From NCBI GenBank assembly GCA_944325885.1, contig CALVBT010000003.1:166251-230250 (forward strand): a stretch of DNA of 64,000 nucleotides, in the 5' to 3' direction. Every line of letters starts with the position of its first letter. The stretch's first letter is position 1. The stretch comes from Candidatus Gastranaerophilales bacterium. GTDB taxonomy: Bacteria > Cyanobacteriota > Vampirovibrionia > Gastranaerophilales > Gastranaerophilaceae. Positions 1-64,000 of the stretch are shown in pieces. A program made the translations under genes and the position numbers. The notes beneath the pieces are model-generated. The model made no database searches and was not told the DNA's origin. It worked only from the letters and a program-made list of their open reading frames with translations.

Positions 1-108
1 AAACAATAGCAGAGCCTTGTGTCTTTTGCAGCGGAAACCAAACCCGCATACACACAACACACATATCAAACAGACTATTGTGGCAAAAATTTTATATCTG
101 CTGTTCAT
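1..108 (-). CDS. Partial membrane or secreted protein, N-terminus only
   Basis: The reverse strand is open from an ATG at 108 to the left edge, 36 codons. The ATG shares one base with the stop codon of the upstream TPR gene (TAATG), so the two are probably translationally coupled. The peptide begins with a short basic segment and then a hydrophobic stretch, roughly residues 7-25, rich in Cys, Val, Leu and Ile, followed by a basic patch. This looks like a signal anchor or a first membrane helix. Nothing more can be said because the gene leaves the window. Its existence rests on the coupled start, the open frame and the membrane-like composition. Confidence 0.5.
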   Translation of the reverse strand, partial: MNSRYKIFATIVCLICVLCVCGFGFRCKRHKALLLF

Positions 109-2114
109 TATTTTTTAGATTTCAAATACTCAATTTGATTTTTTACCTGTGTTTTCATATCAGCGTCAGTGGTAATGTTTACAAATTTTTCATAATTTGT
201 AATTGCTTCAGCATATTTCTTTTCGTTTTCGTATGCCATACCCAGAGCATAATATGCATAAGCATAGTTAGGATCGAGAGCGACTACGCTGTTGAAAGCT
301 TTTTTCGCTTTTTCATAATCTTTCATCTCTGCATAACACAGGCCTGCATTAAATGTTGCATCGGTATTTTTGATATTTAAGAATATAACTTTTTCGTACT
401 GAGCAAGAGCATTTTTTGTATCAGAGTTTGCTTTGTAAGCATTGCCCAGTTTTATCAAAGTATCTTCTGACTTTTCATCAAGAGCAGCAGCCTTCTGATA
501 TTCTACAATTGCTGCCTCATAGTTTTTCTCTTTCATATAAGTATCAGCAAGAGCAACATGAGCCTCTATATTTTTGCTGTCCAGAGAAAGTGCCTTGTTA
601 AACACATCAACAGCCTCTTGATTTTTGTCGTATTTAGAAAGAATTTTTCCGTATTCTACAACAGTATCTTTGTCATCAGGGTTTATTTCAAGAGCTTTTT
701 CGTACTGTTCGAGAGCCTTGTTTTTAGACCCCATATTGTCATAAGCCTGAGCAAGCGATTTGTATGCAGAAGGGTCGTTTACATTTACGCTGGCAGCCTC
801 CTGATAACAATTTAGTGCTTTTTTCTGCTGACCGTTTTTCATAAACACATCGCCCTGAGCAATATACGCTTTTGAAAGATATTCTCTGACTTTTGGCTCT
901 GTTCTTTGAGCATAAAGATTTTTATAAATCTCGATTGCACTTTCATAACTGCCAAGCGCATGCAGAGCAATTGCCTTGTTAAACAGGACATTGTAATCAT
1001 TTTTGTCCACTACCAAAAGCTCATCATAGAGTTTGATAGCTTCGTTATATTTTTTGCACAAATGATAAGTTCTGGCCAGTTCTTTTTTTACTTCTGCATT
1101 TGAAGGATTCAACTCCAGTGATTTTTTGTAGACTTCAATAGCTTCCGGATACTGATTATTTTTTTGATAAATCAAACCGAGATTGAAATATGCCATAGGG
1201 TCTTTTGGCTTGTACTGAATGTATTCCTTATACATATTTATGGCATCTTGAGTTTTGCCCATGTCAGCCAGAAGGTTTGCATAATCGAATTTTAAATCAT
1301 ACAAATCAGGTTTTATTGCAAAAGCGTTTCTGAATTCAATCAAAGCAAGGTCATCTTTTGCGAGTCTGACGTAAGCAAGAGCCATATTTCCGTGAGAGGC
1401 ATAGTCGCTGGGGTCATTGCGCACCGCTTTTTTAAACATTTCAACAGCATTTGTATAATCACCGGAACGAAGCAGAGCCAGCCCGTAGTTAGGATACTCG
1501 TCAAAGCCTGTCGGATTTTTTGTATACAAAGTAGCATACTCATCTGCAGCATCTTGATATTTATCCATTTTAAGATATATAGAAGCCAGATTCTCTCTTG
1601 CTTCTACATCATCTGGGTAATACCCTAGGAAGGTTTTGAAATATTTTATAGCTTCTTGATTATCGCCCTGCAAAAATTTTACGTTAGCAAGGTTCAAATA
1701 ATTATATTTGTATTCGGGAAATATTGTAAGAGCCTGATTGTAAGCTGCAAAAGCATTTTCATAGTCATGCTGCTGCTGCAAAATATTGCCGATACTAATA
1801 TAAACAACAGCATCATTCGGTTTTAGCCTGATAGCCTTTTTGTAGGCAACAAGGGCATTTTCCCAATCTCCAATTTCAGAATAAATTCCGCCGAGCTTTA
1901 TAAACAGAATAGCCTCATCCGGAGAAAGCTCAACTGCCAGTTTGATTTTTTCTATAGCCTGAGTATAGTTTGCATCTTTTTCCAGAATATTAGCCTCCTG
2001 AAAAAGTCTGTATGACTCCGGAGACATTTTTGCGTTTGCTGTAATATCAGAACCTATTGGCGCAATTGCCAACATCAATGATAATGATAATGCTAAAGTT
2101 AATTTGCGTTTCAT
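108..2114 (-). CDS. Secreted TPR-repeat protein
   Basis: This is a 668-residue protein made almost entirely of tetratricopeptide repeats. It starts with a Sec signal peptide, MKRKLTLALSLSLMLA, with likely cleavage near residue 28 (ANA). About 17 consecutive 34-residue TPR units follow, recognisable by alternating Y-x2-A and L-x2-P signatures such as LKPNDAVVYISIGNI. TPR arrays are protein-binding scaffolds, and with a signal peptide this one should act in the periplasm or at the outer membrane. I chose the ATG at 2114 because the signal peptide begins there; an in-frame extension 23 codons upstream does not look coding. No Shine-Dalgarno precedes 2114, but a promoter-like TTGATT-N17-GATAAT ends 7 nt before the ATG. 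It is coupled to the partial gene that follows. No specific partner can be named. Confidence 0.88.
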   Translation of the reverse strand: MKRKLTLALSLSLMLAIAPIGSDITANAKMSPESYRLFQEANILEKDANYTQAIEKIKLAVELSPDEAILFIKLGGIYSEIGDWENALVAYKKAIRLKPNDAVVYISIGNILQQQHDYENAFAAYNQALTIFPEYKYNYLNLANVKFLQGDNQEAIKYFKTFLGYYPDDVEARENLASIYLKMDKYQDAADEYATLYTKNPTGFDEYPNYGLALLRSGDYTNAVEMFKKAVRNDPSDYASHGNMALAYVRLAKDDLALIEFRNAFAIKPDLYDLKFDYANLLADMGKTQDAINMYKEYIQYKPKDPMAYFNLGLIYQKNNQYPEAIEVYKKSLELNPSNAEVKKELARTYHLCKKYNEAIKLYDELLVVDKNDYNVLFNKAIALHALGSYESAIEIYKNLYAQRTEPKVREYLSKAYIAQGDVFMKNGQQKKALNCYQEAASVNVNDPSAYKSLAQAYDNMGSKNKALEQYEKALEINPDDKDTVVEYGKILSKYDKNQEAVDVFNKALSLDSKNIEAHVALADTYMKEKNYEAAIVEYQKAAALDEKSEDTLIKLGNAYKANSDTKNALAQYEKVIFLNIKNTDATFNAGLCYAEMKDYEKAKKAFNSVVALDPNYAYAYYALGMAYENEKKYAEAITNYEKFVNITTDADMKTQVKNQIEYLKSKK

Positions 2115-2121
2115 GGTTATT

Positions 2122-2150
2122 ATTATCTTATGTTTTTCAAAAAAAATCAA
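2122..2150 (-). promoter_or_regulatory. Predicted promoter of the TPR gene (leaderless)
   Basis: On the minus strand, TTGATT (2150-2145), a 17-nt spacer and GATAAT (2127-2122) are followed after 7 nt by the ATG at 2114. The expected transcription start falls at or next to the ATG. Confidence 0.45.
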
Positions 2151-2278
2151 TCTTCGTGTATTTTTATATACAATATATCTCAATCAGAGCAGATTATTGT
2201 AAAAAAATCTACACAAAACTATTTAAAAACGTTAAATTTTATTATTTTAATGATTTAATGCAAAAAAAGGGTCTCAAT

Positions 2279-2773
2279 ATGTTATATGTTTCTGCAATAA
2301 ATAACTTTAACAAAACAAAAAAAGCACCGACTTTTGGTGCAGAAATGAATGCTGTCCGATATGTTATTGTTGACGGACAGGTTACAGATGACAAAACAGT
2401 AATCGAAAAAGTTACAAAAGAATTCGTAAAAACAGCCAGAGAAGGCTCCAAAACAGACGCAAAGCTAAAACAATCAATCAAAAAAGCCATCCCCGAATTT
2501 TCTATGACGACAGGATATCAAAACATAAAGTTTTTGAAACTTAATATGCTGGGGAAAGAATTTAATATAATAATGGGTTCTGCAGCAACTGCACTAAAAA
2601 ATATATGGAACAAAGCAGGAATGTCACTCGCTGACAAGAAAAAGCATGCCGGAGATATTGTAAAAAGGCTCATCTATGACAAAAACTCAAAACATCTGGC
2701 AATAGAAGCTTCCACACAAAAAATCAAAGGCAAAGTCAAATACATAATAAAAAATATTTTTATAACAATTTAA
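2279..2773 (+). CDS. Small protein of unknown function with an N-terminal APTFGA tag
   Basis: This is a 164-residue basic protein that I do not recognise. I chose the ATG at 2279 because AAAGGG lies about 7 nt upstream; longer in-frame extensions lack coding character. The N-terminus contains KKAPTFGAEM (about residues 13-22), the short F-G motif found near the start of several unrelated proteins in this window. The rest is predicted helical and Lys-rich, with no signal peptide or membrane segment. A strong terminator follows directly. The gene stands alone, divergent from the TPR gene. Confidence 0.75.
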   Translation: MLYVSAINNFNKTKKAPTFGAEMNAVRYVIVDGQVTDDKTVIEKVTKEFVKTAREGSKTDAKLKQSIKKAIPEFSMTTGYQNIKFLKLNMLGKEFNIIMGSAATALKNIWNKAGMSLADKKKHAGDIVKRLIYDKNSKHLAIEASTQKIKGKVKYIIKNIFITI

Positions 2774-2776
2774 CTA

Positions 2777-2814
2777 AAAAAGAGATGCACAATATTTTTG
2801 TACATCTCTTTTTC
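2777..2814. terminator. Bidirectional intrinsic terminator
   Basis: An AGAGATG...CATCTCT hairpin is flanked by A and T runs. It lies between the convergent small tagged gene (+) and fabG (-), so it can end both transcripts. Confidence 0.8.
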
Positions 2815-2832
2815 TTTTATATATTAAACAAA

Positions 2833-3564
2833 CTATACAACAAGTCCGCCGTCTACGCCGATAACCTGACCTGTGATATAAAGTCCGTCTTCTGCAAGGA
2901 ATCTTACTGCCTTTGCAATATCTTCCGGCTGCCCAAGACGTTTCATCGGAATATGTTCTGCAATTTTTTCAGTATCAAGGTCTTTTGTCATATCTGTCTG
3001 GATAAAACCAGGAGCGATTGCGTTTACTCTGATGTTTCTTGAACCGAGTTCTTTTGCCAGAGATTTTGTAAATCCGATTAACCCGGCTTTTGCAGCAGAA
3101 TAATTTGCCTGACCTGCGTTGCCCATTACACCGACGATGCTGGACATATTAATGATACAGCCGTATCTTTGTTTCATCATAGTTTTGATAACAGGGCTGG
3201 TCATATAAAACGCACTGTTAAGGTTTGTGTTGATAACGGCTTCCCAGTTTTCTGCACTCATACGCATAAACAAGCCGTCACGTGTAATACCTGCGTTGTT
3301 AACAAGCACGTCCAGTTTGCCAAAATCAGAAAGAACTTCTTCAACGGCTTTTGCACAGGCTTCTTTGTCAGAAACATCAAATTTATATGCTTTTGCCTGA
3401 ACGCCCAAATCCTTTAATTCGGCAACTGTTTTGTTTGCTGCTTCTTCGTTACCTGCATAGCTTATTGCAACATCATAGCCTGCTTTAGCAAGTTCTATTG
3501 CGCATGCTTTGCCTATACCTCTTGATGCGCCTGTTACCAGTGCTGTTTTTTTATTTTCTGTCAT
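2833..3564 (-). CDS. fabG: 3-oxoacyl-[ACP] reductase
   Basis: This cytoplasmic NADPH-dependent enzyme reduces 3-oxoacyl-ACP to 3-hydroxyacyl-ACP in type II fatty acid elongation. It has 243 residues, the normal length. It shows the short-chain dehydrogenase pattern: glycine-rich TGASRGIG at 11-18, NNAG at 89-92, and the catalytic set Ser142, Tyr155 and Lys159 in the YSAAK motif. The C-terminus, ITGQVIGVDGGL, is typical of FabG. It is the last gene of the yceD-rpmF-plsX-fabH-fabD-fabG operon, 20 bp after fabD, and is followed by a bidirectional terminator. No fabF or acpP follows it in this window. Confidence 0.97.
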   Translation of the reverse strand: MTENKKTALVTGASRGIGKACAIELAKAGYDVAISYAGNEEAANKTVAELKDLGVQAKAYKFDVSDKEACAKAVEEVLSDFGKLDVLVNNAGITRDGLFMRMSAENWEAVINTNLNSAFYMTSPVIKTMMKQRYGCIINMSSIVGVMGNAGQANYSAAKAGLIGFTKSLAKELGSRNIRVNAIAPGFIQTDMTKDLDTEKIAEHIPMKRLGQPEDIAKAVRFLAEDGLYITGQVIGVDGGLVV

Positions 3565-3584
3565 AAATTATACTCCTCAATTTT

Positions 3585-4529
3585 TTATACTAATACAGTA
3601 TTTTTCAATGCAGCAACAGCAGCATTCAAAGACTCTTCGTCAAAAATATTCAAAACATTTATTGAAGCGTCTGTCTTTTTAACCAGACCTGCAAGCACCT
3701 TGCCCGGACCGATTTCAACAATCGTATCAACGCCGTCTGCTGCCATTTTTTCAACAGTTTGTGTCCACATTACTGAAGAATAAATCTGAGCAGTCATTTT
3801 TGCCTTGAATCTGATAGCAGAAGTTGTCGGCTCAGCATCAACATTTGTAAAAACAGGAATGCCTGCATCTTTTATATCGCAGTCATCAAGAATTTCTGAA
3901 AATTTGACGCTTGCCTGTTCCATCAATTTTGAATGGAAGCCGCCTGATACCGGCAGAGGAACAACTCTTTTTGCACCTGCTTCTTTTAATGAAGCGTTTG
4001 CTTTTTCTACAGCATCGGCTTCGCCCGTGATTACTATTTGTGCGGGAGAATTGTAGTTTGCAACAGAAACAACGCCGTCAATTTTTGAGATAACATCGAG
4101 TATTGCGTCTTTGCTCATACCGATGATTGCGCTCATAGCACCTTTTGTTGCAACAGCTGCATTGTTCATTTCTGTAGCACGTTTGTCAATAAGTTTCATT
4201 GCAGTAGCAAAATCTACAACGCCTGCAGCGTAATAAGCACCGTATTCGCCGAGCGAATGACCAGCTACATAATCAGGTTTCAGGTCGCATTTTTCTTTCA
4301 AAGCTTCCAAAGCTGCTATAGAAGTCACAAGAATAGCCGGCTGAGTGTTGATAGTCTGTTTCAAATCTTCTTCAGGGCCTTCAAAACAGATTTTAGAAAT
4401 ATTTCTGCCAAGCACCTCATCTGCAGAATCAAAGATTTTTTTTGCAGCTGCAGAACAATCATACAAAGATTTTCCCATGCCAACGGATTGTGACCCCTGT
4501 CCGGGGAATACGAACGCTACTTTTCCCAT
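3585..4529 (-). CDS. fabD: Malonyl-CoA:ACP transacylase
   Basis: FabD moves malonyl groups from CoA to acyl carrier protein, supplying the extender unit for fatty acid synthesis. The 314-residue protein carries the GQGSQ loop at 10-14, the nucleophile elbow GHSLGE at 90-95 with active Ser92, and the catalytic His199 in GGFHS. It lies 48 bp after fabH and 20 bp before fabG in the same operon. Nothing in the sequence is unusual for the family. Confidence 0.97.
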   Translation of the reverse strand: MGKVAFVFPGQGSQSVGMGKSLYDCSAAAKKIFDSADEVLGRNISKICFEGPEEDLKQTINTQPAILVTSIAALEALKEKCDLKPDYVAGHSLGEYGAYYAAGVVDFATAMKLIDKRATEMNNAAVATKGAMSAIIGMSKDAILDVISKIDGVVSVANYNSPAQIVITGEADAVEKANASLKEAGAKRVVPLPVSGGFHSKLMEQASVKFSEILDDCDIKDAGIPVFTNVDAEPTTSAIRFKAKMTAQIYSSVMWTQTVEKMAADGVDTIVEIGPGKVLAGLVKKTDASINVLNIFDEESLNAAVAALKNTVLV

Positions 4530-4577
4530 ATTATTACTCCTTAAAATTAAAATTCAGATGTTTTGTATTACAGCAGG

Positions 4578-5582
4578 TTATGCAATGCCTTCTCTGAGCC
4601 TTACAATAACAGTACCCCATGTCAAACCTGCGCCAAAGCCGCTCAATATAGCCTTGCAAGGGAGTTTGATTTTGCCTTCTTCAATACCTTCTGCCATGGC
4701 AATAGGAATGGAAGCAGCAGAGGTGTTGCCGTATTTTTGAAGGTTTACGATAATTTTGTCATCGCTGTAATTTAATCTTGAAGCCATAGCTTCAATAATT
4801 CTGTAGTTAGCCTGATGAGGAATCAAATAATCTACATCATCAGGAGTCAAGCCTGCCTTTTCCAGACAGTTGCTGATAGATTCCGGCATTGTTGTTACAA
4901 CGAACTTGTAAACTTCTCTGCCGTTCATAACAATTTTTTGTTTTTTCGGTTCACAAGGTGCAACCAGCGGGCAGTTTTCACCGTTTAGAGGCATTTTAAT
5001 AAAATCACCGTCTTTGCCGTTGGAGTGCATGTCCATTGCGATAATGTCATCGACACCGTCTATGGATTCCTTCATAACAAGTGCGCCTGCGCCATCGCCG
5101 AACAATACGCAGCTTGTTCTGTCATACCAGTCAATAAACTTTGAATTTGCATCAGTTGCAACAAGCAGGATATTTTTGTAAATACCGGCAGAGATAAAAG
5201 CCTTTGCAATATTCATTGCATAAATCATGCCTGTGCAAGCAGCAGTAATATCGAATGCAGCAGCCCTGTCTGCACCTAAAGCAGCCTGAATCTCGCAAGC
5301 TGAAGAAGGATACGTATGAGCCGGAACAGAAGCAGCCGCAATAATCAAATCGATTTCTTCTGGGTTCATTTTTGCTTTTTCCAGCGCATTTTTAGCAGCT
5401 TTAATACCGAGTGTAACGGCATTTTCTTCGCCGGACACGACACGTCTTTCTTTGATGCCTGTTCTTGTTGTAATCCATTCATCGCTTGTATCAACAAGTT
5501 TTGTTAAATCATCATTTGTAATTACCGTTTCCGGAACGCCGTAGCCGACGCCTGCAATCATTACTGGTATTAAGTTTGACAT
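4578..5582 (-). CDS. fabH: 3-oxoacyl-[ACP] synthase III
   Basis: FabH starts fatty acid synthesis by condensing an acyl-CoA primer with malonyl-ACP. The 334-residue sequence has the full Cys-His-Asn triad: Cys116 in TAACTGM, His256 in PHQAN and Asn286 in YGNTSAAS. The C-terminal GAGLTWGTVIVR is typical. It begins 5 bp after the plsX stop, so the two are closely coupled. Confidence 0.97.
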   Translation of the reverse strand: MSNLIPVMIAGVGYGVPETVITNDDLTKLVDTSDEWITTRTGIKERRVVSGEENAVTLGIKAAKNALEKAKMNPEEIDLIIAAASVPAHTYPSSACEIQAALGADRAAAFDITAACTGMIYAMNIAKAFISAGIYKNILLVATDANSKFIDWYDRTSCVLFGDGAGALVMKESIDGVDDIIAMDMHSNGKDGDFIKMPLNGENCPLVAPCEPKKQKIVMNGREVYKFVVTTMPESISNCLEKAGLTPDDVDYLIPHQANYRIIEAMASRLNYSDDKIIVNLQKYGNTSAASIPIAMAEGIEEGKIKLPCKAILSGFGAGLTWGTVIVRLREGIA

Positions 5583-5587
5583 ACGCT

Positions 5588-6640
5588 CTATCCTTCGTAA
5601 AACTCTGATATTTTCTTGTTAACTTCTGATTCGACAGCTTCTTTTGCCACTCTTACTGCGTTTTTAATAGCATAGGCCATGCTTCTGCCGTGAGAAATAA
5701 CAGTGATTCCCTTAACACCCAAAAGCAGCGCACCGCCGAACTCTTCATAGTTAATTCTTTTAAAAATTCTTTTCATTGCTGATTTTGCAAGCAAACCGAT
5801 AACCATAGAAATCGGGTCACGTTTAAATTCCTGCATAATCATTTTAAACAGCATAGAAGAAGCACCCTCAATGCTCTTCAATGCAACGTTGCCGACAAAG
5901 CCGTCACAAACAACAACATCGCAATCGCCGAGGAAGATTTCCTTGCCTTCAACATTGCCGATAAAGTTCAAACCGTCTTTATTTTCTTCCAAAAGTTTGT
6001 AAGCAGCCTGTGCAAGTTCGTTTCCTTTTCCTGCTTCTTCGCCGATATTTAAAACACCAATACGGGGATGCTCATTACCAAGAACATTTTTTGAAAAAGC
6101 AGAACCCATGATAGCAAATTGATAAAGCATTTCCGGAGTACAGTTGCTGTTTGCGCCGGAATCTATCATAACAACAGGCTTTTTCATTGTAGGCAGGGTA
6201 GTAGCGATAGCCGGTCTTTCAATTCCCGGCAATCTGCCCAGACCGAAAAGGCTGGACGCCATAGCAGCCCCTGTAGACCCAGCGGCAACAACAGCCTGAG
6301 AGCTGCCTGTTGCAACAGCTTTTACTGCCAGAACTATAGAAGAATCTTTTTTCTTTCTGATAGCCTGTCCCGGAGCCTCACCCATTTCAATAATTTCTGA
6401 TGCGGGAGTAATTTTAATATCGAGTTTGTCAACATCCACTCTAATTCTGCCTTTTGGCGCATTAATATTATTGGTTCTGATTCCGTCACGTTTGACTTCA
6501 TCTATAACCTTTTGAATTTCGTCTTCTTTGCCGACAAGTTCAATTGCAACATCATAGTCGTGCGCAGCCCACAATGCCCCTGCCACTATTTCTTTAGGAG
6601 CGTGATCACCGCCCATTGCATCTATAGCTATCCTTGTCAT
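5588..6640 (-). CDS. plsX: Phosphate acyltransferase PlsX
   Basis: PlsX converts acyl-ACP to acyl-phosphate, the acyl donor for PlsY in phospholipid synthesis, and works at the inner face of the membrane. At 350 residues it is of usual length. It begins RIAIDAMGGDHAP and carries conserved blocks such as ASEIIEMGEAPGQAIRKKKD, MIDSGANSNCTP and CDGFVGNVALKS. It sits between rpmF and fabH, the common bacterial arrangement that co-regulates membrane lipid and ribosome production. A GC-rich hairpin lies in the gap before it. Confidence 0.96.
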   Translation of the reverse strand: MTRIAIDAMGGDHAPKEIVAGALWAAHDYDVAIELVGKEDEIQKVIDEVKRDGIRTNNINAPKGRIRVDVDKLDIKITPASEIIEMGEAPGQAIRKKKDSSIVLAVKAVATGSSQAVVAAGSTGAAMASSLFGLGRLPGIERPAIATTLPTMKKPVVMIDSGANSNCTPEMLYQFAIMGSAFSKNVLGNEHPRIGVLNIGEEAGKGNELAQAAYKLLEENKDGLNFIGNVEGKEIFLGDCDVVVCDGFVGNVALKSIEGASSMLFKMIMQEFKRDPISMVIGLLAKSAMKRIFKRINYEEFGGALLLGVKGITVISHGRSMAYAIKNAVRVAKEAVESEVNKKISEFYEG

Positions 6641-6707
6641 ACTAAAACTCTTCTCCCTATAAACTTTATTCCAAACAACCGGACTTTAACATTTTGTTTT
6701 ATTTTGC

Positions 6708-6731
6708 GCCGGCAAACCGGAATCTGCCGGC
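6708..6731. other. Intercistronic GC-rich hairpin between rpmF and plsX
   Basis: GCCGGCA (6708-6714) pairs with TGCCGGC (6725-6731) around a 10-nt loop in the 105-bp gap between rpmF and plsX. No T-run follows on the minus strand, so it is not a classical terminator for the operon. A processing, stability or attenuation site is possible. Confidence 0.45.
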
Positions 6732-6745
6732 ACAATCAAAACAAT

Positions 6746-7135
6746 TTATTCTTCAGAAGATTTTTCTTCGCTCTTTTCTTCAGCCGGAGCTTCTTCAGTT
6801 TCGGCTTTAACTTCTTCAGCCTTAACTTCTTCAACAGCTGTTTCTTCTGCTTTTACTTCAGCTTCAGCAGCTTCTGCTTTTTTAGTTTTCTTAGCGGGAG
6901 CTTTTTTAGCTTTTGCAGCTTTTTTAGGAGCTTCTGCTTTTACATCTTCTACAAAGCCTTCTGCTTTTCTAGAAACAACTTTGCCTTTATACTGGCCGCA
7001 AGCTGTGCAAACAGTGTGAGTCAAAACCAATTCGCCGCAATTAGGGCAAGTTGTAGTTTCCGGTACTGTTGCTTTCCAGTTTGATCTTCTGTGTCCTTGT
7101 GCTGATGCACCTGTTCTTTTCTTTGGTACTGCCAT
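6746..7135 (-). CDS. rpmF: Ribosomal protein bL32 with long Lys/Ala/Glu C-terminal extension
   Basis: Residues 1-60 are a clear bL32: MAVPKKRTGASAQGHRRS, followed by a zinc ribbon CPNC...CTAC with all four cysteines. bL32 normally ends at about 57-62 residues, but this protein has 129. Residues 70-97 are basic (KKAAKAKKAPAKKTKK) and residues 98-129 are acidic with AEEVKAE-type repeats, so the tail is low-complexity and charge-segregated. It is in frame with no stop codon or frameshift, and plsX follows normally. It follows yceD by 2 bp. The core function (50S subunit) is secure; the role of the tail is unknown. Confidence 0.95.
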   Translation of the reverse strand: MAVPKKRTGASAQGHRRSNWKATVPETTTCPNCGELVLTHTVCTACGQYKGKVVSRKAEGFVEDVKAEAPKKAAKAKKAPAKKTKKAEAAEAEVKAEETAVEEVKAEEVKAETEEAPAEEKSEEKSSEE

Positions 7136-7137
7136 TT

Positions 7138-7653
7138 TTATCTTCCTTCTTCTAGTTTATTAATCTTTAAATTCTTAAAAACTTCCAAACGGGGATCTGA
7201 AATCTCTTTTTTTAGATACTTTTGCATCTCAGGGTCTCCATTACAATTTATATCACAAACACACGGATTTGGGATGTTTAATGTTACAGATTGATAAATT
7301 AAATCCTCAACATCTACCTCGTCCGTATCATAAAGTTCTGTGACAAAATCGCCGTCCTTCAGTTCGAGTTCCTGCCCGGAATGCGCATCCTCACTGGGTA
7401 TAAGATGTCCGAGCAAATAAGTTTCGTCCACATCAACTTCAATATTTTTTACAAAATCTTTTAAACATCTGTCACAAACTAACTTAACATTTGCAACAAT
7501 TGTGCCTTTAACATTTATATATTTTCCAAACGCTTTAAAAATCAGTTCAGCTTTAACTGACCCCTGTGTCGAGAGGTCTTTAACTTCGTTGTCAAAACTT
7601 ATTTTGAGTGACTGGTCTTTTGCGTTTTTTATATCATCGATAGAAATCTTCAT
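7138..7653 (-). CDS. yceD: YceD/DUF177 family protein
   Basis: The 171-residue protein matches the YceD (DUF177) family by context and features. These include the central VKLVCDRCLKDF segment and a distal CVCDINCNGD cysteine cluster, which together could bind zinc, and the characteristic position directly before rpmF. In bacteria and plants the family is linked to 23S rRNA accumulation and ribosome assembly. I set the start at the ATG at 7653 because the longer frame contains the promoter. There is no Shine-Dalgarno. A consensus promoter lies only 9 nt upstream, so the mRNA is probably leaderless. It is the first gene of the fatty acid/L32 operon. Confidence 0.85.
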   Translation of the reverse strand: MKISIDDIKNAKDQSLKISFDNEVKDLSTQGSVKAELIFKAFGKYINVKGTIVANVKLVCDRCLKDFVKNIEVDVDETYLLGHLIPSEDAHSGQELELKDGDFVTELYDTDEVDVEDLIYQSVTLNIPNPCVCDINCNGDPEMQKYLKKEISDPRLEVFKNLKINKLEEGR

Positions 7654-7662
7654 GGTTTTTCT

Positions 7663-7691
7663 ATTGTATTTTAGACAAAAAACGTTGTCAA
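7663..7691 (-). promoter_or_regulatory. Consensus sigma-70 promoter of the yceD-rpmF-plsX-fab operon
   Basis: On the minus strand TTGACA (7691-7686), an exact 17-nt spacer and TACAAT (7668-7663) form a near-consensus promoter. The ATG of yceD is at 7653, 9 nt after the -10 box, predicting a 5' leader of about 0-4 nt. Confidence 0.75.
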
Positions 7692-7702
7692 AATATTTTA
7701 TA

Positions 7703-7724
7703 ATTTCATATAGCCAACTGGCTC
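7703..7724 (+). repeat. Left-end fragment of the dispersed repeat
   Basis: TTTCATATAGCCAACTGGCT matches the left end of the long dispersed repeat with two compensating changes that keep a small AGCC/GGCT inverted repeat. It lies just upstream of the yceD promoter. Confidence 0.5.
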
Positions 7725-7741
7725 TTAATAAAAAAACAAAG

Positions 7742-7770
7742 AAAAAGCCCCTTAATTTAAGGAGCTTTTT
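7742..7770 (-). terminator. Intrinsic terminator after the giant autotransporter
   Basis: The stem AAAAAGCCCCTTAA / TTAAGGAGCTTTTT has one mismatch and is followed on the minus strand by T-rich sequence. It is 200 bp beyond the autotransporter stop, on the far side of a repeat copy. Confidence 0.75.
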
Positions 7771-7777
7771 CTTTAAA

Positions 7778-7949
7778 TTCATATAGTCAACTGACTCCGA
7801 CTACTTGTAGAACCTGTGCATTTGGCAAGTCCGTTTTGTTAAACAAGTCCGGCACAGGCAACAAGTGCATGGGGTCACTTCCGCAAAATGCTAGACTTGG
7901 CGTCACTCGCACTCCGTGTACACTTCTACAAGCGAAGCCGCCTCAGACA
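7778..7949 (+). repeat. Dispersed modular intergenic repeat, copy 1 (long form)
   Basis: This 172-bp element lies in the 3' region of the autotransporter gene. It begins TTCATATAGTCAACTGACTC. A core hairpin follows: CTTGT..CCTGTGC (7804-7819) pairs with GCACAGG..ACAAG (7852-7865), with two direct CAAGTCC units in the loop. A right-hand module ends in GAAGCCGCCTCAGACA. It is almost identical to copy 6 at 61262-61434. The stretch 7654-7971 holds no gene, only the promoter, a repeat fragment, the terminator and this repeat. Confidence 0.85.
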
Positions 7950-7971
7950 ATTATATAACAAGCCTGCCAGC

Positions 7972-10900
7972 TTATTTTCCGACCTTCCAGTTCAAACCGC
8001 CGGAGAAGCCGATACCTGTTCTGCCGCCGTTTCTGATAGTGAACTGCAGATATCCTGTGAATCTGTCTTTAAACTGCTTCATAGCACCGAGGCCGTATTC
8101 AAAATAGCAGTGACGCATTCTGACATAGCCAAGGTCAATGTTACCAGCTGTACCGTCAACACCGCCCATTACGTTGTAAACGAGCTGTGCCATAGCATAC
8201 AGACTGAAGGTTTTCTTTTGCAGGATGAAGTTTACACCCGGTGCTACGTTCAAGCCGTTGAGCATACCTGAACTCATACTCATAACACCGAAATCAGAAC
8301 CCCAGTTCTGCTGGCCAAAGGCATTGTAAGCAGCCATGATAGTAGGCTGGATGATAAAGTCATGAGGCAATCTGATGTTGTAAGCAGATTTGGAAGCTAC
8401 ACCTGCAAACCAGTTTCCTGTATTGTCGCTTGCATTGCCAAAGCCGCCTCTGATAGTCATATCATTGCCGTAGCCGCCGCCATAGGCCAATAATGATGTC
8501 ATAAAGTCGCCTTTATAAGCTGTACCCATCAAGCCTAATTGTGCGCCGTTTTGATACATGCTTACACCGTTGTAGTGCTGGTGTGCGCCGTTATAACCGA
8601 TATAAGCTGTCGGTACCAGTTTCCATCCGTGTTTCAAGTTGATAAGAGGGAAGTCAGCACCGATTAAAGAACCGTAAGCGTTGTTACCAACGTTAAGTCC
8701 TTTTGTCATAGACAGAGTTTCAAATGCCCCGTAAGCTTTATACCAGAGGCTTCCGTCTTTTATACTGTATTGATAAGGGTCAATTTGAGGAACAGCAGCT
8801 GCATATTTGTTAGCAGTTTTTTCATCATCCATCAACTTTCTTGTTACAAGGTTCATGTGGTCAAACAGCAAGTTGTTAACAAGAAGCTGGTTTTGCCAAG
8901 CAGCGATTGTTGCAACCTGACCTCTGTACTGCTGCGGGTTGAGGTAAACAAGGTTTCCGAACAAATCAGAACCTGCTGCGCCGCCGCCTGTGATAAAGTA
9001 ACGACCCATTGCAGTGTTTGCGTAGAAGCTAGTTTCTGCGTATTCAGGCTCACCTGTACCGGAGATGTTGAACAATCTGTCAGCACTCAGGTCAAATGTG
9101 TAATCCTGCGGAGATGTTATAAAGTTTATGCCTGTAATCAAAAGCGGGCTGTCAGAATCATAGTTGCCGTTAACAACAATTTCATCCAGTCTGTTGCCTC
9201 TCGGGTCATAATCAAATGAAATCGGAAGTTGTCCGTCTTTTACATTTTCTACAATAAAATCACGGTTTACAACAATCTGGTTTGCACTTCCTCCAAGCAG
9301 GCTCAAAGTAGAGTCACCGCTTGTTGTCCAATTGCCGCCGATTGTTGTGTTGCCGGTAATTGCAGATGCTGTATTGTTAGCTGTTAACGTACCGCCGATA
9401 GTAGTATTTGCGCCTTTCAAATTCAAAACTGTTTGTGAACCGTCTTGAGCATTTGCGCTAACGTTGCCGCCAAATGTTGTATTATTAGCAGAAATATTAA
9501 TTACCGCATTTGTATTATCGCTGCCGACAGTCAATGAGCCGTCTTGTTTTGGATCAGAGCCGCCGCCATTAAATACAACTTTGTCTTTGTTAGTAAAGTT
9601 CAAAGTACCTTCTGTAACCTTAACCTGACCGGTCATATCGATTGCAGAAGAAATATTTGTAGTGCCGAGTCCTTCTTTCCAGATAGAACCGCCGCCTACT
9701 ATTGTCGGATTATAATTAATAGTTTCACTGTCGTTTATAAAGTTCAAAACAGAAGTGCCGTCCATAGTCAGGATAGAGTCACCCTTTATGTAAGCACCAT
9801 CGCCGTAAGAGAGCATTGTATCTTCTTTTAATTCAATATCGCCGTCCACACCGGAACCGTTGGAGAACCCGATATCAACTACGCCGCCGTTTTGATTCTT
9901 TTCAAATACGGTTGTTCCTTGAGAACCGTCAAAAACTGTTCCGTTTGAAAGAATCAAACCGCCGTTTTGAATAGTTATATGTTTAAGTTCACCTGTCAGC
10001 AGATTTCCGTCAGCGTCGAGTTTTGTATTGTAGTACAAATTGCCTTCCATCAGTTTGTTGATGTCTGTCAACTCAACACCATTCTTGTCATAGATTTTGT
10101 CTTCTATAAACACTCTGCCGTGAGGGTCAAAAGCACCGCCGTTATCAGGGTCAGAGTTTGTTACAGTGATGTCATCGCCGAGGAAAGAACCTTTTGCAAG
10201 GTGCAAGTCACCACCCGTACCCTTAGTAGCATCACCAGTAACTGTATTTGTTCCGCCAAAGAAGGTTGAACCTGTTGTTACGGTCACAGAACCTGCGTCT
10301 TGAGTATAAGTACCTTTAAAGGTAGATTTGTCACCATTTACAACTATGCTCGGAGCATACTGTTCTCTGTAATCTTTTTCTACATTAATAGTACCGCTGC
10401 CTGTTATTTCTGAATCTAAAGTAAGATTGCTGGACACAAGTGTAAGAGTAGAGTCTACCGCAATAGAGCTGACGTTAGCTGCCTGCGCCCCTGTGCCGAG
10501 TATAACATTAGCACCGTCATTAATTGTAACATCAGCACCATCAACAAAGCCTGAATTGTTTCCTCTTAAAGTTACTATAGCATTATCGCCAATAGTTTGA
10601 ATTCCTGTGAGCGTAGCATTTTCCAAAATACCGTCAGTAAATTTAAAGCCCTCAGTCTTTTTACCGTCAATATAAAGCATTGCACCGTTAAACACAGCAT
10701 CTGTTCTTCCTTGTAGGTCAAGAACAGCTTGTTTATCAGTAACAGTGCTGTCATCCAAATTTGTAGAGCCTTTGAGTTCTACATTTATACCAGAGGCAAG
10801 GTTAGCCTTCTCTTCATCGCTTTGTCCGTTAGCAAAAATTAATTTACCTTTGTTAATCAAGTTTTGTACAGCACCAAAGAACGTAGAACCGCCCTGTGCT

Positions 10901-13900
10901 GTAACAACACCGCCTGTTTGGGTATAATTTCCGGTAAAGTTTGTATTGTCACTTGTACCTGCGATTGTCACCTGACCGTTGCCGATGTTTACATTACCGT
11001 CGCCGGCTACATTACCTGCAATTGTTACTTTTGAGTTTTCATAAAAGTTAAACTTGGCGCCGGTTTCTTTTGTCGGGTCATTTTGTATTTCTGCACCGAT
11101 ATTGAGTGCAGCACCGCTGCTTATAGTTGTAGTGCTGCGTGCAACGAGTTCGGAACCGTTTTTCATATTCAAAGTACCGGCAGTAATGTTGTTTGTACCG
11201 CCGAAGAATTTACCAAATACGTTTGTTACACCTGCACCAATCTGGCTGAACACACCTGTGAATCCGCTCAAGTTCTGATTAGGATTATCCAGATTCAATG
11301 CGCCTTTGCCTGTCATTTCTACAGTACCGCTGCCTGCTGCACCGGAAACTATATCAAAATCGACATTAAGGTCGACTTTATTTGTTGAATCTGTCTGCAA
11401 TGTCAATTTTCCGGCATTGCTGCCCTGTGTGTCGCCTACAGTGATTTTATCTGAATTTACGACCGTTGTGTCGCCGATAATCATGTTGCCTCTGCCGGTA
11501 ATTGTGTTGATACCGTTTATGATTGCGCCTTCGTTTTTTGCAGCGTCAACAGTACCGCCTGTGATATTGTTTGTACCGCCAAAGAATTCTGTATTGGCTG
11601 CCAGTTCTGTTATACCGGCGCTGTGGTTGTATGTGCCTGTGTATTCGTTTTGGCTGGCAGATATTAACAATTTGCCGTCTGCTGTTTTGTTGATAGAAGC
11701 ATTGTCGCTGCCTTGAACACCAACATTCAATGTCAAATCAGAGGCTGTAGTATTTTCTATAGAAAGTGTACCGCCAGTTGTGAGGTTTATACCGGCTGTT
11801 GTGTCAATAGAAGACCCGTCAGTCAGCACAAACGAGCCGTCTTCTTTAATTGTATTCTGACCCTGAACAACAGAATTAGCGGCAAAAATAACACTGCTTG
11901 TACCGTTAGTAGAATCACCATCGCCGATTAAGTTTGTACCGTTAAAGAATTTTGCATCTTTAGAATCAGAACCCTCAAATTTAATCACACCACCGAAGTG
12001 ATTAAATTGTCCTTTAAAATCAGTGTTGTCAGAGGTAAAATTCAATGCGTCATCACGTTCTGTATTAGTGTTGCTGACATTAACTGTTCCGCCGCCCTCT
12101 GCATCTGCAGCTGATTTTAAATCAGCATTGAATGAGCCGCCTGTAATCGGAGAGCCGGAAGAATCTCTGTCATTCATAGAATCAGCATTAATATTCATTG
12201 TTGAATTATCGTTTATAGTAATAACAGAGCCTTCCTGAGCTACGGAGCCTGTTTCCATTGTCACGTTGTGGGCTTCGCCGTCAGAACCTATTACATAATG
12301 GCCGTTTTTTTCAAAACCGCCGTTTTCTCCAATCCAAGCGTTAAAGTTTACGCCTGCTTCAGCGCCTTCCGTGCCGCCGTCTATGAGGTTGTCTTTTAAA
12401 GTAACTTCTTCGAGAATAAATTGATGATTGCCAGCGTTTACTTTGTTTCCGTCAACAATTTGGAAAGACGAGCCAGCATCACCGATAACAAGATTTACTT
12501 CCTTTTTGGCAATAGTTACATCGGAAGATAGCTGCGCACCATCTCTAAATATAAAATTGCCGCCGGAAATTTGGTTTTTATCAGCGCCGCCGCCAAAGAA
12601 CGTACCGCCTTTAAGGATTTCTGTAGTACCGTTCTGTTGAGAGAAGGAACCAACATAGCCGCTTGCATTGCCTGCAATTTGAAGGTAAGAATCAGCATCG
12701 TTAATAGTTATTGATGAAGCTGCATCACCGGTAATTGCGCCTATTATAGCCTGATTTCCGTTTGCGGAAATATTAATTGTGCCGTCTGCGCCAGTTTCTG
12801 TTTTTAAGCCGTCATTACTGATAGTTATTTGTGTACCTGTTAAATTCAAATTAGAATCTGCTGTAGAAGAAGCATTGCCCATTGTAATTTGTGCGTTAGA
12901 AATATTATTTTCTCCGCCAAAAAGGCTGCCTTTTTCTATATCAATTGTACCGCCGTCTTGTGTATAAGACCCTTGATAGCCTGACATATCACCGTTGATA
13001 GTCATATTGTCGCCGTTCATAACAAGGCTGCCGCCATTGCCTGCACCTTTGATAGAACCCTGAGTGCCGCCAAGCGTAATATCTTGATTAATATTTACGG
13101 TACCGCCTGTGATATTGAGGCTGCCGCCTTGTTCGATAGAACTTTTGTTTGACAAATCTACCGTACCGCCTGCGATATTCATAGTGCCGTCAACAACAGA
13201 AGCGCTGATGTTTATATCCGCAGTAGTACCAGAAACATTCATTGTACCTTGCAGGTGAGAACCGGAATTTGCATTAAGCGTACCGCCTGTCATTGAGTTG
13301 AGTCCGCTTAATATTGCATCTGTCAAAGTGACGGTACCGGCTGACATTGTTGTATTTGCACCGGCCAAAGTACCTTGTACGTTAACGTTGCCGCCTGATA
13401 TAGTATTTGTACCTGTCAGGGTAGCATTTTCTTTTACGTTAACAGTACCGCCTGAGATATTGTTTTTACCGAGCGATGTAGTTACTGTTGTACCATCACC
13501 TATATCAAGAGTACCGGACTGCTGGTTCAGTGTACCGGTAAATGCATCATTGCTGCCGAGAATTGTTAGAGTAGTTCTGTCCGTAGCATGGTTAATAGTA
13601 CCACCGCCTGAAACGTTGTCATTTATTGTTGTATCGGCATTTATATCCATATTAGAGAAAGCCGCCAATGCAAGTTTAGAATCAGCAATAGCGTTTGCTG
13701 CATTTAAGACCAGTGACCCGCCCTGTATCTCGTGAGTATTAGTTCCGCCAAAGAATTTGCCTGTAGGGCCTACGGTAGTTTTTCCGGCTGTCTGGGTAAA
13801 TGTGCCTGCAAAATCGCTATTATCGCCGTTTAATATTACGTTTTGGGCGGAACTTGTAATTTGAGAGCCGTCAGCACCCTCTATAGAACCGCCAAAGGTA

Positions 13901-14739
13901 ATTGAATGGTCAGCACTTGTTCCTTGCAAATCCATAGAGCCGTTTGTGGTAAGATAAACGTCGTTGTATCTTTCATCATCCGTACCCACAGCGACCCTGT
14001 TGCCGGAGAAAGTGATATCAGCGACAGAGGCGTTTAATGTGATATCGTTTGCGTTGTAGATAGCACCGCCTGATGTTCCTGCTGTATTGTTTGTAAAGGT
14101 ACCGCCATTGATAACAACCTCACCATGAGAACCGTTGTGCAATGCACCGCCGGCGATTGCAGCAGAGTTACCGCTAAAATTTACACCTTCTTTGCTGAAA
14201 TTCATAACACCATCTGTGTTAACAGCACCGCCAGAACCTAGAGTCCCATCTGCGTTAGATGCAACGTTGCCGACAAAGCTTGCATATTTGTTAAAATTCA
14301 TAGTCGAAGTGTTATAAACAGCACCGCCTAGTGCTCGCGCTACCGAACTCAAGCCCACTCGGTTATTTTCAAAAAGAGTAGTACCGTTTATGTTAACAAC
14401 CTGACCGGGGCTTGAAAATGCCCAGTTTGGAGAAGCGACGTAAATAGCTGCACCGCTGTCTTGAGATTGGATATCTTTGAAAGTATAAGAGGCACTATCC
14501 AAAGTCAGCGTATAATCCTGCGTGTTGTTGCCGCCAATATTAATTATACCGCCCCATGGAGTGCCTCCTATAAATTCATGTGCCTCATCGAACACGATAT
14601 TGGTGCCGAAAGTATTTCCTGCATTACCCATATCAACACCTGGTGCCCACCCTGTAGGGTCGGCCAGAACCTTTGTACCAGACATTGCGCACAAAAGCAA
14701 GAATGATGCTACCATGCGCTTTGTTTTGGTTTTACTCAT
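7972..14739 (-). CDS. Giant autotransporter, Pmp-like right-handed beta-helix passenger
   Basis: The 2255-residue protein starts at the ATG at 14739, preceded by AAGGAG and followed by a signal peptide (MSKTKTKRMVASFLLLCAMS, cleavage near ALA-DPTG). The N-terminal passenger has GGAVYN/GGAIYN and F-x2-N motifs, as in chlamydial Pmp proteins. Next come about eight spaced units ending in FFGGTN or variants, each preceded by a G-[TSN]-[YF]-[TSN]-[QH] block. The region is rich in Asn, Gly, Thr and Ser, as expected for a beta-helix. The last ~290 residues are a beta-barrel domain ending in IGFSGGLNWKVGK. It should sit in the outer membrane and display the passenger, perhaps for adhesion. The barrel resembles that of the second autotransporter here (35347-38592). 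The terminal residue is Lys rather than the usual Phe or Trp. Confidence 0.9.
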   Translation of the reverse strand: MSKTKTKRMVASFLLLCAMSGTKVLADPTGWAPGVDMGNAGNTFGTNIVFDEAHEFIGGTPWGGIINIGGNNTQDYTLTLDSASYTFKDIQSQDSGAAIYVASPNWAFSSPGQVVNINGTTLFENNRVGLSSVARALGGAVYNTSTMNFNKYASFVGNVASNADGTLGSGGAVNTDGVMNFSKEGVNFSGNSAAIAGGALHNGSHGEVVINGGTFTNNTAGTSGGAIYNANDITLNASVADITFSGNRVAVGTDDERYNDVYLTTNGSMDLQGTSADHSITFGGSIEGADGSQITSSAQNVILNGDNSDFAGTFTQTAGKTTVGPTGKFFGGTNTHEIQGGSLVLNAANAIADSKLALAAFSNMDINADTTINDNVSGGGTINHATDRTTLTILGSNDAFTGTLNQQSGTLDIGDGTTVTTSLGKNNISGGTVNVKENATLTGTNTISGGNVNVQGTLAGANTTMSAGTVTLTDAILSGLNSMTGGTLNANSGSHLQGTMNVSGTTADINISASVVDGTMNIAGGTVDLSNKSSIEQGGSLNITGGTVNINQDITLGGTQGSIKGAGNGGSLVMNGDNMTINGDMSGYQGSYTQDGGTIDIEKGSLFGGENNISNAQITMGNASSTADSNLNLTGTQITISNDGLKTETGADGTINISANGNQAIIGAITGDAASSITINDADSYLQIAGNASGYVGSFSQQNGTTEILKGGTFFGGGADKNQISGGNFIFRDGAQLSSDVTIAKKEVNLVIGDAGSSFQIVDGNKVNAGNHQFILEEVTLKDNLIDGGTEGAEAGVNFNAWIGENGGFEKNGHYVIGSDGEAHNVTMETGSVAQEGSVITINDNSTMNINADSMNDRDSSGSPITGGSFNADLKSAADAEGGGTVNVSNTNTERDDALNFTSDNTDFKGQFNHFGGVIKFEGSDSKDAKFFNGTNLIGDGDSTNGTSSVIFAANSVVQGQNTIKEDGSFVLTDGSSIDTTAGINLTTGGTLSIENTTASDLTLNVGVQGSDNASINKTADGKLLISASQNEYTGTYNHSAGITELAANTEFFGGTNNITGGTVDAAKNEGAIINGINTITGRGNMIIGDTTVVNSDKITVGDTQGSNAGKLTLQTDSTNKVDLNVDFDIVSGAAGSGTVEMTGKGALNLDNPNQNLSGFTGVFSQIGAGVTNVFGKFFGGTNNITAGTLNMKNGSELVARSTTTISSGAALNIGAEIQNDPTKETGAKFNFYENSKVTIAGNVAGDGNVNIGNGQVTIAGTSDNTNFTGNYTQTGGVVTAQGGSTFFGAVQNLINKGKLIFANGQSDEEKANLASGINVELKGSTNLDDSTVTDKQAVLDLQGRTDAVFNGAMLYIDGKKTEGFKFTDGILENATLTGIQTIGDNAIVTLRGNNSGFVDGADVTINDGANVILGTGAQAANVSSIAVDSTLTLVSSNLTLDSEITGSGTINVEKDYREQYAPSIVVNGDKSTFKGTYTQDAGSVTVTTGSTFFGGTNTVTGDATKGTGGDLHLAKGSFLGDDITVTNSDPDNGGAFDPHGRVFIEDKIYDKNGVELTDINKLMEGNLYYNTKLDADGNLLTGELKHITIQNGGLILSNGTVFDGSQGTTVFEKNQNGGVVDIGFSNGSGVDGDIELKEDTMLSYGDGAYIKGDSILTMDGTSVLNFINDSETINYNPTIVGGGSIWKEGLGTTNISSAIDMTGQVKVTEGTLNFTNKDKVVFNGGGSDPKQDGSLTVGSDNTNAVINISANNTTFGGNVSANAQDGSQTVLNLKGANTTIGGTLTANNTASAITGNTTIGGNWTTSGDSTLSLLGGSANQIVVNRDFIVENVKDGQLPISFDYDPRGNRLDEIVVNGNYDSDSPLLITGINFITSPQDYTFDLSADRLFNISGTGEPEYAETSFYANTAMGRYFITGGGAAGSDLFGNLVYLNPQQYRGQVATIAAWQNQLLVNNLLFDHMNLVTRKLMDDEKTANKYAAAVPQIDPYQYSIKDGSLWYKAYGAFETLSMTKGLNVGNNAYGSLIGADFPLINLKHGWKLVPTAYIGYNGAHQHYNGVSMYQNGAQLGLMGTAYKGDFMTSLLAYGGGYGNDMTIRGGFGNASDNTGNWFAGVASKSAYNIRLPHDFIIQPTIMAAYNAFGQQNWGSDFGVMSMSSGMLNGLNVAPGVNFILQKKTFSLYAMAQLVYNVMGGVDGTAGNIDLGYVRMRHCYFEYGLGAMKQFKDRFTGYLQFTIRNGGRTGIGFSGGLNWKVGK

Positions 14740-14925
14740 TACTTCTCTCCTTGTATATTTATATAAATTAATTCCAGAAACACATAATTTAAGAAAATTA
14801 TACAAAATTATAACATTGTAATAAAAATAATGGAATAGACCAGAAAGAGTAGTGGTTTTAAGCTTTACAATTGTTAATTACATAAATGTAACAAAACAAA
14901 AAATCGAGTGTTGCACGACCAGTTT

Positions 14926-15645
14926 TTATATATTAGCACCGCCGTCTTTTTTCATTTTTTCCAGTGCTTTTTTTGCGCCCGTTGATTCTTTTGCCAGATT
15001 TATCACAAAGTCCGCAGCCTCTGCATCTCTGGCTATTGCCTCTTTTAGCGCAAGGATTTCTTCCACGCTCATTTCCCTTGTATCAGACATATTTTCAAGG
15101 TTTTCTTTAAAAAGTGCCTGTGCTTTTTCATCGTATCCGGGCAGGTTCTTTTTAAAACCGTACCATTTGTGAAACTGGTGAAGCATATAATACACATTTA
15201 TTTCGCCGTTTCGAAGAACAAACATTTCTCTTGAATTTAAAGACAAATGCAGTCTTTTTTGGGCAAAAAGACCTGTGACAAAGTTCAGATACAAGGCTTT
15301 CCATCCTTTAAGCGGCGTAATAAAGCCTTCTTCTTCTTTTATTTTTGCCAGAATTTTATCCGCATGAGGGATTTTATACACGGGTGTCCCTTTTTGCTCC
15401 ACAAAAGTAAGAAGCAATTCGGGATTTGTTTTACAGGCTTTTACTATATTCTTTAGCTCCTCATCCATTGTTTCCAGCAGTTTTTCCGTCTGAGAGGTGA
15501 GGGTCATTGTTTCTGATGCATTGATATGAGTTTTGCTTGTCGCATTGGTATAGGTTCGGGGCTTCATTTTTGCCATTGTTGCCTCGAGTTTTTTGCGCCT
15601 GCGCTCCAGTATATAACTCACGATTCTGTTTACAAATTTGTTCAT
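14926..15645 (-). CDS. Conserved hypothetical protein, alpha-helical
   Basis: This is a 239-residue protein that I do not recognise. I set the start at the ATG at 15645 (MNKFVNRIVSYILERRRKKL). A TATAAT box lies 10 nt upstream and there is no Shine-Dalgarno, so the message may be nearly leaderless. The N-terminal 25 residues form a basic amphipathic helix. The middle contains aromatic segments such as VYYMLHQFHKWYGFKKNLPG. The C-terminus is a charged helix rich in Glu, Lys and Ala. There is no signal peptide, membrane segment or obvious catalytic motif. It is divergent from the ABC-F gene. Confidence 0.75.
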   Translation of the reverse strand: MNKFVNRIVSYILERRRKKLEATMAKMKPRTYTNATSKTHINASETMTLTSQTEKLLETMDEELKNIVKACKTNPELLLTFVEQKGTPVYKIPHADKILAKIKEEEGFITPLKGWKALYLNFVTGLFAQKRLHLSLNSREMFVLRNGEINVYYMLHQFHKWYGFKKNLPGYDEKAQALFKENLENMSDTREMSVEEILALKEAIARDAEAADFVINLAKESTGAKKALEKMKKDGGANI

Positions 15646-15732
15646 ATTAATGATTATTATACTACATTTTTTACTTTCGGCGATATTTATGCAACAATAA
15701 AGAAACTTAAGCTGAAACACAGGGAAATAACA

Positions 15733-17367
15733 ATGATAACAACAAACAAACTCACAGTGAGATTTGGTTCACAAACACTTTTTGAAAATGTAAACATAAA
15801 ATTTGTACCCGACCACTGCTACGGGGTAATCGGTGCCAACGGTGCCGGAAAATCCACTCTGTTAAGAGTAATAGCAGGCGATGTCGAACCCACCTCGGGA
15901 GAAGTGCATATCCAAAAAGGTATGCGTATAGCTGTTTTGAAACAAGACCACTTTGCCTATGACAGCTATCCCGTCATAGAAACAGTAATAATGGGTCACA
16001 AAAGGCTCTATGACGTGATGAAGGAAAAAGAAGCCCTCTATGCAAAACCTGATTTTAACGATGCAGACGGGCTGAAAGTATCCGAACTCGAAACGGAATT
16101 TGCCGAACTGGACGGCTGGCAGGCAGAATCGCAGGCTGCTACTTTATTGAGCGAACTCGGTATTGAAGACGAAAAACACTACCAGCTTATGAGCGAACTC
16201 TCCGGCAGCGAAAAGGTGCGTGTACTGCTTGCGCAGGCACTTTTTGGCAACCCTGACATTTTGCTCTTGGACGAGCCGACAAACCACCTCGACATCACCA
16301 CAATAAAATGGCTCGAGGAGTTTTTGATTAATTTTCAAAACACTGTTATTGTCGTTTCACACGACAGAAACTTTCTGGACAATGTCTGCACGCACATTGC
16401 GGACATAGATTACCAAAACATTCAGCTCTACACCGGCAACTATTCCTTCTGGGCGCAGGCCAGCCAGCTGATTCAAAAGCAGAAAGAAGAACAAAACAAA
16501 AAGACAGAAGAAAAAATTGAAGAGTTAAAAGCATTTATTGCGAGATTCTCGGCAAATGCTTCAAAAGCCGCTCAGGCAACCTCGAGAAAAAATATGCTCG
16601 ACAAACTCACCCTCGAAGACATCAAACCCTCATCAAGAAAATTTCCGAGGATACGTTTTAATTACCAGAAAGTCCCGGGGAAAGATGTTCTGCACGTTGA
16701 AAAACTCAACAAGTCCATTGACGGAGAACTTTTGATAAAAAACTTTTCCATGGATGTTTACAAAGGGGACAAAATCGCCTTTATCAGCCGTGACCCGCTG
16801 GTTGTGACAACTTTGTTTCAAATCCTCGCAGGAGAACTGGAGCCTGACTCTGGCAAAGTTGAATGGGGTGTAACTGCGACCCGTTCGTATTTTCCAAAGG
16901 ACAACAACGCATTTTTTGACACAAAAATAAGCCTAATTGACTGGCTCAGACAATACTCTCAAGAACAGCACATCAGCTTTATCAGAGGGTATCTCGGACG
17001 AATGCTTTTTACCGGCGAAGAATCCGAAAAAAGCGCAAATGTACTCTCCGGCGGAGAAAAAGTCCGCTGTATGCTCGCAAAAATGATGATTGCAGAAGCA
17101 AATGTACTCATCTTTGACGAGCCGACAAACCACCTCGACCTTGAGGCAATCACTGCGCTGAACAACTCGTTAATTGATTTTAACGGAACTGTTTTGTTTA
17201 CCTCACAAGACCATCAGTTTATCCAGACGGTTGCGGACAGGATTATCGAAATTTCGCCAAACGGCTGGATAGAATCTCATTACAAATATGAAGAATACAT
17301 GATGAATCCGGAGATGAAGAAAAAACGTGAACTCTTATACAAAGATGTCGTAAAAAAAGCCCGCTAG
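15733..17367 (+). CDS. ABC-F family ATPase (ribosome-associated type)
   Basis: The 544-residue protein has two fused ABC ATPase domains and no membrane domain, which defines the ABC-F family. These translation factors bind the ribosomal E site. The first domain has Walker A GANGAGKS at 34-41, signature LSGSE and Walker B LLLDEPTNHLD. The second has signature LSGGEKVR and Walker B LIFDEPTNHLD, but the Walker A position reads AFISRDPLVVTTLF, lacking GK[ST]. The linker between them (EEKIEELKAFIARFSA) is the expected charged helical segment. The start at 15733 has AGGGA upstream. The length and degenerate second P-loop recall YbiT-like members, but the subfamily is not certain. The stop codon lies inside the terminator stem. 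Confidence 0.93.
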   Translation: MITTNKLTVRFGSQTLFENVNIKFVPDHCYGVIGANGAGKSTLLRVIAGDVEPTSGEVHIQKGMRIAVLKQDHFAYDSYPVIETVIMGHKRLYDVMKEKEALYAKPDFNDADGLKVSELETEFAELDGWQAESQAATLLSELGIEDEKHYQLMSELSGSEKVRVLLAQALFGNPDILLLDEPTNHLDITTIKWLEEFLINFQNTVIVVSHDRNFLDNVCTHIADIDYQNIQLYTGNYSFWAQASQLIQKQKEEQNKKTEEKIEELKAFIARFSANASKAAQATSRKNMLDKLTLEDIKPSSRKFPRIRFNYQKVPGKDVLHVEKLNKSIDGELLIKNFSMDVYKGDKIAFISRDPLVVTTLFQILAGELEPDSGKVEWGVTATRSYFPKDNNAFFDTKISLIDWLRQYSQEQHISFIRGYLGRMLFTGEESEKSANVLSGGEKVRCMLAKMMIAEANVLIFDEPTNHLDLEAITALNNSLIDFNGTVLFTSQDHQFIQTVADRIIEISPNGWIESHYKYEEYMMNPEMKKKRELLYKDVVKKAR

Positions 17368-17385
17368 TTGATACAAGCGGGCTTT
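17356..17385. terminator. Bidirectional terminator overlapping the ABC-F stop codon
   Basis: AAAGCCCGCT (17356-17365) pairs with AGCGGGCTTT (17376-17385). The left arm includes the end of the ABC-F gene and most of its stop codon. The minus-strand T7 run makes it a good terminator for glnA as well. Confidence 0.85.
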
Positions 17386-17401
17386 AAATTTAACAATTCT
17401 A

Positions 17402-18769
17402 TTAATATTTTTCGAGATATTCGTTGATTTCCCACGGAGAAACATCTGTTCTGTATCTGTCCCACTCCATTTCTTTTGCGGTGACAAATTCGTTAAAGAT
17501 GTGTTCGCCCAGAGCTTTTTTAACAAGTTTGCTCTTTTTCATCAAAGCAAGAGCCTCATTCAAGCTGCCCGGCAGCGAGTCGATATGGCTTCTTTTTCTT
17601 TCTTTTGCAGTCATATCATAGATATTTTCTTCTGTTTGAAGCGGCGGTTTAATCTGGTTTTTGATACCTTCCATTGCCACTGTCAAAAGCACTGCCATAA
17701 CAAGATAAGGATTGCAAGAAGCGTCAGGCGAACGGAGTTCCACACGTGTTGCATTGCCTCTTTTTGCCGGAACACGGATAAGTGCGCTCCTGTTAGCCAG
17801 CGACCATGCGATATAAACAGGTGCCTCATACCCCGGAACAAGACGTTTGTAGCTGTTTACAGTCGGGTTTGTAATAGCGGTAAAATCTTTTACGTTTTCT
17901 AAAATTGCACCGATTGTATACAGGGCTTCTTTTGAAAGCTGGTAGGCAGAATCTTCGCTGTAAAAAGCGTTTTTGCCTTTTTTAATATCAAACAAAGAAA
18001 TATTGCAGTGCATGCCTGAACCATTGATTCCAAAAATCGGCTTCGGCATAAATGTCGCATGCAGGCCGAACCTGTCTGCAGAGGCTTTTACAGCATACTT
18101 GAAGGTTACGATATTGTCAGCAGCCGTGAGTGCATCAGCGTATTTGAAATCAACCTCGTGCTGGCCTCTTGCAACTTCGTGGTGGCTGGCTTCTATCTCA
18201 AAGCCGAGCTGTTCCAAAGTATCAACGATTTGCGCACGGATATCCTCGCCCTTGTCGTCAGGGCCTACGTCATAATAGCCGGCAGAATCGTGAGTGCCTG
18301 TTGTAGCTCTGCCCAGTTCGTCTTTTTTAAACAAGAAGAACTCTGCCTCCGGCCCTACGTTCATAACAAAGCCCATTTCTTCTGCTTCTTTTATTACACG
18401 TTTAAGGTTGCATCTGGGGCAGCCTTCAAACGGAGTGCCGTCAGCGTTGTGGATATCACAGATGATTCTTGCAACGTTCCATTTGCCCTCTTTTTCTCTC
18501 CATGGCAGGATAGCAAAAGTTGAACGGTCGGGATAAAAGTACATATCAGAGGTTTCTATGCTGCGGAACCCTTTGATAGAAGAACCGTCGAGCATAAGTT
18601 CGTTATTCAAAATTTTATCTATCTGTTTTGCAGGGACAGCCATATTCTTCACCATCCCGTTTATGTCAACAAACTGCAGACGTATAAATTTTACGTGGTT
18701 TTCTTCTATTAGTTTTTTTATTTCCTCTTTTGACAGTTCTTTTCCTTGTTTCGGAACGTAATTAATCAT
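17402..18769 (-). CDS. glnA: Glutamine synthetase type I
   Basis: GlnA makes glutamine from glutamate, ammonia and ATP in the cytoplasm as a dodecamer and is the main ammonia-assimilating enzyme. At 455 residues it matches GSI. Visible signatures are LDGSSIKGF, the metal-site block NVGPEAEFFLF, the HEVARGQHEVDFKY region, NGSGMHCNISLF and RVPAKRGNATRVELRSPDAS. The NLY-type adenylylation motif of GSI-beta is absent and the C-terminus is short, which fits the GSI-alpha type regulated by feedback. AAGGGAG precedes the ATG. It stands alone, ending at the shared terminator. No riboswitch is apparent in its 258-bp upstream region. Confidence 0.97.
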   Translation of the reverse strand: MINYVPKQGKELSKEEIKKLIEENHVKFIRLQFVDINGMVKNMAVPAKQIDKILNNELMLDGSSIKGFRSIETSDMYFYPDRSTFAILPWREKEGKWNVARIICDIHNADGTPFEGCPRCNLKRVIKEAEEMGFVMNVGPEAEFFLFKKDELGRATTGTHDSAGYYDVGPDDKGEDIRAQIVDTLEQLGFEIEASHHEVARGQHEVDFKYADALTAADNIVTFKYAVKASADRFGLHATFMPKPIFGINGSGMHCNISLFDIKKGKNAFYSEDSAYQLSKEALYTIGAILENVKDFTAITNPTVNSYKRLVPGYEAPVYIAWSLANRSALIRVPAKRGNATRVELRSPDASCNPYLVMAVLLTVAMEGIKNQIKPPLQTEENIYDMTAKERKRSHIDSLPGSLNEALALMKKSKLVKKALGEHIFNEFVTAKEMEWDRYRTDVSPWEINEYLEKY

Positions 18770-18785
18770 TTTTTCTCCCTTTTAT

Positions 18786-18810
18786 TTTTCATACAGTCAA
18801 TTAATGACCC
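18786..18810 (+). repeat. Degenerate left-end fragment of the dispersed repeat
   Basis: TTTTCATACAGTCAATTAAT resembles the repeat's left end. It lies just upstream of the glnA ribosome-binding site. The rest of 18811-19027 is very AT-rich; I see no gene in it. Confidence 0.35.
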
Positions 18811-19027
18811 AACTAATGTTATATTAAATTATTATATTATTTCTTTGAAAGTGCAATCATTTTTTGATTTTCGGGTATATTAAGATTTTTTACAACCATA
18901 AATTTTGCACTATTTTTTTTACATGCAAAAAAAGCAAAGAAATATTAAACAAATAATGCAAAAAATTTTTTATTGCTTTTTTGATTTTTTTTAAAACAAT
19001 AAAGAATTTTTAGCTTTATCTTATAAA

Positions 19028-20431
19028 TTAACAATACTTAATATTTTTCATCAAATATAAAATTCTATCAGAATCTTTAATTTGTTGTTTTTCCAGTATG
19101 GAAAAACAAGTTGAGAAATATTTCTCAAAATTGGCTACATCATATTCTGCAAAAATATCTTCTCTTGTTGAAAGCAAAAGTTTTACCTTAGAATCTGATT
19201 TTGGAACAAATTCTATAATTAAAAATTTGCAAATACCCGCTAAAAATTCTGCAATTTTTAAAAGCGGAACATTATTCGAAATAGCCAAATGATGTATCAA
19301 AGCAAGAGCCATAACAAGGTCAGGAGTTTGCCTGCACACAAGAGAATCTCTCTCCTCGCAGTTCCAGCCGATGGAAGGAGACGGATTTGTCAAATCCATT
19401 AGCAAAGGCAAGAGATTAAGCTCATTTTCCTTTTTTATATACATATAATTTTTTTCAACAGCAACAGGATCAATATCAAAAGCAGCGCTCTTAATACCTT
19501 TGTTGACAGCTATGCGGGTAAAATATCCGTTGTTTGCACCCATATCCCAGCAGGTAGAGGGGGTTATTCTGTCTACAAATTCAGAAACCAGTGCGGCTTT
19601 ATTTTTCATTGCATCGTCAGAATAATTTGTAAAACTATAGTAATCGCCCCATTCTGTATTTTGAGGTTCCCATTTTATTGAATTTACAAGGGCAATAAGA
19701 TTTTCCGTTATTGCTATTTTTTGCTGCACTGAAAGGCTGCTTTGGCCTACTTTATCAACTGCGTTATTTGTAGCTTTGGAAGAATCTTCATACTTTGACT
19801 GCATAGCAGCGTGCAGATGTATATGCATCATTATGCCAAAGTTCAAACGGGTTTTTAACGGCAAAAGCCTGCTCGCCAAATCAAGAGGAACACCGTCTAT
19901 ATAATTTTTTAAAAGAGATTGCAGCCTTATATCACACTCACTCATAAGCAAAAGCGGAGCAAGAAAATGTCTGCAAAACTGTCCGTATGCAACCCAAGGT
20001 TTGTCATTATTTTTTTCAAAAGACAGCGTATCTATAAAAACAGGTTTTCCGTTTTGGAATTGAACATTATAAGCGCTTGCATCTTTTAAAGACATGCCAA
20101 AATTCAATGACTCTTTTTGTATTCGCAAAGTCAGCAGAGCAGCGTCTTTTAACATAGAAAAAGACCACTCGTACGGATATGAAACAAAATCAATCATCGT
20201 TGGCTTAAGTATTTTATACATCGGATTTTCCGGATTTTCATCTGTCGAAATCTCCTGATGAGAAACAATAAGCCCCTTTTGCGCAAGACTATCGTACAAG
20301 CCGCTTTGGATTAACAAATCATAATCAGGTTTATAACATTTATTTACCCGTCTAAATATTTCATTATTTTCTGTATAAACAAAACCCGACGGGTCTTTGT
20401 AAGAAGAACTGATTCTATTATTGTTTTTCAT
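19028..20431 (-). CDS. SAM-dependent methyltransferase with N-terminal accessory domain
   Basis: The 467-residue protein ends in a class I methyltransferase domain. Residues 295-304 (WDMGANNGYF) form the SAM-binding glycine loop, and an FDIDPVAVEKN acidic loop follows. The first ~250 residues are a separate domain containing LKDASAYNVQFQNGKPVFID, reminiscent of a kinase-like DxxxxN/IDxxS arrangement often fused to methyltransferases in polysaccharide clusters. That resemblance is from memory. Its start overlaps the end of the upstream 75-aa gene by 14 bp, so it belongs to an envelope-polymer operon with the sulfatase-type transferase. The substrate cannot be named. Confidence 0.82.
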   Translation of the reverse strand: MKNNNRISSSYKDPSGFVYTENNEIFRRVNKCYKPDYDLLIQSGLYDSLAQKGLIVSHQEISTDENPENPMYKILKPTMIDFVSYPYEWSFSMLKDAALLTLRIQKESLNFGMSLKDASAYNVQFQNGKPVFIDTLSFEKNNDKPWVAYGQFCRHFLAPLLLMSECDIRLQSLLKNYIDGVPLDLASRLLPLKTRLNFGIMMHIHLHAAMQSKYEDSSKATNNAVDKVGQSSLSVQQKIAITENLIALVNSIKWEPQNTEWGDYYSFTNYSDDAMKNKAALVSEFVDRITPSTCWDMGANNGYFTRIAVNKGIKSAAFDIDPVAVEKNYMYIKKENELNLLPLLMDLTNPSPSIGWNCEERDSLVCRQTPDLVMALALIHHLAISNNVPLLKIAEFLAGICKFLIIEFVPKSDSKVKLLLSTREDIFAEYDVANFEKYFSTCFSILEKQQIKDSDRILYLMKNIKYC

Positions 20432-20645
20432 TAGTATTTTCTCTTTCTGAATTTTTACCTTTTACAAAAATTGAAAATATTTTATCTTTAATATGATTAA
20501 AAAATACCCCAACAGCAACAAAACTTGCCACCAATATTTGCAATATCATGCTGCCTGTTCCCGGATCCAAATAGGCATGCGCAGGCTGACATGAAATTAA
20601 CATACCCATTAATATAATAATAAAAAAGTTAACAAAACATTTCAT
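20418..20645 (-). CDS. Small membrane protein of the YLDPGTGS type
   Basis: This 75-residue protein has a signal peptide or first helix at 1-24, the motif AYLDPGTGSMILQ, a second hydrophobic helix (LQILVASFVAVGVFF) and a charged tail. Small proteins with YLDPGTGS are recurrently found beside sulfatase-fold transferases and methyltransferases in envelope clusters; their function is not established. It lies 15 bp after the transferase gene and overlaps the methyltransferase gene, so all three are probably co-translated. Confidence 0.82.
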   Translation of the reverse strand: MKCFVNFFIIILMGMLISCQPAHAYLDPGTGSMILQILVASFVAVGVFFNHIKDKIFSIFVKGKNSERENTNEKQ

Positions 20646-20660
20646 CTATACTCTCCCTTT

Positions 20661-22316
20661 TTATTTTATCTCATCTTCTCTTAGCAATCTTGGTTTAAGA
20701 ACTTTTGCATCCTCAACAATCAAATCCGGTGTACCAACAGTAGTAGGTGACAAAGAAATATTTCTCTCCTGTTTCAAAAACATTTTGTCTTCACTCAATG
20801 AATAAAAGACATTTCTAAATAAGTTAACAGAAGAAGTTACTCCTTCATATTTGACACTATTTTGAGGGTATCTAATAGCTAAAAGCACATTAAAATTATC
20901 ATTTGCGAAAAATTCATCGGAAAAACCATATTTTTTCTGATTTTCTTTTAAATAATCAGGCCCGTATAAATCCATCAAAACAGTTCTGAATGGTCCGTGA
21001 TCACCTATTATTACAATAACAGCAGACGGATCTTTCTTTATTAGTTCATCTACATATTTTATCACTTTTGGAGTTTCTTGTTCAATCCACGAGGGATACA
21101 GCGCTTGGAAATAGTCTGTGTAAAGGAATCTTGCTGATTCATATTGTTCTTTAGACACTGTCAATTTCTTGTCATCAGGCAAATCCTTATAGGGCCAAGG
21201 AATATGACCTACGCCCATTTTTATAAATACAAACTGCGGTTTCTTATTTTGTGCAATATATTTGTATATATAATTCCAAGATTTTTCTAAATAAGTATCC
21301 CACCCAGGTAAAATATGAATTGCGCTCATATTTTTATTAACACTTAAAGTACCAAAATAGCCACGCCATAACTTACTATCAAAAATTTTTCTAAAATGTT
21401 TACTATCTGGAATTAATATCTCTAACGGTAAAAAGAGTTTTGGTTTTATATTGTAATAATTAAGGTTGTGCGGAATCTGAAAGAAATATTCATTAGGCAA
21501 AAAGTAATTTATTTGGTATCCGTTAAATCTAAATACATTAAGAACGGTATTTGCATTGCTTCCTGCTATCAAATCCTTTTCCGCACGGGACAAATTTCCG
21601 TCATAATCAGAATGCAAACGCCAATAATGATGTTTCATTGTAAAAATAGCATACACTGACGAATTAGTGTTTCTATAATTTGAATAAGTTTTGTCATAAA
21701 CAGTAAAATTGTTATGCTTTAAAAAATCATACAAAGGCTTGTTATCATAATGATAAATAGACTTCATTGCCTCTTGACCTTGCCAAGACTCCAACAAAAT
21801 AAAATAGACATTCGGTTTGGTTTTAAAAGGAACATTATATTTAGATTGAGCAACATTTTCTTTATTTTTTAAACCGGAAACACTCAATGTAATTAGCCCC
21901 TGAAAACAAGAAAGAATTACCATTGTTAATAGAAATATATTAAAAAATTTTAACTTTCTGCTATACAACAGAAACAAACCAAAGCTGCCAACAATTGACA
22001 GAATTACAATATAAAGCCACACAGGAACCATTAATAAAGAAAAGTTATAAAAAGTTATAGAAAATACTACTACTGAAAATATTAAAGCAATATATTCAAA
22101 AAATTTAAATAAATTTTTTTTAAAAACACATTCCAATAATTTTATAAACAAAAATAAAACGCCGGTAACACAAAATACAAAAAACACAATAAACAACGCA
22201 GTGCATATTAATTGCGAAATTAAATAATAAGTTGGATTTGATGCAAAAATAAAACACAGCGGAAAAACAGATAATAAAAATACTGACAAAAAAATATTAT
22301 TCATGTGAACATTCAT
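20661..22316 (-). CDS. Sulfatase-fold membrane transferase (LtaS/phosphoethanolamine transferase-like)
   Basis: The 551-residue protein begins with about five hydrophobic helices (residues ~8-150). An extracytoplasmic alkaline-phosphatase/sulfatase fold follows, with VYFILLESWQG at the nucleophile strand, a KMGVGHIPWPY block and VIVIIGDHGPF near the C-terminus, which carries metal-binding Asp and His. Such enzymes move phosphoglycerol or phosphoethanolamine groups onto surface glycans, lipid A or teichoic-type polymers. The expected Thr nucleophile is not obvious after ESW, so the substrate class is unclear. It is the first gene of a three-gene operon with the YLDPGTGS protein and the methyltransferase. 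GAGG lies just before the ATG at 22316. Confidence 0.83.
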   Translation of the reverse strand: MNVHMNNIFLSVFLLSVFPLCFIFASNPTYYLISQLICTALFIVFFVFCVTGVLFLFIKLLECVFKKNLFKFFEYIALIFSVVVFSITFYNFSLLMVPVWLYIVILSIVGSFGLFLLYSRKLKFFNIFLLTMVILSCFQGLITLSVSGLKNKENVAQSKYNVPFKTKPNVYFILLESWQGQEAMKSIYHYDNKPLYDFLKHNNFTVYDKTYSNYRNTNSSVYAIFTMKHHYWRLHSDYDGNLSRAEKDLIAGSNANTVLNVFRFNGYQINYFLPNEYFFQIPHNLNYYNIKPKLFLPLEILIPDSKHFRKIFDSKLWRGYFGTLSVNKNMSAIHILPGWDTYLEKSWNYIYKYIAQNKKPQFVFIKMGVGHIPWPYKDLPDDKKLTVSKEQYESARFLYTDYFQALYPSWIEQETPKVIKYVDELIKKDPSAVIVIIGDHGPFRTVLMDLYGPDYLKENQKKYGFSDEFFANDNFNVLLAIRYPQNSVKYEGVTSSVNLFRNVFYSLSEDKMFLKQERNISLSPTTVGTPDLIVEDAKVLKPRLLREDEIK

Positions 22317-22419
22317 CCTCTACTCATTTATAATTAAAACTTAAAAAGACAAAGAGTCAAATGTTACAACTACGTATTACATATTCCGCCATTACGACTC
22401 TACCCTTACAGCTCTGCCG

Positions 22420-24285
22420 TTACTCTTGTGTCATGACTCTTCTTGCGATTTCAAAATCAGGCAGGTCGTTACCCTCTTTTATATCAAGCGGGTTCGGGTT
22501 CTTCATCCAAAAATCTATGGAATCTTTGCGAATATAATGTTTTGCCTTTTCCGTAATGATATCTGTAATCTCCTGTTTTGTTTTTTCGCCGTAATCCTCC
22601 AGCTTGCAAAAGCCAAGAACCTTTTGGAAATTTAATTTCATCACATAAAACGCATCCTGCATGCCGGACTCATCGGGTTTTGGCTGAGTTTCCGGCGGAT
22701 TTTGAGGATAACCTGCATTTGAAGAAGACAAATCAAATTTTTCGTCCGCAACACTGTACTTTAATTTTGCGGCATTCTTTTCGCCGATTACAGGCTCCAA
22801 TTCTTTTATATCCTCTTTTGTAAGCATATAGCCGTCATGGTAGTTGTCCACAGACAAAGACACGGGCCTGTAAGAGGCTCTCATATTCACACGGGCATTG
22901 CACCCGTCAGAATCCAGAGGAATATCTATATTCGGCACAACAAAACCGTTCTGGAAGAGCAAAACTTCTCTCAAAGTGAGCGGGCGTGTTTTGTCCTTTC
23001 TGTGTTCGGACAGGTAATAAAGCGTATATTTTAAAACATCTACAGTGCCTTTTACATCAGAAAAAGCATCGTGAGCGTTTTCCATATTCCTTGCAAAAAG
23101 ATAAGTATACTGTTTGGAAAGCTTTTTAGACGCTCCGACATAAGGGTGAATCCGCTGCATTAACAAAAACGGGTCAAGAACTTTAAAATACCGCTTAGGT
23201 TTCAATTCATCTGCCGAAAACTCGTTGTGGTCACGGATTGCGTTATTAAGCATGGTAATATCAAACTTTGAATTGTACGCAACAATAATACCGTTTTTCT
23301 TATTCAAATAATCATTAACAAAAGGTTTTAACACCTTTTCCATAACAGGAGCATCTGCCACATCATCGTCATACAGCCCGTGGACTGCACTTGCGCCTTC
23401 AGGGATATGGATTTCAGGATTTATCAGCTGATTGAAAGCGGATTCCGGTACAATTTTTCCGTTCTTAAGCTGAATTGCGCCTATCTGAATAATTTTATCA
23501 AGCGGCTTTGTTTCGTCATCAATATTTGTGCCTGTGGTTTCCGTATCAAAGACAACCGCATCTATACACAATCTGCCCTGTGCATCCGTAACAGGTTTGT
23601 CCAGTGATTTGTGGTGTTTTGTGTCAAGAAGGTAAGCAATGTTTGTGGCAAAAGATTTGTCACGATATACATCCCCTCTCAAGGCTTTTGACGGCGGCTC
23701 TTTTGCTTTTCTTGAACAAATAGAATGCAGTGTTGCCAGAGGCTTTTTACAGTTTGTGTAATTAAAACGTCTTACCCAGCTTGTTTCATAGCCTTCTGCC
23801 AGCGCATTTGCCTGCAAAAAAACATAATACTGCTCTGGTGTTGCGCTTTCCCAGTCCAGAGGCTCTGTCAACAGTTTGCTGCTGCCGACTTTATTAAAAT
23901 CGTACCACTCCGGAGTGCCGATTTCATTGCGTTCCATAAGCCCCAGCCCCTGAAACTCTTTGCCTTCGACATTTTTTGTATAATTGTTTTCAAAAAAATC
24001 ACCCTTAAAAGAAATATAGGAGCTGTTCTTTTTCATACTGCCCGAGGCCCAGACAAGATTCTGCTGTTTTTGCTCCGGACAATTTCGATTAAGATTATCA
24101 AGCACAGACTTTGGCAGATAGGGCGACGGCAGCACAGGTGTAACAAACTGGGTAACGACCCCGTTTTGCTTAACCGTGACCTGCGGTTTGAAATTTTTTA
24201 CGGCCATAATTTTATCGTTTTTGGCCTTTGGTTCAACCTTTGTTTCTAATTTATTATCAAAATCAACACCGAGAATTTTCATCAT
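22420..24285 (-). CDS. DEDDh 3'-5' exonuclease with a novel N-terminal domain
   Basis: The 621-residue protein contains a DnaQ/RNase T-type exonuclease at about 242-425: FDTETTG (Asp247, Glu249), YNSKFD (Asp342) and HDAFSDV (His405, Asp410), a complete DEDDh set. The ~240 residues before it match nothing I know and contain YISFKGDFF (90-98), the motif shared by several proteins here. The ~200 residues after it are also unassigned. The ATG overlaps the stop of the upstream phospholipase-D-like gene (ATGA), so the two are translationally coupled. It should remove nucleotides from 3' ends of DNA or RNA; whether it acts in the cell or elsewhere is unknown. Confidence 0.85.
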   Translation of the reverse strand: MMKILGVDFDNKLETKVEPKAKNDKIMAVKNFKPQVTVKQNGVVTQFVTPVLPSPYLPKSVLDNLNRNCPEQKQQNLVWASGSMKKNSSYISFKGDFFENNYTKNVEGKEFQGLGLMERNEIGTPEWYDFNKVGSSKLLTEPLDWESATPEQYYVFLQANALAEGYETSWVRRFNYTNCKKPLATLHSICSRKAKEPPSKALRGDVYRDKSFATNIAYLLDTKHHKSLDKPVTDAQGRLCIDAVVFDTETTGTNIDDETKPLDKIIQIGAIQLKNGKIVPESAFNQLINPEIHIPEGASAVHGLYDDDVADAPVMEKVLKPFVNDYLNKKNGIIVAYNSKFDITMLNNAIRDHNEFSADELKPKRYFKVLDPFLLMQRIHPYVGASKKLSKQYTYLFARNMENAHDAFSDVKGTVDVLKYTLYYLSEHRKDKTRPLTLREVLLFQNGFVVPNIDIPLDSDGCNARVNMRASYRPVSLSVDNYHDGYMLTKEDIKELEPVIGEKNAAKLKYSVADEKFDLSSSNAGYPQNPPETQPKPDESGMQDAFYVMKLNFQKVLGFCKLEDYGEKTKQEITDIITEKAKHYIRKDSIDFWMKNPNPLDIKEGNDLPDFEIARRVMTQE

Positions 24286-26312
24286 CCTACCATATCCATT
24301 ATTTTTGCGCCGGACATTTCTGACGGATAAGCCATGTCAAAGGCTTTTTTCTGTATTTTGTCGTATTCCGGTTCCGAGTGTTTCCAGTCTTTATCAAACT
24401 GTTTTAAGAACACTCTTGCCAGAGCAGGTTTTTCAAAAGCCACAGCAGCCTCGTTATTGCCTCTTTTGTATTTTTCTTTTGCATTGTTTCTGTCTATTAT
24501 AATTTTATAATAGCCTTTGATAGTGTTGAGGTTAGAGCGGTCTTTGACCGTAAAATTATAGACCTTATCCTGCAGTTTTAAAGAGGCAGAGCCTGTTTCA
24601 TTGATTTCGTTTACTGCTTTTTTTATTTTTGCACGGCGCACCAAAACCTCTTTGTAATCCAGTTTTTTCCTTATTAAAGGCGGCAGCCCGACAGCCTCTT
24701 CAGCCGGTTCTACCTTTTTCATATAGTCGACAATTTCTCTGTTTATTTGTTCTGTATAGTTTTCGTAGTCTTCTCTCTGGCCTTTTTTGAGATTCTGGTT
24801 CATTGCCATGGCAGACCAGTTTGCCGACCCTATCAAAACCTCTCTGTCATCAAAGACAGCCCATTTTCCGTGCATACGCTGGGTAATTTTTTCATCTGTT
24901 TTGTACTGTCTTACATCTATTTTGTTTTCAACAAGTTTTTGATAAGCAGTATTGCAATACGGAAACTCCTCGATAATCGACGGGTCAACTATAATTTTTG
25001 CATCGAGTTCTCCCTTGTGAACACGGTCAATGATGGTCTGTATAATCTCTTTGTCAGACAGAACAAACAGCTCTGCTCTGAGTTTTTTCGCTGTTTTGAC
25101 CTTATTCATAACATAGGCTCTTATTGACTCGCTGCCTGTTTCGCCTATATAAGCAAGCTCTCTTGGCTTTGTGGAAAGGACTTTTATCACCGGATTAGCA
25201 ACAGGATTCCTTTTTATCAAATCAAGTTTTGAGAGGTCTTTTTCATCGTATCTGTTTTTGTCAACATCGTTGTCATAAAGCTCACCGACAATCTTCATAT
25301 AATCGACATTTTCCTGTTTAATTTCTTTGTTCAACCCTTTATAAAACTGCTGCTCATCCTCGCTCAGCGGCCCTGCAACAATCTTTGTCCTGCCGAGTCT
25401 TTGCCATGCAAAAGCCCAGTCCTTGTTAAAAATTTCCGTAAGTATATTGTCAACCTCGGAATTTTTATTCTCAGGTCTTGTTTCTATTGCAACGCAGGCA
25501 TCGTGGTTTGCTGTAGAATGTGTACCCCAGTTCATACCGCCTATTATGAGTTTTTTGCCGTCTACAGCCACGAGTTTTACGTGCTGCAAAGCAGACCCGC
25601 CCTGCGCCGGACGAGGATAAGGCACAACGTCGATTCCGTTTGTTTTTAAGAAACGAATCATATCCTGATTGTTGTAATGTCTGCGTTTTTGGCCGTTGCC
25701 GTCAATATACCATTTGTGAGCATCGAGTATAATCTGGACTTTTAAATCAGGATTTTCCTTTTTCTTTTTCATTATCATAGGCAAAAGGCTGTTGTGCTGT
25801 TCAAAGCCCGCTACCATATCAGCCCCGTTGGCAGGCCAGATATGGCGGTCGATTGACGGATGCTGAAACTCGAACATCTCTATCTGTATAGAATCTCTCG
25901 CACTTTTTATAAATTCTGCAGCTTTATCAAAAATCTGTTCCCCGTCTATCAGTGTAGTGACATTGGTTTTGCCGACCATAGCTGTTTTTGAGGGTTCCGG
26001 CATAACCTGCGGAACATAAGACAAAGACGGGATATTTGCAAGCAGCCAGTCCGTTCTGGAGAGGCCTGTTTCGTCAGCTTTTTTAGCTATTTTTTGTGCA
26101 ACCCAAAACGCTATATCCTCTAATGCAACCGGTCTGTCTTTTCTTGGTGTTTTTACCTTTGGCGGCGGGATTCTGTTTTGATAAGGATTATTATTAGAAT
26201 TATTATAAGAAGAATTTTTTGCACCAAAAGCAGGATTCTGCCCGTGCAAAAAATAAACACGTGATACCTGTGATGCACTGACCATTGGCGTTACAGCAAG
26301 ACTGCTCTTCAT
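24282..26312 (-). CDS. Phospholipase D-like protein with two HKD motifs
   Basis: The 676-residue protein carries two intact HKD motifs, His244-Lys246-Asp251 (HVKLVAVD) and His481-Lys483-Asp488 (HGKWAVFD), each followed by N-W-[GS]. This arrangement makes one active site in PLD-superfamily phosphodiesterases (phospholipases, cardiolipin synthases, nucleases). There are no membrane helices, which argues against cardiolipin synthase. The N-terminus has NPAFGAK at 26-32, followed by a low-complexity Asn-rich linker. The C-terminal 140 residues are Lys-rich and unassigned. The stop overlaps the exonuclease start (ATGA). It could hydrolyse lipid or nucleic acid; the sequence alone does not decide. 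Confidence 0.85.
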   Translation of the reverse strand: MKSSLAVTPMVSASQVSRVYFLHGQNPAFGAKNSSYNNSNNNPYQNRIPPPKVKTPRKDRPVALEDIAFWVAQKIAKKADETGLSRTDWLLANIPSLSYVPQVMPEPSKTAMVGKTNVTTLIDGEQIFDKAAEFIKSARDSIQIEMFEFQHPSIDRHIWPANGADMVAGFEQHNSLLPMIMKKKKENPDLKVQIILDAHKWYIDGNGQKRRHYNNQDMIRFLKTNGIDVVPYPRPAQGGSALQHVKLVAVDGKKLIIGGMNWGTHSTANHDACVAIETRPENKNSEVDNILTEIFNKDWAFAWQRLGRTKIVAGPLSEDEQQFYKGLNKEIKQENVDYMKIVGELYDNDVDKNRYDEKDLSKLDLIKRNPVANPVIKVLSTKPRELAYIGETGSESIRAYVMNKVKTAKKLRAELFVLSDKEIIQTIIDRVHKGELDAKIIVDPSIIEEFPYCNTAYQKLVENKIDVRQYKTDEKITQRMHGKWAVFDDREVLIGSANWSAMAMNQNLKKGQREDYENYTEQINREIVDYMKKVEPAEEAVGLPPLIRKKLDYKEVLVRRAKIKKAVNEINETGSASLKLQDKVYNFTVKDRSNLNTIKGYYKIIIDRNNAKEKYKRGNNEAAVAFEKPALARVFLKQFDKDWKHSEPEYDKIQKKAFDMAYPSEMSGAKIMDMVG

Positions 26313-26382
26313 ACCCTTAACCCCTTGCTTAATATTTTTATTATGACCACATGCGAGAAAACTTACAACCCTTCGTTAAGAA

Positions 26383-26694
26383 TTATTTATTGTTCACTTT
26401 TTGCTGTTGAGCAGAACGTTTTTCCTGCGCCAATTTCAATCTTTTTACCATCAACTCGTTCATCTTATTCAAATACTCTTGCATCTGCGCAACAGAAGCC
26501 TTTTGCGGGTCTGGTTTGTTGCGTTTAAAAGAGTCCATCTCGGCTTTTAAGATACTGTCCCTCTGTGCAAAAGTAAGCTGCTCCACCTTTGGTTTTGCAA
26601 AACGTTCTACAGTCCTGCCGCCTTTGTTTGCACAACCTGCGAGCAATCCGCTGCAGCCTATCAACGCACCCATAACAATATTTTTTACTCTCAT
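26383..26694 (-). CDS. Small lipoprotein with a helical, Gln/Lys-rich body
   Basis: The 103-residue protein has a lipoprotein signal peptide with lipobox LAGC (Cys21). A mature part of ~80 residues follows, predicted as charged helix (QMQEYLNKMNELMVKRLKLA). I prefer the ATG at 26694 over a GTG two codons upstream because AGGAG is then 9 nt away. It is probably anchored to a membrane, and its length and composition are reminiscent of small OmpA- or SmpA-independent helical lipoproteins. No function can be given. It lies 70 bp upstream of the PLD gene, with which it may be transcribed. Confidence 0.78.
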   Translation of the reverse strand: MRVKNIVMGALIGCSGLLAGCANKGGRTVERFAKPKVEQLTFAQRDSILKAEMDSFKRNKPDPQKASVAQMQEYLNKMNELMVKRLKLAQEKRSAQQQKVNNK

Positions 26695-26870
26695 TACCAC
26701 AGACTCCTGTCTAAACTAAAAGAACCATTAACATCCGGCTTGTACCAAAGCCGCCAATATATCTATTAAATAATAATACATGCCGGTGCATTACACAAAC
26801 GGAACAAAATATTTGTTACAAAATTTTCACATGCGCCAAAATCAACTGCAAAAAATGTTATAAATAAATT

Positions 26871-28268
26871 ATGCAAATATCACCTGTTTCTAAATATAAT
26901 TTATATAGAAAAAAACTGCCGGCAGCGGGCTTAAACAGCACCGGCCGACCCCAAAATTTCTCTGCCGAAGGCCTTACGCAAAAGACAATCACAGGACAGG
27001 CAAAAGCATTTTCCGCTGTGTCATTCAGGGCATCTTTGCTGAAAGAAACAATTTTTCAAGGTCAATTCAAAACTGAGGCAATGACACCTAAAAACCCGAA
27101 ATGGCAGCTTGCGGTGACAAGGTTCAGCCCTCTTGAACACAGAAAAAATGATATAAGAACAGAGTTTGAACGTGACAGAAACAGAATAATGCACTCCGAA
27201 GGCTTTGACCGCCTGCGTTTTAAAACACAGGTATTTCCGATGGCTGAAAATGACATGATTTCAACAAGAAGCTCCCATGTTATTCAGGTGACAGATATTG
27301 CAAGAAACATAAGCCGAAAACTCGGGCTGAATGAAGACCTCGCCGAAGCTATTGCACTGGGTCACGACATAGGCCATTCACCCTTTGGACACGACGGTGA
27401 AAAAACACTCAAAGCAATCTGTATAAACAATGGTCTTTCGCCATTCTGGCACGAAAAAAACAGCCTCAGAATGGTCGACAAAATCCTTACCCTAAAAAAC
27501 AGCTGGGGCAAAGAAAATAACCTCGGACTCACCTATGCTGTGCGTGACGGAATAATAAACCACTGCGGCGAAATAGACGAAAACTTTATAAAACCACGTG
27601 ACGAGTTTAAAAACCTCTCCAGACTCCAGTCCCCAGGACAGCTGCAACCATTTAGCTGGGAAGGGATTGTTGTAAAAATCTCCGACAAAATTGCATACCT
27701 CGGCCGTGATATAGAAGATGCAACAAAAATCGGGATTTTAACGGACAAAAACCAGAAAGATTTACAGGCGATTATGAAAAAGCATATCCCTGATTTTGAA
27801 GGACAGGTCAACAACACAGTGCTTATGAACACTTTTGTCACAGACATTGTAAAAAACTCCTCGCCTCAAAAAGGCATAGGATTCTCAAAGCCGGTTTTTG
27901 ACCTGATGAATGACATAAAAAAATATAATTATGAACACATATACCTTATAAAAGGTGCAAAATCCGTTTCACAGGAACAGTGCGACCTTGTTCTCGGCAC
28001 GATTTTTGACAAATATTCTTCAATGTACAGGGGAAAAGACACGCTGAAATTTTTGGACAAAGCCTCTCAGAGCAGCAAATATATTAAAAATTTCAGAAAC
28101 TGGATAGTAAAATACACGGACAACGACGAGCGGTCAAAAGAGTTTGAAAACGCTGTTATCTATGACCTGTCGAGCCATAAGGATTACAAACAGGCCATTG
28201 TGGACTATATTTCCGGTATGACTGACAAATACGCACTAAAAACTTATAATAATTTATGTAATCAATAA
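26871..28268 (+). CDS. HD-domain dNTP triphosphohydrolase-like protein
   Basis: The 465-residue protein resembles dGTPases: FERDRNRIMHSEGFDRLRFKTQVF, split as RDRNRIMHSEGFDRL then RFKTQVF, TRSSHVIQVTDIAR (His136), and the HD pair in ALGHDIGHSPFGHDGE (His165, Asp166, His169, His174). dGTPases release triphosphate from dNTPs, controlling nucleotide pools or starving phages. An ~85-residue N-terminal extension absent from ordinary dGTPases contains SAVSFRAS at 48-55, a variant of the F-G tag. No Shine-Dalgarno precedes the ATG, and TATAAA lies 6 nt upstream, suggesting a leaderless message. It is divergent from the lipoprotein/PLD/exonuclease group. Confidence 0.88.
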   Translation: MQISPVSKYNLYRKKLPAAGLNSTGRPQNFSAEGLTQKTITGQAKAFSAVSFRASLLKETIFQGQFKTEAMTPKNPKWQLAVTRFSPLEHRKNDIRTEFERDRNRIMHSEGFDRLRFKTQVFPMAENDMISTRSSHVIQVTDIARNISRKLGLNEDLAEAIALGHDIGHSPFGHDGEKTLKAICINNGLSPFWHEKNSLRMVDKILTLKNSWGKENNLGLTYAVRDGIINHCGEIDENFIKPRDEFKNLSRLQSPGQLQPFSWEGIVVKISDKIAYLGRDIEDATKIGILTDKNQKDLQAIMKKHIPDFEGQVNNTVLMNTFVTDIVKNSSPQKGIGFSKPVFDLMNDIKKYNYEHIYLIKGAKSVSQEQCDLVLGTIFDKYSSMYRGKDTLKFLDKASQSSKYIKNFRNWIVKYTDNDERSKEFENAVIYDLSSHKDYKQAIVDYISGMTDKYALKTYNNLCNQ

Positions 28269-28384
28269 TATTAACAGCTAAAAAAAAGCTGACTCGCAGA
28301 TATTTACACCCCCTGCAAAAACTGATATATTAGTATTCTCAACTATAATTACTAACAAAAAAGAAACGGGGTTTAATTTTTAGA

Positions 28385-29587
28385 ATGCTGACAATAGACA
28401 AAGTAAAAAAAGCCGAAACACTGCTCAAAGATGTGATAAGAAAAACAGACCTTATTTATGCAGCAGCACTTTCGACAGGGGCAGAAATTTACCTTAAATC
28501 AGAAAACCTGCAAAAGACAGGCTCTTTTAAGGTAAGAGGAGCCTATACAAAAATTGCACAGCTCTCTGACGAGCAGAAGAAAAAAGGCATCATTGCTTGT
28601 TCAGCAGGGAACCACGCACAGGGTGTGGCACTGTCAGCACAAAAAAGCGGGATAAAATCCACAATCTTTATCCCCAGCACTGCGCCCATATCAAAAATAG
28701 AAGCAACAAAAAGCTACGGCGCACAAATAAGACTCGTGGACGGAGTTTATGACGATGCTTACAACGAGGCTGTAAAATTCCAAAAAGAAACAGGAGCAGA
28801 GTTTATTCATCCGTTTGATGATATAGAAGTAATCGCAGGACAGGGGACAATTGCTCTCGAGGTACTGGAACAACTGCCCGAGGTAGAAGCAATAATTGTG
28901 CCGATAGGAGGCGGCGGTTTGATATCAGGGATTGCCTACACGATAAAAATGCTCAAACCAGAATGCAAAGTCTACGGTGTACAGGCAGCCGGTGCAGGCA
29001 GCATGTATTATTCCATAGAAAACCACCGCAGGACAGAACTCCCTGCCGTACACACTTTTGCTGACGGTACAGCTGTCAAAATGCCAGGGGAAAACACCTT
29101 TGCACTTTGTGAAAAATACGTGGACAGGATAGTCACTGTCACTGATGATGAAATTGCAACGGCTATTTTAACGCTGATGGAACGCCAAAAACTCGTTGCA
29201 GAAGGAGCTGGAGCCTTGAGTGTGGCGGCCGCAATGTTTAAGAAACTGCCGATAGAAGGCAAAAAGACTGTCTGCATTGTGTCGGGCGGAAACATTGATG
29301 TAAATATTCTCTCAAGAGTAATCAACAGGGGGCTTTTAAAATCCGGAAGGATAGCAGACCTTACCATCGAAATGCTCGACAAACCAGGTCAATTAAAAGA
29401 GGTATCCCGCATAATTGCAGACCTCGGTGCAAACGTAATACGTGTACGTCACAATCAGGGCGGAGAAAATACGGACATCAACGACTGCTATTTAAAAATC
29501 TCTATGGAAACAAGAAACATGAAACACCTGTGCGAAATAAAACACGCACTCTGCGAGGCAGGATACAAGCTCACCGACGAAAAATAA
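28385..29587 (+). CDS. ilvA: Threonine ammonia-lyase
   Basis: This PLP enzyme deaminates threonine to 2-oxobutanoate, for isoleucine synthesis or threonine catabolism. The 400-residue length matches the short form with one C-terminal ACT-like domain (residues ~325-400). PLP Lys49 lies in TGSFKVRGA, the phosphate-binding loop is PIGGGGLISG, and SAGNHAQGVALSA is conserved. ridA follows by 14 bp; RidA destroys the reactive enamine intermediates that this enzyme releases, so the pairing supports the assignment. Confidence 0.95.
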   Translation: MLTIDKVKKAETLLKDVIRKTDLIYAAALSTGAEIYLKSENLQKTGSFKVRGAYTKIAQLSDEQKKKGIIACSAGNHAQGVALSAQKSGIKSTIFIPSTAPISKIEATKSYGAQIRLVDGVYDDAYNEAVKFQKETGAEFIHPFDDIEVIAGQGTIALEVLEQLPEVEAIIVPIGGGGLISGIAYTIKMLKPECKVYGVQAAGAGSMYYSIENHRRTELPAVHTFADGTAVKMPGENTFALCEKYVDRIVTVTDDEIATAILTLMERQKLVAEGAGALSVAAAMFKKLPIEGKKTVCIVSGGNIDVNILSRVINRGLLKSGRIADLTIEMLDKPGQLKEVSRIIADLGANVIRVRHNQGGENTDINDCYLKISMETRNMKHLCEIKHALCEAGYKLTDEK

Positions 29588-29601
29588 AAAAGGAACAAAT
29601 C

Positions 29602-29985
29602 ATGAAAAAAATAATATTAACAGACAACGCACCCGCACCGATTGGCCCTTATTCTCAAGCAATACTGGCCGGCAACACGCTGTACTGCTCGGGGCAAATT
29701 GCGCTGGATGCAAAAACAGGCGAATTCTTAAACGGTACAATTGAAGAACAGACAGAAAAATGCTGTCAAAATATCGAGGCTGTATTAAAAGAAGCAGGTT
29801 TCGGCTTTGAACATGTAGTAAAAACAACATGCTTTCTTGCCCGCATGTCGGACTTTTCCGCTTTCAACAAAGTTTATGCAAAATATTTCACCTCAAAGCC
29901 TGCCCGTTCATGCGTTGCTGTAAAAGAGCTGCCAAAGTTTGAACAGGGCGGACTCGTTGAAATCGAAGTAATTGCAGTTAAATAA
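29602..29985 (+). CDS. ridA: 2-iminobutanoate/2-iminopropanoate deaminase
   Basis: The 127-residue protein is a standard RidA/YjgF member: APAPIGPYSQA near the start, SGQIALD, and RSCVAVKELP carrying the conserved Arg, then GGLVEIEVIA at the end. It forms trimers that hydrolyse the enamine/imine products of PLP enzymes such as the threonine dehydratase encoded just upstream. I chose the ATG at 29602, which has AAAAGGAAC before it; a 24-codon extension would run back into ilvA. Confidence 0.96.
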   Translation: MKKIILTDNAPAPIGPYSQAILAGNTLYCSGQIALDAKTGEFLNGTIEEQTEKCCQNIEAVLKEAGFGFEHVVKTTCFLARMSDFSAFNKVYAKYFTSKPARSCVAVKELPKFEQGGLVEIEVIAVK

Positions 29986-30003
29986 TTCTATATAGTCAAC
30001 TGC
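29986..30003 (+). repeat. Left-end fragment of the dispersed repeat after ridA
   Basis: CTATATAGTCAACTGCC directly follows the ridA stop codon and matches the repeat's left end before the sequence diverges. Confidence 0.4.
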
Positions 30004-30159
30004 CACAGCTTTTATAAACATTTTTTCAAAATAGCCCGATTGGTGTTATTGTAAACATAAAAATTTTAAGATATAGTTGAATATGCGCCTGCAATTGTAA
30101 ACTTTTCTTAACAATAAAAAAAACATGCGCAATTTTTATTTTTTAGAGGTATTTTAGAA

Positions 30160-30175
30160 TATACTAGACCACATA
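30160..30175 (+). promoter_or_regulatory. Putative -10 box and conserved GACCACATA start region
   Basis: TATACT (30160-30165) followed by GACCACATA (30167-30175) is mirrored upstream of the second autotransporter (TATACA plus GACCACATA on the minus strand, 38659-38644). This suggests a shared promoter-proximal element for surface-protein genes. No good -35 box is visible. Confidence 0.35.
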
Positions 30176-30207
30176 TTAATAACAATTTAAAAAAGGAGTA
30201 GGTATAA

Positions 30208-33039
30208 ATGGCTATTGAAAACATTAGCTTTGGTAAAGGTCTCTTTAACAGAACTGAAAAAAGCAAAAAACAAAACAAAAACGTTCAGGTTCCTGAACAA
30301 ATGACAACAACAAAAAACAATCGCAAGCATGTAAACCTTGCGCCGTATCTTGCTGCAGCATTAATGATTCCGGCCGGCGGTGCTACATTGACAAGCTGCG
30401 TAGAACAAACTGTATCAGTTGATGAATCAGCTACTCAGCAATTGCTCGCTGAATTGTTGAAAACACAACAGGAATCTTTAAAAATTCAACAACAGATGTT
30501 GGAATATTTGAAAAACAATGATTCACAAAATACTCAATTAATGAATCTGTTAAAACAGATGATGGAACAGAACCAGCAAATTTCTAACATCCTTTCCGGT
30601 ATTGCAGGAGATGTAAGCCAGATTGCAGGAGCTGTTGTTCAAATTTCAGCTATGATGGAAACAGCTAACGCAAATGATGAAGAACTTCTAAACAAAATTG
30701 ACCAAATTATTGCAGGTCAAGGTTCAGATTCAGAAAAATTACAACAGTTAATTGATTTGAATGCTGAACAAAACAATTGGCTGGCTAATATCTTCGGTTT
30801 GATTGAAACAGCTAACCAGTTTGATGAAAAATTGGGTGAAACATTACAAAACTTCTACAATGACTACAGAACAAACTCTGATGAATTTAAAGAAAATGCT
30901 CAAGATCATACAACAATGATGAACCTGATTTATGAAGCATTGCTTTCAAATAATGAAATCAGCACAGAAACATTGAATGCAATCAAAAATATCCAGAACA
31001 GCAATCAAGCTGATTCTGCAAAATTGGATGCAATCATCAAATTGTTAGAAAGCATTGACTCTAAACTCGACAAGTTGCAAGAAGGTATCGACAACATTGG
31101 CGATAACATCACTGTTAATGATGAATCATTAAAAGAAATCTTAACAGAATTCCTCAATCAATACAAAGCTGACAAAATTACTGACCACGAATTGTTAAAT
31201 AATATAATAAATGCATTCAATCAATCAAATATCAACGATCAAGAACTTTTGAACAAATTGAATGATATTCAAGCTCAAATTGCAAGCGGTCAATTGGCTG
31301 TAAGCGAAGGTATCGACAAGATTACAGATTTGTTGAACCAAATTAAAAGCAGCCTTGATCAAATTGTTTCAGAACTTCAATCAATTGCTGAACAATTGGG
31401 TGACAACTTTATGGTTGACGGCAAACCTCTTGCACAACTTGTAAAAGAATTTATGGAAATGTACAAAGCAGGTACAATTACAACAAACGGTTTGTTAACA
31501 GAAATCAACAACAAAATCCAACAAGGTTTGGACAATGATAATGCAAACAACGCAGGCATCCTCGCAAAACTCGATGAAATCTCACAAAAGATTTCTAACG
31601 GACAGATGAGTATAGAAGAAGGTATGTCTAACATCTCTGATATTTTGAACAGCATCAATGGAAATATCCAAAACATAAGCGGTCAATTAAGCACAATTTC
31701 TTCTCAAATCGACAAAGGAATTGACCAGTTAAACAAAAATCACAATGAAACTCTTGATATGTTGTCTAATATCAACAACGGTATAGGCTCTATCGACAGC
31801 AAACTGAATGATATCAAAGCAAATCAAGAAATTTCTAACGATAAATTAACAGATATTTCTAACAAAATAGATGAAGCTAACGCACAACTCGGTCAAATCA
31901 ACCAGAAAACAATATCTATTGACCAGTTAAAAGAAATGCTTGGACCAATGTTTGATGAAATCAGCAATGACTTAACAATAATCGGCGGCAACCAGGTTTC
32001 TATTGAAGATCTTGATCAACTTCTTGATAAATATAAAACAGATCTTACAACAACAAACGGTCTGATTGAAAACTTGACATCCGTTGTAAGAAACCTCGAC
32101 CTCTCTGTTGATATGGGCGAAGGATTCCAGGGTATAATCGACGCAATCAACGACTTCAAAAACCAGCAGGCTGGTACAGCTGAACAGCAAATGGCTGCTT
32201 ACAGAGAAATTATGGCAGCTATCGCTAACCTCACAAGCAGCGTAGACGCTCTCGGTACTACAGCTAAAGAAATCAGCACAGATCTCAAAGCACATATGGC
32301 TCAGGCTACTGATTACGGTCAGTTGATGACAGATTATATGCTCGAAGTAATCAATGGTCAGCAAACAAGCCTCGATGCAATGCAAGAAGCTGCTGACAGC
32401 TACAGAGAATACCTCACAAGAGCTGAACAAGACAGAGCGCAGCAAATCGCATTACTTCAGGCTATAGTTGACAAAGAAGTTGGTACAAACGGCGGCGGTT
32501 TGACAAAAGAAGAACTCGAAGAAGTTCTCTCTAACTATCAAATCAACATCCCTGACTACTCAGACATTCTGAATGCTATTTATGAACAACTCGGTAATGT
32601 TATCACCAGTGATGATTTACAAAACTTCTACATCAACACAAGACCTGACCTCACTACAACAAACGCTTTGATTGAAAACTTGACTTCTGTATTAAGAAAC
32701 AAAGACTTTACAATCTCCGGCGACGTACAGGTCAATATGGATCAAGTAGAAAAAATCCTTGGTGATATCCAGAGCTTGATAAGCAATCAGCAGACACCTA
32801 CAGCAGATCAAATCAGCGCATTGATTCAATTAGTTACACAAATCGCTGACAGCACTTCTCAAGGCGGTGACACAACAAGAACTGTTGCTAGTGTAGAACC
32901 TCAAAGAACTAAAAAACCGGCCTTTGATATGGAAAAACTCTATGCTAACCTCAACAGACTGTCTATAGAAGCTGCTAAAGCTCAAGGCAAACCTGCTACA
33001 TACTATGTAAATCCGGAAATGTTCACATTAAACGCATAA
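30208..33039 (+). CDS. Large coiled-coil lipoprotein with tagged, extended N-terminus
   Basis: The 943-residue protein begins MAIENISFGKG, carrying the F-G tag, then a ~30-residue basic Lys/Asn region. A hydrophobic segment LAPYLAAALMIPAGGA and a lipobox-like LTSC (Cys64) follow. This looks like a lipoprotein signal peptide with an unusually long n-region. The rest is Gln, Asn, Asp, Ile and Leu-rich heptad-like sequence with repeated segments such as LLNKLNDIQAQI and two copies of LTTTN[GA]LIENLTSV (about residues 612 and 812), so long coiled coils are expected. It is probably a fibrous envelope protein. AAGGAG precedes the ATG and a terminator follows. Synonymous codon use shifts part-way, which may reflect repeat duplication. 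Confidence 0.8.
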   Translation: MAIENISFGKGLFNRTEKSKKQNKNVQVPEQMTTTKNNRKHVNLAPYLAAALMIPAGGATLTSCVEQTVSVDESATQQLLAELLKTQQESLKIQQQMLEYLKNNDSQNTQLMNLLKQMMEQNQQISNILSGIAGDVSQIAGAVVQISAMMETANANDEELLNKIDQIIAGQGSDSEKLQQLIDLNAEQNNWLANIFGLIETANQFDEKLGETLQNFYNDYRTNSDEFKENAQDHTTMMNLIYEALLSNNEISTETLNAIKNIQNSNQADSAKLDAIIKLLESIDSKLDKLQEGIDNIGDNITVNDESLKEILTEFLNQYKADKITDHELLNNIINAFNQSNINDQELLNKLNDIQAQIASGQLAVSEGIDKITDLLNQIKSSLDQIVSELQSIAEQLGDNFMVDGKPLAQLVKEFMEMYKAGTITTNGLLTEINNKIQQGLDNDNANNAGILAKLDEISQKISNGQMSIEEGMSNISDILNSINGNIQNISGQLSTISSQIDKGIDQLNKNHNETLDMLSNINNGIGSIDSKLNDIKANQEISNDKLTDISNKIDEANAQLGQINQKTISIDQLKEMLGPMFDEISNDLTIIGGNQVSIEDLDQLLDKYKTDLTTTNGLIENLTSVVRNLDLSVDMGEGFQGIIDAINDFKNQQAGTAEQQMAAYREIMAAIANLTSSVDALGTTAKEISTDLKAHMAQATDYGQLMTDYMLEVINGQQTSLDAMQEAADSYREYLTRAEQDRAQQIALLQAIVDKEVGTNGGGLTKEELEEVLSNYQINIPDYSDILNAIYEQLGNVITSDDLQNFYINTRPDLTTTNALIENLTSVLRNKDFTISGDVQVNMDQVEKILGDIQSLISNQQTPTADQISALIQLVTQIADSTSQGGDTTRTVASVEPQRTKKPAFDMEKLYANLNRLSIEAAKAQGKPATYYVNPEMFTLNA

Positions 33040-33089
33040 TCCGAAACAACAAAAACCAAACTCCAAAAGTTAATACGGTTTAGTTATAA

Positions 33090-33120
33090 AAAGACCTCAG
33101 ATAAATTATCTGAGGTCTTT
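33090..33120. terminator. Bidirectional intrinsic terminator
   Basis: AAAGACCTCAGATA pairs perfectly with its complement around AATT, with A and T tracts on both sides. It separates the convergent coiled-coil lipoprotein and LysM-like protein genes. Confidence 0.88.
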
Positions 33121-33138
33121 ATTAATATATGACATTTA

Positions 33139-35154
33139 TTATTTTTTCTGTACAAAGATATTGTCTGTTATATCCTTGCCTTCGTCATCTTTGATTGTAA
33201 CGATTGTACCGTCTTTTGATCTTGAATCGTATTCACGTTTTGCTACATCTACGGCCTCGTCTTTTGTCATATCTTTGTCGCCGCCTTCAACGTAACCTTC
33301 TTTGTCTTTTACGTGATATACAGTTCTTTTTTGTTCTGTTGCATAATGCTCACCGAAGTTTGCACTATAGCCTGTTTTTACATTTTTATCAGGATTCCAA
33401 TCCTCTTTATCTATTCTGTTAACATTTGCCTTAACGTTCAATGAGTATTCATTCTTTCCGTCTTTGCCTTTGATTTTTGTCGGGAGGCACAACTCTTCAC
33501 CAGCTGCAGGGAAGAAGGCTTCCGTCCAGGATTTTACCTCTAACAATTTACCCTGTTTGTGCTGTTCTTCAAGATATGCTTTCTTCAATTCCGTACGGAT
33601 ATGAATCAAATCTTCATTGGATTTTGGTTTGTATACTGCTCTTGTGATTGCATCCCAAGTATCTCTTGGTTTTACTGTATAACAATCAGTTTCTGCATTT
33701 ACAATTTCTGTTTTTTGTTTATCTTCAAGAATCAGCTCATCCTTTTTAGGTTCAGGTTCAGGTTTCTTGATTTCAAGTTTTGGCGGATTTTTAGCCAATT
33801 CAGTCAACAAACCTTTTGCCTCGTCGTAGTTCAACGGAGTGAGTGTACCGTCTACAGTACCTGCTGCTTCTTTCAGAGCTTTGTTCATTTCTTCTGTTCT
33901 AAATGTACCTTCTGCATCTACAAAGAATTTAGCAATATCTTTACCCAGTGCTGCACCTTCTTTTGTAGAATAGCTGTCTAAATATTTTGCATAATCATCA
34001 TAAGTTTTGATATCTTTTGGTACATCAGTAGGTATAGCTCTTGGTTCTACTCTGTGAGCCTGAGTAATTGCTGATGTAACACCTCCGATTGTACCGCCGA
34101 TTGCAGGACCAACGCCGAATGCTTTTACTGACTGTTGTGCTGTAGCTACAGCCAGAGAGCCGCCGACTGCAGACTGTTGAATATTTACGTATGCACCGGG
34201 TGCGCCTATTAACATGCCTCGGCCTACGTCTCTTACGACTTTGCCGCCGTCAACTTTCTTTTCAACTTCGTAGCCTAAATCTCTGCCGATTTCTTTTACA
34301 TCGCCCATATCGAACTTGTATCCAGCTTCGTTTTGATTCAATCTTGCAAGGATACCATCTCGTTCTGCAGGAAGCCCCTGTCTGTTTTTCTTCCAGCTGT
34401 AGTTGATTGTACGGTCAGCTGCACCGCCGTTATTGTCATAGATTTCATACAAATCATCTGTAGTAAATCCTGCAATATTCAGTTTTGCCTGCATTTTAGG
34501 GTCAAATACCTGTTTGCCTTCTGCAATTGCTTTTTGAGTGGCTTCAACATTGTTGCTGTTAGCTTGAACTCTCAAGAAACCTCTTGATTCTTTTTCTTTT
34601 TTACCAAAGAATCTTCCAATTCCTTTTGTTTGTTTTAGATAGCCTTTATATGCGTCGTACTGTTCTTTTGTAATTTCGCCGCTTTCGAGCATTTCCTTCA
34701 GGTCAGCTTTTACATCTTTATTTACTTTTCTAACTGATGTACCTTCTGCATCAGCAATGTAGCCAGCTACATTTGTTCTGATTTCAGAATTAATTTCTGC
34801 CTGTTTTTCTCTTTTCCATTCTTTAGAACCGATATAATCTTTTACATCATCATATCTTTTCTTTGCTGCTTTATATTCTTCTTTAGTCAGCTTGCCTTCT
34901 TTATACATCTTTTTGATATTATCAATTTCTGTATCAATTTTATCTTTAGCTGAACGGCTATAATCTTTTACATCGTATTGTCCTTCGACAAAACCTTTTG
35001 GCGCAAACTGATTTGCCAGTTCACGTGTAATCTGTTCTTTTTCCATTCTTGCTCTAAGTTCTTTTTGTTCTCTTTCCAGTTTTTCTCTGTACTTAGCTTC
35101 ATAGCGTGAAACTTTTGTCTGTTCAACCGGATTTGATACGTGTTCAATTCCCAT
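33139..35154 (-). CDS. Multidomain protein with helical N-terminus, Gly-rich hydrophobic centre and LysM-like region
   Basis: The 671-residue protein is not a family I can name. Residues 1-60 are charged coiled coil. Two SHOCT-like hairpins follow (YKEGKLTKEEYKAAKK and LESGEITKEQYDAYKG). At about 315-365 there is a Gly/Ala-rich hydrophobic stretch (SAVGGSLAVATAQQ, GPAIGGTIGGVTSAI) that could insert in a membrane. A Pro/Lys linker (KKPEPEPKKDE) leads to CYTVKPRDTWDAITRAVY (~495), resembling a LysM repeat. The C-terminus is charged. There is no signal peptide. A GAGG Shine-Dalgarno lies about 10 nt before the ATG. A glycan-binding or membrane-active secreted protein is one reading; a structural protein is another. 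Confidence 0.75.
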   Translation of the reverse strand: MGIEHVSNPVEQTKVSRYEAKYREKLEREQKELRARMEKEQITRELANQFAPKGFVEGQYDVKDYSRSAKDKIDTEIDNIKKMYKEGKLTKEEYKAAKKRYDDVKDYIGSKEWKREKQAEINSEIRTNVAGYIADAEGTSVRKVNKDVKADLKEMLESGEITKEQYDAYKGYLKQTKGIGRFFGKKEKESRGFLRVQANSNNVEATQKAIAEGKQVFDPKMQAKLNIAGFTTDDLYEIYDNNGGAADRTINYSWKKNRQGLPAERDGILARLNQNEAGYKFDMGDVKEIGRDLGYEVEKKVDGGKVVRDVGRGMLIGAPGAYVNIQQSAVGGSLAVATAQQSVKAFGVGPAIGGTIGGVTSAITQAHRVEPRAIPTDVPKDIKTYDDYAKYLDSYSTKEGAALGKDIAKFFVDAEGTFRTEEMNKALKEAAGTVDGTLTPLNYDEAKGLLTELAKNPPKLEIKKPEPEPKKDELILEDKQKTEIVNAETDCYTVKPRDTWDAITRAVYKPKSNEDLIHIRTELKKAYLEEQHKQGKLLEVKSWTEAFFPAAGEELCLPTKIKGKDGKNEYSLNVKANVNRIDKEDWNPDKNVKTGYSANFGEHYATEQKRTVYHVKDKEGYVEGGDKDMTKDEAVDVAKREYDSRSKDGTIVTIKDDEGKDITDNIFVQKK

Positions 35155-35273
35155 GTCTTTGTTCCTCTCTTTTGCTTAATTCTCTCAATAGAAATGTATA
35201 TAATTCCTCTATACTTACATAAACAATTTTTCGATTTAAAAATTGCCTGAAAGCATGAAATAGCATGAAAAAA

Positions 35274-35302
35274 GCGGACTTTTTGTTAGTCAAAAAGCCC
35301 GC
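35274..35302 (-). terminator. Intrinsic terminator of the second autotransporter
   Basis: GCGGACTTTTTG pairs with CAAAAAGCCCGC around a 5-nt loop, with T6 on the minus-strand 3' side, 45 bp after the autotransporter stop. Confidence 0.8.
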
Positions 35303-35346
35303 CTGTTATACATTTCAAGATTATTAAGTTTTGTTAACAAAGTTCA

Positions 35347-38300
35347 CTAATTGCCCAATGCCCATCTAAAACCAAGAGTAAACGCAATACCGTTACGTCC
35401 GCCGTTTCTGAGCATTGCCTGTCCAAAGCCTGTAAATCTGTCACCGTAGCGTTTTTGCAAACCTACACCATATTCAATATAAGGTTTTACAGAAAGCTCT
35501 GACAAAGCAACCTCGTTTGCATAGAATTTTGTTTTATCCATAATGTTCCATGTCATGTTTACACCCAAATATGGCTGCCAGCCGTTTTTGAGGTTTCCGA
35601 TGATTCTGATACCCGGAATAATTTCTATAGCATGCAACGGGTCTTGAGAAATTCTTACACCGGAAGCACTGTTGTAATCAAATACGTTTACAAAAGTGTA
35701 GCTCATCATATAGCTGGGTTGAACAATAACTTTGTTCTTAAACAAATTCCAGTTATATCCTGATTTCCAAGCTGCACCGGTCATCAAGATAGGGAAGTCA
35801 TCTGCACCGAAAGAGTGTGTAGCTCTAGCAGCACTGGCACCTATATTGGCTGTGATACCAGTCCAGAAGTTGCCTTTGTATGCAGTAGCAACACCGCCGA
35901 TTGTACCACCGTTTTGATAAATGCTTACGCCGTTATAAGCCTGATGCGATCCGTGGTAAGCACCAAAGAATGAGAAGTTTCCATCCCAGCCATGACCAAG
36001 GTCAATAAGGTCGGATTCACCGCCGAACAGTGAGCCGTAAGATACGTTAGAAACTTTCGGGCCGTTCTTTAACGGTACATTTTCAAAGTTTGTAAACGGA
36101 CGCATATACCAGCCGTCACGTTCTTCCGGTATAACGTTAGGAGCATAAACACCTGTATGATAAGCGCTAGCGTATTTGTTTCTCATCTTCCATGCCATAC
36201 GCTGTTCCGGAGTCATCAGTGTAACCAAATCCATATTGGCAAATGACTGTCTATACAGGTTATCCATTACGAGGAAAGCACCTTGTGCAGCTACCGCACC
36301 TGATATAGCTGGGTCAGAATTGCCTATTTGCGTAAACTGGAAGTATTCGCCTGCAGCCGTGCCGTCAGCACCCGGCTGATACTGTGTAATATGTTCTACT
36401 TTATATTTATTTATAGGAGCCTGTACAACATTGGCACCCTGTCCGAGCTGTACATGGTCAATTAATTTATCAGAATCCGTAAACAGAATTTTTACCGTAT
36501 CTTCTTTTGCCTCGGAAACCGATGCCATTTGTGAAACAGTAAGCATTGCATCAGGGTCAACAGTTCCTACGTGTACATTGCTGTCCAGCAAACTGTCCAT
36601 AGAAGGAGTGCCGCCTGTGTATTTACCGCCCAAATCCACATCCAGCTGAATATTAGTGTCACCGTGCAGATTCAACTGCTGAACAGCAAGCTGATTTGGG
36701 CCGAATTCGTTGTTTAACAAATCCAGTGTACCGCCATAAAGGTTCAATACGTTACCGTTACCGCCGTTTGCTGTAGTACCGAGTCCGCTGTCATGGTCAA
36801 AGGACAGTGTACCGTTTCTTAAAGATATATTTGAATTTCTGATAGTTGCATTGCCTTTGATTGTAACAGTACCTGTTGAAGCAAGGCTTTGAGAGCCTGA
36901 CTGGAAGTTTCCATTTATCTCAAGTTCTGTTGCAGCAGGGTCAGTGCCTGATCTTGTACCTTCAATATTTGAATATATATTAAGGTTTCTGCCGGCTGAT
37001 GCCTGCAATGAAGCATTAGCACCGTTAGCAAAAGCCAGCGAGTCAGTATTGTTTGCAATACTGTTTTCCGTACCGACATTCATATCTTTGTTTTGCGCGC
37101 GCAATACTGTAGTAGAGTTGGCTGCACCGTATACTGCACCGCCGTTTACTGCGGTATTGGCACTGTTGCCTGAAAAATCACTGTCGATAACGTTTACTGT
37201 ACCGCTTGCGTTATATATTGCACCGCCTGAGGTTGCTGTATTATTTGTAAATGAAGAGTTGCTGATTGTAGCAACGCTTGCCGCTTGAGTGTTTTGGCTT
37301 TCATTATAGATAGCACCGCCATTTGTTGTTGTAATAGTTTGTGTAGATGGTACGGTAACTTCTTTCGAGCCGCCATTATTGTTAAATACAGCATGGTCGA
37401 CATTTAATGTACCCTGGTTGGAAATAGCACCGCCTCTGCCAGCTGTGTTGCCTTCAAAGACAACCTGATTTCCCTGAGAGCCGTTGATATTAATAATACC
37501 GTTTGTATCACCGTCATCCGGGTTATTAGCTGTAGCGTTAGATATTGCACCGCCCCTGCCGGATACAGCATAGTTGTTTACAAATCTAGAGCCGGAATTA
37601 ATATTAATAGTGTTTGAATAGCTTTCACTTCCGCCTGCTGCACCGGAACCGCCTGCGTTATATATAGCGCCGCCGCCTGTTGTAGCGTAGTTATTTTCAA
37701 ATAATGTATTATTAATTGTTAAATTAATATCATGACCTGCTACTGTAGTGCCTGTACCTGTAACCCTTAACGATGTAGCAATTGCACCGCCAAAGTCTGT
37801 TGTATTATTTCCTGTAAATGACGAATTAGAAATAACCATATCAGCAGCGTTCAGTATCGCACCACCCTGTCCTGCTGAGGCTGTGGTTTGGTTTCCATTA
37901 AAACTGGTGGAATCAATATTGACCATACCGCCAAGGTTAATAATAGCACCGCCGAATGCTCTGGAAGAGTTGTTATTAAACTCGGAATTAGAAATGTCTA
38001 AAGCAACACCGCTAGCCGTACTCTGGTTAAAGATAGCACCGCCAAGACCGTAGCCAGAACCAAGAGCCTGGTTGTTTTCAAAAATAACATTATCAAAAGA
38101 AGCAACACCAACACCGGTATTTGTAACAGCACCGCCGTTACCGCCGTTTGTACTGCCTGCAATGTTATTTGAAAAATGAGCTTTATTATTCGGGTCTGTA
38201 GAATAAACATTTAAATTTGCAGTGTTTCTTATTGCACCGCCATTGCCTTCTGTAAGATTTCCGCCTTCAAAATTTGTGTTTGTGATAACAGTATTTGCAT

Positions 38301-38592
38301 CAGGCACGTTATTGATAATAAAATTGCCTGTTGATGCTGCACTGTCAGCAGATATCGTATGGCCGTTGCCGTTTATCAAAGTCATTCCGCCCGGAACAGG
38401 TGGTGTACCTAGGTTCAGAGCTGTTCCGCCGGTATTCATGTCTCTTTCAATATTAACAGTACCGGTAGTATTTGCCTCTTCTTGAGCCTGAGACCAATCA
38501 GTAGCTGCCATTGCAAAGCCTGAGCCAAGCAAAAACACTGCCAGAGATAGGACTGCAATCTTTTTGATTTCTTTTACTTTCGTTTTTCTCAT
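35347..38592 (-). CDS. Autotransporter with Pmp-like GGAI/FxxN passenger
   Basis: The 1081-residue protein has a signal peptide (ending FAMA-ATDW). Its passenger of ~730 residues contains about twelve GGA[IV] motifs and many F-x-[NG]-N motifs (FENN, FNNN, FTGN, FSGN), the pattern of polymorphic outer-membrane beta-helix proteins. The C-terminal ~300 residues are a beta-barrel ending TLGFRWALGN. The barrel aligns with that of the 2255-residue autotransporter: both have YGSL.G, AYNGVS.YQNG and R.GGR.GI. It should export its own passenger across the outer membrane. The passenger lacks the FFGGTN units of the larger protein. A weak GGAA lies before the ATG. Confidence 0.9.
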   Translation of the reverse strand: MRKTKVKEIKKIAVLSLAVFLLGSGFAMAATDWSQAQEEANTTGTVNIERDMNTGGTALNLGTPPVPGGMTLINGNGHTISADSAASTGNFIINNVPDANTVITNTNFEGGNLTEGNGGAIRNTANLNVYSTDPNNKAHFSNNIAGSTNGGNGGAVTNTGVGVASFDNVIFENNQALGSGYGLGGAIFNQSTASGVALDISNSEFNNNSSRAFGGAIINLGGMVNIDSTSFNGNQTTASAGQGGAILNAADMVISNSSFTGNNTTDFGGAIATSLRVTGTGTTVAGHDINLTINNTLFENNYATTGGGAIYNAGGSGAAGGSESYSNTININSGSRFVNNYAVSGRGGAISNATANNPDDGDTNGIININGSQGNQVVFEGNTAGRGGAISNQGTLNVDHAVFNNNGGSKEVTVPSTQTITTTNGGAIYNESQNTQAASVATISNSSFTNNTATSGGAIYNASGTVNVIDSDFSGNSANTAVNGGAVYGAANSTTVLRAQNKDMNVGTENSIANNTDSLAFANGANASLQASAGRNLNIYSNIEGTRSGTDPAATELEINGNFQSGSQSLASTGTVTIKGNATIRNSNISLRNGTLSFDHDSGLGTTANGGNGNVLNLYGGTLDLLNNEFGPNQLAVQQLNLHGDTNIQLDVDLGGKYTGGTPSMDSLLDSNVHVGTVDPDAMLTVSQMASVSEAKEDTVKILFTDSDKLIDHVQLGQGANVVQAPINKYKVEHITQYQPGADGTAAGEYFQFTQIGNSDPAISGAVAAQGAFLVMDNLYRQSFANMDLVTLMTPEQRMAWKMRNKYASAYHTGVYAPNVIPEERDGWYMRPFTNFENVPLKNGPKVSNVSYGSLFGGESDLIDLGHGWDGNFSFFGAYHGSHQAYNGVSIYQNGGTIGGVATAYKGNFWTGITANIGASAARATHSFGADDFPILMTGAAWKSGYNWNLFKNKVIVQPSYMMSYTFVNVFDYNSASGVRISQDPLHAIEIIPGIRIIGNLKNGWQPYLGVNMTWNIMDKTKFYANEVALSELSVKPYIEYGVGLQKRYGDRFTGFGQAMLRNGGRNGIAFTLGFRWALGN

Positions 38593-38643
38593 AATTCCAT
38601 TTCCGATAAAAATTTTGCGCTAATAATTTAAAAAATAATCTAG

Positions 38644-38659
38644 TATGTGGTCATGTATA
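38644..38659 (-). promoter_or_regulatory. Putative -10 box with GACCACATA element for the second autotransporter
   Basis: On the minus strand TATACA (38659-38654) is followed by GACCACATA (38652-38644), matching the arrangement upstream of the coiled-coil lipoprotein at 30160. Confidence 0.33.
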
Positions 38660-38760
38660 ATTATCCAAGTCGTATACTATATAATAACGCAAAAAAAAAT
38701 AATGGCACTTTTTTTACAAAAAAGATTACAAATTGTGTATTAAATTTTAATTAAGACTCT

Positions 38761-39687
38761 CTACACGTTACCCACGCCGATTTCCTGCAGTATATCTTTA
38801 AAGTTTTTGGACAAAATTTCTGCAAAAACTTCAGGGTCAATCTGGGTAACGACAACAGCCAAAAGCTCATCAGGAAGCTCATTGACCATTTTCATCAAAT
38901 CCTGAGGTTCTAATTTGTCCATATTTTTTACTATATCACCTTTGTCCAGCTGTTTTAGAGGGAAGGTCAGCGCATTTTTGCTGAATTCCGTAAACAAGTT
39001 TTTGTCCTCTTTTGTCAGCTCAAGAATCAGGCCCATTTTTTCTTCACGCTCAAAACACTGCAAAGCTTTTTTGAACTTTTCAGGTTTCAGCTGTTCGAGC
39101 CATTTTGCGACATGCTCTTTGCTCCAGTTGTTGTCCTGCTGGAGTTTCCCTTCTTCCTGGAACATGTATTTTTCTACCATTTTGTTGAGTTTTTCTTCAG
39201 GAATGGTTTTTACAAAGTCCAGAATTTTGTTTTTGTCTAATTTGTCAGACTCAAAAAATTTGTTGATTTCTTTTTCCGGAATCATTTTCAAAAACTGTTC
39301 CGGTGAAAAAGCCTGAAACAAAATAGAACAAATTTTATTCTTTGGCAAATCATATATAAGGTTCAAAATTTTTGTTTTTGTAAAGAACATAAGCCCCATT
39401 TGCAAATCCTCGGGTTCGAGAAAATTTACAAGATATTCAAGGTCGCTCGAATTCATCTGGGACAAAATAGCGTATCTATTCTTGGCATTAGACAGTTTGA
39501 ATAATTTTACAAGCTCTTTTGGATTGTTCAAAACATCACGCTGAAAATCAACAGCACTGGTGTTGCCTTGAGCGGCTTCGGCTTCCATGATTTCGTCTAT
39601 GCTTTTGTCGCCATATTGATTTAAACGTTGAGTGCCTATCTCAAAGTTTTTTGTTAAATAGCTTAAATCAATATCCAGTCTAATCAT
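38761..39687 (-). CDS. Alpha-helical repeat protein of unknown function
   Basis: The 308-residue acidic protein is built from repeated helix pairs of about 25-30 residues with the pattern L-x-P-[ED]-x-[FL]-x-[KM]-[MA]-[LV], for example LEPEDLQMGLMFF, LKPEKFKKALQCF, LEPQDLMKMVNEL. This resembles the helical repeats of the MgtE N-domain/FliG superfamily, but no membrane or motor-associated domain is present. There is no signal peptide, so it is probably cytoplasmic and protein-binding. AAGG precedes the ATG. It stands alone. Confidence 0.78.
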   Translation of the reverse strand: MIRLDIDLSYLTKNFEIGTQRLNQYGDKSIDEIMEAEAAQGNTSAVDFQRDVLNNPKELVKLFKLSNAKNRYAILSQMNSSDLEYLVNFLEPEDLQMGLMFFTKTKILNLIYDLPKNKICSILFQAFSPEQFLKMIPEKEINKFFESDKLDKNKILDFVKTIPEEKLNKMVEKYMFQEEGKLQQDNNWSKEHVAKWLEQLKPEKFKKALQCFEREEKMGLILELTKEDKNLFTEFSKNALTFPLKQLDKGDIVKNMDKLEPQDLMKMVNELPDELLAVVVTQIDPEVFAEILSKNFKDILQEIGVGNV

Positions 39688-39990
39688 GATGGAAACCTTA
39701 TTTTATAAACTCCAAATTTGCCAAAAACTCTTATATTATATTAAACGGTTTTTTTTCATGGAACTTAATACCAAAACGACAAAATGTAACATTTCTTAAT
39801 TTAAATAAACAAACACTACAGATTTTATTAACAATAAAAATTGCCGCTATTATTGAGTTTTACACAGTTTTAATTAAGAAATATTAAGAAGATAACAACA
39901 AGTTTTTATAAAAAAGGCAATTATTTATTTTGTATATACTTTATATATACATAGAGAGTATATTTAAGTAAAAAGAAAAGAGAGTAAATT
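39688..39990. other. AT-rich intergenic region with a TATATA inverted repeat
   Basis: This divergent region has no gene. It contains GTATATA (39932-39938) facing TATATAC (39944-39950), about 45 bp before the start of the 121-aa gene, and several AT-rich -10-like hexamers. It probably holds promoters for both flanking genes, but none matches the consensus well. Confidence 0.4.
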
Positions 39991-40356
39991 ATGACATCAG
40001 TACAATTCGGTATGTTACAACGTCTGAAAACACAGGATTTCACAGGTAATCAAGCAGCTAAATCTATTCAAACAGAATTAAATAACCAGCTTACAATTTT
40101 CCAAGAAGCACAACAAAACTACGAAAAAGTATCTGCCTCGGGTGAACAGGGTACATCCGCAACAACAGGTGCTTTTGCTCAAACTTCTATGAGCGTGGAC
40201 GAACTCGAAAACAAAATGCAGGAAGAACAAGAAAAACTTGAAAAACTTATGACCCAACTGCAGGCAGAAGCCGACAAAGGCAACAAACCGCAAGGCGAAA
40301 ACGAAGACGACAAAAACAAAATTCAGCCAAAACAATTCGGCGGCCTTATGGCATAA
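39991..40356 (+). CDS. Small coiled-coil protein
   Basis: The 121-residue protein starts MTSVQFGMLQRL, with an F-G near the N-terminus. A coiled-coil core rich in Glu, Gln and Lys follows (ELENKMQEEQEKLEKLMTQL), and the protein ends PKQFGGLMA. It has no signal peptide or membrane segment. AAAGAGAG precedes the ATG, and a strong terminator is 23 bp after the stop. I do not recognise the family. The short basic N-terminus, helical body and terminal F-G patches would suit a self-assembling or chaperone-like protein, but this is speculative. Confidence 0.72.
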   Translation: MTSVQFGMLQRLKTQDFTGNQAAKSIQTELNNQLTIFQEAQQNYEKVSASGEQGTSATTGAFAQTSMSVDELENKMQEEQEKLEKLMTQLQAEADKGNKPQGENEDDKNKIQPKQFGGLMA

Positions 40357-40378
40357 GTCTAACTGCACAAAAAAGTTT

Positions 40379-40413
40379 AAAGACCTCTTTGAAATATATC
40401 AAAGAGGTCTTTT
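40379..40413 (+). terminator. Intrinsic terminator of the 121-aa gene
   Basis: AAAGACCTCTTTGA pairs perfectly with TCAAAGAGGTCTTT and is followed by a T-rich tail. Confidence 0.9.
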
Positions 40414-40546
40414 CTTTCGACTTTTTTACTTAGCCACACGGATTTTTATTATAAGCTGACCGGCTAATTGTTCAAATACGAAACTTCATATTAAATATAA
40501 TTAATAAATCTTTTTCATACTTCCAACTATTCTTAATTCCAGACAT

Positions 40547-40580
40547 CGGGCTTTATTTTTATTATAAAGTCCGTTTTTTT
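40547..40580 (+). terminator. Second plus-strand terminator without an assigned gene
   Basis: CGGGCTTTA pairs with TAAAGTCCG (one G-U) and is followed by T7 on the plus strand. The gene at 39991-40356 already has its own terminator, so this one implies read-through protection or an unannotated plus-strand RNA within 40414-40546. Confidence 0.6.
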
Positions 40581-40581
40581 A

Positions 40582-40600
40582 TTTCATATACTCAACTGCC
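40582..40600 (+). repeat. Left-end fragment of the dispersed repeat
   Basis: TTTCATATACTCAACTGCC matches the repeat's left end and lies 13 bp from the stop of the DUF2142-type gene. Confidence 0.4.
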
Positions 40601-40612
40601 GCAAAAAACATC

Positions 40613-42019
40613 TTATATTACGGAATAATATCTGATATAAAGAGCAAAAAACACATTTGCCCACGTCAAAACAAACACAATCCCCATTATACAAGAAACT
40701 GTAATTTTTCCCGCCCGAGAGGAAATGTTTTTAACCTCAAAGATGTTTATACTCTTTGCAACGCAAAAACACAAAAACAATACAGGCAGCAACAGCGGTA
40801 TATAATACCTGCCGACCAGTCCGGAAAAAGCACCTGTTGTATAAGGCGGAACCCACGAAATATAAATAACGGTAGATATAAAAATCACACCCGCAAGGAC
40901 AAACAACAAAAAGCAAATGTTCCACAAAGAATTTTTGCAAATATTTTCGCACTGCTTTTGTTCAAAAACACTGCTCATTACAATAACAATAAGATAAAGC
41001 CAGTAAACAAACGGGAACAAAAACACATCCAGCCACCCCAATATACCGACCAGCGTATATAAAATTACAAAAAAGTACACCTGAAATGTTTTTAAAAGGC
41101 TATACAGATACAAAAAAGGATGACTCAAGACAAATGCTGTCTGAAGCTGAGGTACTGCACCGTTTTTTGAGGTAAAGATTTCATAATTCACAGCACCCCA
41201 CGCACAACCCGCAATCAGAGCAGGCAAAAGTATCAAAGATATTTTCTGCAGATACTTATCTCCGAATTTTTCTTTTGGTATAAACAAAGCAAACAAACAA
41301 ATTAAAAAACTCTGCTTTGTCAAAGCAAGAAGCAATGCAACAACAGAAAGAAAAACAGTCTGCTTTTTATCAATACAGCCGTCTTTTGAATATATAAAGC
41401 GAAGAATCTGCGAAAAATACAAAACACTCAAAGCTATCAACACCCCGTCTGCCGAAACCGACGCACCCAAAGACAGGCTCATTGGCATAAGCAAAACAAG
41501 AAACGCACTCAATTTTAAAACAGGCAAATCCCTGATAGCAAAATACCCTGCCCCAACATAAAACAAAAGCAAAAATATCTTAGAAACAATAAGAGTCCAA
41601 AAAACGCTGTCCGTAAAAAGTTTTGCTGCAAAAATGCCAAGGCACTGCGGCAGATAAGCTGCAGGTGAAAACATTGCCTGACCGGCACAATCAATAAATA
41701 TTCTGTCGTTTTTATCTAATTTTATATTTTGCGAAGATTTTATCTGTAAAAGATTTGTACGCACATTTGTATTGTGGAACAAGTCGCCAAAATGGTATTC
41801 AAAATCTTTTATTGCACGCGGCAATTGGGTACCCGCTTCATTCTTATGCTTTTCAAGAAGAATTTTACCTTCAGTTATAGAATAAGCTCTGGCTAAATGT
41901 GCCGGCTCATCTGCACTCATCAAAGGCGGTGTAAAAAATATCAACAACAACCCGAGTATCATTGCAAAAAAAGCAAACAATACTTCGAGTTTAAAAAATT
42001 TTTCCATCTCCCCACTCAC
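40613..42019 (-). CDS. Polytopic membrane protein of the DUF2142 type
   Basis: The 468-residue protein has about 11 hydrophobic helices and a long extracytoplasmic loop near the N-terminus. TPPLMSADEPAHLARAYSIT after the first helix is the hallmark of the DUF2142 family, and its Asp-Glu recalls GT-C glycosyltransferases (ArnT/PMT type). Such proteins are associated with surface glycan modification using polyprenyl-linked sugars; the specific substrate is unknown. It follows the pilin-like gene by 12 bp and may glycosylate it or a neighbouring surface protein. The start is either the GTG at 42019 or the ATG at 42007; neither has a well-spaced Shine-Dalgarno. Confidence 0.8.
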   Translation of the reverse strand: MSGEMEKFFKLEVLFAFFAMILGLLLIFFTPPLMSADEPAHLARAYSITEGKILLEKHKNEAGTQLPRAIKDFEYHFGDLFHNTNVRTNLLQIKSSQNIKLDKNDRIFIDCAGQAMFSPAAYLPQCLGIFAAKLFTDSVFWTLIVSKIFLLLFYVGAGYFAIRDLPVLKLSAFLVLLMPMSLSLGASVSADGVLIALSVLYFSQILRFIYSKDGCIDKKQTVFLSVVALLLALTKQSFLICLFALFIPKEKFGDKYLQKISLILLPALIAGCAWGAVNYEIFTSKNGAVPQLQTAFVLSHPFLYLYSLLKTFQVYFFVILYTLVGILGWLDVFLFPFVYWLYLIVIVMSSVFEQKQCENICKNSLWNICFLLFVLAGVIFISTVIYISWVPPYTTGAFSGLVGRYYIPLLLPVLFLCFCVAKSINIFEVKNISSRAGKITVSCIMGIVFVLTWANVFFALYIRYYSVI

Positions 42020-42031
42020 GATTGTTACACA

Positions 42032-42610
42032 CTACCAGTAGGTTACACGCCAGCCGTCGAGCATAACATCTTCGGCATGTCCAGTTGGCACAAAAGCCCA
42101 TCCGGCAGAAACATCAGAAGTGTTTGTAGAAGAGGTCGATTCTTTTTTCAAATCATAAAAAAACACATCAACACCATCTCTGTTTGGCAGTTTTGTTGCA
42201 TTTATATCAACATAATATTTAAATCCCTTTGCGCCTATTGTAATACCGTCTTGAGTAATAACAGCATTTGTCGGAGTATCTGAGCCATACAGCCAGCATT
42301 CTGTCATATTGCCGGAATTGCATTTTGCAATAGTTTTCATCTTAGGTCTGAGATAATTGGTAAAAAAGGTATCACCGCCTATAGTTAACGGATTTATATA
42401 TATATCATCAGATATTGCATAATCCAATGCCCCGTTTAAGGTTGTATATGCTTTTTTTAACTCTGTACCCACAGTTTCTCTTTGTGAATATTTTTTTATC
42501 GAAGGAATTGTAAGTGCAGCAACGACCCCCAATATCGCCATTGTCATCAGTAATTCTGCAAGAGTAAAAGCCATCAATTGTTTAATTGTATTTCTTTTTT
42601 TCAATGCCAT
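42032..42610 (-). CDS. Type IV pilin-like protein
   Basis: The 192-residue protein has a class III prepilin signal: a basic leader, then MA-FTLAELLMTMAILGVVAA. Cleavage is expected before Phe15, with Glu19 at the +5 position. The residue before the cleavage site is Ala14 instead of the usual Gly. The hydrophobic helix continues through ALTIPSI and is followed by a globular domain of ~150 residues with two Cys (CNSG, ECWLYG) that may form a disulfide. AAAGGA precedes the ATG. It is probably a minor pilin or pseudopilin; no other pilus genes are in the window. Confidence 0.87.
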   Translation of the reverse strand: MALKKRNTIKQLMAFTLAELLMTMAILGVVAALTIPSIKKYSQRETVGTELKKAYTTLNGALDYAISDDIYINPLTIGGDTFFTNYLRPKMKTIAKCNSGNMTECWLYGSDTPTNAVITQDGITIGAKGFKYYVDINATKLPNRDGVDVFFYDLKKESTSSTNTSDVSAGWAFVPTGHAEDVMLDGWRVTYW

Positions 42611-42787
42611 AAATTATCCTTTTATTTTTTACCTTTTAATTATAAAATACCACCCCGGACACCCAAAATATCACCTCTAAACAGTTGAGCTTTACAATAG
42701 GTTACAAATCCACACTCAAATTCAGATATTTATTAAAAATTACGCAAAAAAATTTTTTCACCCTACTTATCCAAACAGGCAAAATTT

Positions 42788-44245
42788 ATGAAAATTCATC
42801 ATCAACAAAACATAACCGACAAATATAGAAAAAAAATCTACGGGCAGGACAATCGTATAATCAGGCAAAATTTAGCTATGCCTGTTGCTGATACTATTGT
42901 TTTAAAAAGCAAAGCCCCATCTTTTGGAAATCTAAAAAATGCACAAGAATATTTAAACCGTACAAAAAAAGAACTCTCATCAATAGTTCACAACAATAAT
43001 TTTGATATCAGACATTTTAATATTTATAAATTAGAAGGCATCCAAGAAGGAATACCTCTTTTTGACGGGTTGAGCATAAAGGAGATAAGTTTTATTGGCA
43101 ACAGGCTCATAGACTTTGCTCTAAAAAGAGGCTGCCATAACAAATGCATTCACTGTTTTGCAGATGCACACCCGCCTTTGCACATTAAAGACAAAAACTC
43201 CAAATTCATAAATTCCGTAAGCTGGGAGGATTTTCAAAAATTTTGCAACGGGTTTGAAGAATTAAACAAAAGACTCGGCTTCAAAATCGCCAAAGTAGAC
43301 ACTGCTTCAAAAAATCATATTGCCCCTTTTTATGATTCGGATTGCATTGATGTAATTTTAAAAGACAAATCCGGTCAAGAACACGACCTGACAGAAATTA
43401 TCCCTATGCTATACAATGCTACCGGTAAAAAAATTCTCTTTGACACTGCCGGCTGGCACCCGAACAACAAAAAACTCCAACAACGTGCGGAAAAATATGT
43501 ACGCTTTTTTTCAAATCCGAAAAACGAACAATATATTGAAAGCATAAATATCTCGCTAAATCCCTTTCATTCTTTGAATGCAAAATCAATTGAACTGCTA
43601 AACTCCGACCCGTCACGTGCTGAAAAATTCAGAAACCTGTATGTACAAAGAATGGTCAATGTAATCTATACAATGAGTCCGCTATTTGACAGCAAAAAAT
43701 TTAACATAATAAATCGCTGCGCTCCTTATACAATGTCAGTAGACGATGAATTCAAGAAAAAATCCTACAAACTTTTGATAAAAGATATAAAAAATAACCT
43801 GCAAGAAAAATACGAACAAGATATTCCAATTTACAAAAAAATTTTTTATAAAATTACAAATAAAAGCAGCCCTCTAAAACAAGTACAAGTACTGTTAGAT
43901 GACATAAGCACCTATGTTCTGCCGTTAGGCAGAATGGAAAAACTTGTGCAAAAAAATTCTATGAGCATTGAAAAAGTAAAAGAAGCAAAAAAGACAAATA
44001 TTATTTTTTCAAACTCCTGCCACAAAAATCCACGCTATGAGCTGCTAATAGATGCAAACGGAAAAATCTATCTCACAGATGAATATACGACTTTTCCAAC
44101 AGAATTGCAGCTGAACTTTGAAAACAAAGACAAATTGACAGCTCCTCTTTATCCAACCCCTGAAAAATATGTAGTAACAAAAAAAGTAATAAACAGCACA
44201 AATATTAATAATTTGATGCAGGACATGTTAAAAAATTTCATATAA
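42788..44245 (+). CDS. Radical SAM protein with N-terminal APSFG tag
   Basis: The 485-residue protein carries the radical-SAM cluster motif C-x3-C-x2-C at Cys116, Cys120 and Cys123 (RGCHNKCIHCFAD), which would bind a 4Fe-4S cluster and SAM. The N-terminal ~110 residues form an extra domain that includes KAPSFGNLKN (42-51), the tag motif. A third conserved region near the C-terminus (FSNSCHKNPRYELLIDANG) resembles the end of a SPASM-like or metal-binding segment but has one Cys. No partner peptide is visible beside it. The role is unknown; candidates are peptide or RNA modification. There are no membrane segments. Confidence 0.78.
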   Translation: MKIHHQQNITDKYRKKIYGQDNRIIRQNLAMPVADTIVLKSKAPSFGNLKNAQEYLNRTKKELSSIVHNNNFDIRHFNIYKLEGIQEGIPLFDGLSIKEISFIGNRLIDFALKRGCHNKCIHCFADAHPPLHIKDKNSKFINSVSWEDFQKFCNGFEELNKRLGFKIAKVDTASKNHIAPFYDSDCIDVILKDKSGQEHDLTEIIPMLYNATGKKILFDTAGWHPNNKKLQQRAEKYVRFFSNPKNEQYIESINISLNPFHSLNAKSIELLNSDPSRAEKFRNLYVQRMVNVIYTMSPLFDSKKFNIINRCAPYTMSVDDEFKKKSYKLLIKDIKNNLQEKYEQDIPIYKKIFYKITNKSSPLKQVQVLLDDISTYVLPLGRMEKLVQKNSMSIEKVKEAKKTNIIFSNSCHKNPRYELLIDANGKIYLTDEYTTFPTELQLNFENKDKLTAPLYPTPEKYVVTKKVINSTNINNLMQDMLKNFI

Positions 44246-44339
44246 TCAAATAATTATATAAAAATTGGATTTATTGTTTTTACAGTTCTTAATACAGATT
44301 TAATTTATAATAAATAAATAAGCACACAAGGAAAAAACA

Positions 44340-45191
44340 ATGGCTCACATCCACTGGTACCCCGGCCACATTGCAAAAGCAGAAAAAAAACTCAAAGAAC
44401 TCATCAACCTTGTTGATGTTGTGATAGAGGTGCTGGATGCACGTATTCCGGAAAGTTCTGTCTATCCTGATATAAAAAAACTTCTGGGTGAAAAACCCCG
44501 TCTCATTGTTCTGAACAAGGCAGACCTTGCTGATGAAAATATGCTAAAAGAATGGATAGAACTCTACCAAAAACAGACAGGGTTTCCTGTTATAGCTTCC
44601 TGTGCAGCAAAAAACAATGATATTTCCACAATAGTAAACAAAGTAACTGAACTTGCTAAACCAAAAATTGACAAGCTTGTTGAAAAAGGACTTTTGCCAA
44701 GACCTGCAAGAGTAATTGTCGTAGGTATGCCAAATGTAGGCAAATCAAGCATTATCAACAAATTAATCAAAAAAGGAAAAACAAAAGTCGGCGCAAAAGC
44801 CGGTGTGACAAGACAGCAGCAATGGGTCAGAGTAAACCCTAAAATCGACCTTTTAGACACACCGGGGATTATCCCGCTAAAGCAAGAAGACCAGACAAAG
44901 GCAGCAAAGCTCGCTATGGTCAATTCAGTAAGCGAAAATGCCTATGAAAACGAAGAAGTTGCTCAAGAGCTGCTTCAAATACTTGCACAAAAATATCCTG
45001 ACATGGTAAAAAACTATTACAATCTAAGCGATGAAATTTCACTTGAAGCAATTGCAAAAAGCAGAAACTGGATTGTAAAAAATTCAGAACCTGACATAAC
45101 AAGGACTGCGGTTATGGTTCTGACGGATTTTCGAAGCGGACGCATAGGAAAGTTTATACTAGATGACTCAAAAACAGAATCTATCGGATAA
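44340..45191 (+). CDS. ylqF: Ribosome biogenesis GTPase YlqF/RbgA
   Basis: This GTPase drives a late step of 50S subunit assembly. The 283-residue protein shows the circularly permuted G-motif order that defines the family: G4 NKAD at 59-62, G5 SCAAKN, G1 GMPNVGKS at 129-136, then G3 DTPG at 173-176. The start MAHIHWYPGHIAKA is characteristic. AAGGAAA precedes the ATG. It overlaps rnhB by 29 bp, a conserved gene pair in many bacteria. Confidence 0.96.
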   Translation: MAHIHWYPGHIAKAEKKLKELINLVDVVIEVLDARIPESSVYPDIKKLLGEKPRLIVLNKADLADENMLKEWIELYQKQTGFPVIASCAAKNNDISTIVNKVTELAKPKIDKLVEKGLLPRPARVIVVGMPNVGKSSIINKLIKKGKTKVGAKAGVTRQQQWVRVNPKIDLLDTPGIIPLKQEDQTKAAKLAMVNSVSENAYENEEVAQELLQILAQKYPDMVKNYYNLSDEISLEAIAKSRNWIVKNSEPDITRTAVMVLTDFRSGRIGKFILDDSKTESIG

Positions 45192-45855
45192 CACAAAAGA
45201 ACTCTTTTTGTTCGATGACGGGCAATGCGCTGATTTTGACTATATTATAGGCACAGACGAAGCAGGCCGAGGCCCCGGTGCCGGCCCTGTTTTTGCAGCA
45301 GCTGTTTGTTTCAAAACCTATGACGAAACACTGATTAAACTCCTGAACACGCTGAACGACTCAAAAAAACTCAGCGAAAAATGCAGGCTGGAGCTTTTTG
45401 AAGTAATTATTCAAAATTCAATCTGCTCAATACACTCCGGCAGTGTAGAAGATATTGAAAGAAAAAATATTCTAAACACCTCTCTGGACTGTATGAAAGA
45501 GGCGTGTCTTGACGTAAGAAAACACCTGATGGGGCAAAAATGTCTTGTGCTTGTGGACGGAAACAAATTAATAAAAAATTTCCCCATACAACAGAAAACA
45601 ATTGTAAAAGGAGATGCAAAATCAGCCGCTATAGCAGCAGCCAGCATACTGGCAAAAGTCACCCGTGACAAATTTATGACAGCACTCTCAGATGATTTTC
45701 CCCAGTACGGCTGGGACAAAAACAAAGGCTATCTGACAGGAGAACATATTGAGGCTATAAAAAAATTCGGCCCGACAAAATGGCACAGACCCAAATTTTT
45801 AAGAAAAATATTGGACGAAAACTCTCAACTGAACTTATTTGAAACAGAAAAATAA
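45163..45855 (+). CDS. rnhB: Ribonuclease HII
   Basis: RNase HII cuts the RNA strand of RNA-DNA hybrids and removes misincorporated ribonucleotides. The 230-residue protein has the DEAGRG motif (Asp32, Glu33), the third acidic residue in LVDGNK, and KGDAKSAAIAAASILAKV, all family hallmarks. The C-terminus ends QLNLFETEK, which resembles the QxxLF PCNA/clamp-binding type (QLNLF). It overlaps the end of ylqF and is followed by a strong terminator. Confidence 0.96.
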   Translation: MTQKQNLSDNTKELFLFDDGQCADFDYIIGTDEAGRGPGAGPVFAAAVCFKTYDETLIKLLNTLNDSKKLSEKCRLELFEVIIQNSICSIHSGSVEDIERKNILNTSLDCMKEACLDVRKHLMGQKCLVLVDGNKLIKNFPIQQKTIVKGDAKSAAIAAASILAKVTRDKFMTALSDDFPQYGWDKNKGYLTGEHIEAIKKFGPTKWHRPKFLRKILDENSQLNLFETEK

Positions 45856-45885
45856 AAAAGGATTGATGAAATATCAATCCTTTTT
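45854..45885. terminator. Bidirectional intrinsic terminator
   Basis: GGATTGAT pairs with ATCAATCC around GAAAT, with flanking A6 and T5 runs. It ends ylqF-rnhB and the convergent 150-aa gene. Confidence 0.88.
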
Positions 45886-45906
45886 ATTTGTTTTTTATTT
45901 TCTTAT

Positions 45907-46359
45907 TTATGCTTTTTTAGGAGCATCTTTCTTCATAGCAGCAGAAGCAAGCGGCTGTTTTTCTTCCTGGAATGTTCTGTCAACAAACTGCGCTCTGTCT
46001 ATGTATTTTTGTTCGATAGTACCTTTTTTATAAGTTCTGTGTAACAAACTCAAGCCCATCAATGCTGCAGCTGCAATTTTTACAGCCTTTGGAGCAGAGC
46101 TGAAGTATTTAATGAATTTTTTTACAACACCTTTGCCTTCCAGTTCCTTTGCGAGTTCCGGAGCTTTTTTAACAGCAGAATTGAATGCAGAACGGCCAAT
46201 CAATGCAGTAGTACCGGCAACGGCTGCGATTTCTGCGTTGGAGATTGCAGAGTTTGCAAAATGCTGCATTGCACAGTCTATTCTGTTACCTGTTGTACCT
46301 TTTCTGCTATCAGCAAAAGAATTTAATGTTGGTGATATCACAAATAAAACTTTTGACAT
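45907..46359 (-). CDS. Hypothetical protein with two hydrophobic helices
   Basis: The 150-residue basic protein has moderately hydrophobic segments at about 43-58 (EIAAVAGTTALIGRSAF) and 93-105 (AVKIAAAALMGLSLL) and a Lys-rich C-terminus. AAGGA precedes the ATG by 7 nt. There is no recognised domain. The size, Ala-rich helices and basic ends would suit a small membrane-associated protein. It precedes a terminator shared with rnhB. Confidence 0.68.
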   Translation of the reverse strand: MSKVLFVISPTLNSFADSRKGTTGNRIDCAMQHFANSAISNAEIAAVAGTTALIGRSAFNSAVKKAPELAKELEGKGVVKKFIKYFSSAPKAVKIAAAALMGLSLLHRTYKKGTIEQKYIDRAQFVDRTFQEEKQPLASAAMKKDAPKKA

Positions 46360-46454
46360 ATCGAATCCTTATCTTTTACAACACACTAAAAACACAAAAC
46401 ACATAAAACATTTTTTTTGATAAATAACAAACTTATCTTTACAATTGTTAATAA

Positions 46455-46970
46455 TTAAATACTGTATTTTGAAATATCCTCAAAATACTTTTCAAGAGCC
46501 ATATATCCGTTATAAATTTCGTTTGTAATAATTGTATATCTGCAAGCAGCAAGATATTTCAATTCTTTTGCTCTGATTTCAATAATTCTGTCAGCATCGC
46601 TTCTCAAATGTTCGTCCAAAGATGAAGACCATTTTTTTAAGAGTTCAAGCTCTTCGTTAATTTGTTTTATAGTTGTGTATTCCAGCTGGTTAAAATCATA
46701 TTTGCCGAGCAAAGCTTTTTCTTTGTTAGAAATTGCACTTTTTACAACAGGTGTGCCATATACTTTTTTCAAAACCATATAATTGTCAGCAACAAGAATA
46801 TGTGACAGAGGAACACCTGCTCTGGCAAGCATCGATGATGTGCTAAGAGAGCTGAATTTTTCTTTTGAGTCAGACAAAGAACTCAAGTTTGTAACAGAAG
46901 CAGGACTAACAGAGGAAGGCTGTAAGTTTGAGGCATCAAATTTTGCCTGCTCTACATCCTCTTTTAACAA
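46455..46970 (-). CDS. Hypothetical helical protein with uncertain start
   Basis: The frame gives 171 residues from a TTG at 46970, predicted mostly helical (YTTIKQINEELELLKKWSSS) with no signal peptide. The start is doubtful. In-frame codons continue upstream to about 47024 and read SDKFFNISDLLKEDVEQ, which looks like a natural N-terminus. No ATG, GTG or TTG lies there, but an ATT at 47000 is preceded by GAGG at good spacing. A TTGACT-N16-TACAAT promoter lies further upstream (47073-47100). No family is recognised. Confidence 0.65.
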   Translation of the reverse strand: MLKEDVEQAKFDASNLQPSSVSPASVTNLSSLSDSKEKFSSLSTSSMLARAGVPLSHILVADNYMVLKKVYGTPVVKSAISNKEKALLGKYDFNQLEYTTIKQINEELELLKKWSSSLDEHLRSDADRIIEIRAKELKYLAACRYTIITNEIYNGYMALEKYFEDISKYSI

Positions 46971-47072
46971 ATCCGAAATATTAAAAAACTTATCGCTAAT
47001 TGTCCCGTCCTCATCCTTCTTACCTTATTGATTTTATCGCACACCCGAATTTTTGTCATGCTACTTTGTAGA

Positions 47073-47100
47073 ATTGTAAAGACTATTTTCATATAGTCAA
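47073..47100 (-). promoter_or_regulatory. Promoter overlapping a repeat left-end fragment
   Basis: TTGACT (47100-47095), a 16-nt spacer and TACAAT (47078-47073) read toward the 171-aa gene. The -35 box is part of a TTTCATATAGTCAA fragment identical to the dispersed repeat's left end. Confidence 0.5.
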
Positions 47101-47190
47101 AAAAATTTTTTCAAATACAGGCAATTTTTTTGCACAAAATGTTTTTATATATTTAAAGGGAAATAATATTACATATTAGAGGAAGGAATC

Positions 47191-47730
47191 ATGGGAGAAC
47201 AAGCAATTTACGGCTTGGCAGCCCAGCAGGTGCCAATACAAAGCATACGGCCTCTGTTCAACAATGCAGACTACAAAAAACAGCAGGCAATGATAAATAG
47301 TGCAAAGCTGACTGCCGAAATTACGGGAAATGTTCAAAACTATTATCAAAGAATGGCGGAGTTCCGTGCGCAGCTGCAGCAAAAAAGCCAGCAGGAGAGC
47401 AAAGCGGAATTTGAAAAGCGAAAAGCAGAACTTGCTGTATTTGATTTCAACACAAAAGATCCGGCAAAATTGCAACAGGCAATTTCTGATGCAAAATCTT
47501 TAAGCAGATATTTCTACTCACCCTTTGTAAATCTGCCAAAGGATTCTTATGACGGAATAAATGATATAAACAAATATCTTTCCATGGCCGAAACGCAGCT
47601 GGCAAAAATCAAAAAAGGAGAACAAAACTCCTCTTCGACAAATCCGCTGCAAAACACAGGCAACAACAGAAATGCAAGTTATTTTGACATAGAAGAACAG
47701 GCTCCGGGAGAAAGAAACTTCTTAATTTAA
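47191..47730 (+). CDS. Hypothetical coiled-coil protein
   Basis: The 179-residue protein has a Gln/Lys/Glu-rich helical region at 40-85 (RAQLQQKSQQESKAEFEKRK), then a segment with FYSPFVNLPKDSYDGIND. It ends in an Asn/Ser-rich tail. It has no signal peptide or membrane segment. A strong AGGAAGGA ribosome-binding site precedes the ATG. Its last 4 bp overlap the convergent rimO gene. I do not recognise the family. Confidence 0.72.
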   Translation: MGEQAIYGLAAQQVPIQSIRPLFNNADYKKQQAMINSAKLTAEITGNVQNYYQRMAEFRAQLQQKSQQESKAEFEKRKAELAVFDFNTKDPAKLQQAISDAKSLSRYFYSPFVNLPKDSYDGINDINKYLSMAETQLAKIKKGEQNSSSTNPLQNTGNNRNASYFDIEEQAPGERNFLI

Positions 47731-49058
47731 GAAAGTTCGCCGAACAAATCATAGTCATCACAGCCGGTGATTGTGACTGATTCTATATCTCCGGGGACAA
47801 GAAGCTCCTGTGTATCAATATAAACGAGTCCGTCCACCTCGGGAGCATCTCTGTATGAACGTGCAACAACAGGCCCATCGGAAGAAACAGCCTCGACAAT
47901 ACAAGGAATGTTTTTGCCGACAAAAGCTTCGTTCACCTGTCTGGAAATCTGTTTTTGCAGTTTCATCAGTTTATTTTTACGCTGTTTTTTTACTCTTGCG
48001 GGAATTTGTTCCGGAAGAGAATATGCGTATGTATTTTTTTCTTTTGAAAACTCAAAAGCCCCCATTTTGTCAAACTTTGCCCATTTTGTAAATTCATACA
48101 AATGCTCGAACATCTCTTCTGTTTCATCGGGGTATCCGACAATAAATGTTGTTCTTATTGCGACATCAGGGATTTTTTTGCGCAATTTTTCGATAAAAGC
48201 CCGATAGTCCATAACAGGACGCCTCATTGCTCTGAGCATATCCGGATGTGAATGCTGCAGAGGGATATCGACATATTTTACAACCTTTTCACAGTTTGCA
48301 AAAATTTCTATAAGTTCGTCATCAAACATCGACGGATATGTATACATTACACGTATCCAGTTTAAGTCTTCAATCTTATTCAATTCACAAAGCAGTTTTG
48401 CAAGTGAAGGCTTTTTGTACAAATCAATACCGTAGCCGGTTGTATCCTGTGCAATCAAGACAACTTCGCTCACACCTTTTTTTGCCAGTTCTTTTGCCTC
48501 TGCAACGATATTTTCGATTGGTCTTGAGCTGTACGGGCCTCGAAGCTGAGGGATAACACAATACCCGCAGCGGTAATTGCAGCCGTCAGCGATTTTTATA
48601 TAACTGCTGGAGCCTACTGTTATTTGCTGTCTTTGGGCATTTTCCGGATATTTAAAAATCGGATTTTCTGAAATTTCACAGACATAACTGTCCGGTTTTT
48701 CAACAATTTTCTTCACTACCTCGACAATTTTCGCAATATCAGAAGTCCCGAGCATTGCAACAGCCTCCGGCACTGCTTTTTTCAGCTCGTCTTTATGTTT
48801 TTGAGGCAGACAGCCGGTAATGATTATTTTCTTGCCCTCATTCACCATTTCTATAATGGAATGCACAGACTCCTTTTCCGCATCGTGGATAAAAGAACAG
48901 GTGTTTATAATAACAAGGTCTGCCTCTCTGTCATTCAGTGTGATATTATATCCGTTTTGTGCAAGCAGACCCAGCATCAACTCGGAATCCACAAGATTTT
49001 TTGCACAACCGTGATTTATCAAAGCTATTTTTAAATTTTTAGAAGAAATCTTTTTCAT
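47727..49058 (-). CDS. rimO: Ribosomal protein S12 methylthiotransferase
   Basis: RimO is a radical SAM enzyme that adds a methylthio group to an aspartate of ribosomal protein S12. The 443-residue protein starts KIALINHGCAKNLVDSE, typical of RimO. The N-terminal UPF0004 cysteines (GCAKN, NTCSF, ITGCLPQ) bind the auxiliary cluster and CNYRCGYCVIPQLRGPYSSR binds the radical SAM cluster. The C-terminal TRAM domain ends EVDGLVYID...GCDDYDLFGE, a RimO feature that separates it from MiaB. I chose the ATG at 49058; a GTG five codons upstream lies within the -10 region. A TACAAT box sits 6 nt before the ATG, suggesting a leaderless mRNA. Confidence 0.96.
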   Translation of the reverse strand: MKKISSKNLKIALINHGCAKNLVDSELMLGLLAQNGYNITLNDREADLVIINTCSFIHDAEKESVHSIIEMVNEGKKIIITGCLPQKHKDELKKAVPEAVAMLGTSDIAKIVEVVKKIVEKPDSYVCEISENPIFKYPENAQRQQITVGSSSYIKIADGCNYRCGYCVIPQLRGPYSSRPIENIVAEAKELAKKGVSEVVLIAQDTTGYGIDLYKKPSLAKLLCELNKIEDLNWIRVMYTYPSMFDDELIEIFANCEKVVKYVDIPLQHSHPDMLRAMRRPVMDYRAFIEKLRKKIPDVAIRTTFIVGYPDETEEMFEHLYEFTKWAKFDKMGAFEFSKEKNTYAYSLPEQIPARVKKQRKNKLMKLQKQISRQVNEAFVGKNIPCIVEAVSSDGPVVARSYRDAPEVDGLVYIDTQELLVPGDIESVTITGCDDYDLFGELS

Positions 49059-49064
49059 AAAACA

Positions 49065-49095
49065 ATTGTACACTAAAATAATTTCATATAGTCAA
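49065..49095 (-). promoter_or_regulatory. Putative rimO promoter using repeat end as -35
   Basis: TTGACT (49095-49090) and TACAAT (49070-49065) are separated by 19 nt, with the ATG of rimO 6 nt after the -10 box. The -35 is the left end of repeat copy 2. The long spacer lowers confidence. Confidence 0.4.
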
Positions 49096-49215
49096 CTGAC
49101 TCCGACTACTTGTTGAACCTGTGCGATTGGCAAGTCCGTTTTGTTCAATAAGTCCGGCACAGGCAACAAGCTCATGGGGTCACTTCACAAGCTCCAAGCG
49201 AAGCCGCCTCAGACA
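49082..49215 (+). repeat. Dispersed modular intergenic repeat, copy 2 (short form)
   Basis: This copy has the TTTCATATAGTCAACTGACT left end, the CTTGT..CCTGTGC / GCACAGG..ACAAG hairpin and the GAAGCCGCCTCAGACA right end. It lacks the ~40-nt insert found in copies 1 and 6. It fills the space between the gshA stop codon and rimO. Confidence 0.85.
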
Positions 49216-49224
49216 TACTCACAG

Positions 49225-50577
49225 TTATGACAGTCTTGAGTATGCTGCAAATTTTTCAATATCACTGCCCCAGCAGCCATTCCAGTTTTTTATAACAACA
49301 TCAGCAGGAGTAGCTCCGTCTTTTATCAACTCTAAAAAAGGCTCCAAAAGTTTTTCCTCACTCTGACCATAACCCTTAAGGCTGTCATAGCTGATTTGCA
49401 CAATCTCTTTTACAATATCTTTTAAAGAAAAATGTTTTATCCTCATATCCAGTCCGTATTGAGGAGTTTTCCTTCTCAAATATTCAAAATCAAAATAAGC
49501 AAAACCCTTTAACAAGTCATTAACCGACTCCATTGCACCTGTGTTGTAAATCAAACCCTTCCAAAGAGCAGGCACTGAGCAGATTAAATCACTCTTCTGG
49601 TTATCATGGTTTCTTATCTCGATATATGTTTTCAGTCTTACGTCAGGAAAATACAAACTCAAATGCAGCTCCCAGTCCTCTTTTGTAGCGTGCCAGTGTT
49701 CGTATCCGTTTTTCAAAAACTGTCGGAAGGTCAAATTTTCTACTTTCAGTGCTGTTTTTACACCGTTTATTGTTCTTTCGATAAAAATCATCGGCACATC
49801 CAGCAGTATCTGAGCATAATCTTCAAAAGAAAATTCACCCTTAAATACTTTGGAGCTGACAAGCCCGCAGCGATCGTTATCAGTTTCAAGCCAGCTGGCA
49901 GCACGGTTGGATTTTAGTTTTGTCAAACGGCCGTTTCTGATAGGAGAGTTTGCATAAGCAGCACTGATAATTGGTGAAAGTTTCAGAGCAAAGGCAAATT
50001 TTTTCATTGCATCTTCTTCGCTCTCATAATCAAAACTAGCCTGAATCCCCGCTGTTTCTCTCATCATAATAAGAGGTTTTGCAGCTACTGTCGGCAAATA
50101 CTTTGTCATATATTCATAGCGTTTTTTAGGGATTATGTTTATATTTTTGTATGTAGAAACAGGCTGTATCCCGCAGCCCATCCAGTATATTCCAAAATTT
50201 TGCGCAATTTGTGCGGTCTTTTTATTATAAACATCAATATACTGTTTTAGTTTTAACAAATCACCCTGAGGAACAAGGCTCAATTCTGTTTGCGACCCCG
50301 GCTCCAGAGTAATGGTACCCTGAGAATTAGAAAGCCCTAAGATGGATTGATTTTCAAAAATACCATTGCAGCCGTCTGCTCCGTATCCTTGCAAAAACTT
50401 TGCCACCTCGCTATAAGGCGCAGCCTTGTAATTTGTTTTTAAAACAGGCAGTTTTTCAAACTCCAGTCCGACATTTTTTGCAGAACAATTTTTTACACCT
50501 GAATAAAAAATGTCAGTCAGCTGACCTTCGTCTGTTATAAAATTTTCTTTTTTATCTAAATTTATATGGTTTAGCAT
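49225..50577 (-). CDS. gshA: Glutamate-cysteine ligase, plant/EgtA type
   Basis: This enzyme makes gamma-glutamylcysteine, the first step of glutathione synthesis. The 450-residue protein matches the GCS2/plant-type ligase: NVGLEFEKLPVL, TITLEPGSQTELSL (substrate-binding Glu residues), MRETAGIQASFDY, and the late YIEIRNHDNQ. The gene's start overlaps the end of gshB by 7 bp, which supports the assignment. A hexameric cysteine ligase for another thiol (EgtA-like) is possible, but the adjacent gshB argues for glutathione. Repeat copy 2 follows the stop by 9 bp. Confidence 0.9.
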   Translation of the reverse strand: MLNHINLDKKENFITDEGQLTDIFYSGVKNCSAKNVGLEFEKLPVLKTNYKAAPYSEVAKFLQGYGADGCNGIFENQSILGLSNSQGTITLEPGSQTELSLVPQGDLLKLKQYIDVYNKKTAQIAQNFGIYWMGCGIQPVSTYKNINIIPKKRYEYMTKYLPTVAAKPLIMMRETAGIQASFDYESEEDAMKKFAFALKLSPIISAAYANSPIRNGRLTKLKSNRAASWLETDNDRCGLVSSKVFKGEFSFEDYAQILLDVPMIFIERTINGVKTALKVENLTFRQFLKNGYEHWHATKEDWELHLSLYFPDVRLKTYIEIRNHDNQKSDLICSVPALWKGLIYNTGAMESVNDLLKGFAYFDFEYLRRKTPQYGLDMRIKHFSLKDIVKEIVQISYDSLKGYGQSEEKLLEPFLELIKDGATPADVVIKNWNGCWGSDIEKFAAYSRLS

Positions 50578-51569
50578 ATAGAAGCAGGTAGTTTCCCCTG
50601 TTTTAGTTCAATAAGTTCAATCAACTTGTCCATTAGGATATCTTGAAAACGCTCATTGTTATGGGCATTTATTTCTCTTATAAAATAGCACGGACTTGTG
50701 ACATTTATTTCCATAATTTTTCCGTCAGCAACATCCAGCCCTGCCATATAAAGCTCTACAGCGTTGAGATGTTTTGCGACTTTTTGTGCCATTTCTTTTT
50801 CTTCTAAAGTAAGCTTTGATGTTTCAAAATACTTGTCAGAATGGACACTGAACTTGAAATCATCCTTGCCGGGGAGTTTTTTTATACATTCATCAAAGAC
50901 ATACTCGCCCACAATCAGTATTCTCTTGTCGCCGCCTGATGCACCCTCGAGATACTTTTGCACCATTACCATTGTTTTGCCGTTATTTGTAAGGTTTTTG
51001 ATAATGGCGTTTATGTTTCTTTCTTCTGTATCGAGATAGTACACACCGCCGCCAAAGCACTGATTGAGCGGTTTTATTATAGCTTTTTTGTGTTCACGGA
51101 CAAAGTTCTTTATCTCATCAGAGTTTGCCGTAACAATATTTTCCGGCGCAAATTCCGGAAAGTAATTAAGATGGAATTTTTCGTTAAAATTCTTTATTGC
51201 AACAGGATTGTTGATAAGGATTGTTCTTTCTGTATCAACATAATCAAAAACGCTGCAGGCATTGATATAATCAATATCAACAGGCGGATCCGGACGGAAA
51301 AAGACAATATCAAAATGATTTATTATATATTTTTTCGGCTCATCTTTTTTATAAAATATATTTCCGTCTTTTAAATAAGCCTCAAAACAGTTTGTATAAG
51401 CGATATTGCCTTCTGTCATCAACGAGCTTTTTACAGTAATAAACACTTCAAAATCCCGTTGTAAAAACTCTTTTATCAGCCAAAAATTAGTAACAAGGTC
51501 ATTAAATTCAAAGTATTTAAGTTCCAAATCATCTATAACAAATAAAATTGTCTGCTGTAATGAATTCAT
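50571..51569 (-). CDS. gshB: Glutathione synthetase
   Basis: GshB is an ATP-grasp ligase that adds glycine to gamma-glutamylcysteine. The 332-residue protein shows FFRPDPPVDIDYI, KPLNQCFGGGVYYL (ATP-binding loop), GGDKRILIVGEYV and MEINVTSPCYFIREINAHN. These are the bacterial GshB signatures. GGAGG precedes the ATG. It forms a two-gene operon with gshA and is divergent from the glyoxalase gene 113 bp away, suggesting co-regulation. Confidence 0.93.
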   Translation of the reverse strand: MNSLQQTILFVIDDLELKYFEFNDLVTNFWLIKEFLQRDFEVFITVKSSLMTEGNIAYTNCFEAYLKDGNIFYKKDEPKKYIINHFDIVFFRPDPPVDIDYINACSVFDYVDTERTILINNPVAIKNFNEKFHLNYFPEFAPENIVTANSDEIKNFVREHKKAIIKPLNQCFGGGVYYLDTEERNINAIIKNLTNNGKTMVMVQKYLEGASGGDKRILIVGEYVFDECIKKLPGKDDFKFSVHSDKYFETSKLTLEEKEMAQKVAKHLNAVELYMAGLDVADGKIMEINVTSPCYFIREINAHNNERFQDILMDKLIELIELKQGKLPASIC

Positions 51570-51682
51570 ATATCCTCCAATTAAACTATATCAACTAAAG
51601 TAAAAATTACAATGATATGATATGATTAACCCGTAAGAAGAGTTTACATAAATAATTTTTAGTATCTAAAGGAGGACAATAA

Positions 51683-52060
51683 ATGAAAATTTTACACGCA
51701 ATGATAAGAGTAAAAGATATTGATGCATCAATGAAATTTTATACAGAACTTTTGGGACTCAAAAAAACTCACGAAATCAAACTGGATGACTGCATTCTGC
51801 ACTTTTTAAAAGGCGAAGATTCGGATTTTGAAATCGAATTGACACAGAACTTTGAAAACCCTCAAAACGGCTACACAAACGGCAATGCCTTCGGCCATTT
51901 TGCTCTGGAAACAAAAAATATGGAAGAGTTCGACAAAAAGTTCAAAGCATTCGGCGGCGAATATCTCTACGAACCCTATGTAATGGAAGAAGCAGCTTCA
52001 AAAATTGCATTCATCAAAGATCCTGACGGAAACGAAATCGAAATCATTGAAAAGTTATAA
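51683..52060 (+). CDS. gloA: Lactoylglutathione lyase (glyoxalase I)
   Basis: GloA isomerises the hemithioacetal of methylglyoxal and glutathione to lactoylglutathione, detoxifying methylglyoxal. The 125-residue protein has the expected metal ligands in LHAMIRVKD (His5), FEIELTQN (Glu), GHFALET (His) and NEIEIIEKL (Glu). Length and motifs fit GloA closely. A perfect AAAGGAGG lies before the ATG. It is divergent from gshB-gshA, which makes its cofactor. A terminator follows directly. Confidence 0.94.
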   Translation: MKILHAMIRVKDIDASMKFYTELLGLKKTHEIKLDDCILHFLKGEDSDFEIELTQNFENPQNGYTNGNAFGHFALETKNMEEFDKKFKAFGGEYLYEPYVMEEAASKIAFIKDPDGNEIEIIEKL

Positions 52061-52063
52061 ATA

Positions 52064-52089
52064 AAAAGCCGGTTTATTTACCGGCTTTT
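52064..52089 (+). terminator. Intrinsic terminator of gloA
   Basis: AAAAGCCGGT pairs with ACCGGCTTTT around a short AT loop, 4 bp after the stop codon. Confidence 0.9.
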
Positions 52090-52285
52090 AGATTTGGAAA
52101 TCGTCCAAATCTCCTCCCAAAAATTTTTCTCAACAATTTAAATTTAATATTCTTATTTAACCATTGTAAAAACCTTTTGTGAAGCATTTTTTAAAGATTT
52201 AAACGTAACAGATTTTTAACAATCATGTACATCCGCTCCACATCATGGTTTCCATGATTTTTGTTCATGTAACATTTTTTAATAT

Positions 52286-52462
52286 TTAATATAGTCTACT
52301 GACTCCGACAACTTATTGAACCTGTACATTTAACAAGTCCATTTTATTAAACAAGACCAGCACAGGCAACAAGCGGAATCAGACGGGGCTTTGCCCCATG
52401 CGCAGTCCCACGTTCAGGGGGACGAAGCGTCTGATTTCAAGACAGCTCAAGGGGTCACTTCC
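52286..52462 (+). repeat. Dispersed repeat copy 3, variant with three-way-junction module
   Basis: The left end and core hairpin match the other copies with several changes. A ~70-nt module is then inserted: AATCAGACG (52377-52385) pairs with CGTCTGATT (52428-52436). They enclose GGGGC-TTT-GCCCC and GTCCC...GGGAC hairpins, so a three-way junction can form. The copy ends with CTCAAGGGGTCACTT, which corresponds to CTCATGGGGTCACTT in copy 2. The region 52061-52886 (826 bp) holds no gene I can support, only repeats. Confidence 0.85.
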
Positions 52463-52487
52463 CCTAATTAATGCTTTTATTCTCTAT

Positions 52488-52661
52488 TTATTTAGTCTAC
52501 TGACTCCGACCACTTATTGAACCTGTGCATTTAACAAGTCCATTTTATTAAACAAGTCCAGCACAGGCAACAAGCGGAATCAGACGGGGCTTTGCCCCAT
52601 GCGCAGTCCCACGTTCAGGGGGACGAAGCGTCTGATTTCAAGACAGCTCAAGGTGTCACTT
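52488..52661 (+). repeat. Dispersed repeat copy 4, tandem partner of copy 3
   Basis: This is a direct repeat of copy 3 with a period of 201 bp and a 25-bp spacer. The three-way-junction module is identical between the two while the core hairpin differs at a few positions, so the pair is a recent duplication or is kept alike by conversion. Confidence 0.85.
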
Positions 52662-52687
52662 TTAATAGATTTTTCTTAATTTGTATA

Positions 52688-52857
52688 AAAAATATGTTTA
52701 CAGAAAAATCCTATACGAAACTTTTTAGAACAACTTATCGAAAAAAACATCTAAGGCGAATGTGTTTGAGGCTGTTTTACAGCCGAGTTATGAGCCTTTG
52801 GTTTTCGATTAGTTGTTTTTAAAGTGCAGTATCGAGATTTTGAGTAAACATATTTTT
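52688..52857. repeat. 170-bp near-palindromic hairpin element
   Basis: The outer arms AAAAATATGTTTAC (52688-52701) and GTAAACATATTTTT (52844-52857) are perfect complements. Inward, complementarity continues with mismatches (AACAACTTATCGAAAA opposite TTTTCGATTAGTTGTT) to the centre GGCTGTTTTACAGCC (52769-52783). Nearly the whole 170 bp can fold into one long hairpin. It contains no convincing gene. It could be a MITE-like insertion or a large structured RNA. Confidence 0.75.
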
Positions 52858-52861
52858 ATTA

Positions 52862-52882
52862 TTTCATATTGTCTACTGCCCA
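52862..52882 (+). repeat. Left-end fragment of the dispersed repeat
   Basis: TTTCATATTGTCTACTGCCC matches the left end of the repeat and abuts the stop codon of the GH13 gene. Confidence 0.4.
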
Positions 52883-52886
52883 CGCT

Positions 52887-55208
52887 TTACTTTGCGATTT
52901 TGTATATCTTGAACTCGGCCGGTTTTATATCGCCAAAGTGCATGCCTGATTCCGGTTTTTCAAACTTAACTTCTTCAAATTTAGCTTCGCCGATTTTTCC
53001 GCTTTCTTTATAGACATACTCCCCGACAATCAAATAATCGCACGGCATCTGAATATTTTTGTCATAGACGCTGTGGCCTTCTTTTATATAAGAATTGCTA
53101 AAGCCTTCATCGTTTGTTTCCGTAACTTTTTCTGTCGGTGCATTATAATTTGCAACTATCAGCAAAGCTTCTTTCAACGGGTCTTTGGAAACCATCCAGC
53201 AGACAAAACCGTCGCAGTCCTGTCTGATTATTTCGGCTTCACCTTCTCTTGTCAGTTCGTTTTCCAGTGCAAATTTGTTTATTGCATTGAATTTATTAAA
53301 AAACTTGTAGTTCTTTTCTCTGGGCATAGAAATTTCTGCCCCGATAACGCTTTCTATACCTTTTTGGGTAAAAGACTCGTCACCGTCTATAAACATAACG
53401 GGTCTTTGGGCATTTTTTCCGCCCGGCAAAAATTTATACTTAAACCACTTGAACAAAGCACCGCTTTCGCCAAGCTGCCCAGGATACTGGTCTATAGAAC
53501 GAAACTCACCGTCTTGATTGTTATAGCTTTTCAGTATAGACAGGTTGCCAAACTTTGAAGAAGAATCGCTGATATTAAATTTTTCCAGCTCCTGATTGTC
53601 CTCGACAATAGCCTGAGGCGTTTTTGAGAACTGAGAAATTATGTCATTCCCCCACAAAATATCAAACGCCATATCATCGTGATATTCTTTGTAAAATCTG
53701 TCCCACAGCATATACTCAGCAAGCGTTGCAAAATGAGCAACAGTCTCCTTAAGCTCTTTGTTAGCTCTGCCGAGAACCTCTCTGGGCGCACGATAACTAA
53801 TCGGAACTCCGTCATTTTCAGAAACTTCGTCCACAACGTGGTCTATATGATCCACTCTAAAACCGTCAAAATTGTAATCATTCTGCAGTTTTTTCAAATA
53901 ATTTACATAAATATCAATGACAGGTTTGTTATACTCTCCGTTTTCCAAAAATACAAAATAATACGGGGTCTGGCAGTCAAGGTTTGCAAAATCAGTAACA
54001 TCCTCGCCCTTAAAATCAAAATGTCTGAACAAAGGATATTCCCCTGTATCGACCATTCTGTCAAAAACAGGCGTGCCTGCAGAACACCACGCACCGCCCG
54101 GAGCAGGCCACAGGCCTTCTTTCATAAGTTCTTGTATAGTATCGCCCTGTTTTGTAATATCGTCTTCTGTCAATGGTTCGGTTGCTTTTCTGTCATTGAT
54201 TTGTGCGACTATTTCTTTTGCACGTTTGCTCAACTTTGACTGGACATCTTTTGTCATCATTTCGTCAGACAATTCTTTTTTCTTTGGTGCAAGAAGTTCT
54301 TCAAAACTGTCATAGATTGATTGGTAGTGTTCTGACAGGTTATTGGAGCCTTTTTTCAAGGTGGCTTTATAAATATCCCTTACAATTTCTACGTCCTCAG
54401 GGTCTATTTCTTTTTCCAGAACTTTTGCCGCCTCATCAACTTCTTTTTCTATCTTTGAGATAAGTTCGTTTATATCAAACCATCTGGCAATAAAAGGATT
54501 TGCCAGCACCATTTTGGAAAATCTGCCTGTCTGAGGCAAAACATCATAAATAACACAGTGTCCTGCCAGCTGGGCAAGTTTTACAAACAGCTGCACCTGT
54601 GCTTTTGCATCGAGGTTCAAGTCTTCTAAAATAACTTTGTCCTCTAAAAGCGGGCTGACCTCGCTGCTTACGGGCAAATATGCACAGCCAAACTCTCTCG
54701 GATGAAACGGGATAAGGTACACTGTTGTCCCCAGAACACCGTTTTTTGTATCACCTGACGGCAATACAAGCACCTGTCTGAGCCAGTCCAGAAGTTTTCC
54801 TGTTTCTTTTGTTTTGTTTCCGTCGCCCAGTCCAGCAAGGTTTATCAATTTAATATTATGCTGTTCTCTTTTTATCCAGTCGCCGTTTTTGTATCCGGCT
54901 CTTTGTGCAGGTGAAATTTTGTCGTTTTCAAACTGAAAAACGCCTTTTTCTTCATCAAAAACACCGTTTTTTTGCCATTTTATTTCGAGTCCGTACAAAA
55001 TTTCTGCGGGGGTGAGTTCTTCTATTGCTTTTACATAGGGATATGGCAGGTAGCCGTTTTCTTCTATCAGGGATTTGAGTTCCTCTTTTCTATCCTCTGA
55101 CAAAGAATCATACTTATAAAGCTCTTTTAGATTTTTATAAACATCATTAATTTCTTTTTCAAAATTCTGCGTTTTTTTATTCCCGATATTCTTTAGAAAA
55201 GAAAGCAT
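52887..55208 (-). CDS. GH13 (alpha-amylase family) protein
   Basis: The 773-residue protein has an alpha-amylase-type catalytic region. Motif I is probably HCVIYDVLPQTGRF, motif II is FDGFRVDHIDH with the expected nucleophile Asp453, and motif IV is probably the YNNQD segment instead of the usual NHD. About 150 helical, Glu/Lys-rich residues (250-400) are inserted between the first motifs, and the N-terminal 100 residues are also helical. There is no signal peptide, so it probably handles intracellular glucans or phosphorylated sugars. The start at 55208 has GAGGGGG 7 nt upstream. The exact reaction (4-alpha-glucanotransferase, maltosyltransferase or phosphorylase) cannot be assigned. Confidence 0.82.
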   Translation of the reverse strand: MLSFLKNIGNKKTQNFEKEINDVYKNLKELYKYDSLSEDRKEELKSLIEENGYLPYPYVKAIEELTPAEILYGLEIKWQKNGVFDEEKGVFQFENDKISPAQRAGYKNGDWIKREQHNIKLINLAGLGDGNKTKETGKLLDWLRQVLVLPSGDTKNGVLGTTVYLIPFHPREFGCAYLPVSSEVSPLLEDKVILEDLNLDAKAQVQLFVKLAQLAGHCVIYDVLPQTGRFSKMVLANPFIARWFDINELISKIEKEVDEAAKVLEKEIDPEDVEIVRDIYKATLKKGSNNLSEHYQSIYDSFEELLAPKKKELSDEMMTKDVQSKLSKRAKEIVAQINDRKATEPLTEDDITKQGDTIQELMKEGLWPAPGGAWCSAGTPVFDRMVDTGEYPLFRHFDFKGEDVTDFANLDCQTPYYFVFLENGEYNKPVIDIYVNYLKKLQNDYNFDGFRVDHIDHVVDEVSENDGVPISYRAPREVLGRANKELKETVAHFATLAEYMLWDRFYKEYHDDMAFDILWGNDIISQFSKTPQAIVEDNQELEKFNISDSSSKFGNLSILKSYNNQDGEFRSIDQYPGQLGESGALFKWFKYKFLPGGKNAQRPVMFIDGDESFTQKGIESVIGAEISMPREKNYKFFNKFNAINKFALENELTREGEAEIIRQDCDGFVCWMVSKDPLKEALLIVANYNAPTEKVTETNDEGFSNSYIKEGHSVYDKNIQMPCDYLIVGEYVYKESGKIGEAKFEEVKFEKPESGMHFGDIKPAEFKIYKIAK

Positions 55209-55308
55209 CAAACAACCCCCTCTTATTTGTTATAAACTCTTAAGTGCAATAATAGCATACTTTTTATTTATAATAAATCACTAACTATACAAACTACACA
55301 ATATAAAG

Positions 55309-55314
55309 TATAAT
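55309..55314 (+). promoter_or_regulatory. TATAAT box 7 nt before the TonB-like gene
   Basis: A perfect TATAAT ends 7 nt before the ATG at 55322. No Shine-Dalgarno is present and no -35 box is clear, consistent with a leaderless transcript. Confidence 0.4.
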
Positions 55315-55321
55315 CTTCTGT

Positions 55322-56227
55322 ATGATTAAAAAATTTCTGCTAATCCTTTTTATTTTTGTGTTTCAGGGTATTTTTGTTTTTTGTGCAATAGCAAATGACG
55401 ATACAACAGCTGCGGCGTTGGAAAAACAGCCCAAAGAGCAACCCCAAGAGCAACAAATACAAACAAAGGCACAATACCCCCTGAACAGTCAAAATATAGA
55501 AGAAGATAAAAAATTTTACGAAATAAAAATTCAAAACGCAATCAAAATAAACTGGAAACCGCCCATTTTCAGCGGGTCAAGACATGCTATTTACAAATTC
55601 AGGATTAACAAAGACGGATCTTTTCAAAATATAGAATTAAAGACTCCATCAGGCAGCAATGCCTTTGATAAATCAGCAAGAAAAGCTATAGAAAAGACCT
55701 CTCCATTTCTTTCAATACCTCAGAGTTTTAACACAGATTACGTAGATATGGAGATGATTTTTGACAAACACGCAGCATACACCATGGCTGAAACATCATC
55801 TTTAAAAAATAATATTTCTTCCGCACTTTTGCTAAGCGGAAAATCATATACAGAAAACAAAGAAATGGAAAAAGCCCTGCGCTGGTACACTCAGAATCTA
55901 AAAAAACAGGTTGAAAAAAAATGGCTTCCGCCCGCTGTTAACAAAGAACTCTGTACTCAAGTCAATGTCGTTATTAACAAAAACGGAAAAATAGAAGGCA
56001 CAGAAATCTTTAAATCTTCAGGGGACAAAGATTTTGACGAGTCTGCACTGACAGCTGTACAGGAGATGACAAAATATTCAATGCCGCAAGAGTTTAAAAA
56101 TCAAAAAGCAGCATTCCAGCTTACATTCTCCCGCTCTTACAAAACTTATCCAATCGAAACGCCCGCCTCATATATTATTCGTAGCGGGATAAATGCATCA
56201 ACCTGGCTATTATGGCTATTATTATGA
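55322..56227 (+). CDS. Secreted protein with two TonB/TolA C-terminal domains
   Basis: The 301-residue protein starts with a signal sequence (residues 1-24), then a Gln/Glu/Pro/Lys-rich linker (KEQPQEQQIQTKAQ). Two TonB/TolA-like domains follow. Each has the pattern W-x-P-P ... F-x-I-[NK]-K-x-G ... SG ... FD-x-[SA]-A-x-x-A: domain 1 at about 77-145 (INWKPP, GSNAFDKSARKAIE), domain 2 at about 198-270 (KKWLPPA, GDKDFDESALTAVQ). Duplication within one chain is less common than a single domain. It probably acts in the periplasm, contacting outer-membrane proteins. It converges on the SIS gene with a 3-bp gap. Confidence 0.83.
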   Translation: MIKKFLLILFIFVFQGIFVFCAIANDDTTAAALEKQPKEQPQEQQIQTKAQYPLNSQNIEEDKKFYEIKIQNAIKINWKPPIFSGSRHAIYKFRINKDGSFQNIELKTPSGSNAFDKSARKAIEKTSPFLSIPQSFNTDYVDMEMIFDKHAAYTMAETSSLKNNISSALLLSGKSYTENKEMEKALRWYTQNLKKQVEKKWLPPAVNKELCTQVNVVINKNGKIEGTEIFKSSGDKDFDESALTAVQEMTKYSMPQEFKNQKAAFQLTFSRSYKTYPIETPASYIIRSGINASTWLLWLLL

Positions 56228-56230
56228 CGT

Positions 56231-57277
56231 TTAATTATCCTTAACAACCTTTGTCAAACCCTTGGGCGAGTCAGGATTTTTACCGAGCAGAGCCGCCATT
56301 TCGCACGCAATGAGCTGCAATGTCAGCAAAGACCCGAAAATTGCCTTCATTTTGCGTTTTGTTTTTATGTAGATATTTATATCACCCGACTTTACGTCCT
56401 GCACTGACGTGATACAGATGATTTTCGGATTGTACTCATCTTTAATTTTTTTAAGGTTACGTACCGCAAAATCAGCATTTTCTTCATCAATTATTGCAAT
56501 AACAATAGATTTTTGATTCAGCACAGCCACATGCCCGTGCATAAATTCGCCGAAAGGATAAGCCATTACGTTTAAATAGCAGGTTTCCTTCATTTTCAAG
56601 GCACCTTCTTTTGCAATCGGATAATAGTTTTTGTTGCCCAAAATAGAAATATTATTGTATTCAGCAACCAGATGCGCTGCATCATTAATCTTGTCTACAT
56701 CCAGCTTTATACGTTCAAGATAAGCAGGCAGTCTGCGCATTGTGTTCAAATATCCGCCGATATCTTCTCCCTGTTTGTGTACAAGATTTAAAATAACAAG
56801 GATTGAACAAAAAATCTGTGCGGTGAGTGCTTTTGTCGACGCAATGCTTTTTTCTTCCCCTGCATCGGACAAAATTTTGTAATCACAAAGTTTCCACATG
56901 GTAGAATCTTTTGCATTTGTTATACACATTGTTTTTACGCCCTCTTGTTTTATCATTTTGAGCGCATTCAGTGTATCCGAGGTTTCGCCTGACTGTGATA
57001 CAAAAATATACAGCGAATCAGGTGTAATAAAATGTTTTTTCTGCAGAACAAATTCGCTGGAGTATTCTGCCTCGCAAGGAATTTGGGCATATTCAATAAA
57101 CAGAGGGGCAGCTATTGCCGCACAGTTGTAAGAAGAACCGCTCGCAACTATCACAACATTGTCTACCCTATCCGGCATATCGAATGTTATTTCGTCTTTT
57201 TCCGTAACATAAGAAGCAAGCAAATGCTTTATAACGGAAGGCTCTTCAAAAATTTCTTTTTGCATTATTGATGACAT
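56231..57277 (-). CDS. SIS-domain isomerase, GlmS-like without glutaminase
   Basis: The 348-residue protein consists of two SIS domains like the isomerase half of glucosamine-6-phosphate synthase. The signatures are SQSGETSDT, EKSIASTKALTAQ, LKMKETCYLNVMAYPFGEF and the C-terminal NPDSPKGLTKVVKDN. It lacks the N-terminal Cys-glutaminase domain, so it cannot take ammonia from glutamine. Such proteins act as sugar-phosphate deaminases or isomerases (AgaS, FrlB or GlmD-like) on amino sugars. AAAGGG lies 7 nt before the ATG. It may feed amino sugars from the cell wall or mucus into glycolysis. Confidence 0.87.
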   Translation of the reverse strand: MSSIMQKEIFEEPSVIKHLLASYVTEKDEITFDMPDRVDNVVIVASGSSYNCAAIAAPLFIEYAQIPCEAEYSSEFVLQKKHFITPDSLYIFVSQSGETSDTLNALKMIKQEGVKTMCITNAKDSTMWKLCDYKILSDAGEEKSIASTKALTAQIFCSILVILNLVHKQGEDIGGYLNTMRRLPAYLERIKLDVDKINDAAHLVAEYNNISILGNKNYYPIAKEGALKMKETCYLNVMAYPFGEFMHGHVAVLNQKSIVIAIIDEENADFAVRNLKKIKDEYNPKIICITSVQDVKSGDINIYIKTKRKMKAIFGSLLTLQLIACEMAALLGKNPDSPKGLTKVVKDN

Positions 57278-57310
57278 ATTACACCCTTTGTAACACTACA
57301 AAACAAAAAC

Positions 57311-57326
57311 CTTTTTTATAGTCAAA
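57311..57326 (+). repeat. Short fragment of the dispersed repeat
   Basis: CTTTTTTATAGTCAAA retains only the TATAGTCAA core, upstream of the SIS gene. Confidence 0.25.
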
Positions 57327-57402
57327 AATTCACGACTATCTGATGCATTATATTTATCGGCACAATTTAAAAATAGTTTAATTAAAATATTAAATTATTA
57401 AG

Positions 57403-58065
57403 TTATTTATCTTTTCTCAAATCGTTGAAGTTTTCCTGTGCGTATTTATACAAATCATTGAGCGCATTTTCAACTTTTTGTCTATAGTGTTCCGCATCTT
57501 CTTTAGAACAATCCGAAGGAACATAAATAGGCTCTCCGTACACTGCTATTGTTTTTACGCCGAGTAACGGAAAGCGAAACTCGTCCCATGTATTGAATTT
57601 TAAAAGCCATTTTGAAGGTGAATACCATGTCATAGGCACAATAGGCACCTGAGAAAGCTTGGCAATATTTATCACGCCGTCTTTTACAACACCTTTTGGA
57701 CCTCTCGGGCCGTCGATAGTAATTGCGGCACTCTCGCCCTGTTCAAGTTTTTCTATCATAGCAAGTGTCGCCGCAGCACCCTGTCTTTTATATGAGCCTC
57801 TTATAACTTTTATGCCCATATGTTCTGTTGCTGCAGCAATAATCTCTCCGTCATTTGATTTACTAATCATTACATTGAGATTGCCTCTGTCTTCGTTTGC
57901 ATACAATGCACACTGATGCGCATGCCACAGTGCAAAAATTACCGGTTTTGTGGTCGGATAATTGATATTTTTGCAATCATAGAACAAACTCTCAAAAGCA
58001 TAAAAATGCTTTGTTAAAAAAGATAAAACAGCTACCTGCAATTGTTTTTTGTCTAATTTGAACAT
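57403..58065 (-). CDS. DUF374-type lysophospholipid acyltransferase
   Basis: The 220-residue protein matches the DUF374 group of the acyltransferase superfamily: IFALWHAHQ (the H-x4-D-like region), MISKSNDGEIIAA, KVIRGSYKRQGAAATL and ITIDGPRGPKGVVKDG. These proteins are thought to acylate lipid A precursors or glycerolipids at the inner membrane. TATCAT lies 7 nt before the ATG with no Shine-Dalgarno, suggesting a leaderless mRNA. A 55-aa gene lies just upstream on the same strand. Confidence 0.85.
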   Translation of the reverse strand: MFKLDKKQLQVAVLSFLTKHFYAFESLFYDCKNINYPTTKPVIFALWHAHQCALYANEDRGNLNVMISKSNDGEIIAAATEHMGIKVIRGSYKRQGAAATLAMIEKLEQGESAAITIDGPRGPKGVVKDGVINIAKLSQVPIVPMTWYSPSKWLLKFNTWDEFRFPLLGVKTIAVYGEPIYVPSDCSKEDAEHYRQKVENALNDLYKYAQENFNDLRKDK

Positions 58066-58134
58066 ACGTTTTATGATACAACAAAAAAAATTTTTTCGCA
58101 GCCACTTTTTATATATTTTAGATAGTCAGTTGTT

Positions 58135-58302
58135 CTATGCTCTTCGCATCAAGTCTGACAGTTTCAGCTCTTTTGGCTGCTTTTTCTTTGCTCTTTTCAG
58201 CATTGGTTTCGGTCTTCTTTTAAAACTGCTAAGTCCCACCATTGTTGCTTTTTCTTCTTTGATAAGGAGAAGTTCTTTCATCAAATCAACAATTTCTCTC
58301 AC
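58135..58302 (-). CDS. Small basic protein, GTG start
   Basis: The 55-residue frame starts at a GTG preceded by AAGGA at 7-nt spacing. It encodes a helical N-terminal half with Glu and Lys (VDLMKELLLIKEEKA) and a very basic C-terminal half (SFKRRPKPMLKRAKKK). This resembles small ribosome- or nucleic-acid-binding proteins. It lies 69 bp upstream of the acyltransferase gene on the same strand. Evidence is limited to the start signals and composition. The opposite-strand frame here looks like a shadow. Confidence 0.5.
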   Translation of the reverse strand: MREIVDLMKELLLIKEEKATMVGLSSFKRRPKPMLKRAKKKQPKELKLSDLMRRA

Positions 58303-58327
58303 TTTAGTGTCCTTTCTCTTTTAATAA

Positions 58328-58462
58328 TTTCATATAGTCAACTGACTCCTACTACTTGTAGAACCTGTGCAATTGGCAAGTCCGTTTTGTTCAATAAGTC
58401 CGGCACAGGCAACAAGCTCATAGGGTCACTTCCGTAGATATAAGCGAAGCCGCCTCGGACAT
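58328..58462 (+). repeat. Dispersed modular intergenic repeat, copy 5 (short form)
   Basis: This has the same left end, core hairpin (CCTGTGC/GCACAGG) and GAAGCCGCCTCGGACA right end as copy 2. It separates the 55-aa gene from the HEAT-like gene, in a 219-bp gap with no other feature. Confidence 0.85.
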
Positions 58463-58508
58463 AGTTAAAATAAAATATTAAATGCCTTTTTTTAACCCCT
58501 GCTTATGT

Positions 58509-58514
58509 TATAGT
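58509..58514 (+). promoter_or_regulatory. TATAGT box 7 nt before the HEAT-like gene
   Basis: TATAGT ends 7 nt before the ATG at 58522, with no Shine-Dalgarno. This suggests a leaderless transcript. Confidence 0.35.
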
Positions 58515-58521
58515 TGAGTGT

Positions 58522-59235
58522 ATGACAGAAGAAATTCAAATTTTAAAAGAGATTGAAAAAGCGGCTCTTCTTTGTGAAAAAAATTACACAAGAGAAGATA
58601 TCTTTAATATTCTAAAAACGCCCTCAGACTCCGGCAATGATATAGATATTGAAAAACAAATCTGTATTCTTAAACTTCAGGATATAAAAAACGATCAAGA
58701 GGCTGACCTGCTTATGTTTCATCTGACAGGGCATCACGGGCTTATTAGAGAAGCCTGTGCGCAAAAAGTAAACGAATTTTTAAAATCAGAACAGTATTCC
58801 GATTTCTTTCAAACAAAAGAGAATCTAAACACCCTTTTAAAAGCAGTAAATGACATAAATCCCAATATCTGCAGACTGATTTGTGAGATTTTGCCGTTTG
58901 TTCAGGACAAAGACTATTTTTTGGAAATACTGTATGAAAGATTTGACACTGTTTTTGCCGAACTCGAACAGCTAAAGCGCAGCAACTGGTACACAAAAAA
59001 ACTTTTCAATCTATACTGGTGTCTTGAGGCACTGGGCAATCTTTACCCGCCTGACTCGCAAAGGCTCGAAGATATTATTTTAAAAACATCAAAATTCAGA
59101 GATTACACCATACGTGAAAAAACAGCTATGGTACTCTCCCGCATAAAATCAGATTCAACTGTATTACAGCAGGTAAAAGAGCAACTAAAACAGGACGAAA
59201 ATTTTTACGTAAAACGCTATGCCTCAATCTGGTAA
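58522..59235 (+). CDS. HEAT-like helical repeat protein
   Basis: The 237-residue protein is all-helical with HEAT-like pairs (LKAVNDINPNICRLICEILP, then REKTAMVLSRIKSD). These usually form curved protein-binding solenoids. There is no catalytic motif, signal peptide or membrane segment. The message appears leaderless. The gene precedes the SLH protein gene, which has its own promoter, so the two need not be co-transcribed. The partner is unknown. Confidence 0.75.
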   Translation: MTEEIQILKEIEKAALLCEKNYTREDIFNILKTPSDSGNDIDIEKQICILKLQDIKNDQEADLLMFHLTGHHGLIREACAQKVNEFLKSEQYSDFFQTKENLNTLLKAVNDINPNICRLICEILPFVQDKDYFLEILYERFDTVFAELEQLKRSNWYTKKLFNLYWCLEALGNLYPPDSQRLEDIILKTSKFRDYTIREKTAMVLSRIKSDSTVLQQVKEQLKQDENFYVKRYASIW

Positions 59236-59265
59236 CCAAAATTGGTAAAGATATATAACGATTCC

Positions 59266-59294
59266 TTGCAACAACTTTTTTTAACTGCTAAAAT
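59266..59294 (+). promoter_or_regulatory. Promoter of the SLH protein gene
   Basis: TTGCAA (59266-59271), a 17-nt spacer and TAAAAT (59289-59294) lie 44 bp before the ATG, leaving a ~38-nt leader with a good TAAGGAG ribosome-binding site. Confidence 0.65.
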
Positions 59295-59338
59295 CAGCAT
59301 ATTAAACTACAACGTGTTTAGTAATTAAGGAGACGGTT

Positions 59339-60493
59339 ATGAAAAAACTTTTAGCTAAAGCATTGATGCTTGCAGTTGTTTTTGGCGTCAGCACTGCTGC
59401 ATCTTTTGCAAAAGATTATGCCGACCTGCCTAAAGACCACTGGGCATACAAGCAAATCCAAATTTTAACAGACTTTAATGTTGTTGTCGGCTACCCTGAC
59501 GGCAACTATCGTCCTGACCAAAATGTTACAAGAGCAGAATTTGCTACTATGGTAATCAAAGCTTTTGAACAACAAAAAGCAGATATCAAAAAACCAGCAA
59601 AATTCTCTGATGTCAAAGAAGGCGACTGGTTCTACGGAATGGTGCAAAGAGCTGTTATGTTTGACCTTTTAAAAGGTTATCCAGACGGCCACTTCGACCC
59701 GTACGGAACAGTTTCAAGAGGCCATGTTATAGCTACTACAGTAAATGCGCTGACTACAGAAACTATTTCTAACCAGAAAGCTGTAGAAATCCTCGAAAAC
59801 AGCTACTCTGACTATCAGCAAATCCCTGACTGGCTCATCATTGCAGCAGGTAAAGCTGAAATCCTCGGCCTTGTTGTAAAAGAACCGGGTGAAGAAACAG
59901 TTATCAACGCTAACAGACCTGCAACAAGAGCAGAATTGGCTGCTTTTCTTGTAAAAATGCTCGAACAGGCAAAACTCAACCCGAATGCAAAATTGAGAGA
60001 AGCTATGAGTCCGAGAACTGCAGAAGGTATCATCATCCCTAACACAACTCTGGAAGGCTACATTGCTACAATTCCTGCCGGAACTGTTATTCCTATAATG
60101 GTATTGAACAAAGAAATCACAAGCCAGAGAACAAAAGTTGGCGAACAGTTCCTGTCAAAATTACCTAAAAACCTCGTTACAAAAGAAAAATATCTTCTTT
60201 TAGTTGAAAACGACGCTCTCACAGGTAAAATTGCAGATGTAAAAGTAGGCAGACTCTTTATCAGAAACGGCGAAGTTATGATGGAAACACAAACCATCAC
60301 AACAGACAGAAATCAGACAGCTGCTTTCTGCGGTGATGCTATTGGCGGCTACAGACCGGAAGGTTTCTGGAAGACTCTGTATCTGAAAATTATCAAAGGC
60401 CACAGAATCCAAATCAAAGAAGGCGATATTCTTAACCTTAAACTCAAAAAACCTGTTAGAATTGACCTGACAAACGGTATGATTCTGGAATAA
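59339..60493 (+). CDS. S-layer homology domain protein
   Basis: The 384-residue protein has a signal peptide (1-24, ASFA-KDYADL) and three SLH repeats at about 25-215: LPKDHWAYKQIQIL..VGYPDGNYRP, FSDVKEGDWFYGMVQRAV..KGYPDGHFDP and a weaker third ending TRAELAAFLVKMLEQ. The C-terminal ~170 residues form a beta-rich domain (EGYIATIPAGTVIPIMVLNK). SLH domains bind cell-wall polymers in diderm relatives of cyanobacteria, linking the outer membrane to peptidoglycan. It has a strong ribosome-binding site, a good promoter and a terminator, the marks of an abundant protein. Confidence 0.9.
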   Translation: MKKLLAKALMLAVVFGVSTAASFAKDYADLPKDHWAYKQIQILTDFNVVVGYPDGNYRPDQNVTRAEFATMVIKAFEQQKADIKKPAKFSDVKEGDWFYGMVQRAVMFDLLKGYPDGHFDPYGTVSRGHVIATTVNALTTETISNQKAVEILENSYSDYQQIPDWLIIAAGKAEILGLVVKEPGEETVINANRPATRAELAAFLVKMLEQAKLNPNAKLREAMSPRTAEGIIIPNTTLEGYIATIPAGTVIPIMVLNKEITSQRTKVGEQFLSKLPKNLVTKEKYLLLVENDALTGKIADVKVGRLFIRNGEVMMETQTITTDRNQTAAFCGDAIGGYRPEGFWKTLYLKIIKGHRIQIKEGDILNLKLKKPVRIDLTNGMILE

Positions 60494-60518
60494 TTTGATA
60501 ACAAATCCAAATTATAAT

Positions 60519-60550
60519 AAAGACCGGGATTTTAACAATCTCGGTCTTTT
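60519..60550 (+). terminator. Intrinsic terminator of the SLH gene
   Basis: AAAGACCG.GATT pairs with AATC.CGGTCTTT, with a T-rich tail, 26 bp after the stop codon. Confidence 0.85.
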
Positions 60551-60629
60551 AATTTATTTTTCCCCGCAATATTAAAGTTTTTGCAATTTTTGCCGATGTA
60601 ATATAAAACAAAAACAACGGAGAGACAAA

Positions 60630-61259
60630 ATGCTTTTTAAAAGAAAATGTAAAATAACTTTTATTGCTCACGGAGCAACATTATATACAGAAGAAAACCG
60701 CATCTGCGACAAAGAAAGCCACCCGCCGTTAAATGAACAGGGGCAGGAAGAAGCTGAACGCATTGCAAAATGGATAATCCACCGCTCGCCGCAGGTCGAC
60801 AAAATTTATACAGGCGCATCTCTGAGCTGTATCCAGACTGCAGAAGCTGTTTCTAAAGAATACGGTCAGGATTTTGAAATACGCAGTGAGCTGAAAAATC
60901 AGGAATTTGGTATCTGGAAAGGTCTGAGCTACAACGAGATAGAAGAATACTACCCTGACCAGCTGCAAAAATACCACGAGCTAACTTCGAGTTATGCACC
61001 GGAAGGCGGAGAAACGCTTCTGGACTTTGACAAAAGGGTAGAAGAAACCGTTAACAATCTGATTGAAGAAAACCTGACAAAAAGAATCGTTGTTGTAACT
61101 CACTCAAACTTTATCAGAGCAGCAATCAGAAATGCACTGGAAATACCTGTAGAAAACCAGAACAGAGTATTTATCCCGACAGGCAGCGCAACTCAGATTA
61201 AATACTACAAAGGATGGAATATCCTTATGTATTCAGGACACATTCCGCTATTTTTATAA
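60630..61259 (+). CDS. Histidine phosphatase-fold protein lacking the catalytic arginines
   Basis: The 209-residue protein matches the phosphoglycerate mutase/histidine phosphatase fold in layout: FIAHGAT at the start, YTGASLSCIQTAEAV, NQEFGIWKGLSYNEIEE, and VVVTHSNFIRAAIRNAL. His14 and the distal His are present. The usual RHG is AHG here, and the Arg before Q-T-A in the second motif is Ser. Both phosphate-binding arginines are therefore missing, and the enzyme may be inactive, altered or regulatory. CGGAGAG precedes the ATG. It converges on acsC. Confidence 0.82.
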   Translation: MLFKRKCKITFIAHGATLYTEENRICDKESHPPLNEQGQEEAERIAKWIIHRSPQVDKIYTGASLSCIQTAEAVSKEYGQDFEIRSELKNQEFGIWKGLSYNEIEEYYPDQLQKYHELTSSYAPEGGETLLDFDKRVEETVNNLIEENLTKRIVVVTHSNFIRAAIRNALEIPVENQNRVFIPTGSATQIKYYKGWNILMYSGHIPLFL

Positions 61260-61261
61260 AA

Positions 61262-61434
61262 TTTCATATAGTCAACTGACTCCGACTACTTGTAGAACCT
61301 GCGCAATTGGCAAGTCCGTTTTGTTAAACAAGTCCGGCACAGGCAACAAGTGCATGGGGTCACTTCCGCAAAATGCTAGACTTGGCGTCACTCGCACTCC
61401 GTGTACACTTCTACAAAAGAAGCCGACTCAGACA
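61262..61434 (+). repeat. Dispersed modular intergenic repeat, copy 6 (long form)
   Basis: This 173-bp copy is nearly identical to copy 1, including the insert with TGCTAGACTTGGCGTCACTC. It lies between two convergent genes, and its right end supplies the stop codon of acsC (61428-61430). Confidence 0.85.
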
Positions 61435-62651
61435 TCTTCCTGTTGTTTTAAAAACTCCGGAATCTGGCAGGCCTCTATAGTTCCGACAACTATCTTCCAC
61501 TCCGGCATTGCCTCTTGCAATTCATCTTGCATATGCGACAACAGCCCCGGAATAATAATGCTGCGGGTGTTTACTTTTTGTGCAAGTCCAAATTCCTTGA
61601 CTGACTTTGCAACAAGCTCTGCCGTAAACTTATCCGCAGACCACGCTGTCAAAACACTCATCCCGTCAGACGGTGTAACAACCAGATATGACCCGAACGG
61701 CAAAGATTCCAGCTCTCCTGCTACGGCAAAATATGTTAGTGCAAAATTTGTTGTAAGAAGCACAGGAGAATTTTTGTCAGGGTCATTAAATTCATACACC
61801 TTGGCTTCCACCTGCAGCGGTTTTTGAGGATTTGTATAAATATTCTGTCTTAGGGTCATCAATGTAGATAACAATGCTTCATCAAAATCATTCAACACAA
61901 CAATGCTTGCATATCTGCATATCAAAAGCGATGCCGCAGCACATGCCTGCAGGTTATCCATATTCTGAGGCAATCTGACCATAACAGGATAAGTCAATGG
62001 CTCAAAACGTTTTAAAATAGCAGCACGCCTGATGTATGTAAGTTCTTCAACAACGTCTGATACGGATTTTGAAGAATATTCCAGCTCAAGCAAAATATTC
62101 TTTACACCGTTGTTTAAAGCCTGCTGAGATTTTTCAACAAGCTGTTCTATACTGCCAGACGAAACTATTGAATAGTTTTCATTGTCAGAAATAACAGCAA
62201 GACCGGCCTCTGTCACTTTTTTGCAATGCTCGGGAGTAACCTTCCCAGTCAAATACAAGGCATCGACTTTAAAAATCTCGCCGATTCTCTCTATTTCATA
62301 GTTTTTTATCTGCTCTAATTTTTTATCAAAATCCTTATCCCCGCAATCCAGAGCAACAGCAATAACAGTGCGGTTTACAAAAGTTTTGTCGTGTCTGAAC
62401 ATAACAGTCTCGCCGCCTGTGACAAGATTTTGGGAAAGTTTTATTTCGTGCTGCTGTATTTTTGCAGCCTCGCCAAATTTTTCTTTCAACTCTTCAGGAA
62501 CATAAGGGCATTTTTCTATATCGACCTGTTTTTTGGCAAGCTTTAGCGCAAACGCCATACAGGTAGGACAGCCGCATTGTTTGCAATTTGTGCCTTCTGC
62601 CTTTTTTGCCCCCGGCAGGTATTTAAAAATTTGTAATCCGGTTAATTCCAC
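61428..62651 (-). CDS. acsC: Corrinoid iron-sulfur protein large subunit (AcsC/CdhE)
   Basis: This is the gamma subunit of the corrinoid Fe-S protein that carries the methyl group to acetyl-CoA synthase in the Wood-Ljungdahl pathway. The 407-residue product (GTG start) has an N-terminal 4Fe-4S motif NCKQCGCPTC..C (ending KCPYVP), MELTGLQIFKYLPG at the start, and the later TIM-barrel corrinoid-binding part. I prefer the GTG at 62651 because it overlaps the acsD stop (TAGTG) and has GGGG at 8-nt spacing. An ATG 14 codons earlier would overlap acsD by 43 bp. The protein is a little shorter than usual (about 440). Its last codons and stop lie inside repeat copy 6. Confidence 0.9.
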   Translation of the reverse strand: MELTGLQIFKYLPGAKKAEGTNCKQCGCPTCMAFALKLAKKQVDIEKCPYVPEELKEKFGEAAKIQQHEIKLSQNLVTGGETVMFRHDKTFVNRTVIAVALDCGDKDFDKKLEQIKNYEIERIGEIFKVDALYLTGKVTPEHCKKVTEAGLAVISDNENYSIVSSGSIEQLVEKSQQALNNGVKNILLELEYSSKSVSDVVEELTYIRRAAILKRFEPLTYPVMVRLPQNMDNLQACAAASLLICRYASIVVLNDFDEALLSTLMTLRQNIYTNPQKPLQVEAKVYEFNDPDKNSPVLLTTNFALTYFAVAGELESLPFGSYLVVTPSDGMSVLTAWSADKFTAELVAKSVKEFGLAQKVNTRSIIIPGLLSHMQDELQEAMPEWKIVVGTIEACQIPEFLKQQEDV

Positions 62652-63571
62652 TACAACAGCCCCTTTATTACCTGAACACTCTTTGGATTCCACAAAACAA
62701 CAATATCAGCACCTGCACTAATCATCGCAGATGCACCTGAAATTTCCCACATCACAGCCCTTTCGTCAAAGCTGCCCCAGTTTTTGGAAAAAGTATCAGA
62801 CTTTGCTTCTTTTGCTCTGTAAGATTCTTCACCTATAAAGGCAATAACAGGCATATTGAGCATTTTATCCCCGTCAAAAGCAGCCTGTTTAATCTTTTCA
62901 ATGATACTGTAGCCATAATCCAAGCCGTATCCCAGCCCGCCCATATCAGGGTCAATCAAAATCCTATCTGCATTTTGTCCTTTATCAATTGATAAAATGT
63001 TCAGCTCTTTGGCCAGATTTATATCTATAGGAGAGCGCAAAACAAGGATGTGATTGTATTTTGCAGTATAAGGCACAATTTTTTCATAAGTAGTATCCTG
63101 TGCAAAAGAAATTATGCACTCTTTTGGTGCAAATTCCGCAAGCACCGGCAGCAGTTTCAAATCCACCGCATCGTTATTAGCCCCTCTCAAAATTAACGGT
63201 TTTGTTATTTTGGAAAGCACATTTTTCAAAAAAGATTTTACTTCTTCTATCTTTTTATCAACATTTTCTTCTGTAAGGTTGAACTTTACGGAAACTATAT
63301 CAGCACAAGAATCCTGAGCCTTTTTACAAAAGTCTTCCTCTGTGCAGCAGCCGCTTTCATCACATATCCCCCATTCTTTTCGCAGAATCTCAGGATACGA
63401 AGAATCAACAATATAAGGGATTTCTATTGCAACAACAGGCTTAAAACGGTTGTTATTTTCTTTCATAAAAGAAAGAGCCTTATTCCCGCCGATTTTCAAT
63501 CCCGAAATTTCTATCTGCCTGATATTTTCTTTTACAGGCCAGTCCAAAAGTGACAAGTCTAATTTATCCAT
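62651..63571 (-). CDS. acsD: Corrinoid iron-sulfur protein small subunit (AcsD/CdhD)
   Basis: AcsD is the partner of AcsC. The 306-residue protein contains LKIGGNKALSFM, DPDMGGLGYGLDYGYS (shared with the delta subunit family) and PVIAFIGEESYRAKEAK. It is a TIM-barrel that helps hold the corrinoid. It is followed by acsC with a 1-base stop/start overlap. A TTGACT-N17-TAAGAT promoter lies 6 nt before the ATG, so transcription probably starts here. No other Wood-Ljungdahl genes are in the window, and the presence of the subunits alone does not prove a working pathway. Confidence 0.88.
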   Translation of the reverse strand: MDKLDLSLLDWPVKENIRQIEISGLKIGGNKALSFMKENNNRFKPVVAIEIPYIVDSSYPEILRKEWGICDESGCCTEEDFCKKAQDSCADIVSVKFNLTEENVDKKIEEVKSFLKNVLSKITKPLILRGANNDAVDLKLLPVLAEFAPKECIISFAQDTTYEKIVPYTAKYNHILVLRSPIDINLAKELNILSIDKGQNADRILIDPDMGGLGYGLDYGYSIIEKIKQAAFDGDKMLNMPVIAFIGEESYRAKEAKSDTFSKNWGSFDERAVMWEISGASAMISAGADIVVLWNPKSVQVIKGLL

Positions 63572-63577
63572 AGACTT

Positions 63578-63606
63578 ATCTTAAAAATTAAACACAACAA
63601 AGTCAA
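63578..63606 (-). promoter_or_regulatory. Promoter of the acsD-acsC operon (leaderless)
   Basis: TTGACT (63606-63601), a 17-nt spacer and TAAGAT (63583-63578) end 6 nt before the ATG at 63571. The predicted transcription start is at the ATG. Confidence 0.6.
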
Positions 63607-63642
63607 TTATTTTTCACACAGGCAACCGGCTGCAAACACATT

Positions 63643-63834
63643 TTACCCTATGATATGAGGTTTAAAGGCAAACGGATTGTCATAAATTCCTGGGAAATTA
63701 TCCGAGGCACTGGCAATTTTTTTAACAGACTGCATTTTTTGCAGCTGTTTGTCTATTTGAGCCATTGCTCTTCTTGCATTTTGTTCAAGAGCCTTTCCGG
63801 AAGGGATATACAGGGAAACACGCTTCAAATTCAT
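63643..63834 (-). CDS. Small hypothetical protein
   Basis: The 63-residue protein has AAGGAG 9 nt before its ATG (an alternative GTG lies one codon upstream). It is basic and helical (ARRAMAQIDKQLQKMQSVKK) and ends with the aromatic NPFAFKPHIIG. There is no signal peptide. A TATAAT box lies about 45 bp upstream. The start signals make it a likely gene. It precedes acsD by 71 bp, but acsD has its own promoter. Confidence 0.65.
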   Translation of the reverse strand: MNLKRVSLYIPSGKALEQNARRAMAQIDKQLQKMQSVKKIASASDNFPGIYDNPFAFKPHIIG

Positions 63835-63897
63835 CACAGTAAACTCCTTTTTGATTCTTCAGCGCTTGAGTACATTATAAAGAATCGTGAAATAAAC

Positions 63898-63929
63898 AAA
63901 AAGTGTCAACCTTTAAAATTGACACTTTT
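63898..63929 (-). terminator. Terminator of a gene beyond the right edge
   Basis: AAAAAGTGTCAA pairs with TTGACACTTTT; on the minus strand TTTTTG follows the stem. It lies downstream of a minus-strand frame ending at the window edge. Confidence 0.75.
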
Positions 63930-63968
63930 CGTAACAATATTTACAAATATTTATATACAATGAACTGA

Positions 63969-64000
63969 TTAGCCAAGGAACATGCTAGCATGAACAACAG
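63969..64000 (-). CDS. Possible C-terminal end of a gene entering from the right
   Basis: One minus-strand frame runs from the window edge to a TAA at 63969-63971 and reads VVHASMFLG. The terminator 40 bp downstream supports a gene ending here, but an alternative frame stays open until about 63940, so the frame is uncertain. Confidence 0.35.
   Translation of the reverse strand, partial: VVHASMFLG

What the first reader, a model, noticed from the sequence alone, without database searches (positions are those of the whole stretch)
22420..28268. Clustered nuclease, PLD and dNTPase, each with the tag
Three degradative enzymes lie together: a DEDDh exonuclease and a PLD-like protein whose genes overlap (ATGA), and an HD dNTPase-like protein, with a lipoprotein between. 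All three enzymes have non-standard N-terminal extensions with the tag. Nucleic acid, lipid and dNTP hydrolysis together would suit an effector arsenal or an anti-phage module, but both are inference.
Basis: inference. Interest (0 to 1): 0.6.

Follow-up and report, generated by a model that had tools for sequence, protein, structure and literature searches.

The report
Tagged three-enzyme DNA-degrading gene module
A gut relative of cyanobacteria carries three enzymes predicted to destroy DNA or its building blocks, inherited together as a unit that turns up in different genome positions, each with the same short front-end tag, which suggests they are sent to one common but still unknown destination.

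Summary
In Ca. Gastranaerophilales, a two-HKD PLD protein and a DEDDh exonuclease form a two-gene unit found side by side in all 30 loci I read, down to 31-36% identity. A dGTPase-type HD protein adjoins it in 19 of 30, in three arrangements, and co-occurs with it even when unlinked. It is a second paralogue; an untagged housekeeping dGTPase is also present. The lipoprotein is not conserved. Flanks mostly differ, and the module is in only 27 of 286 genomes of the order, so it is accessory. Catalytic residues are conserved. The tag is real: each enzyme has a variable, predicted-disordered N-terminal extension ending in an S/A-F-[K/G/A]-[A/G] motif. The same tag marks several percent of this genome's proteins, seven-fold over control segments. 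Best reading: a DNA/dNTP-destroying module sent to one place by the tag. Where is open: export through the flagellar-type type III gate (present in all 272 genomes tested) is slightly ahead of a cytoplasmic anti-phage role. Neither is shown: no defence-island context was found, and the tag does not keep the spacing of a flagellar export signal.

The parts
22420..24285 (-). DEDDh exonuclease, 621 aa, second gene of the two-gene unit
   Evidence: PF00929 E 2.9e-19; D247, E249, D342, H405, D410 invariant in 21 homologues; fold nearest PolC/DnaQ exonuclease, then TREX1
24001..24285 (-). N-terminal extension of the exonuclease, ending in the tag (ISFKG, 24001-24015)
   Evidence: residues 1-95 predicted disordered; F93 invariant in 21 homologues
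24282..26312 (-). Two-HKD PLD-superfamily protein, 676 aa, first gene of the unit
   Evidence: PF13091 E 1.3e-28; H244/K246 and H481/K483 invariant; fold nearest PLD, vaccinia F13, PLD3/PLD4
26187..26312 (-). N-terminal extension of the PLD with the tag (PAFGA, 26220-26234)
   Evidence: residues 1-42 predicted disordered; F29 nearly invariant
26871..28268 (+). Tagged dGTPase-type HD protein, 465 aa, divergent from the PLD gene
   Evidence: PF01966 and PF13286; PADLOC dGTPase E 8.7e-56; HD residues invariant in 17 homologues; profile matches dGTPase structures, best 1.1e-49
26871..27032 (+). N-terminal extension of the HD protein with the tag (VSFRA, 27018-27032)
   Evidence: absent from the housekeeping paralogue; tag-like motif in 24/24 module-type homologues
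26383..26700 (-). Lipobox-bearing ORF, 105 aa; NOT part of the conserved module
   Evidence: no Pfam match; no homologue in any other locus held

Best explanation
The three enzymes are one accessory functional module that destroys DNA and its precursors. The PLD protein and the DEDDh exonuclease act together on nucleic acid: the PLD as a nuclease of the two-HKD kind, the DEDDh enzyme chewing from 3' ends. The tagged dGTPase paralogue removes dNTPs so that the DNA cannot be remade. The shared N-terminal tag is a lineage-specific targeting signal that brings all three to the same place. My first choice for that place is outside the cytoplasm, through the flagellar-type type III export gate found in every genome of the order that was tested; a site inside the cell, for defence against phage, is close behind. 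Shown here: real genes, conserved linkage, co-occurrence, conserved catalytic residues, a real and conserved tag, predicted disorder of the extension, presence of the export gate. Inferred: nucleic acid rather than lipid as the PLD substrate, joint action, tag as targeting signal, destination.
For: PLD and exonuclease adjacent on one strand in 30/30 loci, HD next to them in 19/30 in three arrangements, with mostly different flanks. Co-occurrence of PLD and module-type HD in the genus 15 both, 0 PLD only, 1 HD only, 7 neither (p 3e-5) and over 53 genomes 21/7/1/24 (p 1e-7), including genomes where they are unlinked. Catalytic residues conserved. Tag on the module-linked HD copy but not on the unlinked second copy of G244 nor on the housekeeping dGTPase. 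Tag enrichment 36 against 5; extensions predicted disordered up to or just past the tag.
Against: No activity, partner or location was measured. PLD folds of lipid-acting enzymes fit equally well. HD is missing next to the unit in 11 of 30 loci and altogether in several distant genomes. Co-occurrence p-values ignore relatedness. The tag also marks proteins that look cytoplasmic or membrane-bound, so one common destination is not obvious.
Confidence: 0.5

Rival explanations
1. Exported effector set (the more specific form of the best explanation): the tag is an N-terminal export signal read by the flagellar-type type III apparatus, and the enzymes act on the DNA and dNTPs of another cell or on DNA outside.
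For: FlhA-family gate protein in 272/272 genomes of the order and FliP in all 21 class members tested, including genera with only the shorter FlhA type. Disordered N-terminal extensions, many beginning with a short hydrophobic stretch, recall the two-part signal of early flagellar subunits (PMC8983047). A tagged 5'-nucleotidase-like protein has no signal peptide. No immunity gene is conserved beside the module.
Against: Flagellar signals need about 26-30 residues between the two parts (PMC8983047); here the Phe lies anywhere from about residue 6 to 93. Tag density does not follow FlhA type (p 0.40). Class and phylum outgroups with an FlhA gate show no tag excess (small samples). A tagged protein with a lipobox (window 30208-33039) would use the Sec route. 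Tagged AAA ATPases need ATP, hence a cytoplasm.
Confidence: 0.35
2. Cytoplasmic anti-phage module: nucleases cut incoming phage DNA and the dGTPase starves its replication; the tag holds the enzymes together or at one site in the cell.
For: PADLOC dGTPase, DEDDh and DrmC-like models match. dGTPases are known anti-phage effectors, e.g. in Clover (PMC12265719). Patchy distribution, 27 of 286 genomes and 12 of 50 genera, in varying places. In one locus (L120) an integrase-like and a transposase-like gene lie nearby.
Against: 100 neighbouring proteins give only scattered, mostly generic PADLOC hits. Domain models also match housekeeping relatives. DISARM and Clover partners are missing. No copy in phages, plasmids or viral contigs. 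The family was found only in this order, unlike most defence systems.
Confidence: 0.28
3. The PLD acts on phospholipids, and the exonuclease and dGTPase are nucleotide-salvage enzymes that merely share a location and a tag.
For: Best single fold match is annotated phospholipase D (7e0m, Z 32.6); phosphatidylserine synthases reach Z about 25.
Against: The PLD's tightest genetic partner is a nuclease; PLD3/PLD4 nucleases score within 2-3 Z units; no lipid gene is in the conserved unit.
Confidence: 0.1

Closest known systems
Bacterial dGTPase-type anti-phage effectors, including Clover CloA (PMC12265719)
   Same: HD dGTPase fold and conserved HD residues; accessory distribution
   Different: No CloB nucleotidyltransferase in the conserved unit; paired with a PLD and a DEDDh exonuclease; N-terminal tag; restricted to one order as far as found
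DISARM DrmC (PLD-like)
   Same: Weak match to the second HKD half (PADLOC E 2e-12)
   Different: Two HKD halves in a longer protein; no DrmA or DrmB models among the neighbours
Animal PLD3/PLD4, TREX1 and SAMHD1
   Same: Same three enzyme types: two-HKD nuclease fold (Z about 30), DEDDh exonuclease (Z about 16), HD dNTPase
   Different: About 12-18% identity for the first two; the exonuclease is nearer to PolC/DnaQ and the HD protein to bacterial dGTPases; an analogy of function, not a shared origin
Two-part export signal of early flagellar subunits (PMC8983047)
   Same: Hydrophobic residues at the extreme N-terminus in many cases plus a second motif within a flexible N-terminus
   Different: Distance between the parts is not kept; cargo would be enzymes, not rod or hook subunits; export untested

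Membership tests
PLD superfamily, two-HKD | Two HxKxxxxD motifs | tested here: met
   H244/K246/D251 and H481/K483/D488; the H and K invariant, the D nearly invariant, in 21 homologues
PLD superfamily, two-HKD | Nuclease (PLD3/4-like) rather than lipid substrate | tested here: inconclusive
   Fold matches of both kinds at similar Z; no assay possible
DEDDh exonucleases | Five DEDDh catalytic residues | tested here: met
   D247, E249, D342, H405, D410 invariant in 21 homologues
dGTPase / HD dNTPase | HD metal-binding motif and dGTPase-family profile | tested here: met
   H136, H165-D166, D272 invariant in 17 homologues; dGTPase structures to E 1.1e-49
dGTPase / HD dNTPase | dNTP hydrolysis | not testable with these tools
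   needs purified protein
Clover defence system | Partner nucleotidyltransferase CloB next to the dGTPase | tested here: not met
   The genes conserved beside the HD gene are the PLD and exonuclease genes; no such domain among the window neighbours scanned
DISARM | DrmA and DrmB with DrmC | tested here: not met
   No DrmA/DrmB model among 100 neighbouring proteins
Anti-phage defence system in general | Protection against phage | not testable with these tools
   needs plaque assays
Flagellar type III secreted proteins | N-terminal hydrophobic signal at least about 26 residues before the docking motif | tested here: not met
   Phe at residue 12 in some HD homologues and at 6-10 in several other tagged proteins; spacing rule from PMC8983047
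Flagellar type III secreted proteins | Export gate present in the genome | tested here: met
   FlhA family 272/272 genomes of the order; FliP 21/21 class members tested
Flagellar type III secreted proteins | Secretion shown by experiment | not testable with these tools
   no proteome or secretion data at hand

The most novel reading that the evidence does not exclude
The tag is a previously undescribed, order-specific protein-targeting signal in non-photosynthetic cyanobacterial relatives of the gut, read by a flagellar-type export apparatus that is kept even in genera lacking the longer FlhA type, and this module is one of its cargo sets: a nuclease pair plus dNTPase delivered out of the cell, parallel in function to the animal PLD3/TREX1/SAMHD1 enzymes.
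Probability: 0.2. Interest if true: 0.9.

Novelty: new variant of a known kind. Interest (0 to 1): 0.6.

Why it matters
Each enzyme family is known, but I found no report of this combination or of the tag in the papers searched. If the tag is a sorting signal, many uncharacterised proteins in a common but little-studied gut lineage could be assigned to one pathway at once, and this three-enzyme unit offers cargo with assayable activities to test it. If the module is anti-phage instead, it would be a new pairing of two nucleases with a dNTPase.

Tried and rejected
Lipoprotein as a fourth member: matches only this genome's own sequence. Defence-island context: PADLOC on 100 neighbours gave scattered, mostly generic hits such as AAA, radical-SAM and methyltransferase models. 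DISARM and Clover: partner genes missing. Module on phages, plasmids or viral contigs: none; one phage PLD at 27% identity. Higher tag density in genomes with the longer FlhA type: no difference (p 0.40). Tag as an exact copy of the flagellar two-part signal: spacing not kept. Tag outside the order: no excess in samples of about 100 kb each from G356, G293, G304, G294, G302; weak negatives. Transfer between genera from G222 (PLD 82% identical although another genus): left open, because threonine dehydratase of that draft genome is also unusually close (92%), so a mixed assembly is possible. Module linked to the longer FlhA type by genus (10/28 against 2/22, one-sided p 0.03): genera counted by eye and not corrected for relatedness, so I give it no weight. 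ORFs were taken from the leftmost start codon, which blurs tag positions. Literature searches for a tag or a secretion system in this lineage found nothing relevant, within an open-access library only.

Full report
What is there. The window lies in a draft genome of Ca. Gastranaerophilales (window = G000:C3:166251-230250; relatives named). Three genes fit the description: a DEDDh exonuclease-like protein (22420-24285, -), a two-HKD PLD protein (24282-26312, -) overlapping it by four bases, and a divergent dGTPase-type HD protein (26871-28268, +). A small ORF with a lipobox lies between PLD and HD.

Conserved unit. I read 30 loci with the PLD gene: the window, 15 from genome contigs and 14 from more distant genomes, out to other families of the order. 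In all 30 the exonuclease gene follows the PLD gene on the same strand, usually within 20 bases (in one locus, L125, both are broken into fragments). The HD gene adjoins them in 19: divergent in 16, upstream on the same strand in one (L116), downstream on the same strand in two (L120, L121). The script's label for L032 and L116 is wrong because those ORFs overlap; the coordinates show the arrangement. The flanking genes mostly differ from locus to locus; only L041 shares the window's flank. The lipoprotein occurs in no other locus.

Co-occurrence. In the genus, 15 genomes have both the PLD and the module-type HD protein, none has the PLD alone, one (G008) has HD alone, seven have neither (Fisher p 3e-5). 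In G011, G014, G017 and G021 the HD gene is not next to the PLD, yet both are kept. Adding 30 genomes of the order gives 21 both, 7 PLD only, 1 HD only, 24 neither (p 1e-7). These p-values ignore relatedness, and the 30 were chosen by me with PLD-positive genomes over-represented. first counted G152 as having the HD protein; its copy proved to be an untagged, unlinked relative, so the revised table is the one to use. The module is accessory: the PLD is in 27 of 286 genomes and 12 of 50 genera. Its identity pattern does not follow that of glutamine synthetase, which hints at transfer between lineages, though draft-genome mixing cannot be excluded.

Not housekeeping. Every genome of the genus but G013 and G017 shows, besides or instead of the module-type protein, a separate dGTPase of about 360 aa, about 40% identical; its N-terminus in G000 shows no tag before the domain. 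In G244 the module-linked HD copy carries the tag and a further unlinked copy does not, and the only close HD relative in G152, also unlinked, is untagged. So the tag goes with the module, not with the enzyme family.

Enzymes. Catalytic residues are invariant or nearly so over 17-21 sequences of each family. The AlphaFold model of the PLD (mean pLDDT 79) matches a phospholipase D (Z 32.6), vaccinia F13 (about 31) and the nucleases PLD3/PLD4 (about 30); this does not settle nucleic acid versus lipid. The exonuclease model matches PolC and DnaQ exonuclease domains best (Z 20-18), then TREX1 (about 16). The HD profile matches bacterial dGTPase structures. The likeness of the trio to PLD3/TREX1/SAMHD1 is an analogy of function, not of descent.

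The tag. In the exonuclease the model is disordered over residues 1-95 and ordered from 96; the tag Phe is residue 93. In the PLD residues 1-42 are disordered and the Phe is residue 29. The Phe is invariant in 21 aligned exonucleases and present in at least 20 of 21 PLDs, whereas the rest of the extension varies in sequence and length. Many extensions also start with a short hydrophobic stretch such as MKILPV, MLLPV or MKISAV. In the sampled part of the genome, 36 of 372 proteins of 200 aa or more carry the motif in the first 100 residues against 5 in residues 101-200; on the count filtered for hydrophobic leaders, 34 of 522 are tagged against a shuffle mean of 16 and maximum of 25. Clear tags occur in other genera of the order, including those lacking the longer FlhA type; I saw no excess in small samples from outside the order. 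Most tagged proteins have no Pfam match; others include AAA ATPases, CheR-like, kinase-like and phosphatase-like proteins and a 5'-nucleotidase-like protein without a signal peptide.

Where the tag could lead. All 272 genomes of the order tested have an FlhA-family export-gate protein, and FliP is present in all 21 class members tested; cyanobacterium-like G294 has neither. G000 has two full FlhA types, one of them in a FliF-FliH-FlhA-ATPase operon, and a stand-alone FlhA cytoplasmic domain. Early flagellar substrates use an N-terminal hydrophobic signal plus a downstream docking motif (PMC8983047), which the tagged extensions recall. But the required distance is not kept, tag density does not follow FlhA type, and several tagged proteins look cytoplasmic or membrane-bound. 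Export is therefore possible and unproven.

Anti-phage alternative. PADLOC finds dGTPase, DEDDh and DrmC-like models, and dGTPases are known effectors (PMC12265719), but partner genes of DISARM and Clover are missing, the neighbourhood is not a defence island, and no phage, plasmid or viral copy was found.

Verdict. A real, conserved, accessory, tagged three-enzyme module, most likely acting on DNA and dNTPs. Its destination and target are the open question, and the tag is the more unusual part of the finding.

Noticed in passing
G000:C12:9441-11417 (operon L140:7889-15260), G000:C5:79094-81091, L097:12383-13843: Every genome of the order tested has an FlhA-family export-gate protein; there are two full-length types, the shorter-scoring one in a compact FliF-FliH-FlhA-ATPase operon and the only full type in many genera, plus a stand-alone FlhA cytoplasmic-domain protein beside a PSP1-domain gene.
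   Followed up: partly
window 30208-33039 (+): A 943-aa protein with the tag at residue 8 (ISFGKG) followed by a hydrophobic stretch and a lipobox near residue 61, so a tag upstream of an apparent lipoprotein signal.
   Followed up: partly
L092:1539-3008 (-): A tagged protein with calcineurin-like and 5'-nucleotidase C-terminal domains but no signal peptide, although this family is usually secreted.
   Followed up: no
L115:3817-5382, L117:4035-5639: Tagged AAA ATPases lie within a few kb of the module in two different lineages (G152 and G039), a possible further partner.
   Followed up: no
L229 (G244:C32:39992-41239), L228 (G152:C1:224223-225428): A third kind of dGTPase, 45-49% identical to the module's, without the tag and not linked to the PLD.
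   Followed up: partly
L120:524-1624 and 12223-14974: In G244 the module lies near an integrase-like gene and transposase-like genes, judged by sequence only.
   Followed up: no
L125:5767-9416: In G050 both PLD and exonuclease are split into fragments with runs of N in the assembly.
   Followed up: no
window 7972-14805 and 35347-38592 (-): Very large ORFs (2277 and 1081 aa) starting with signal-peptide-like sequences.
   Followed up: no
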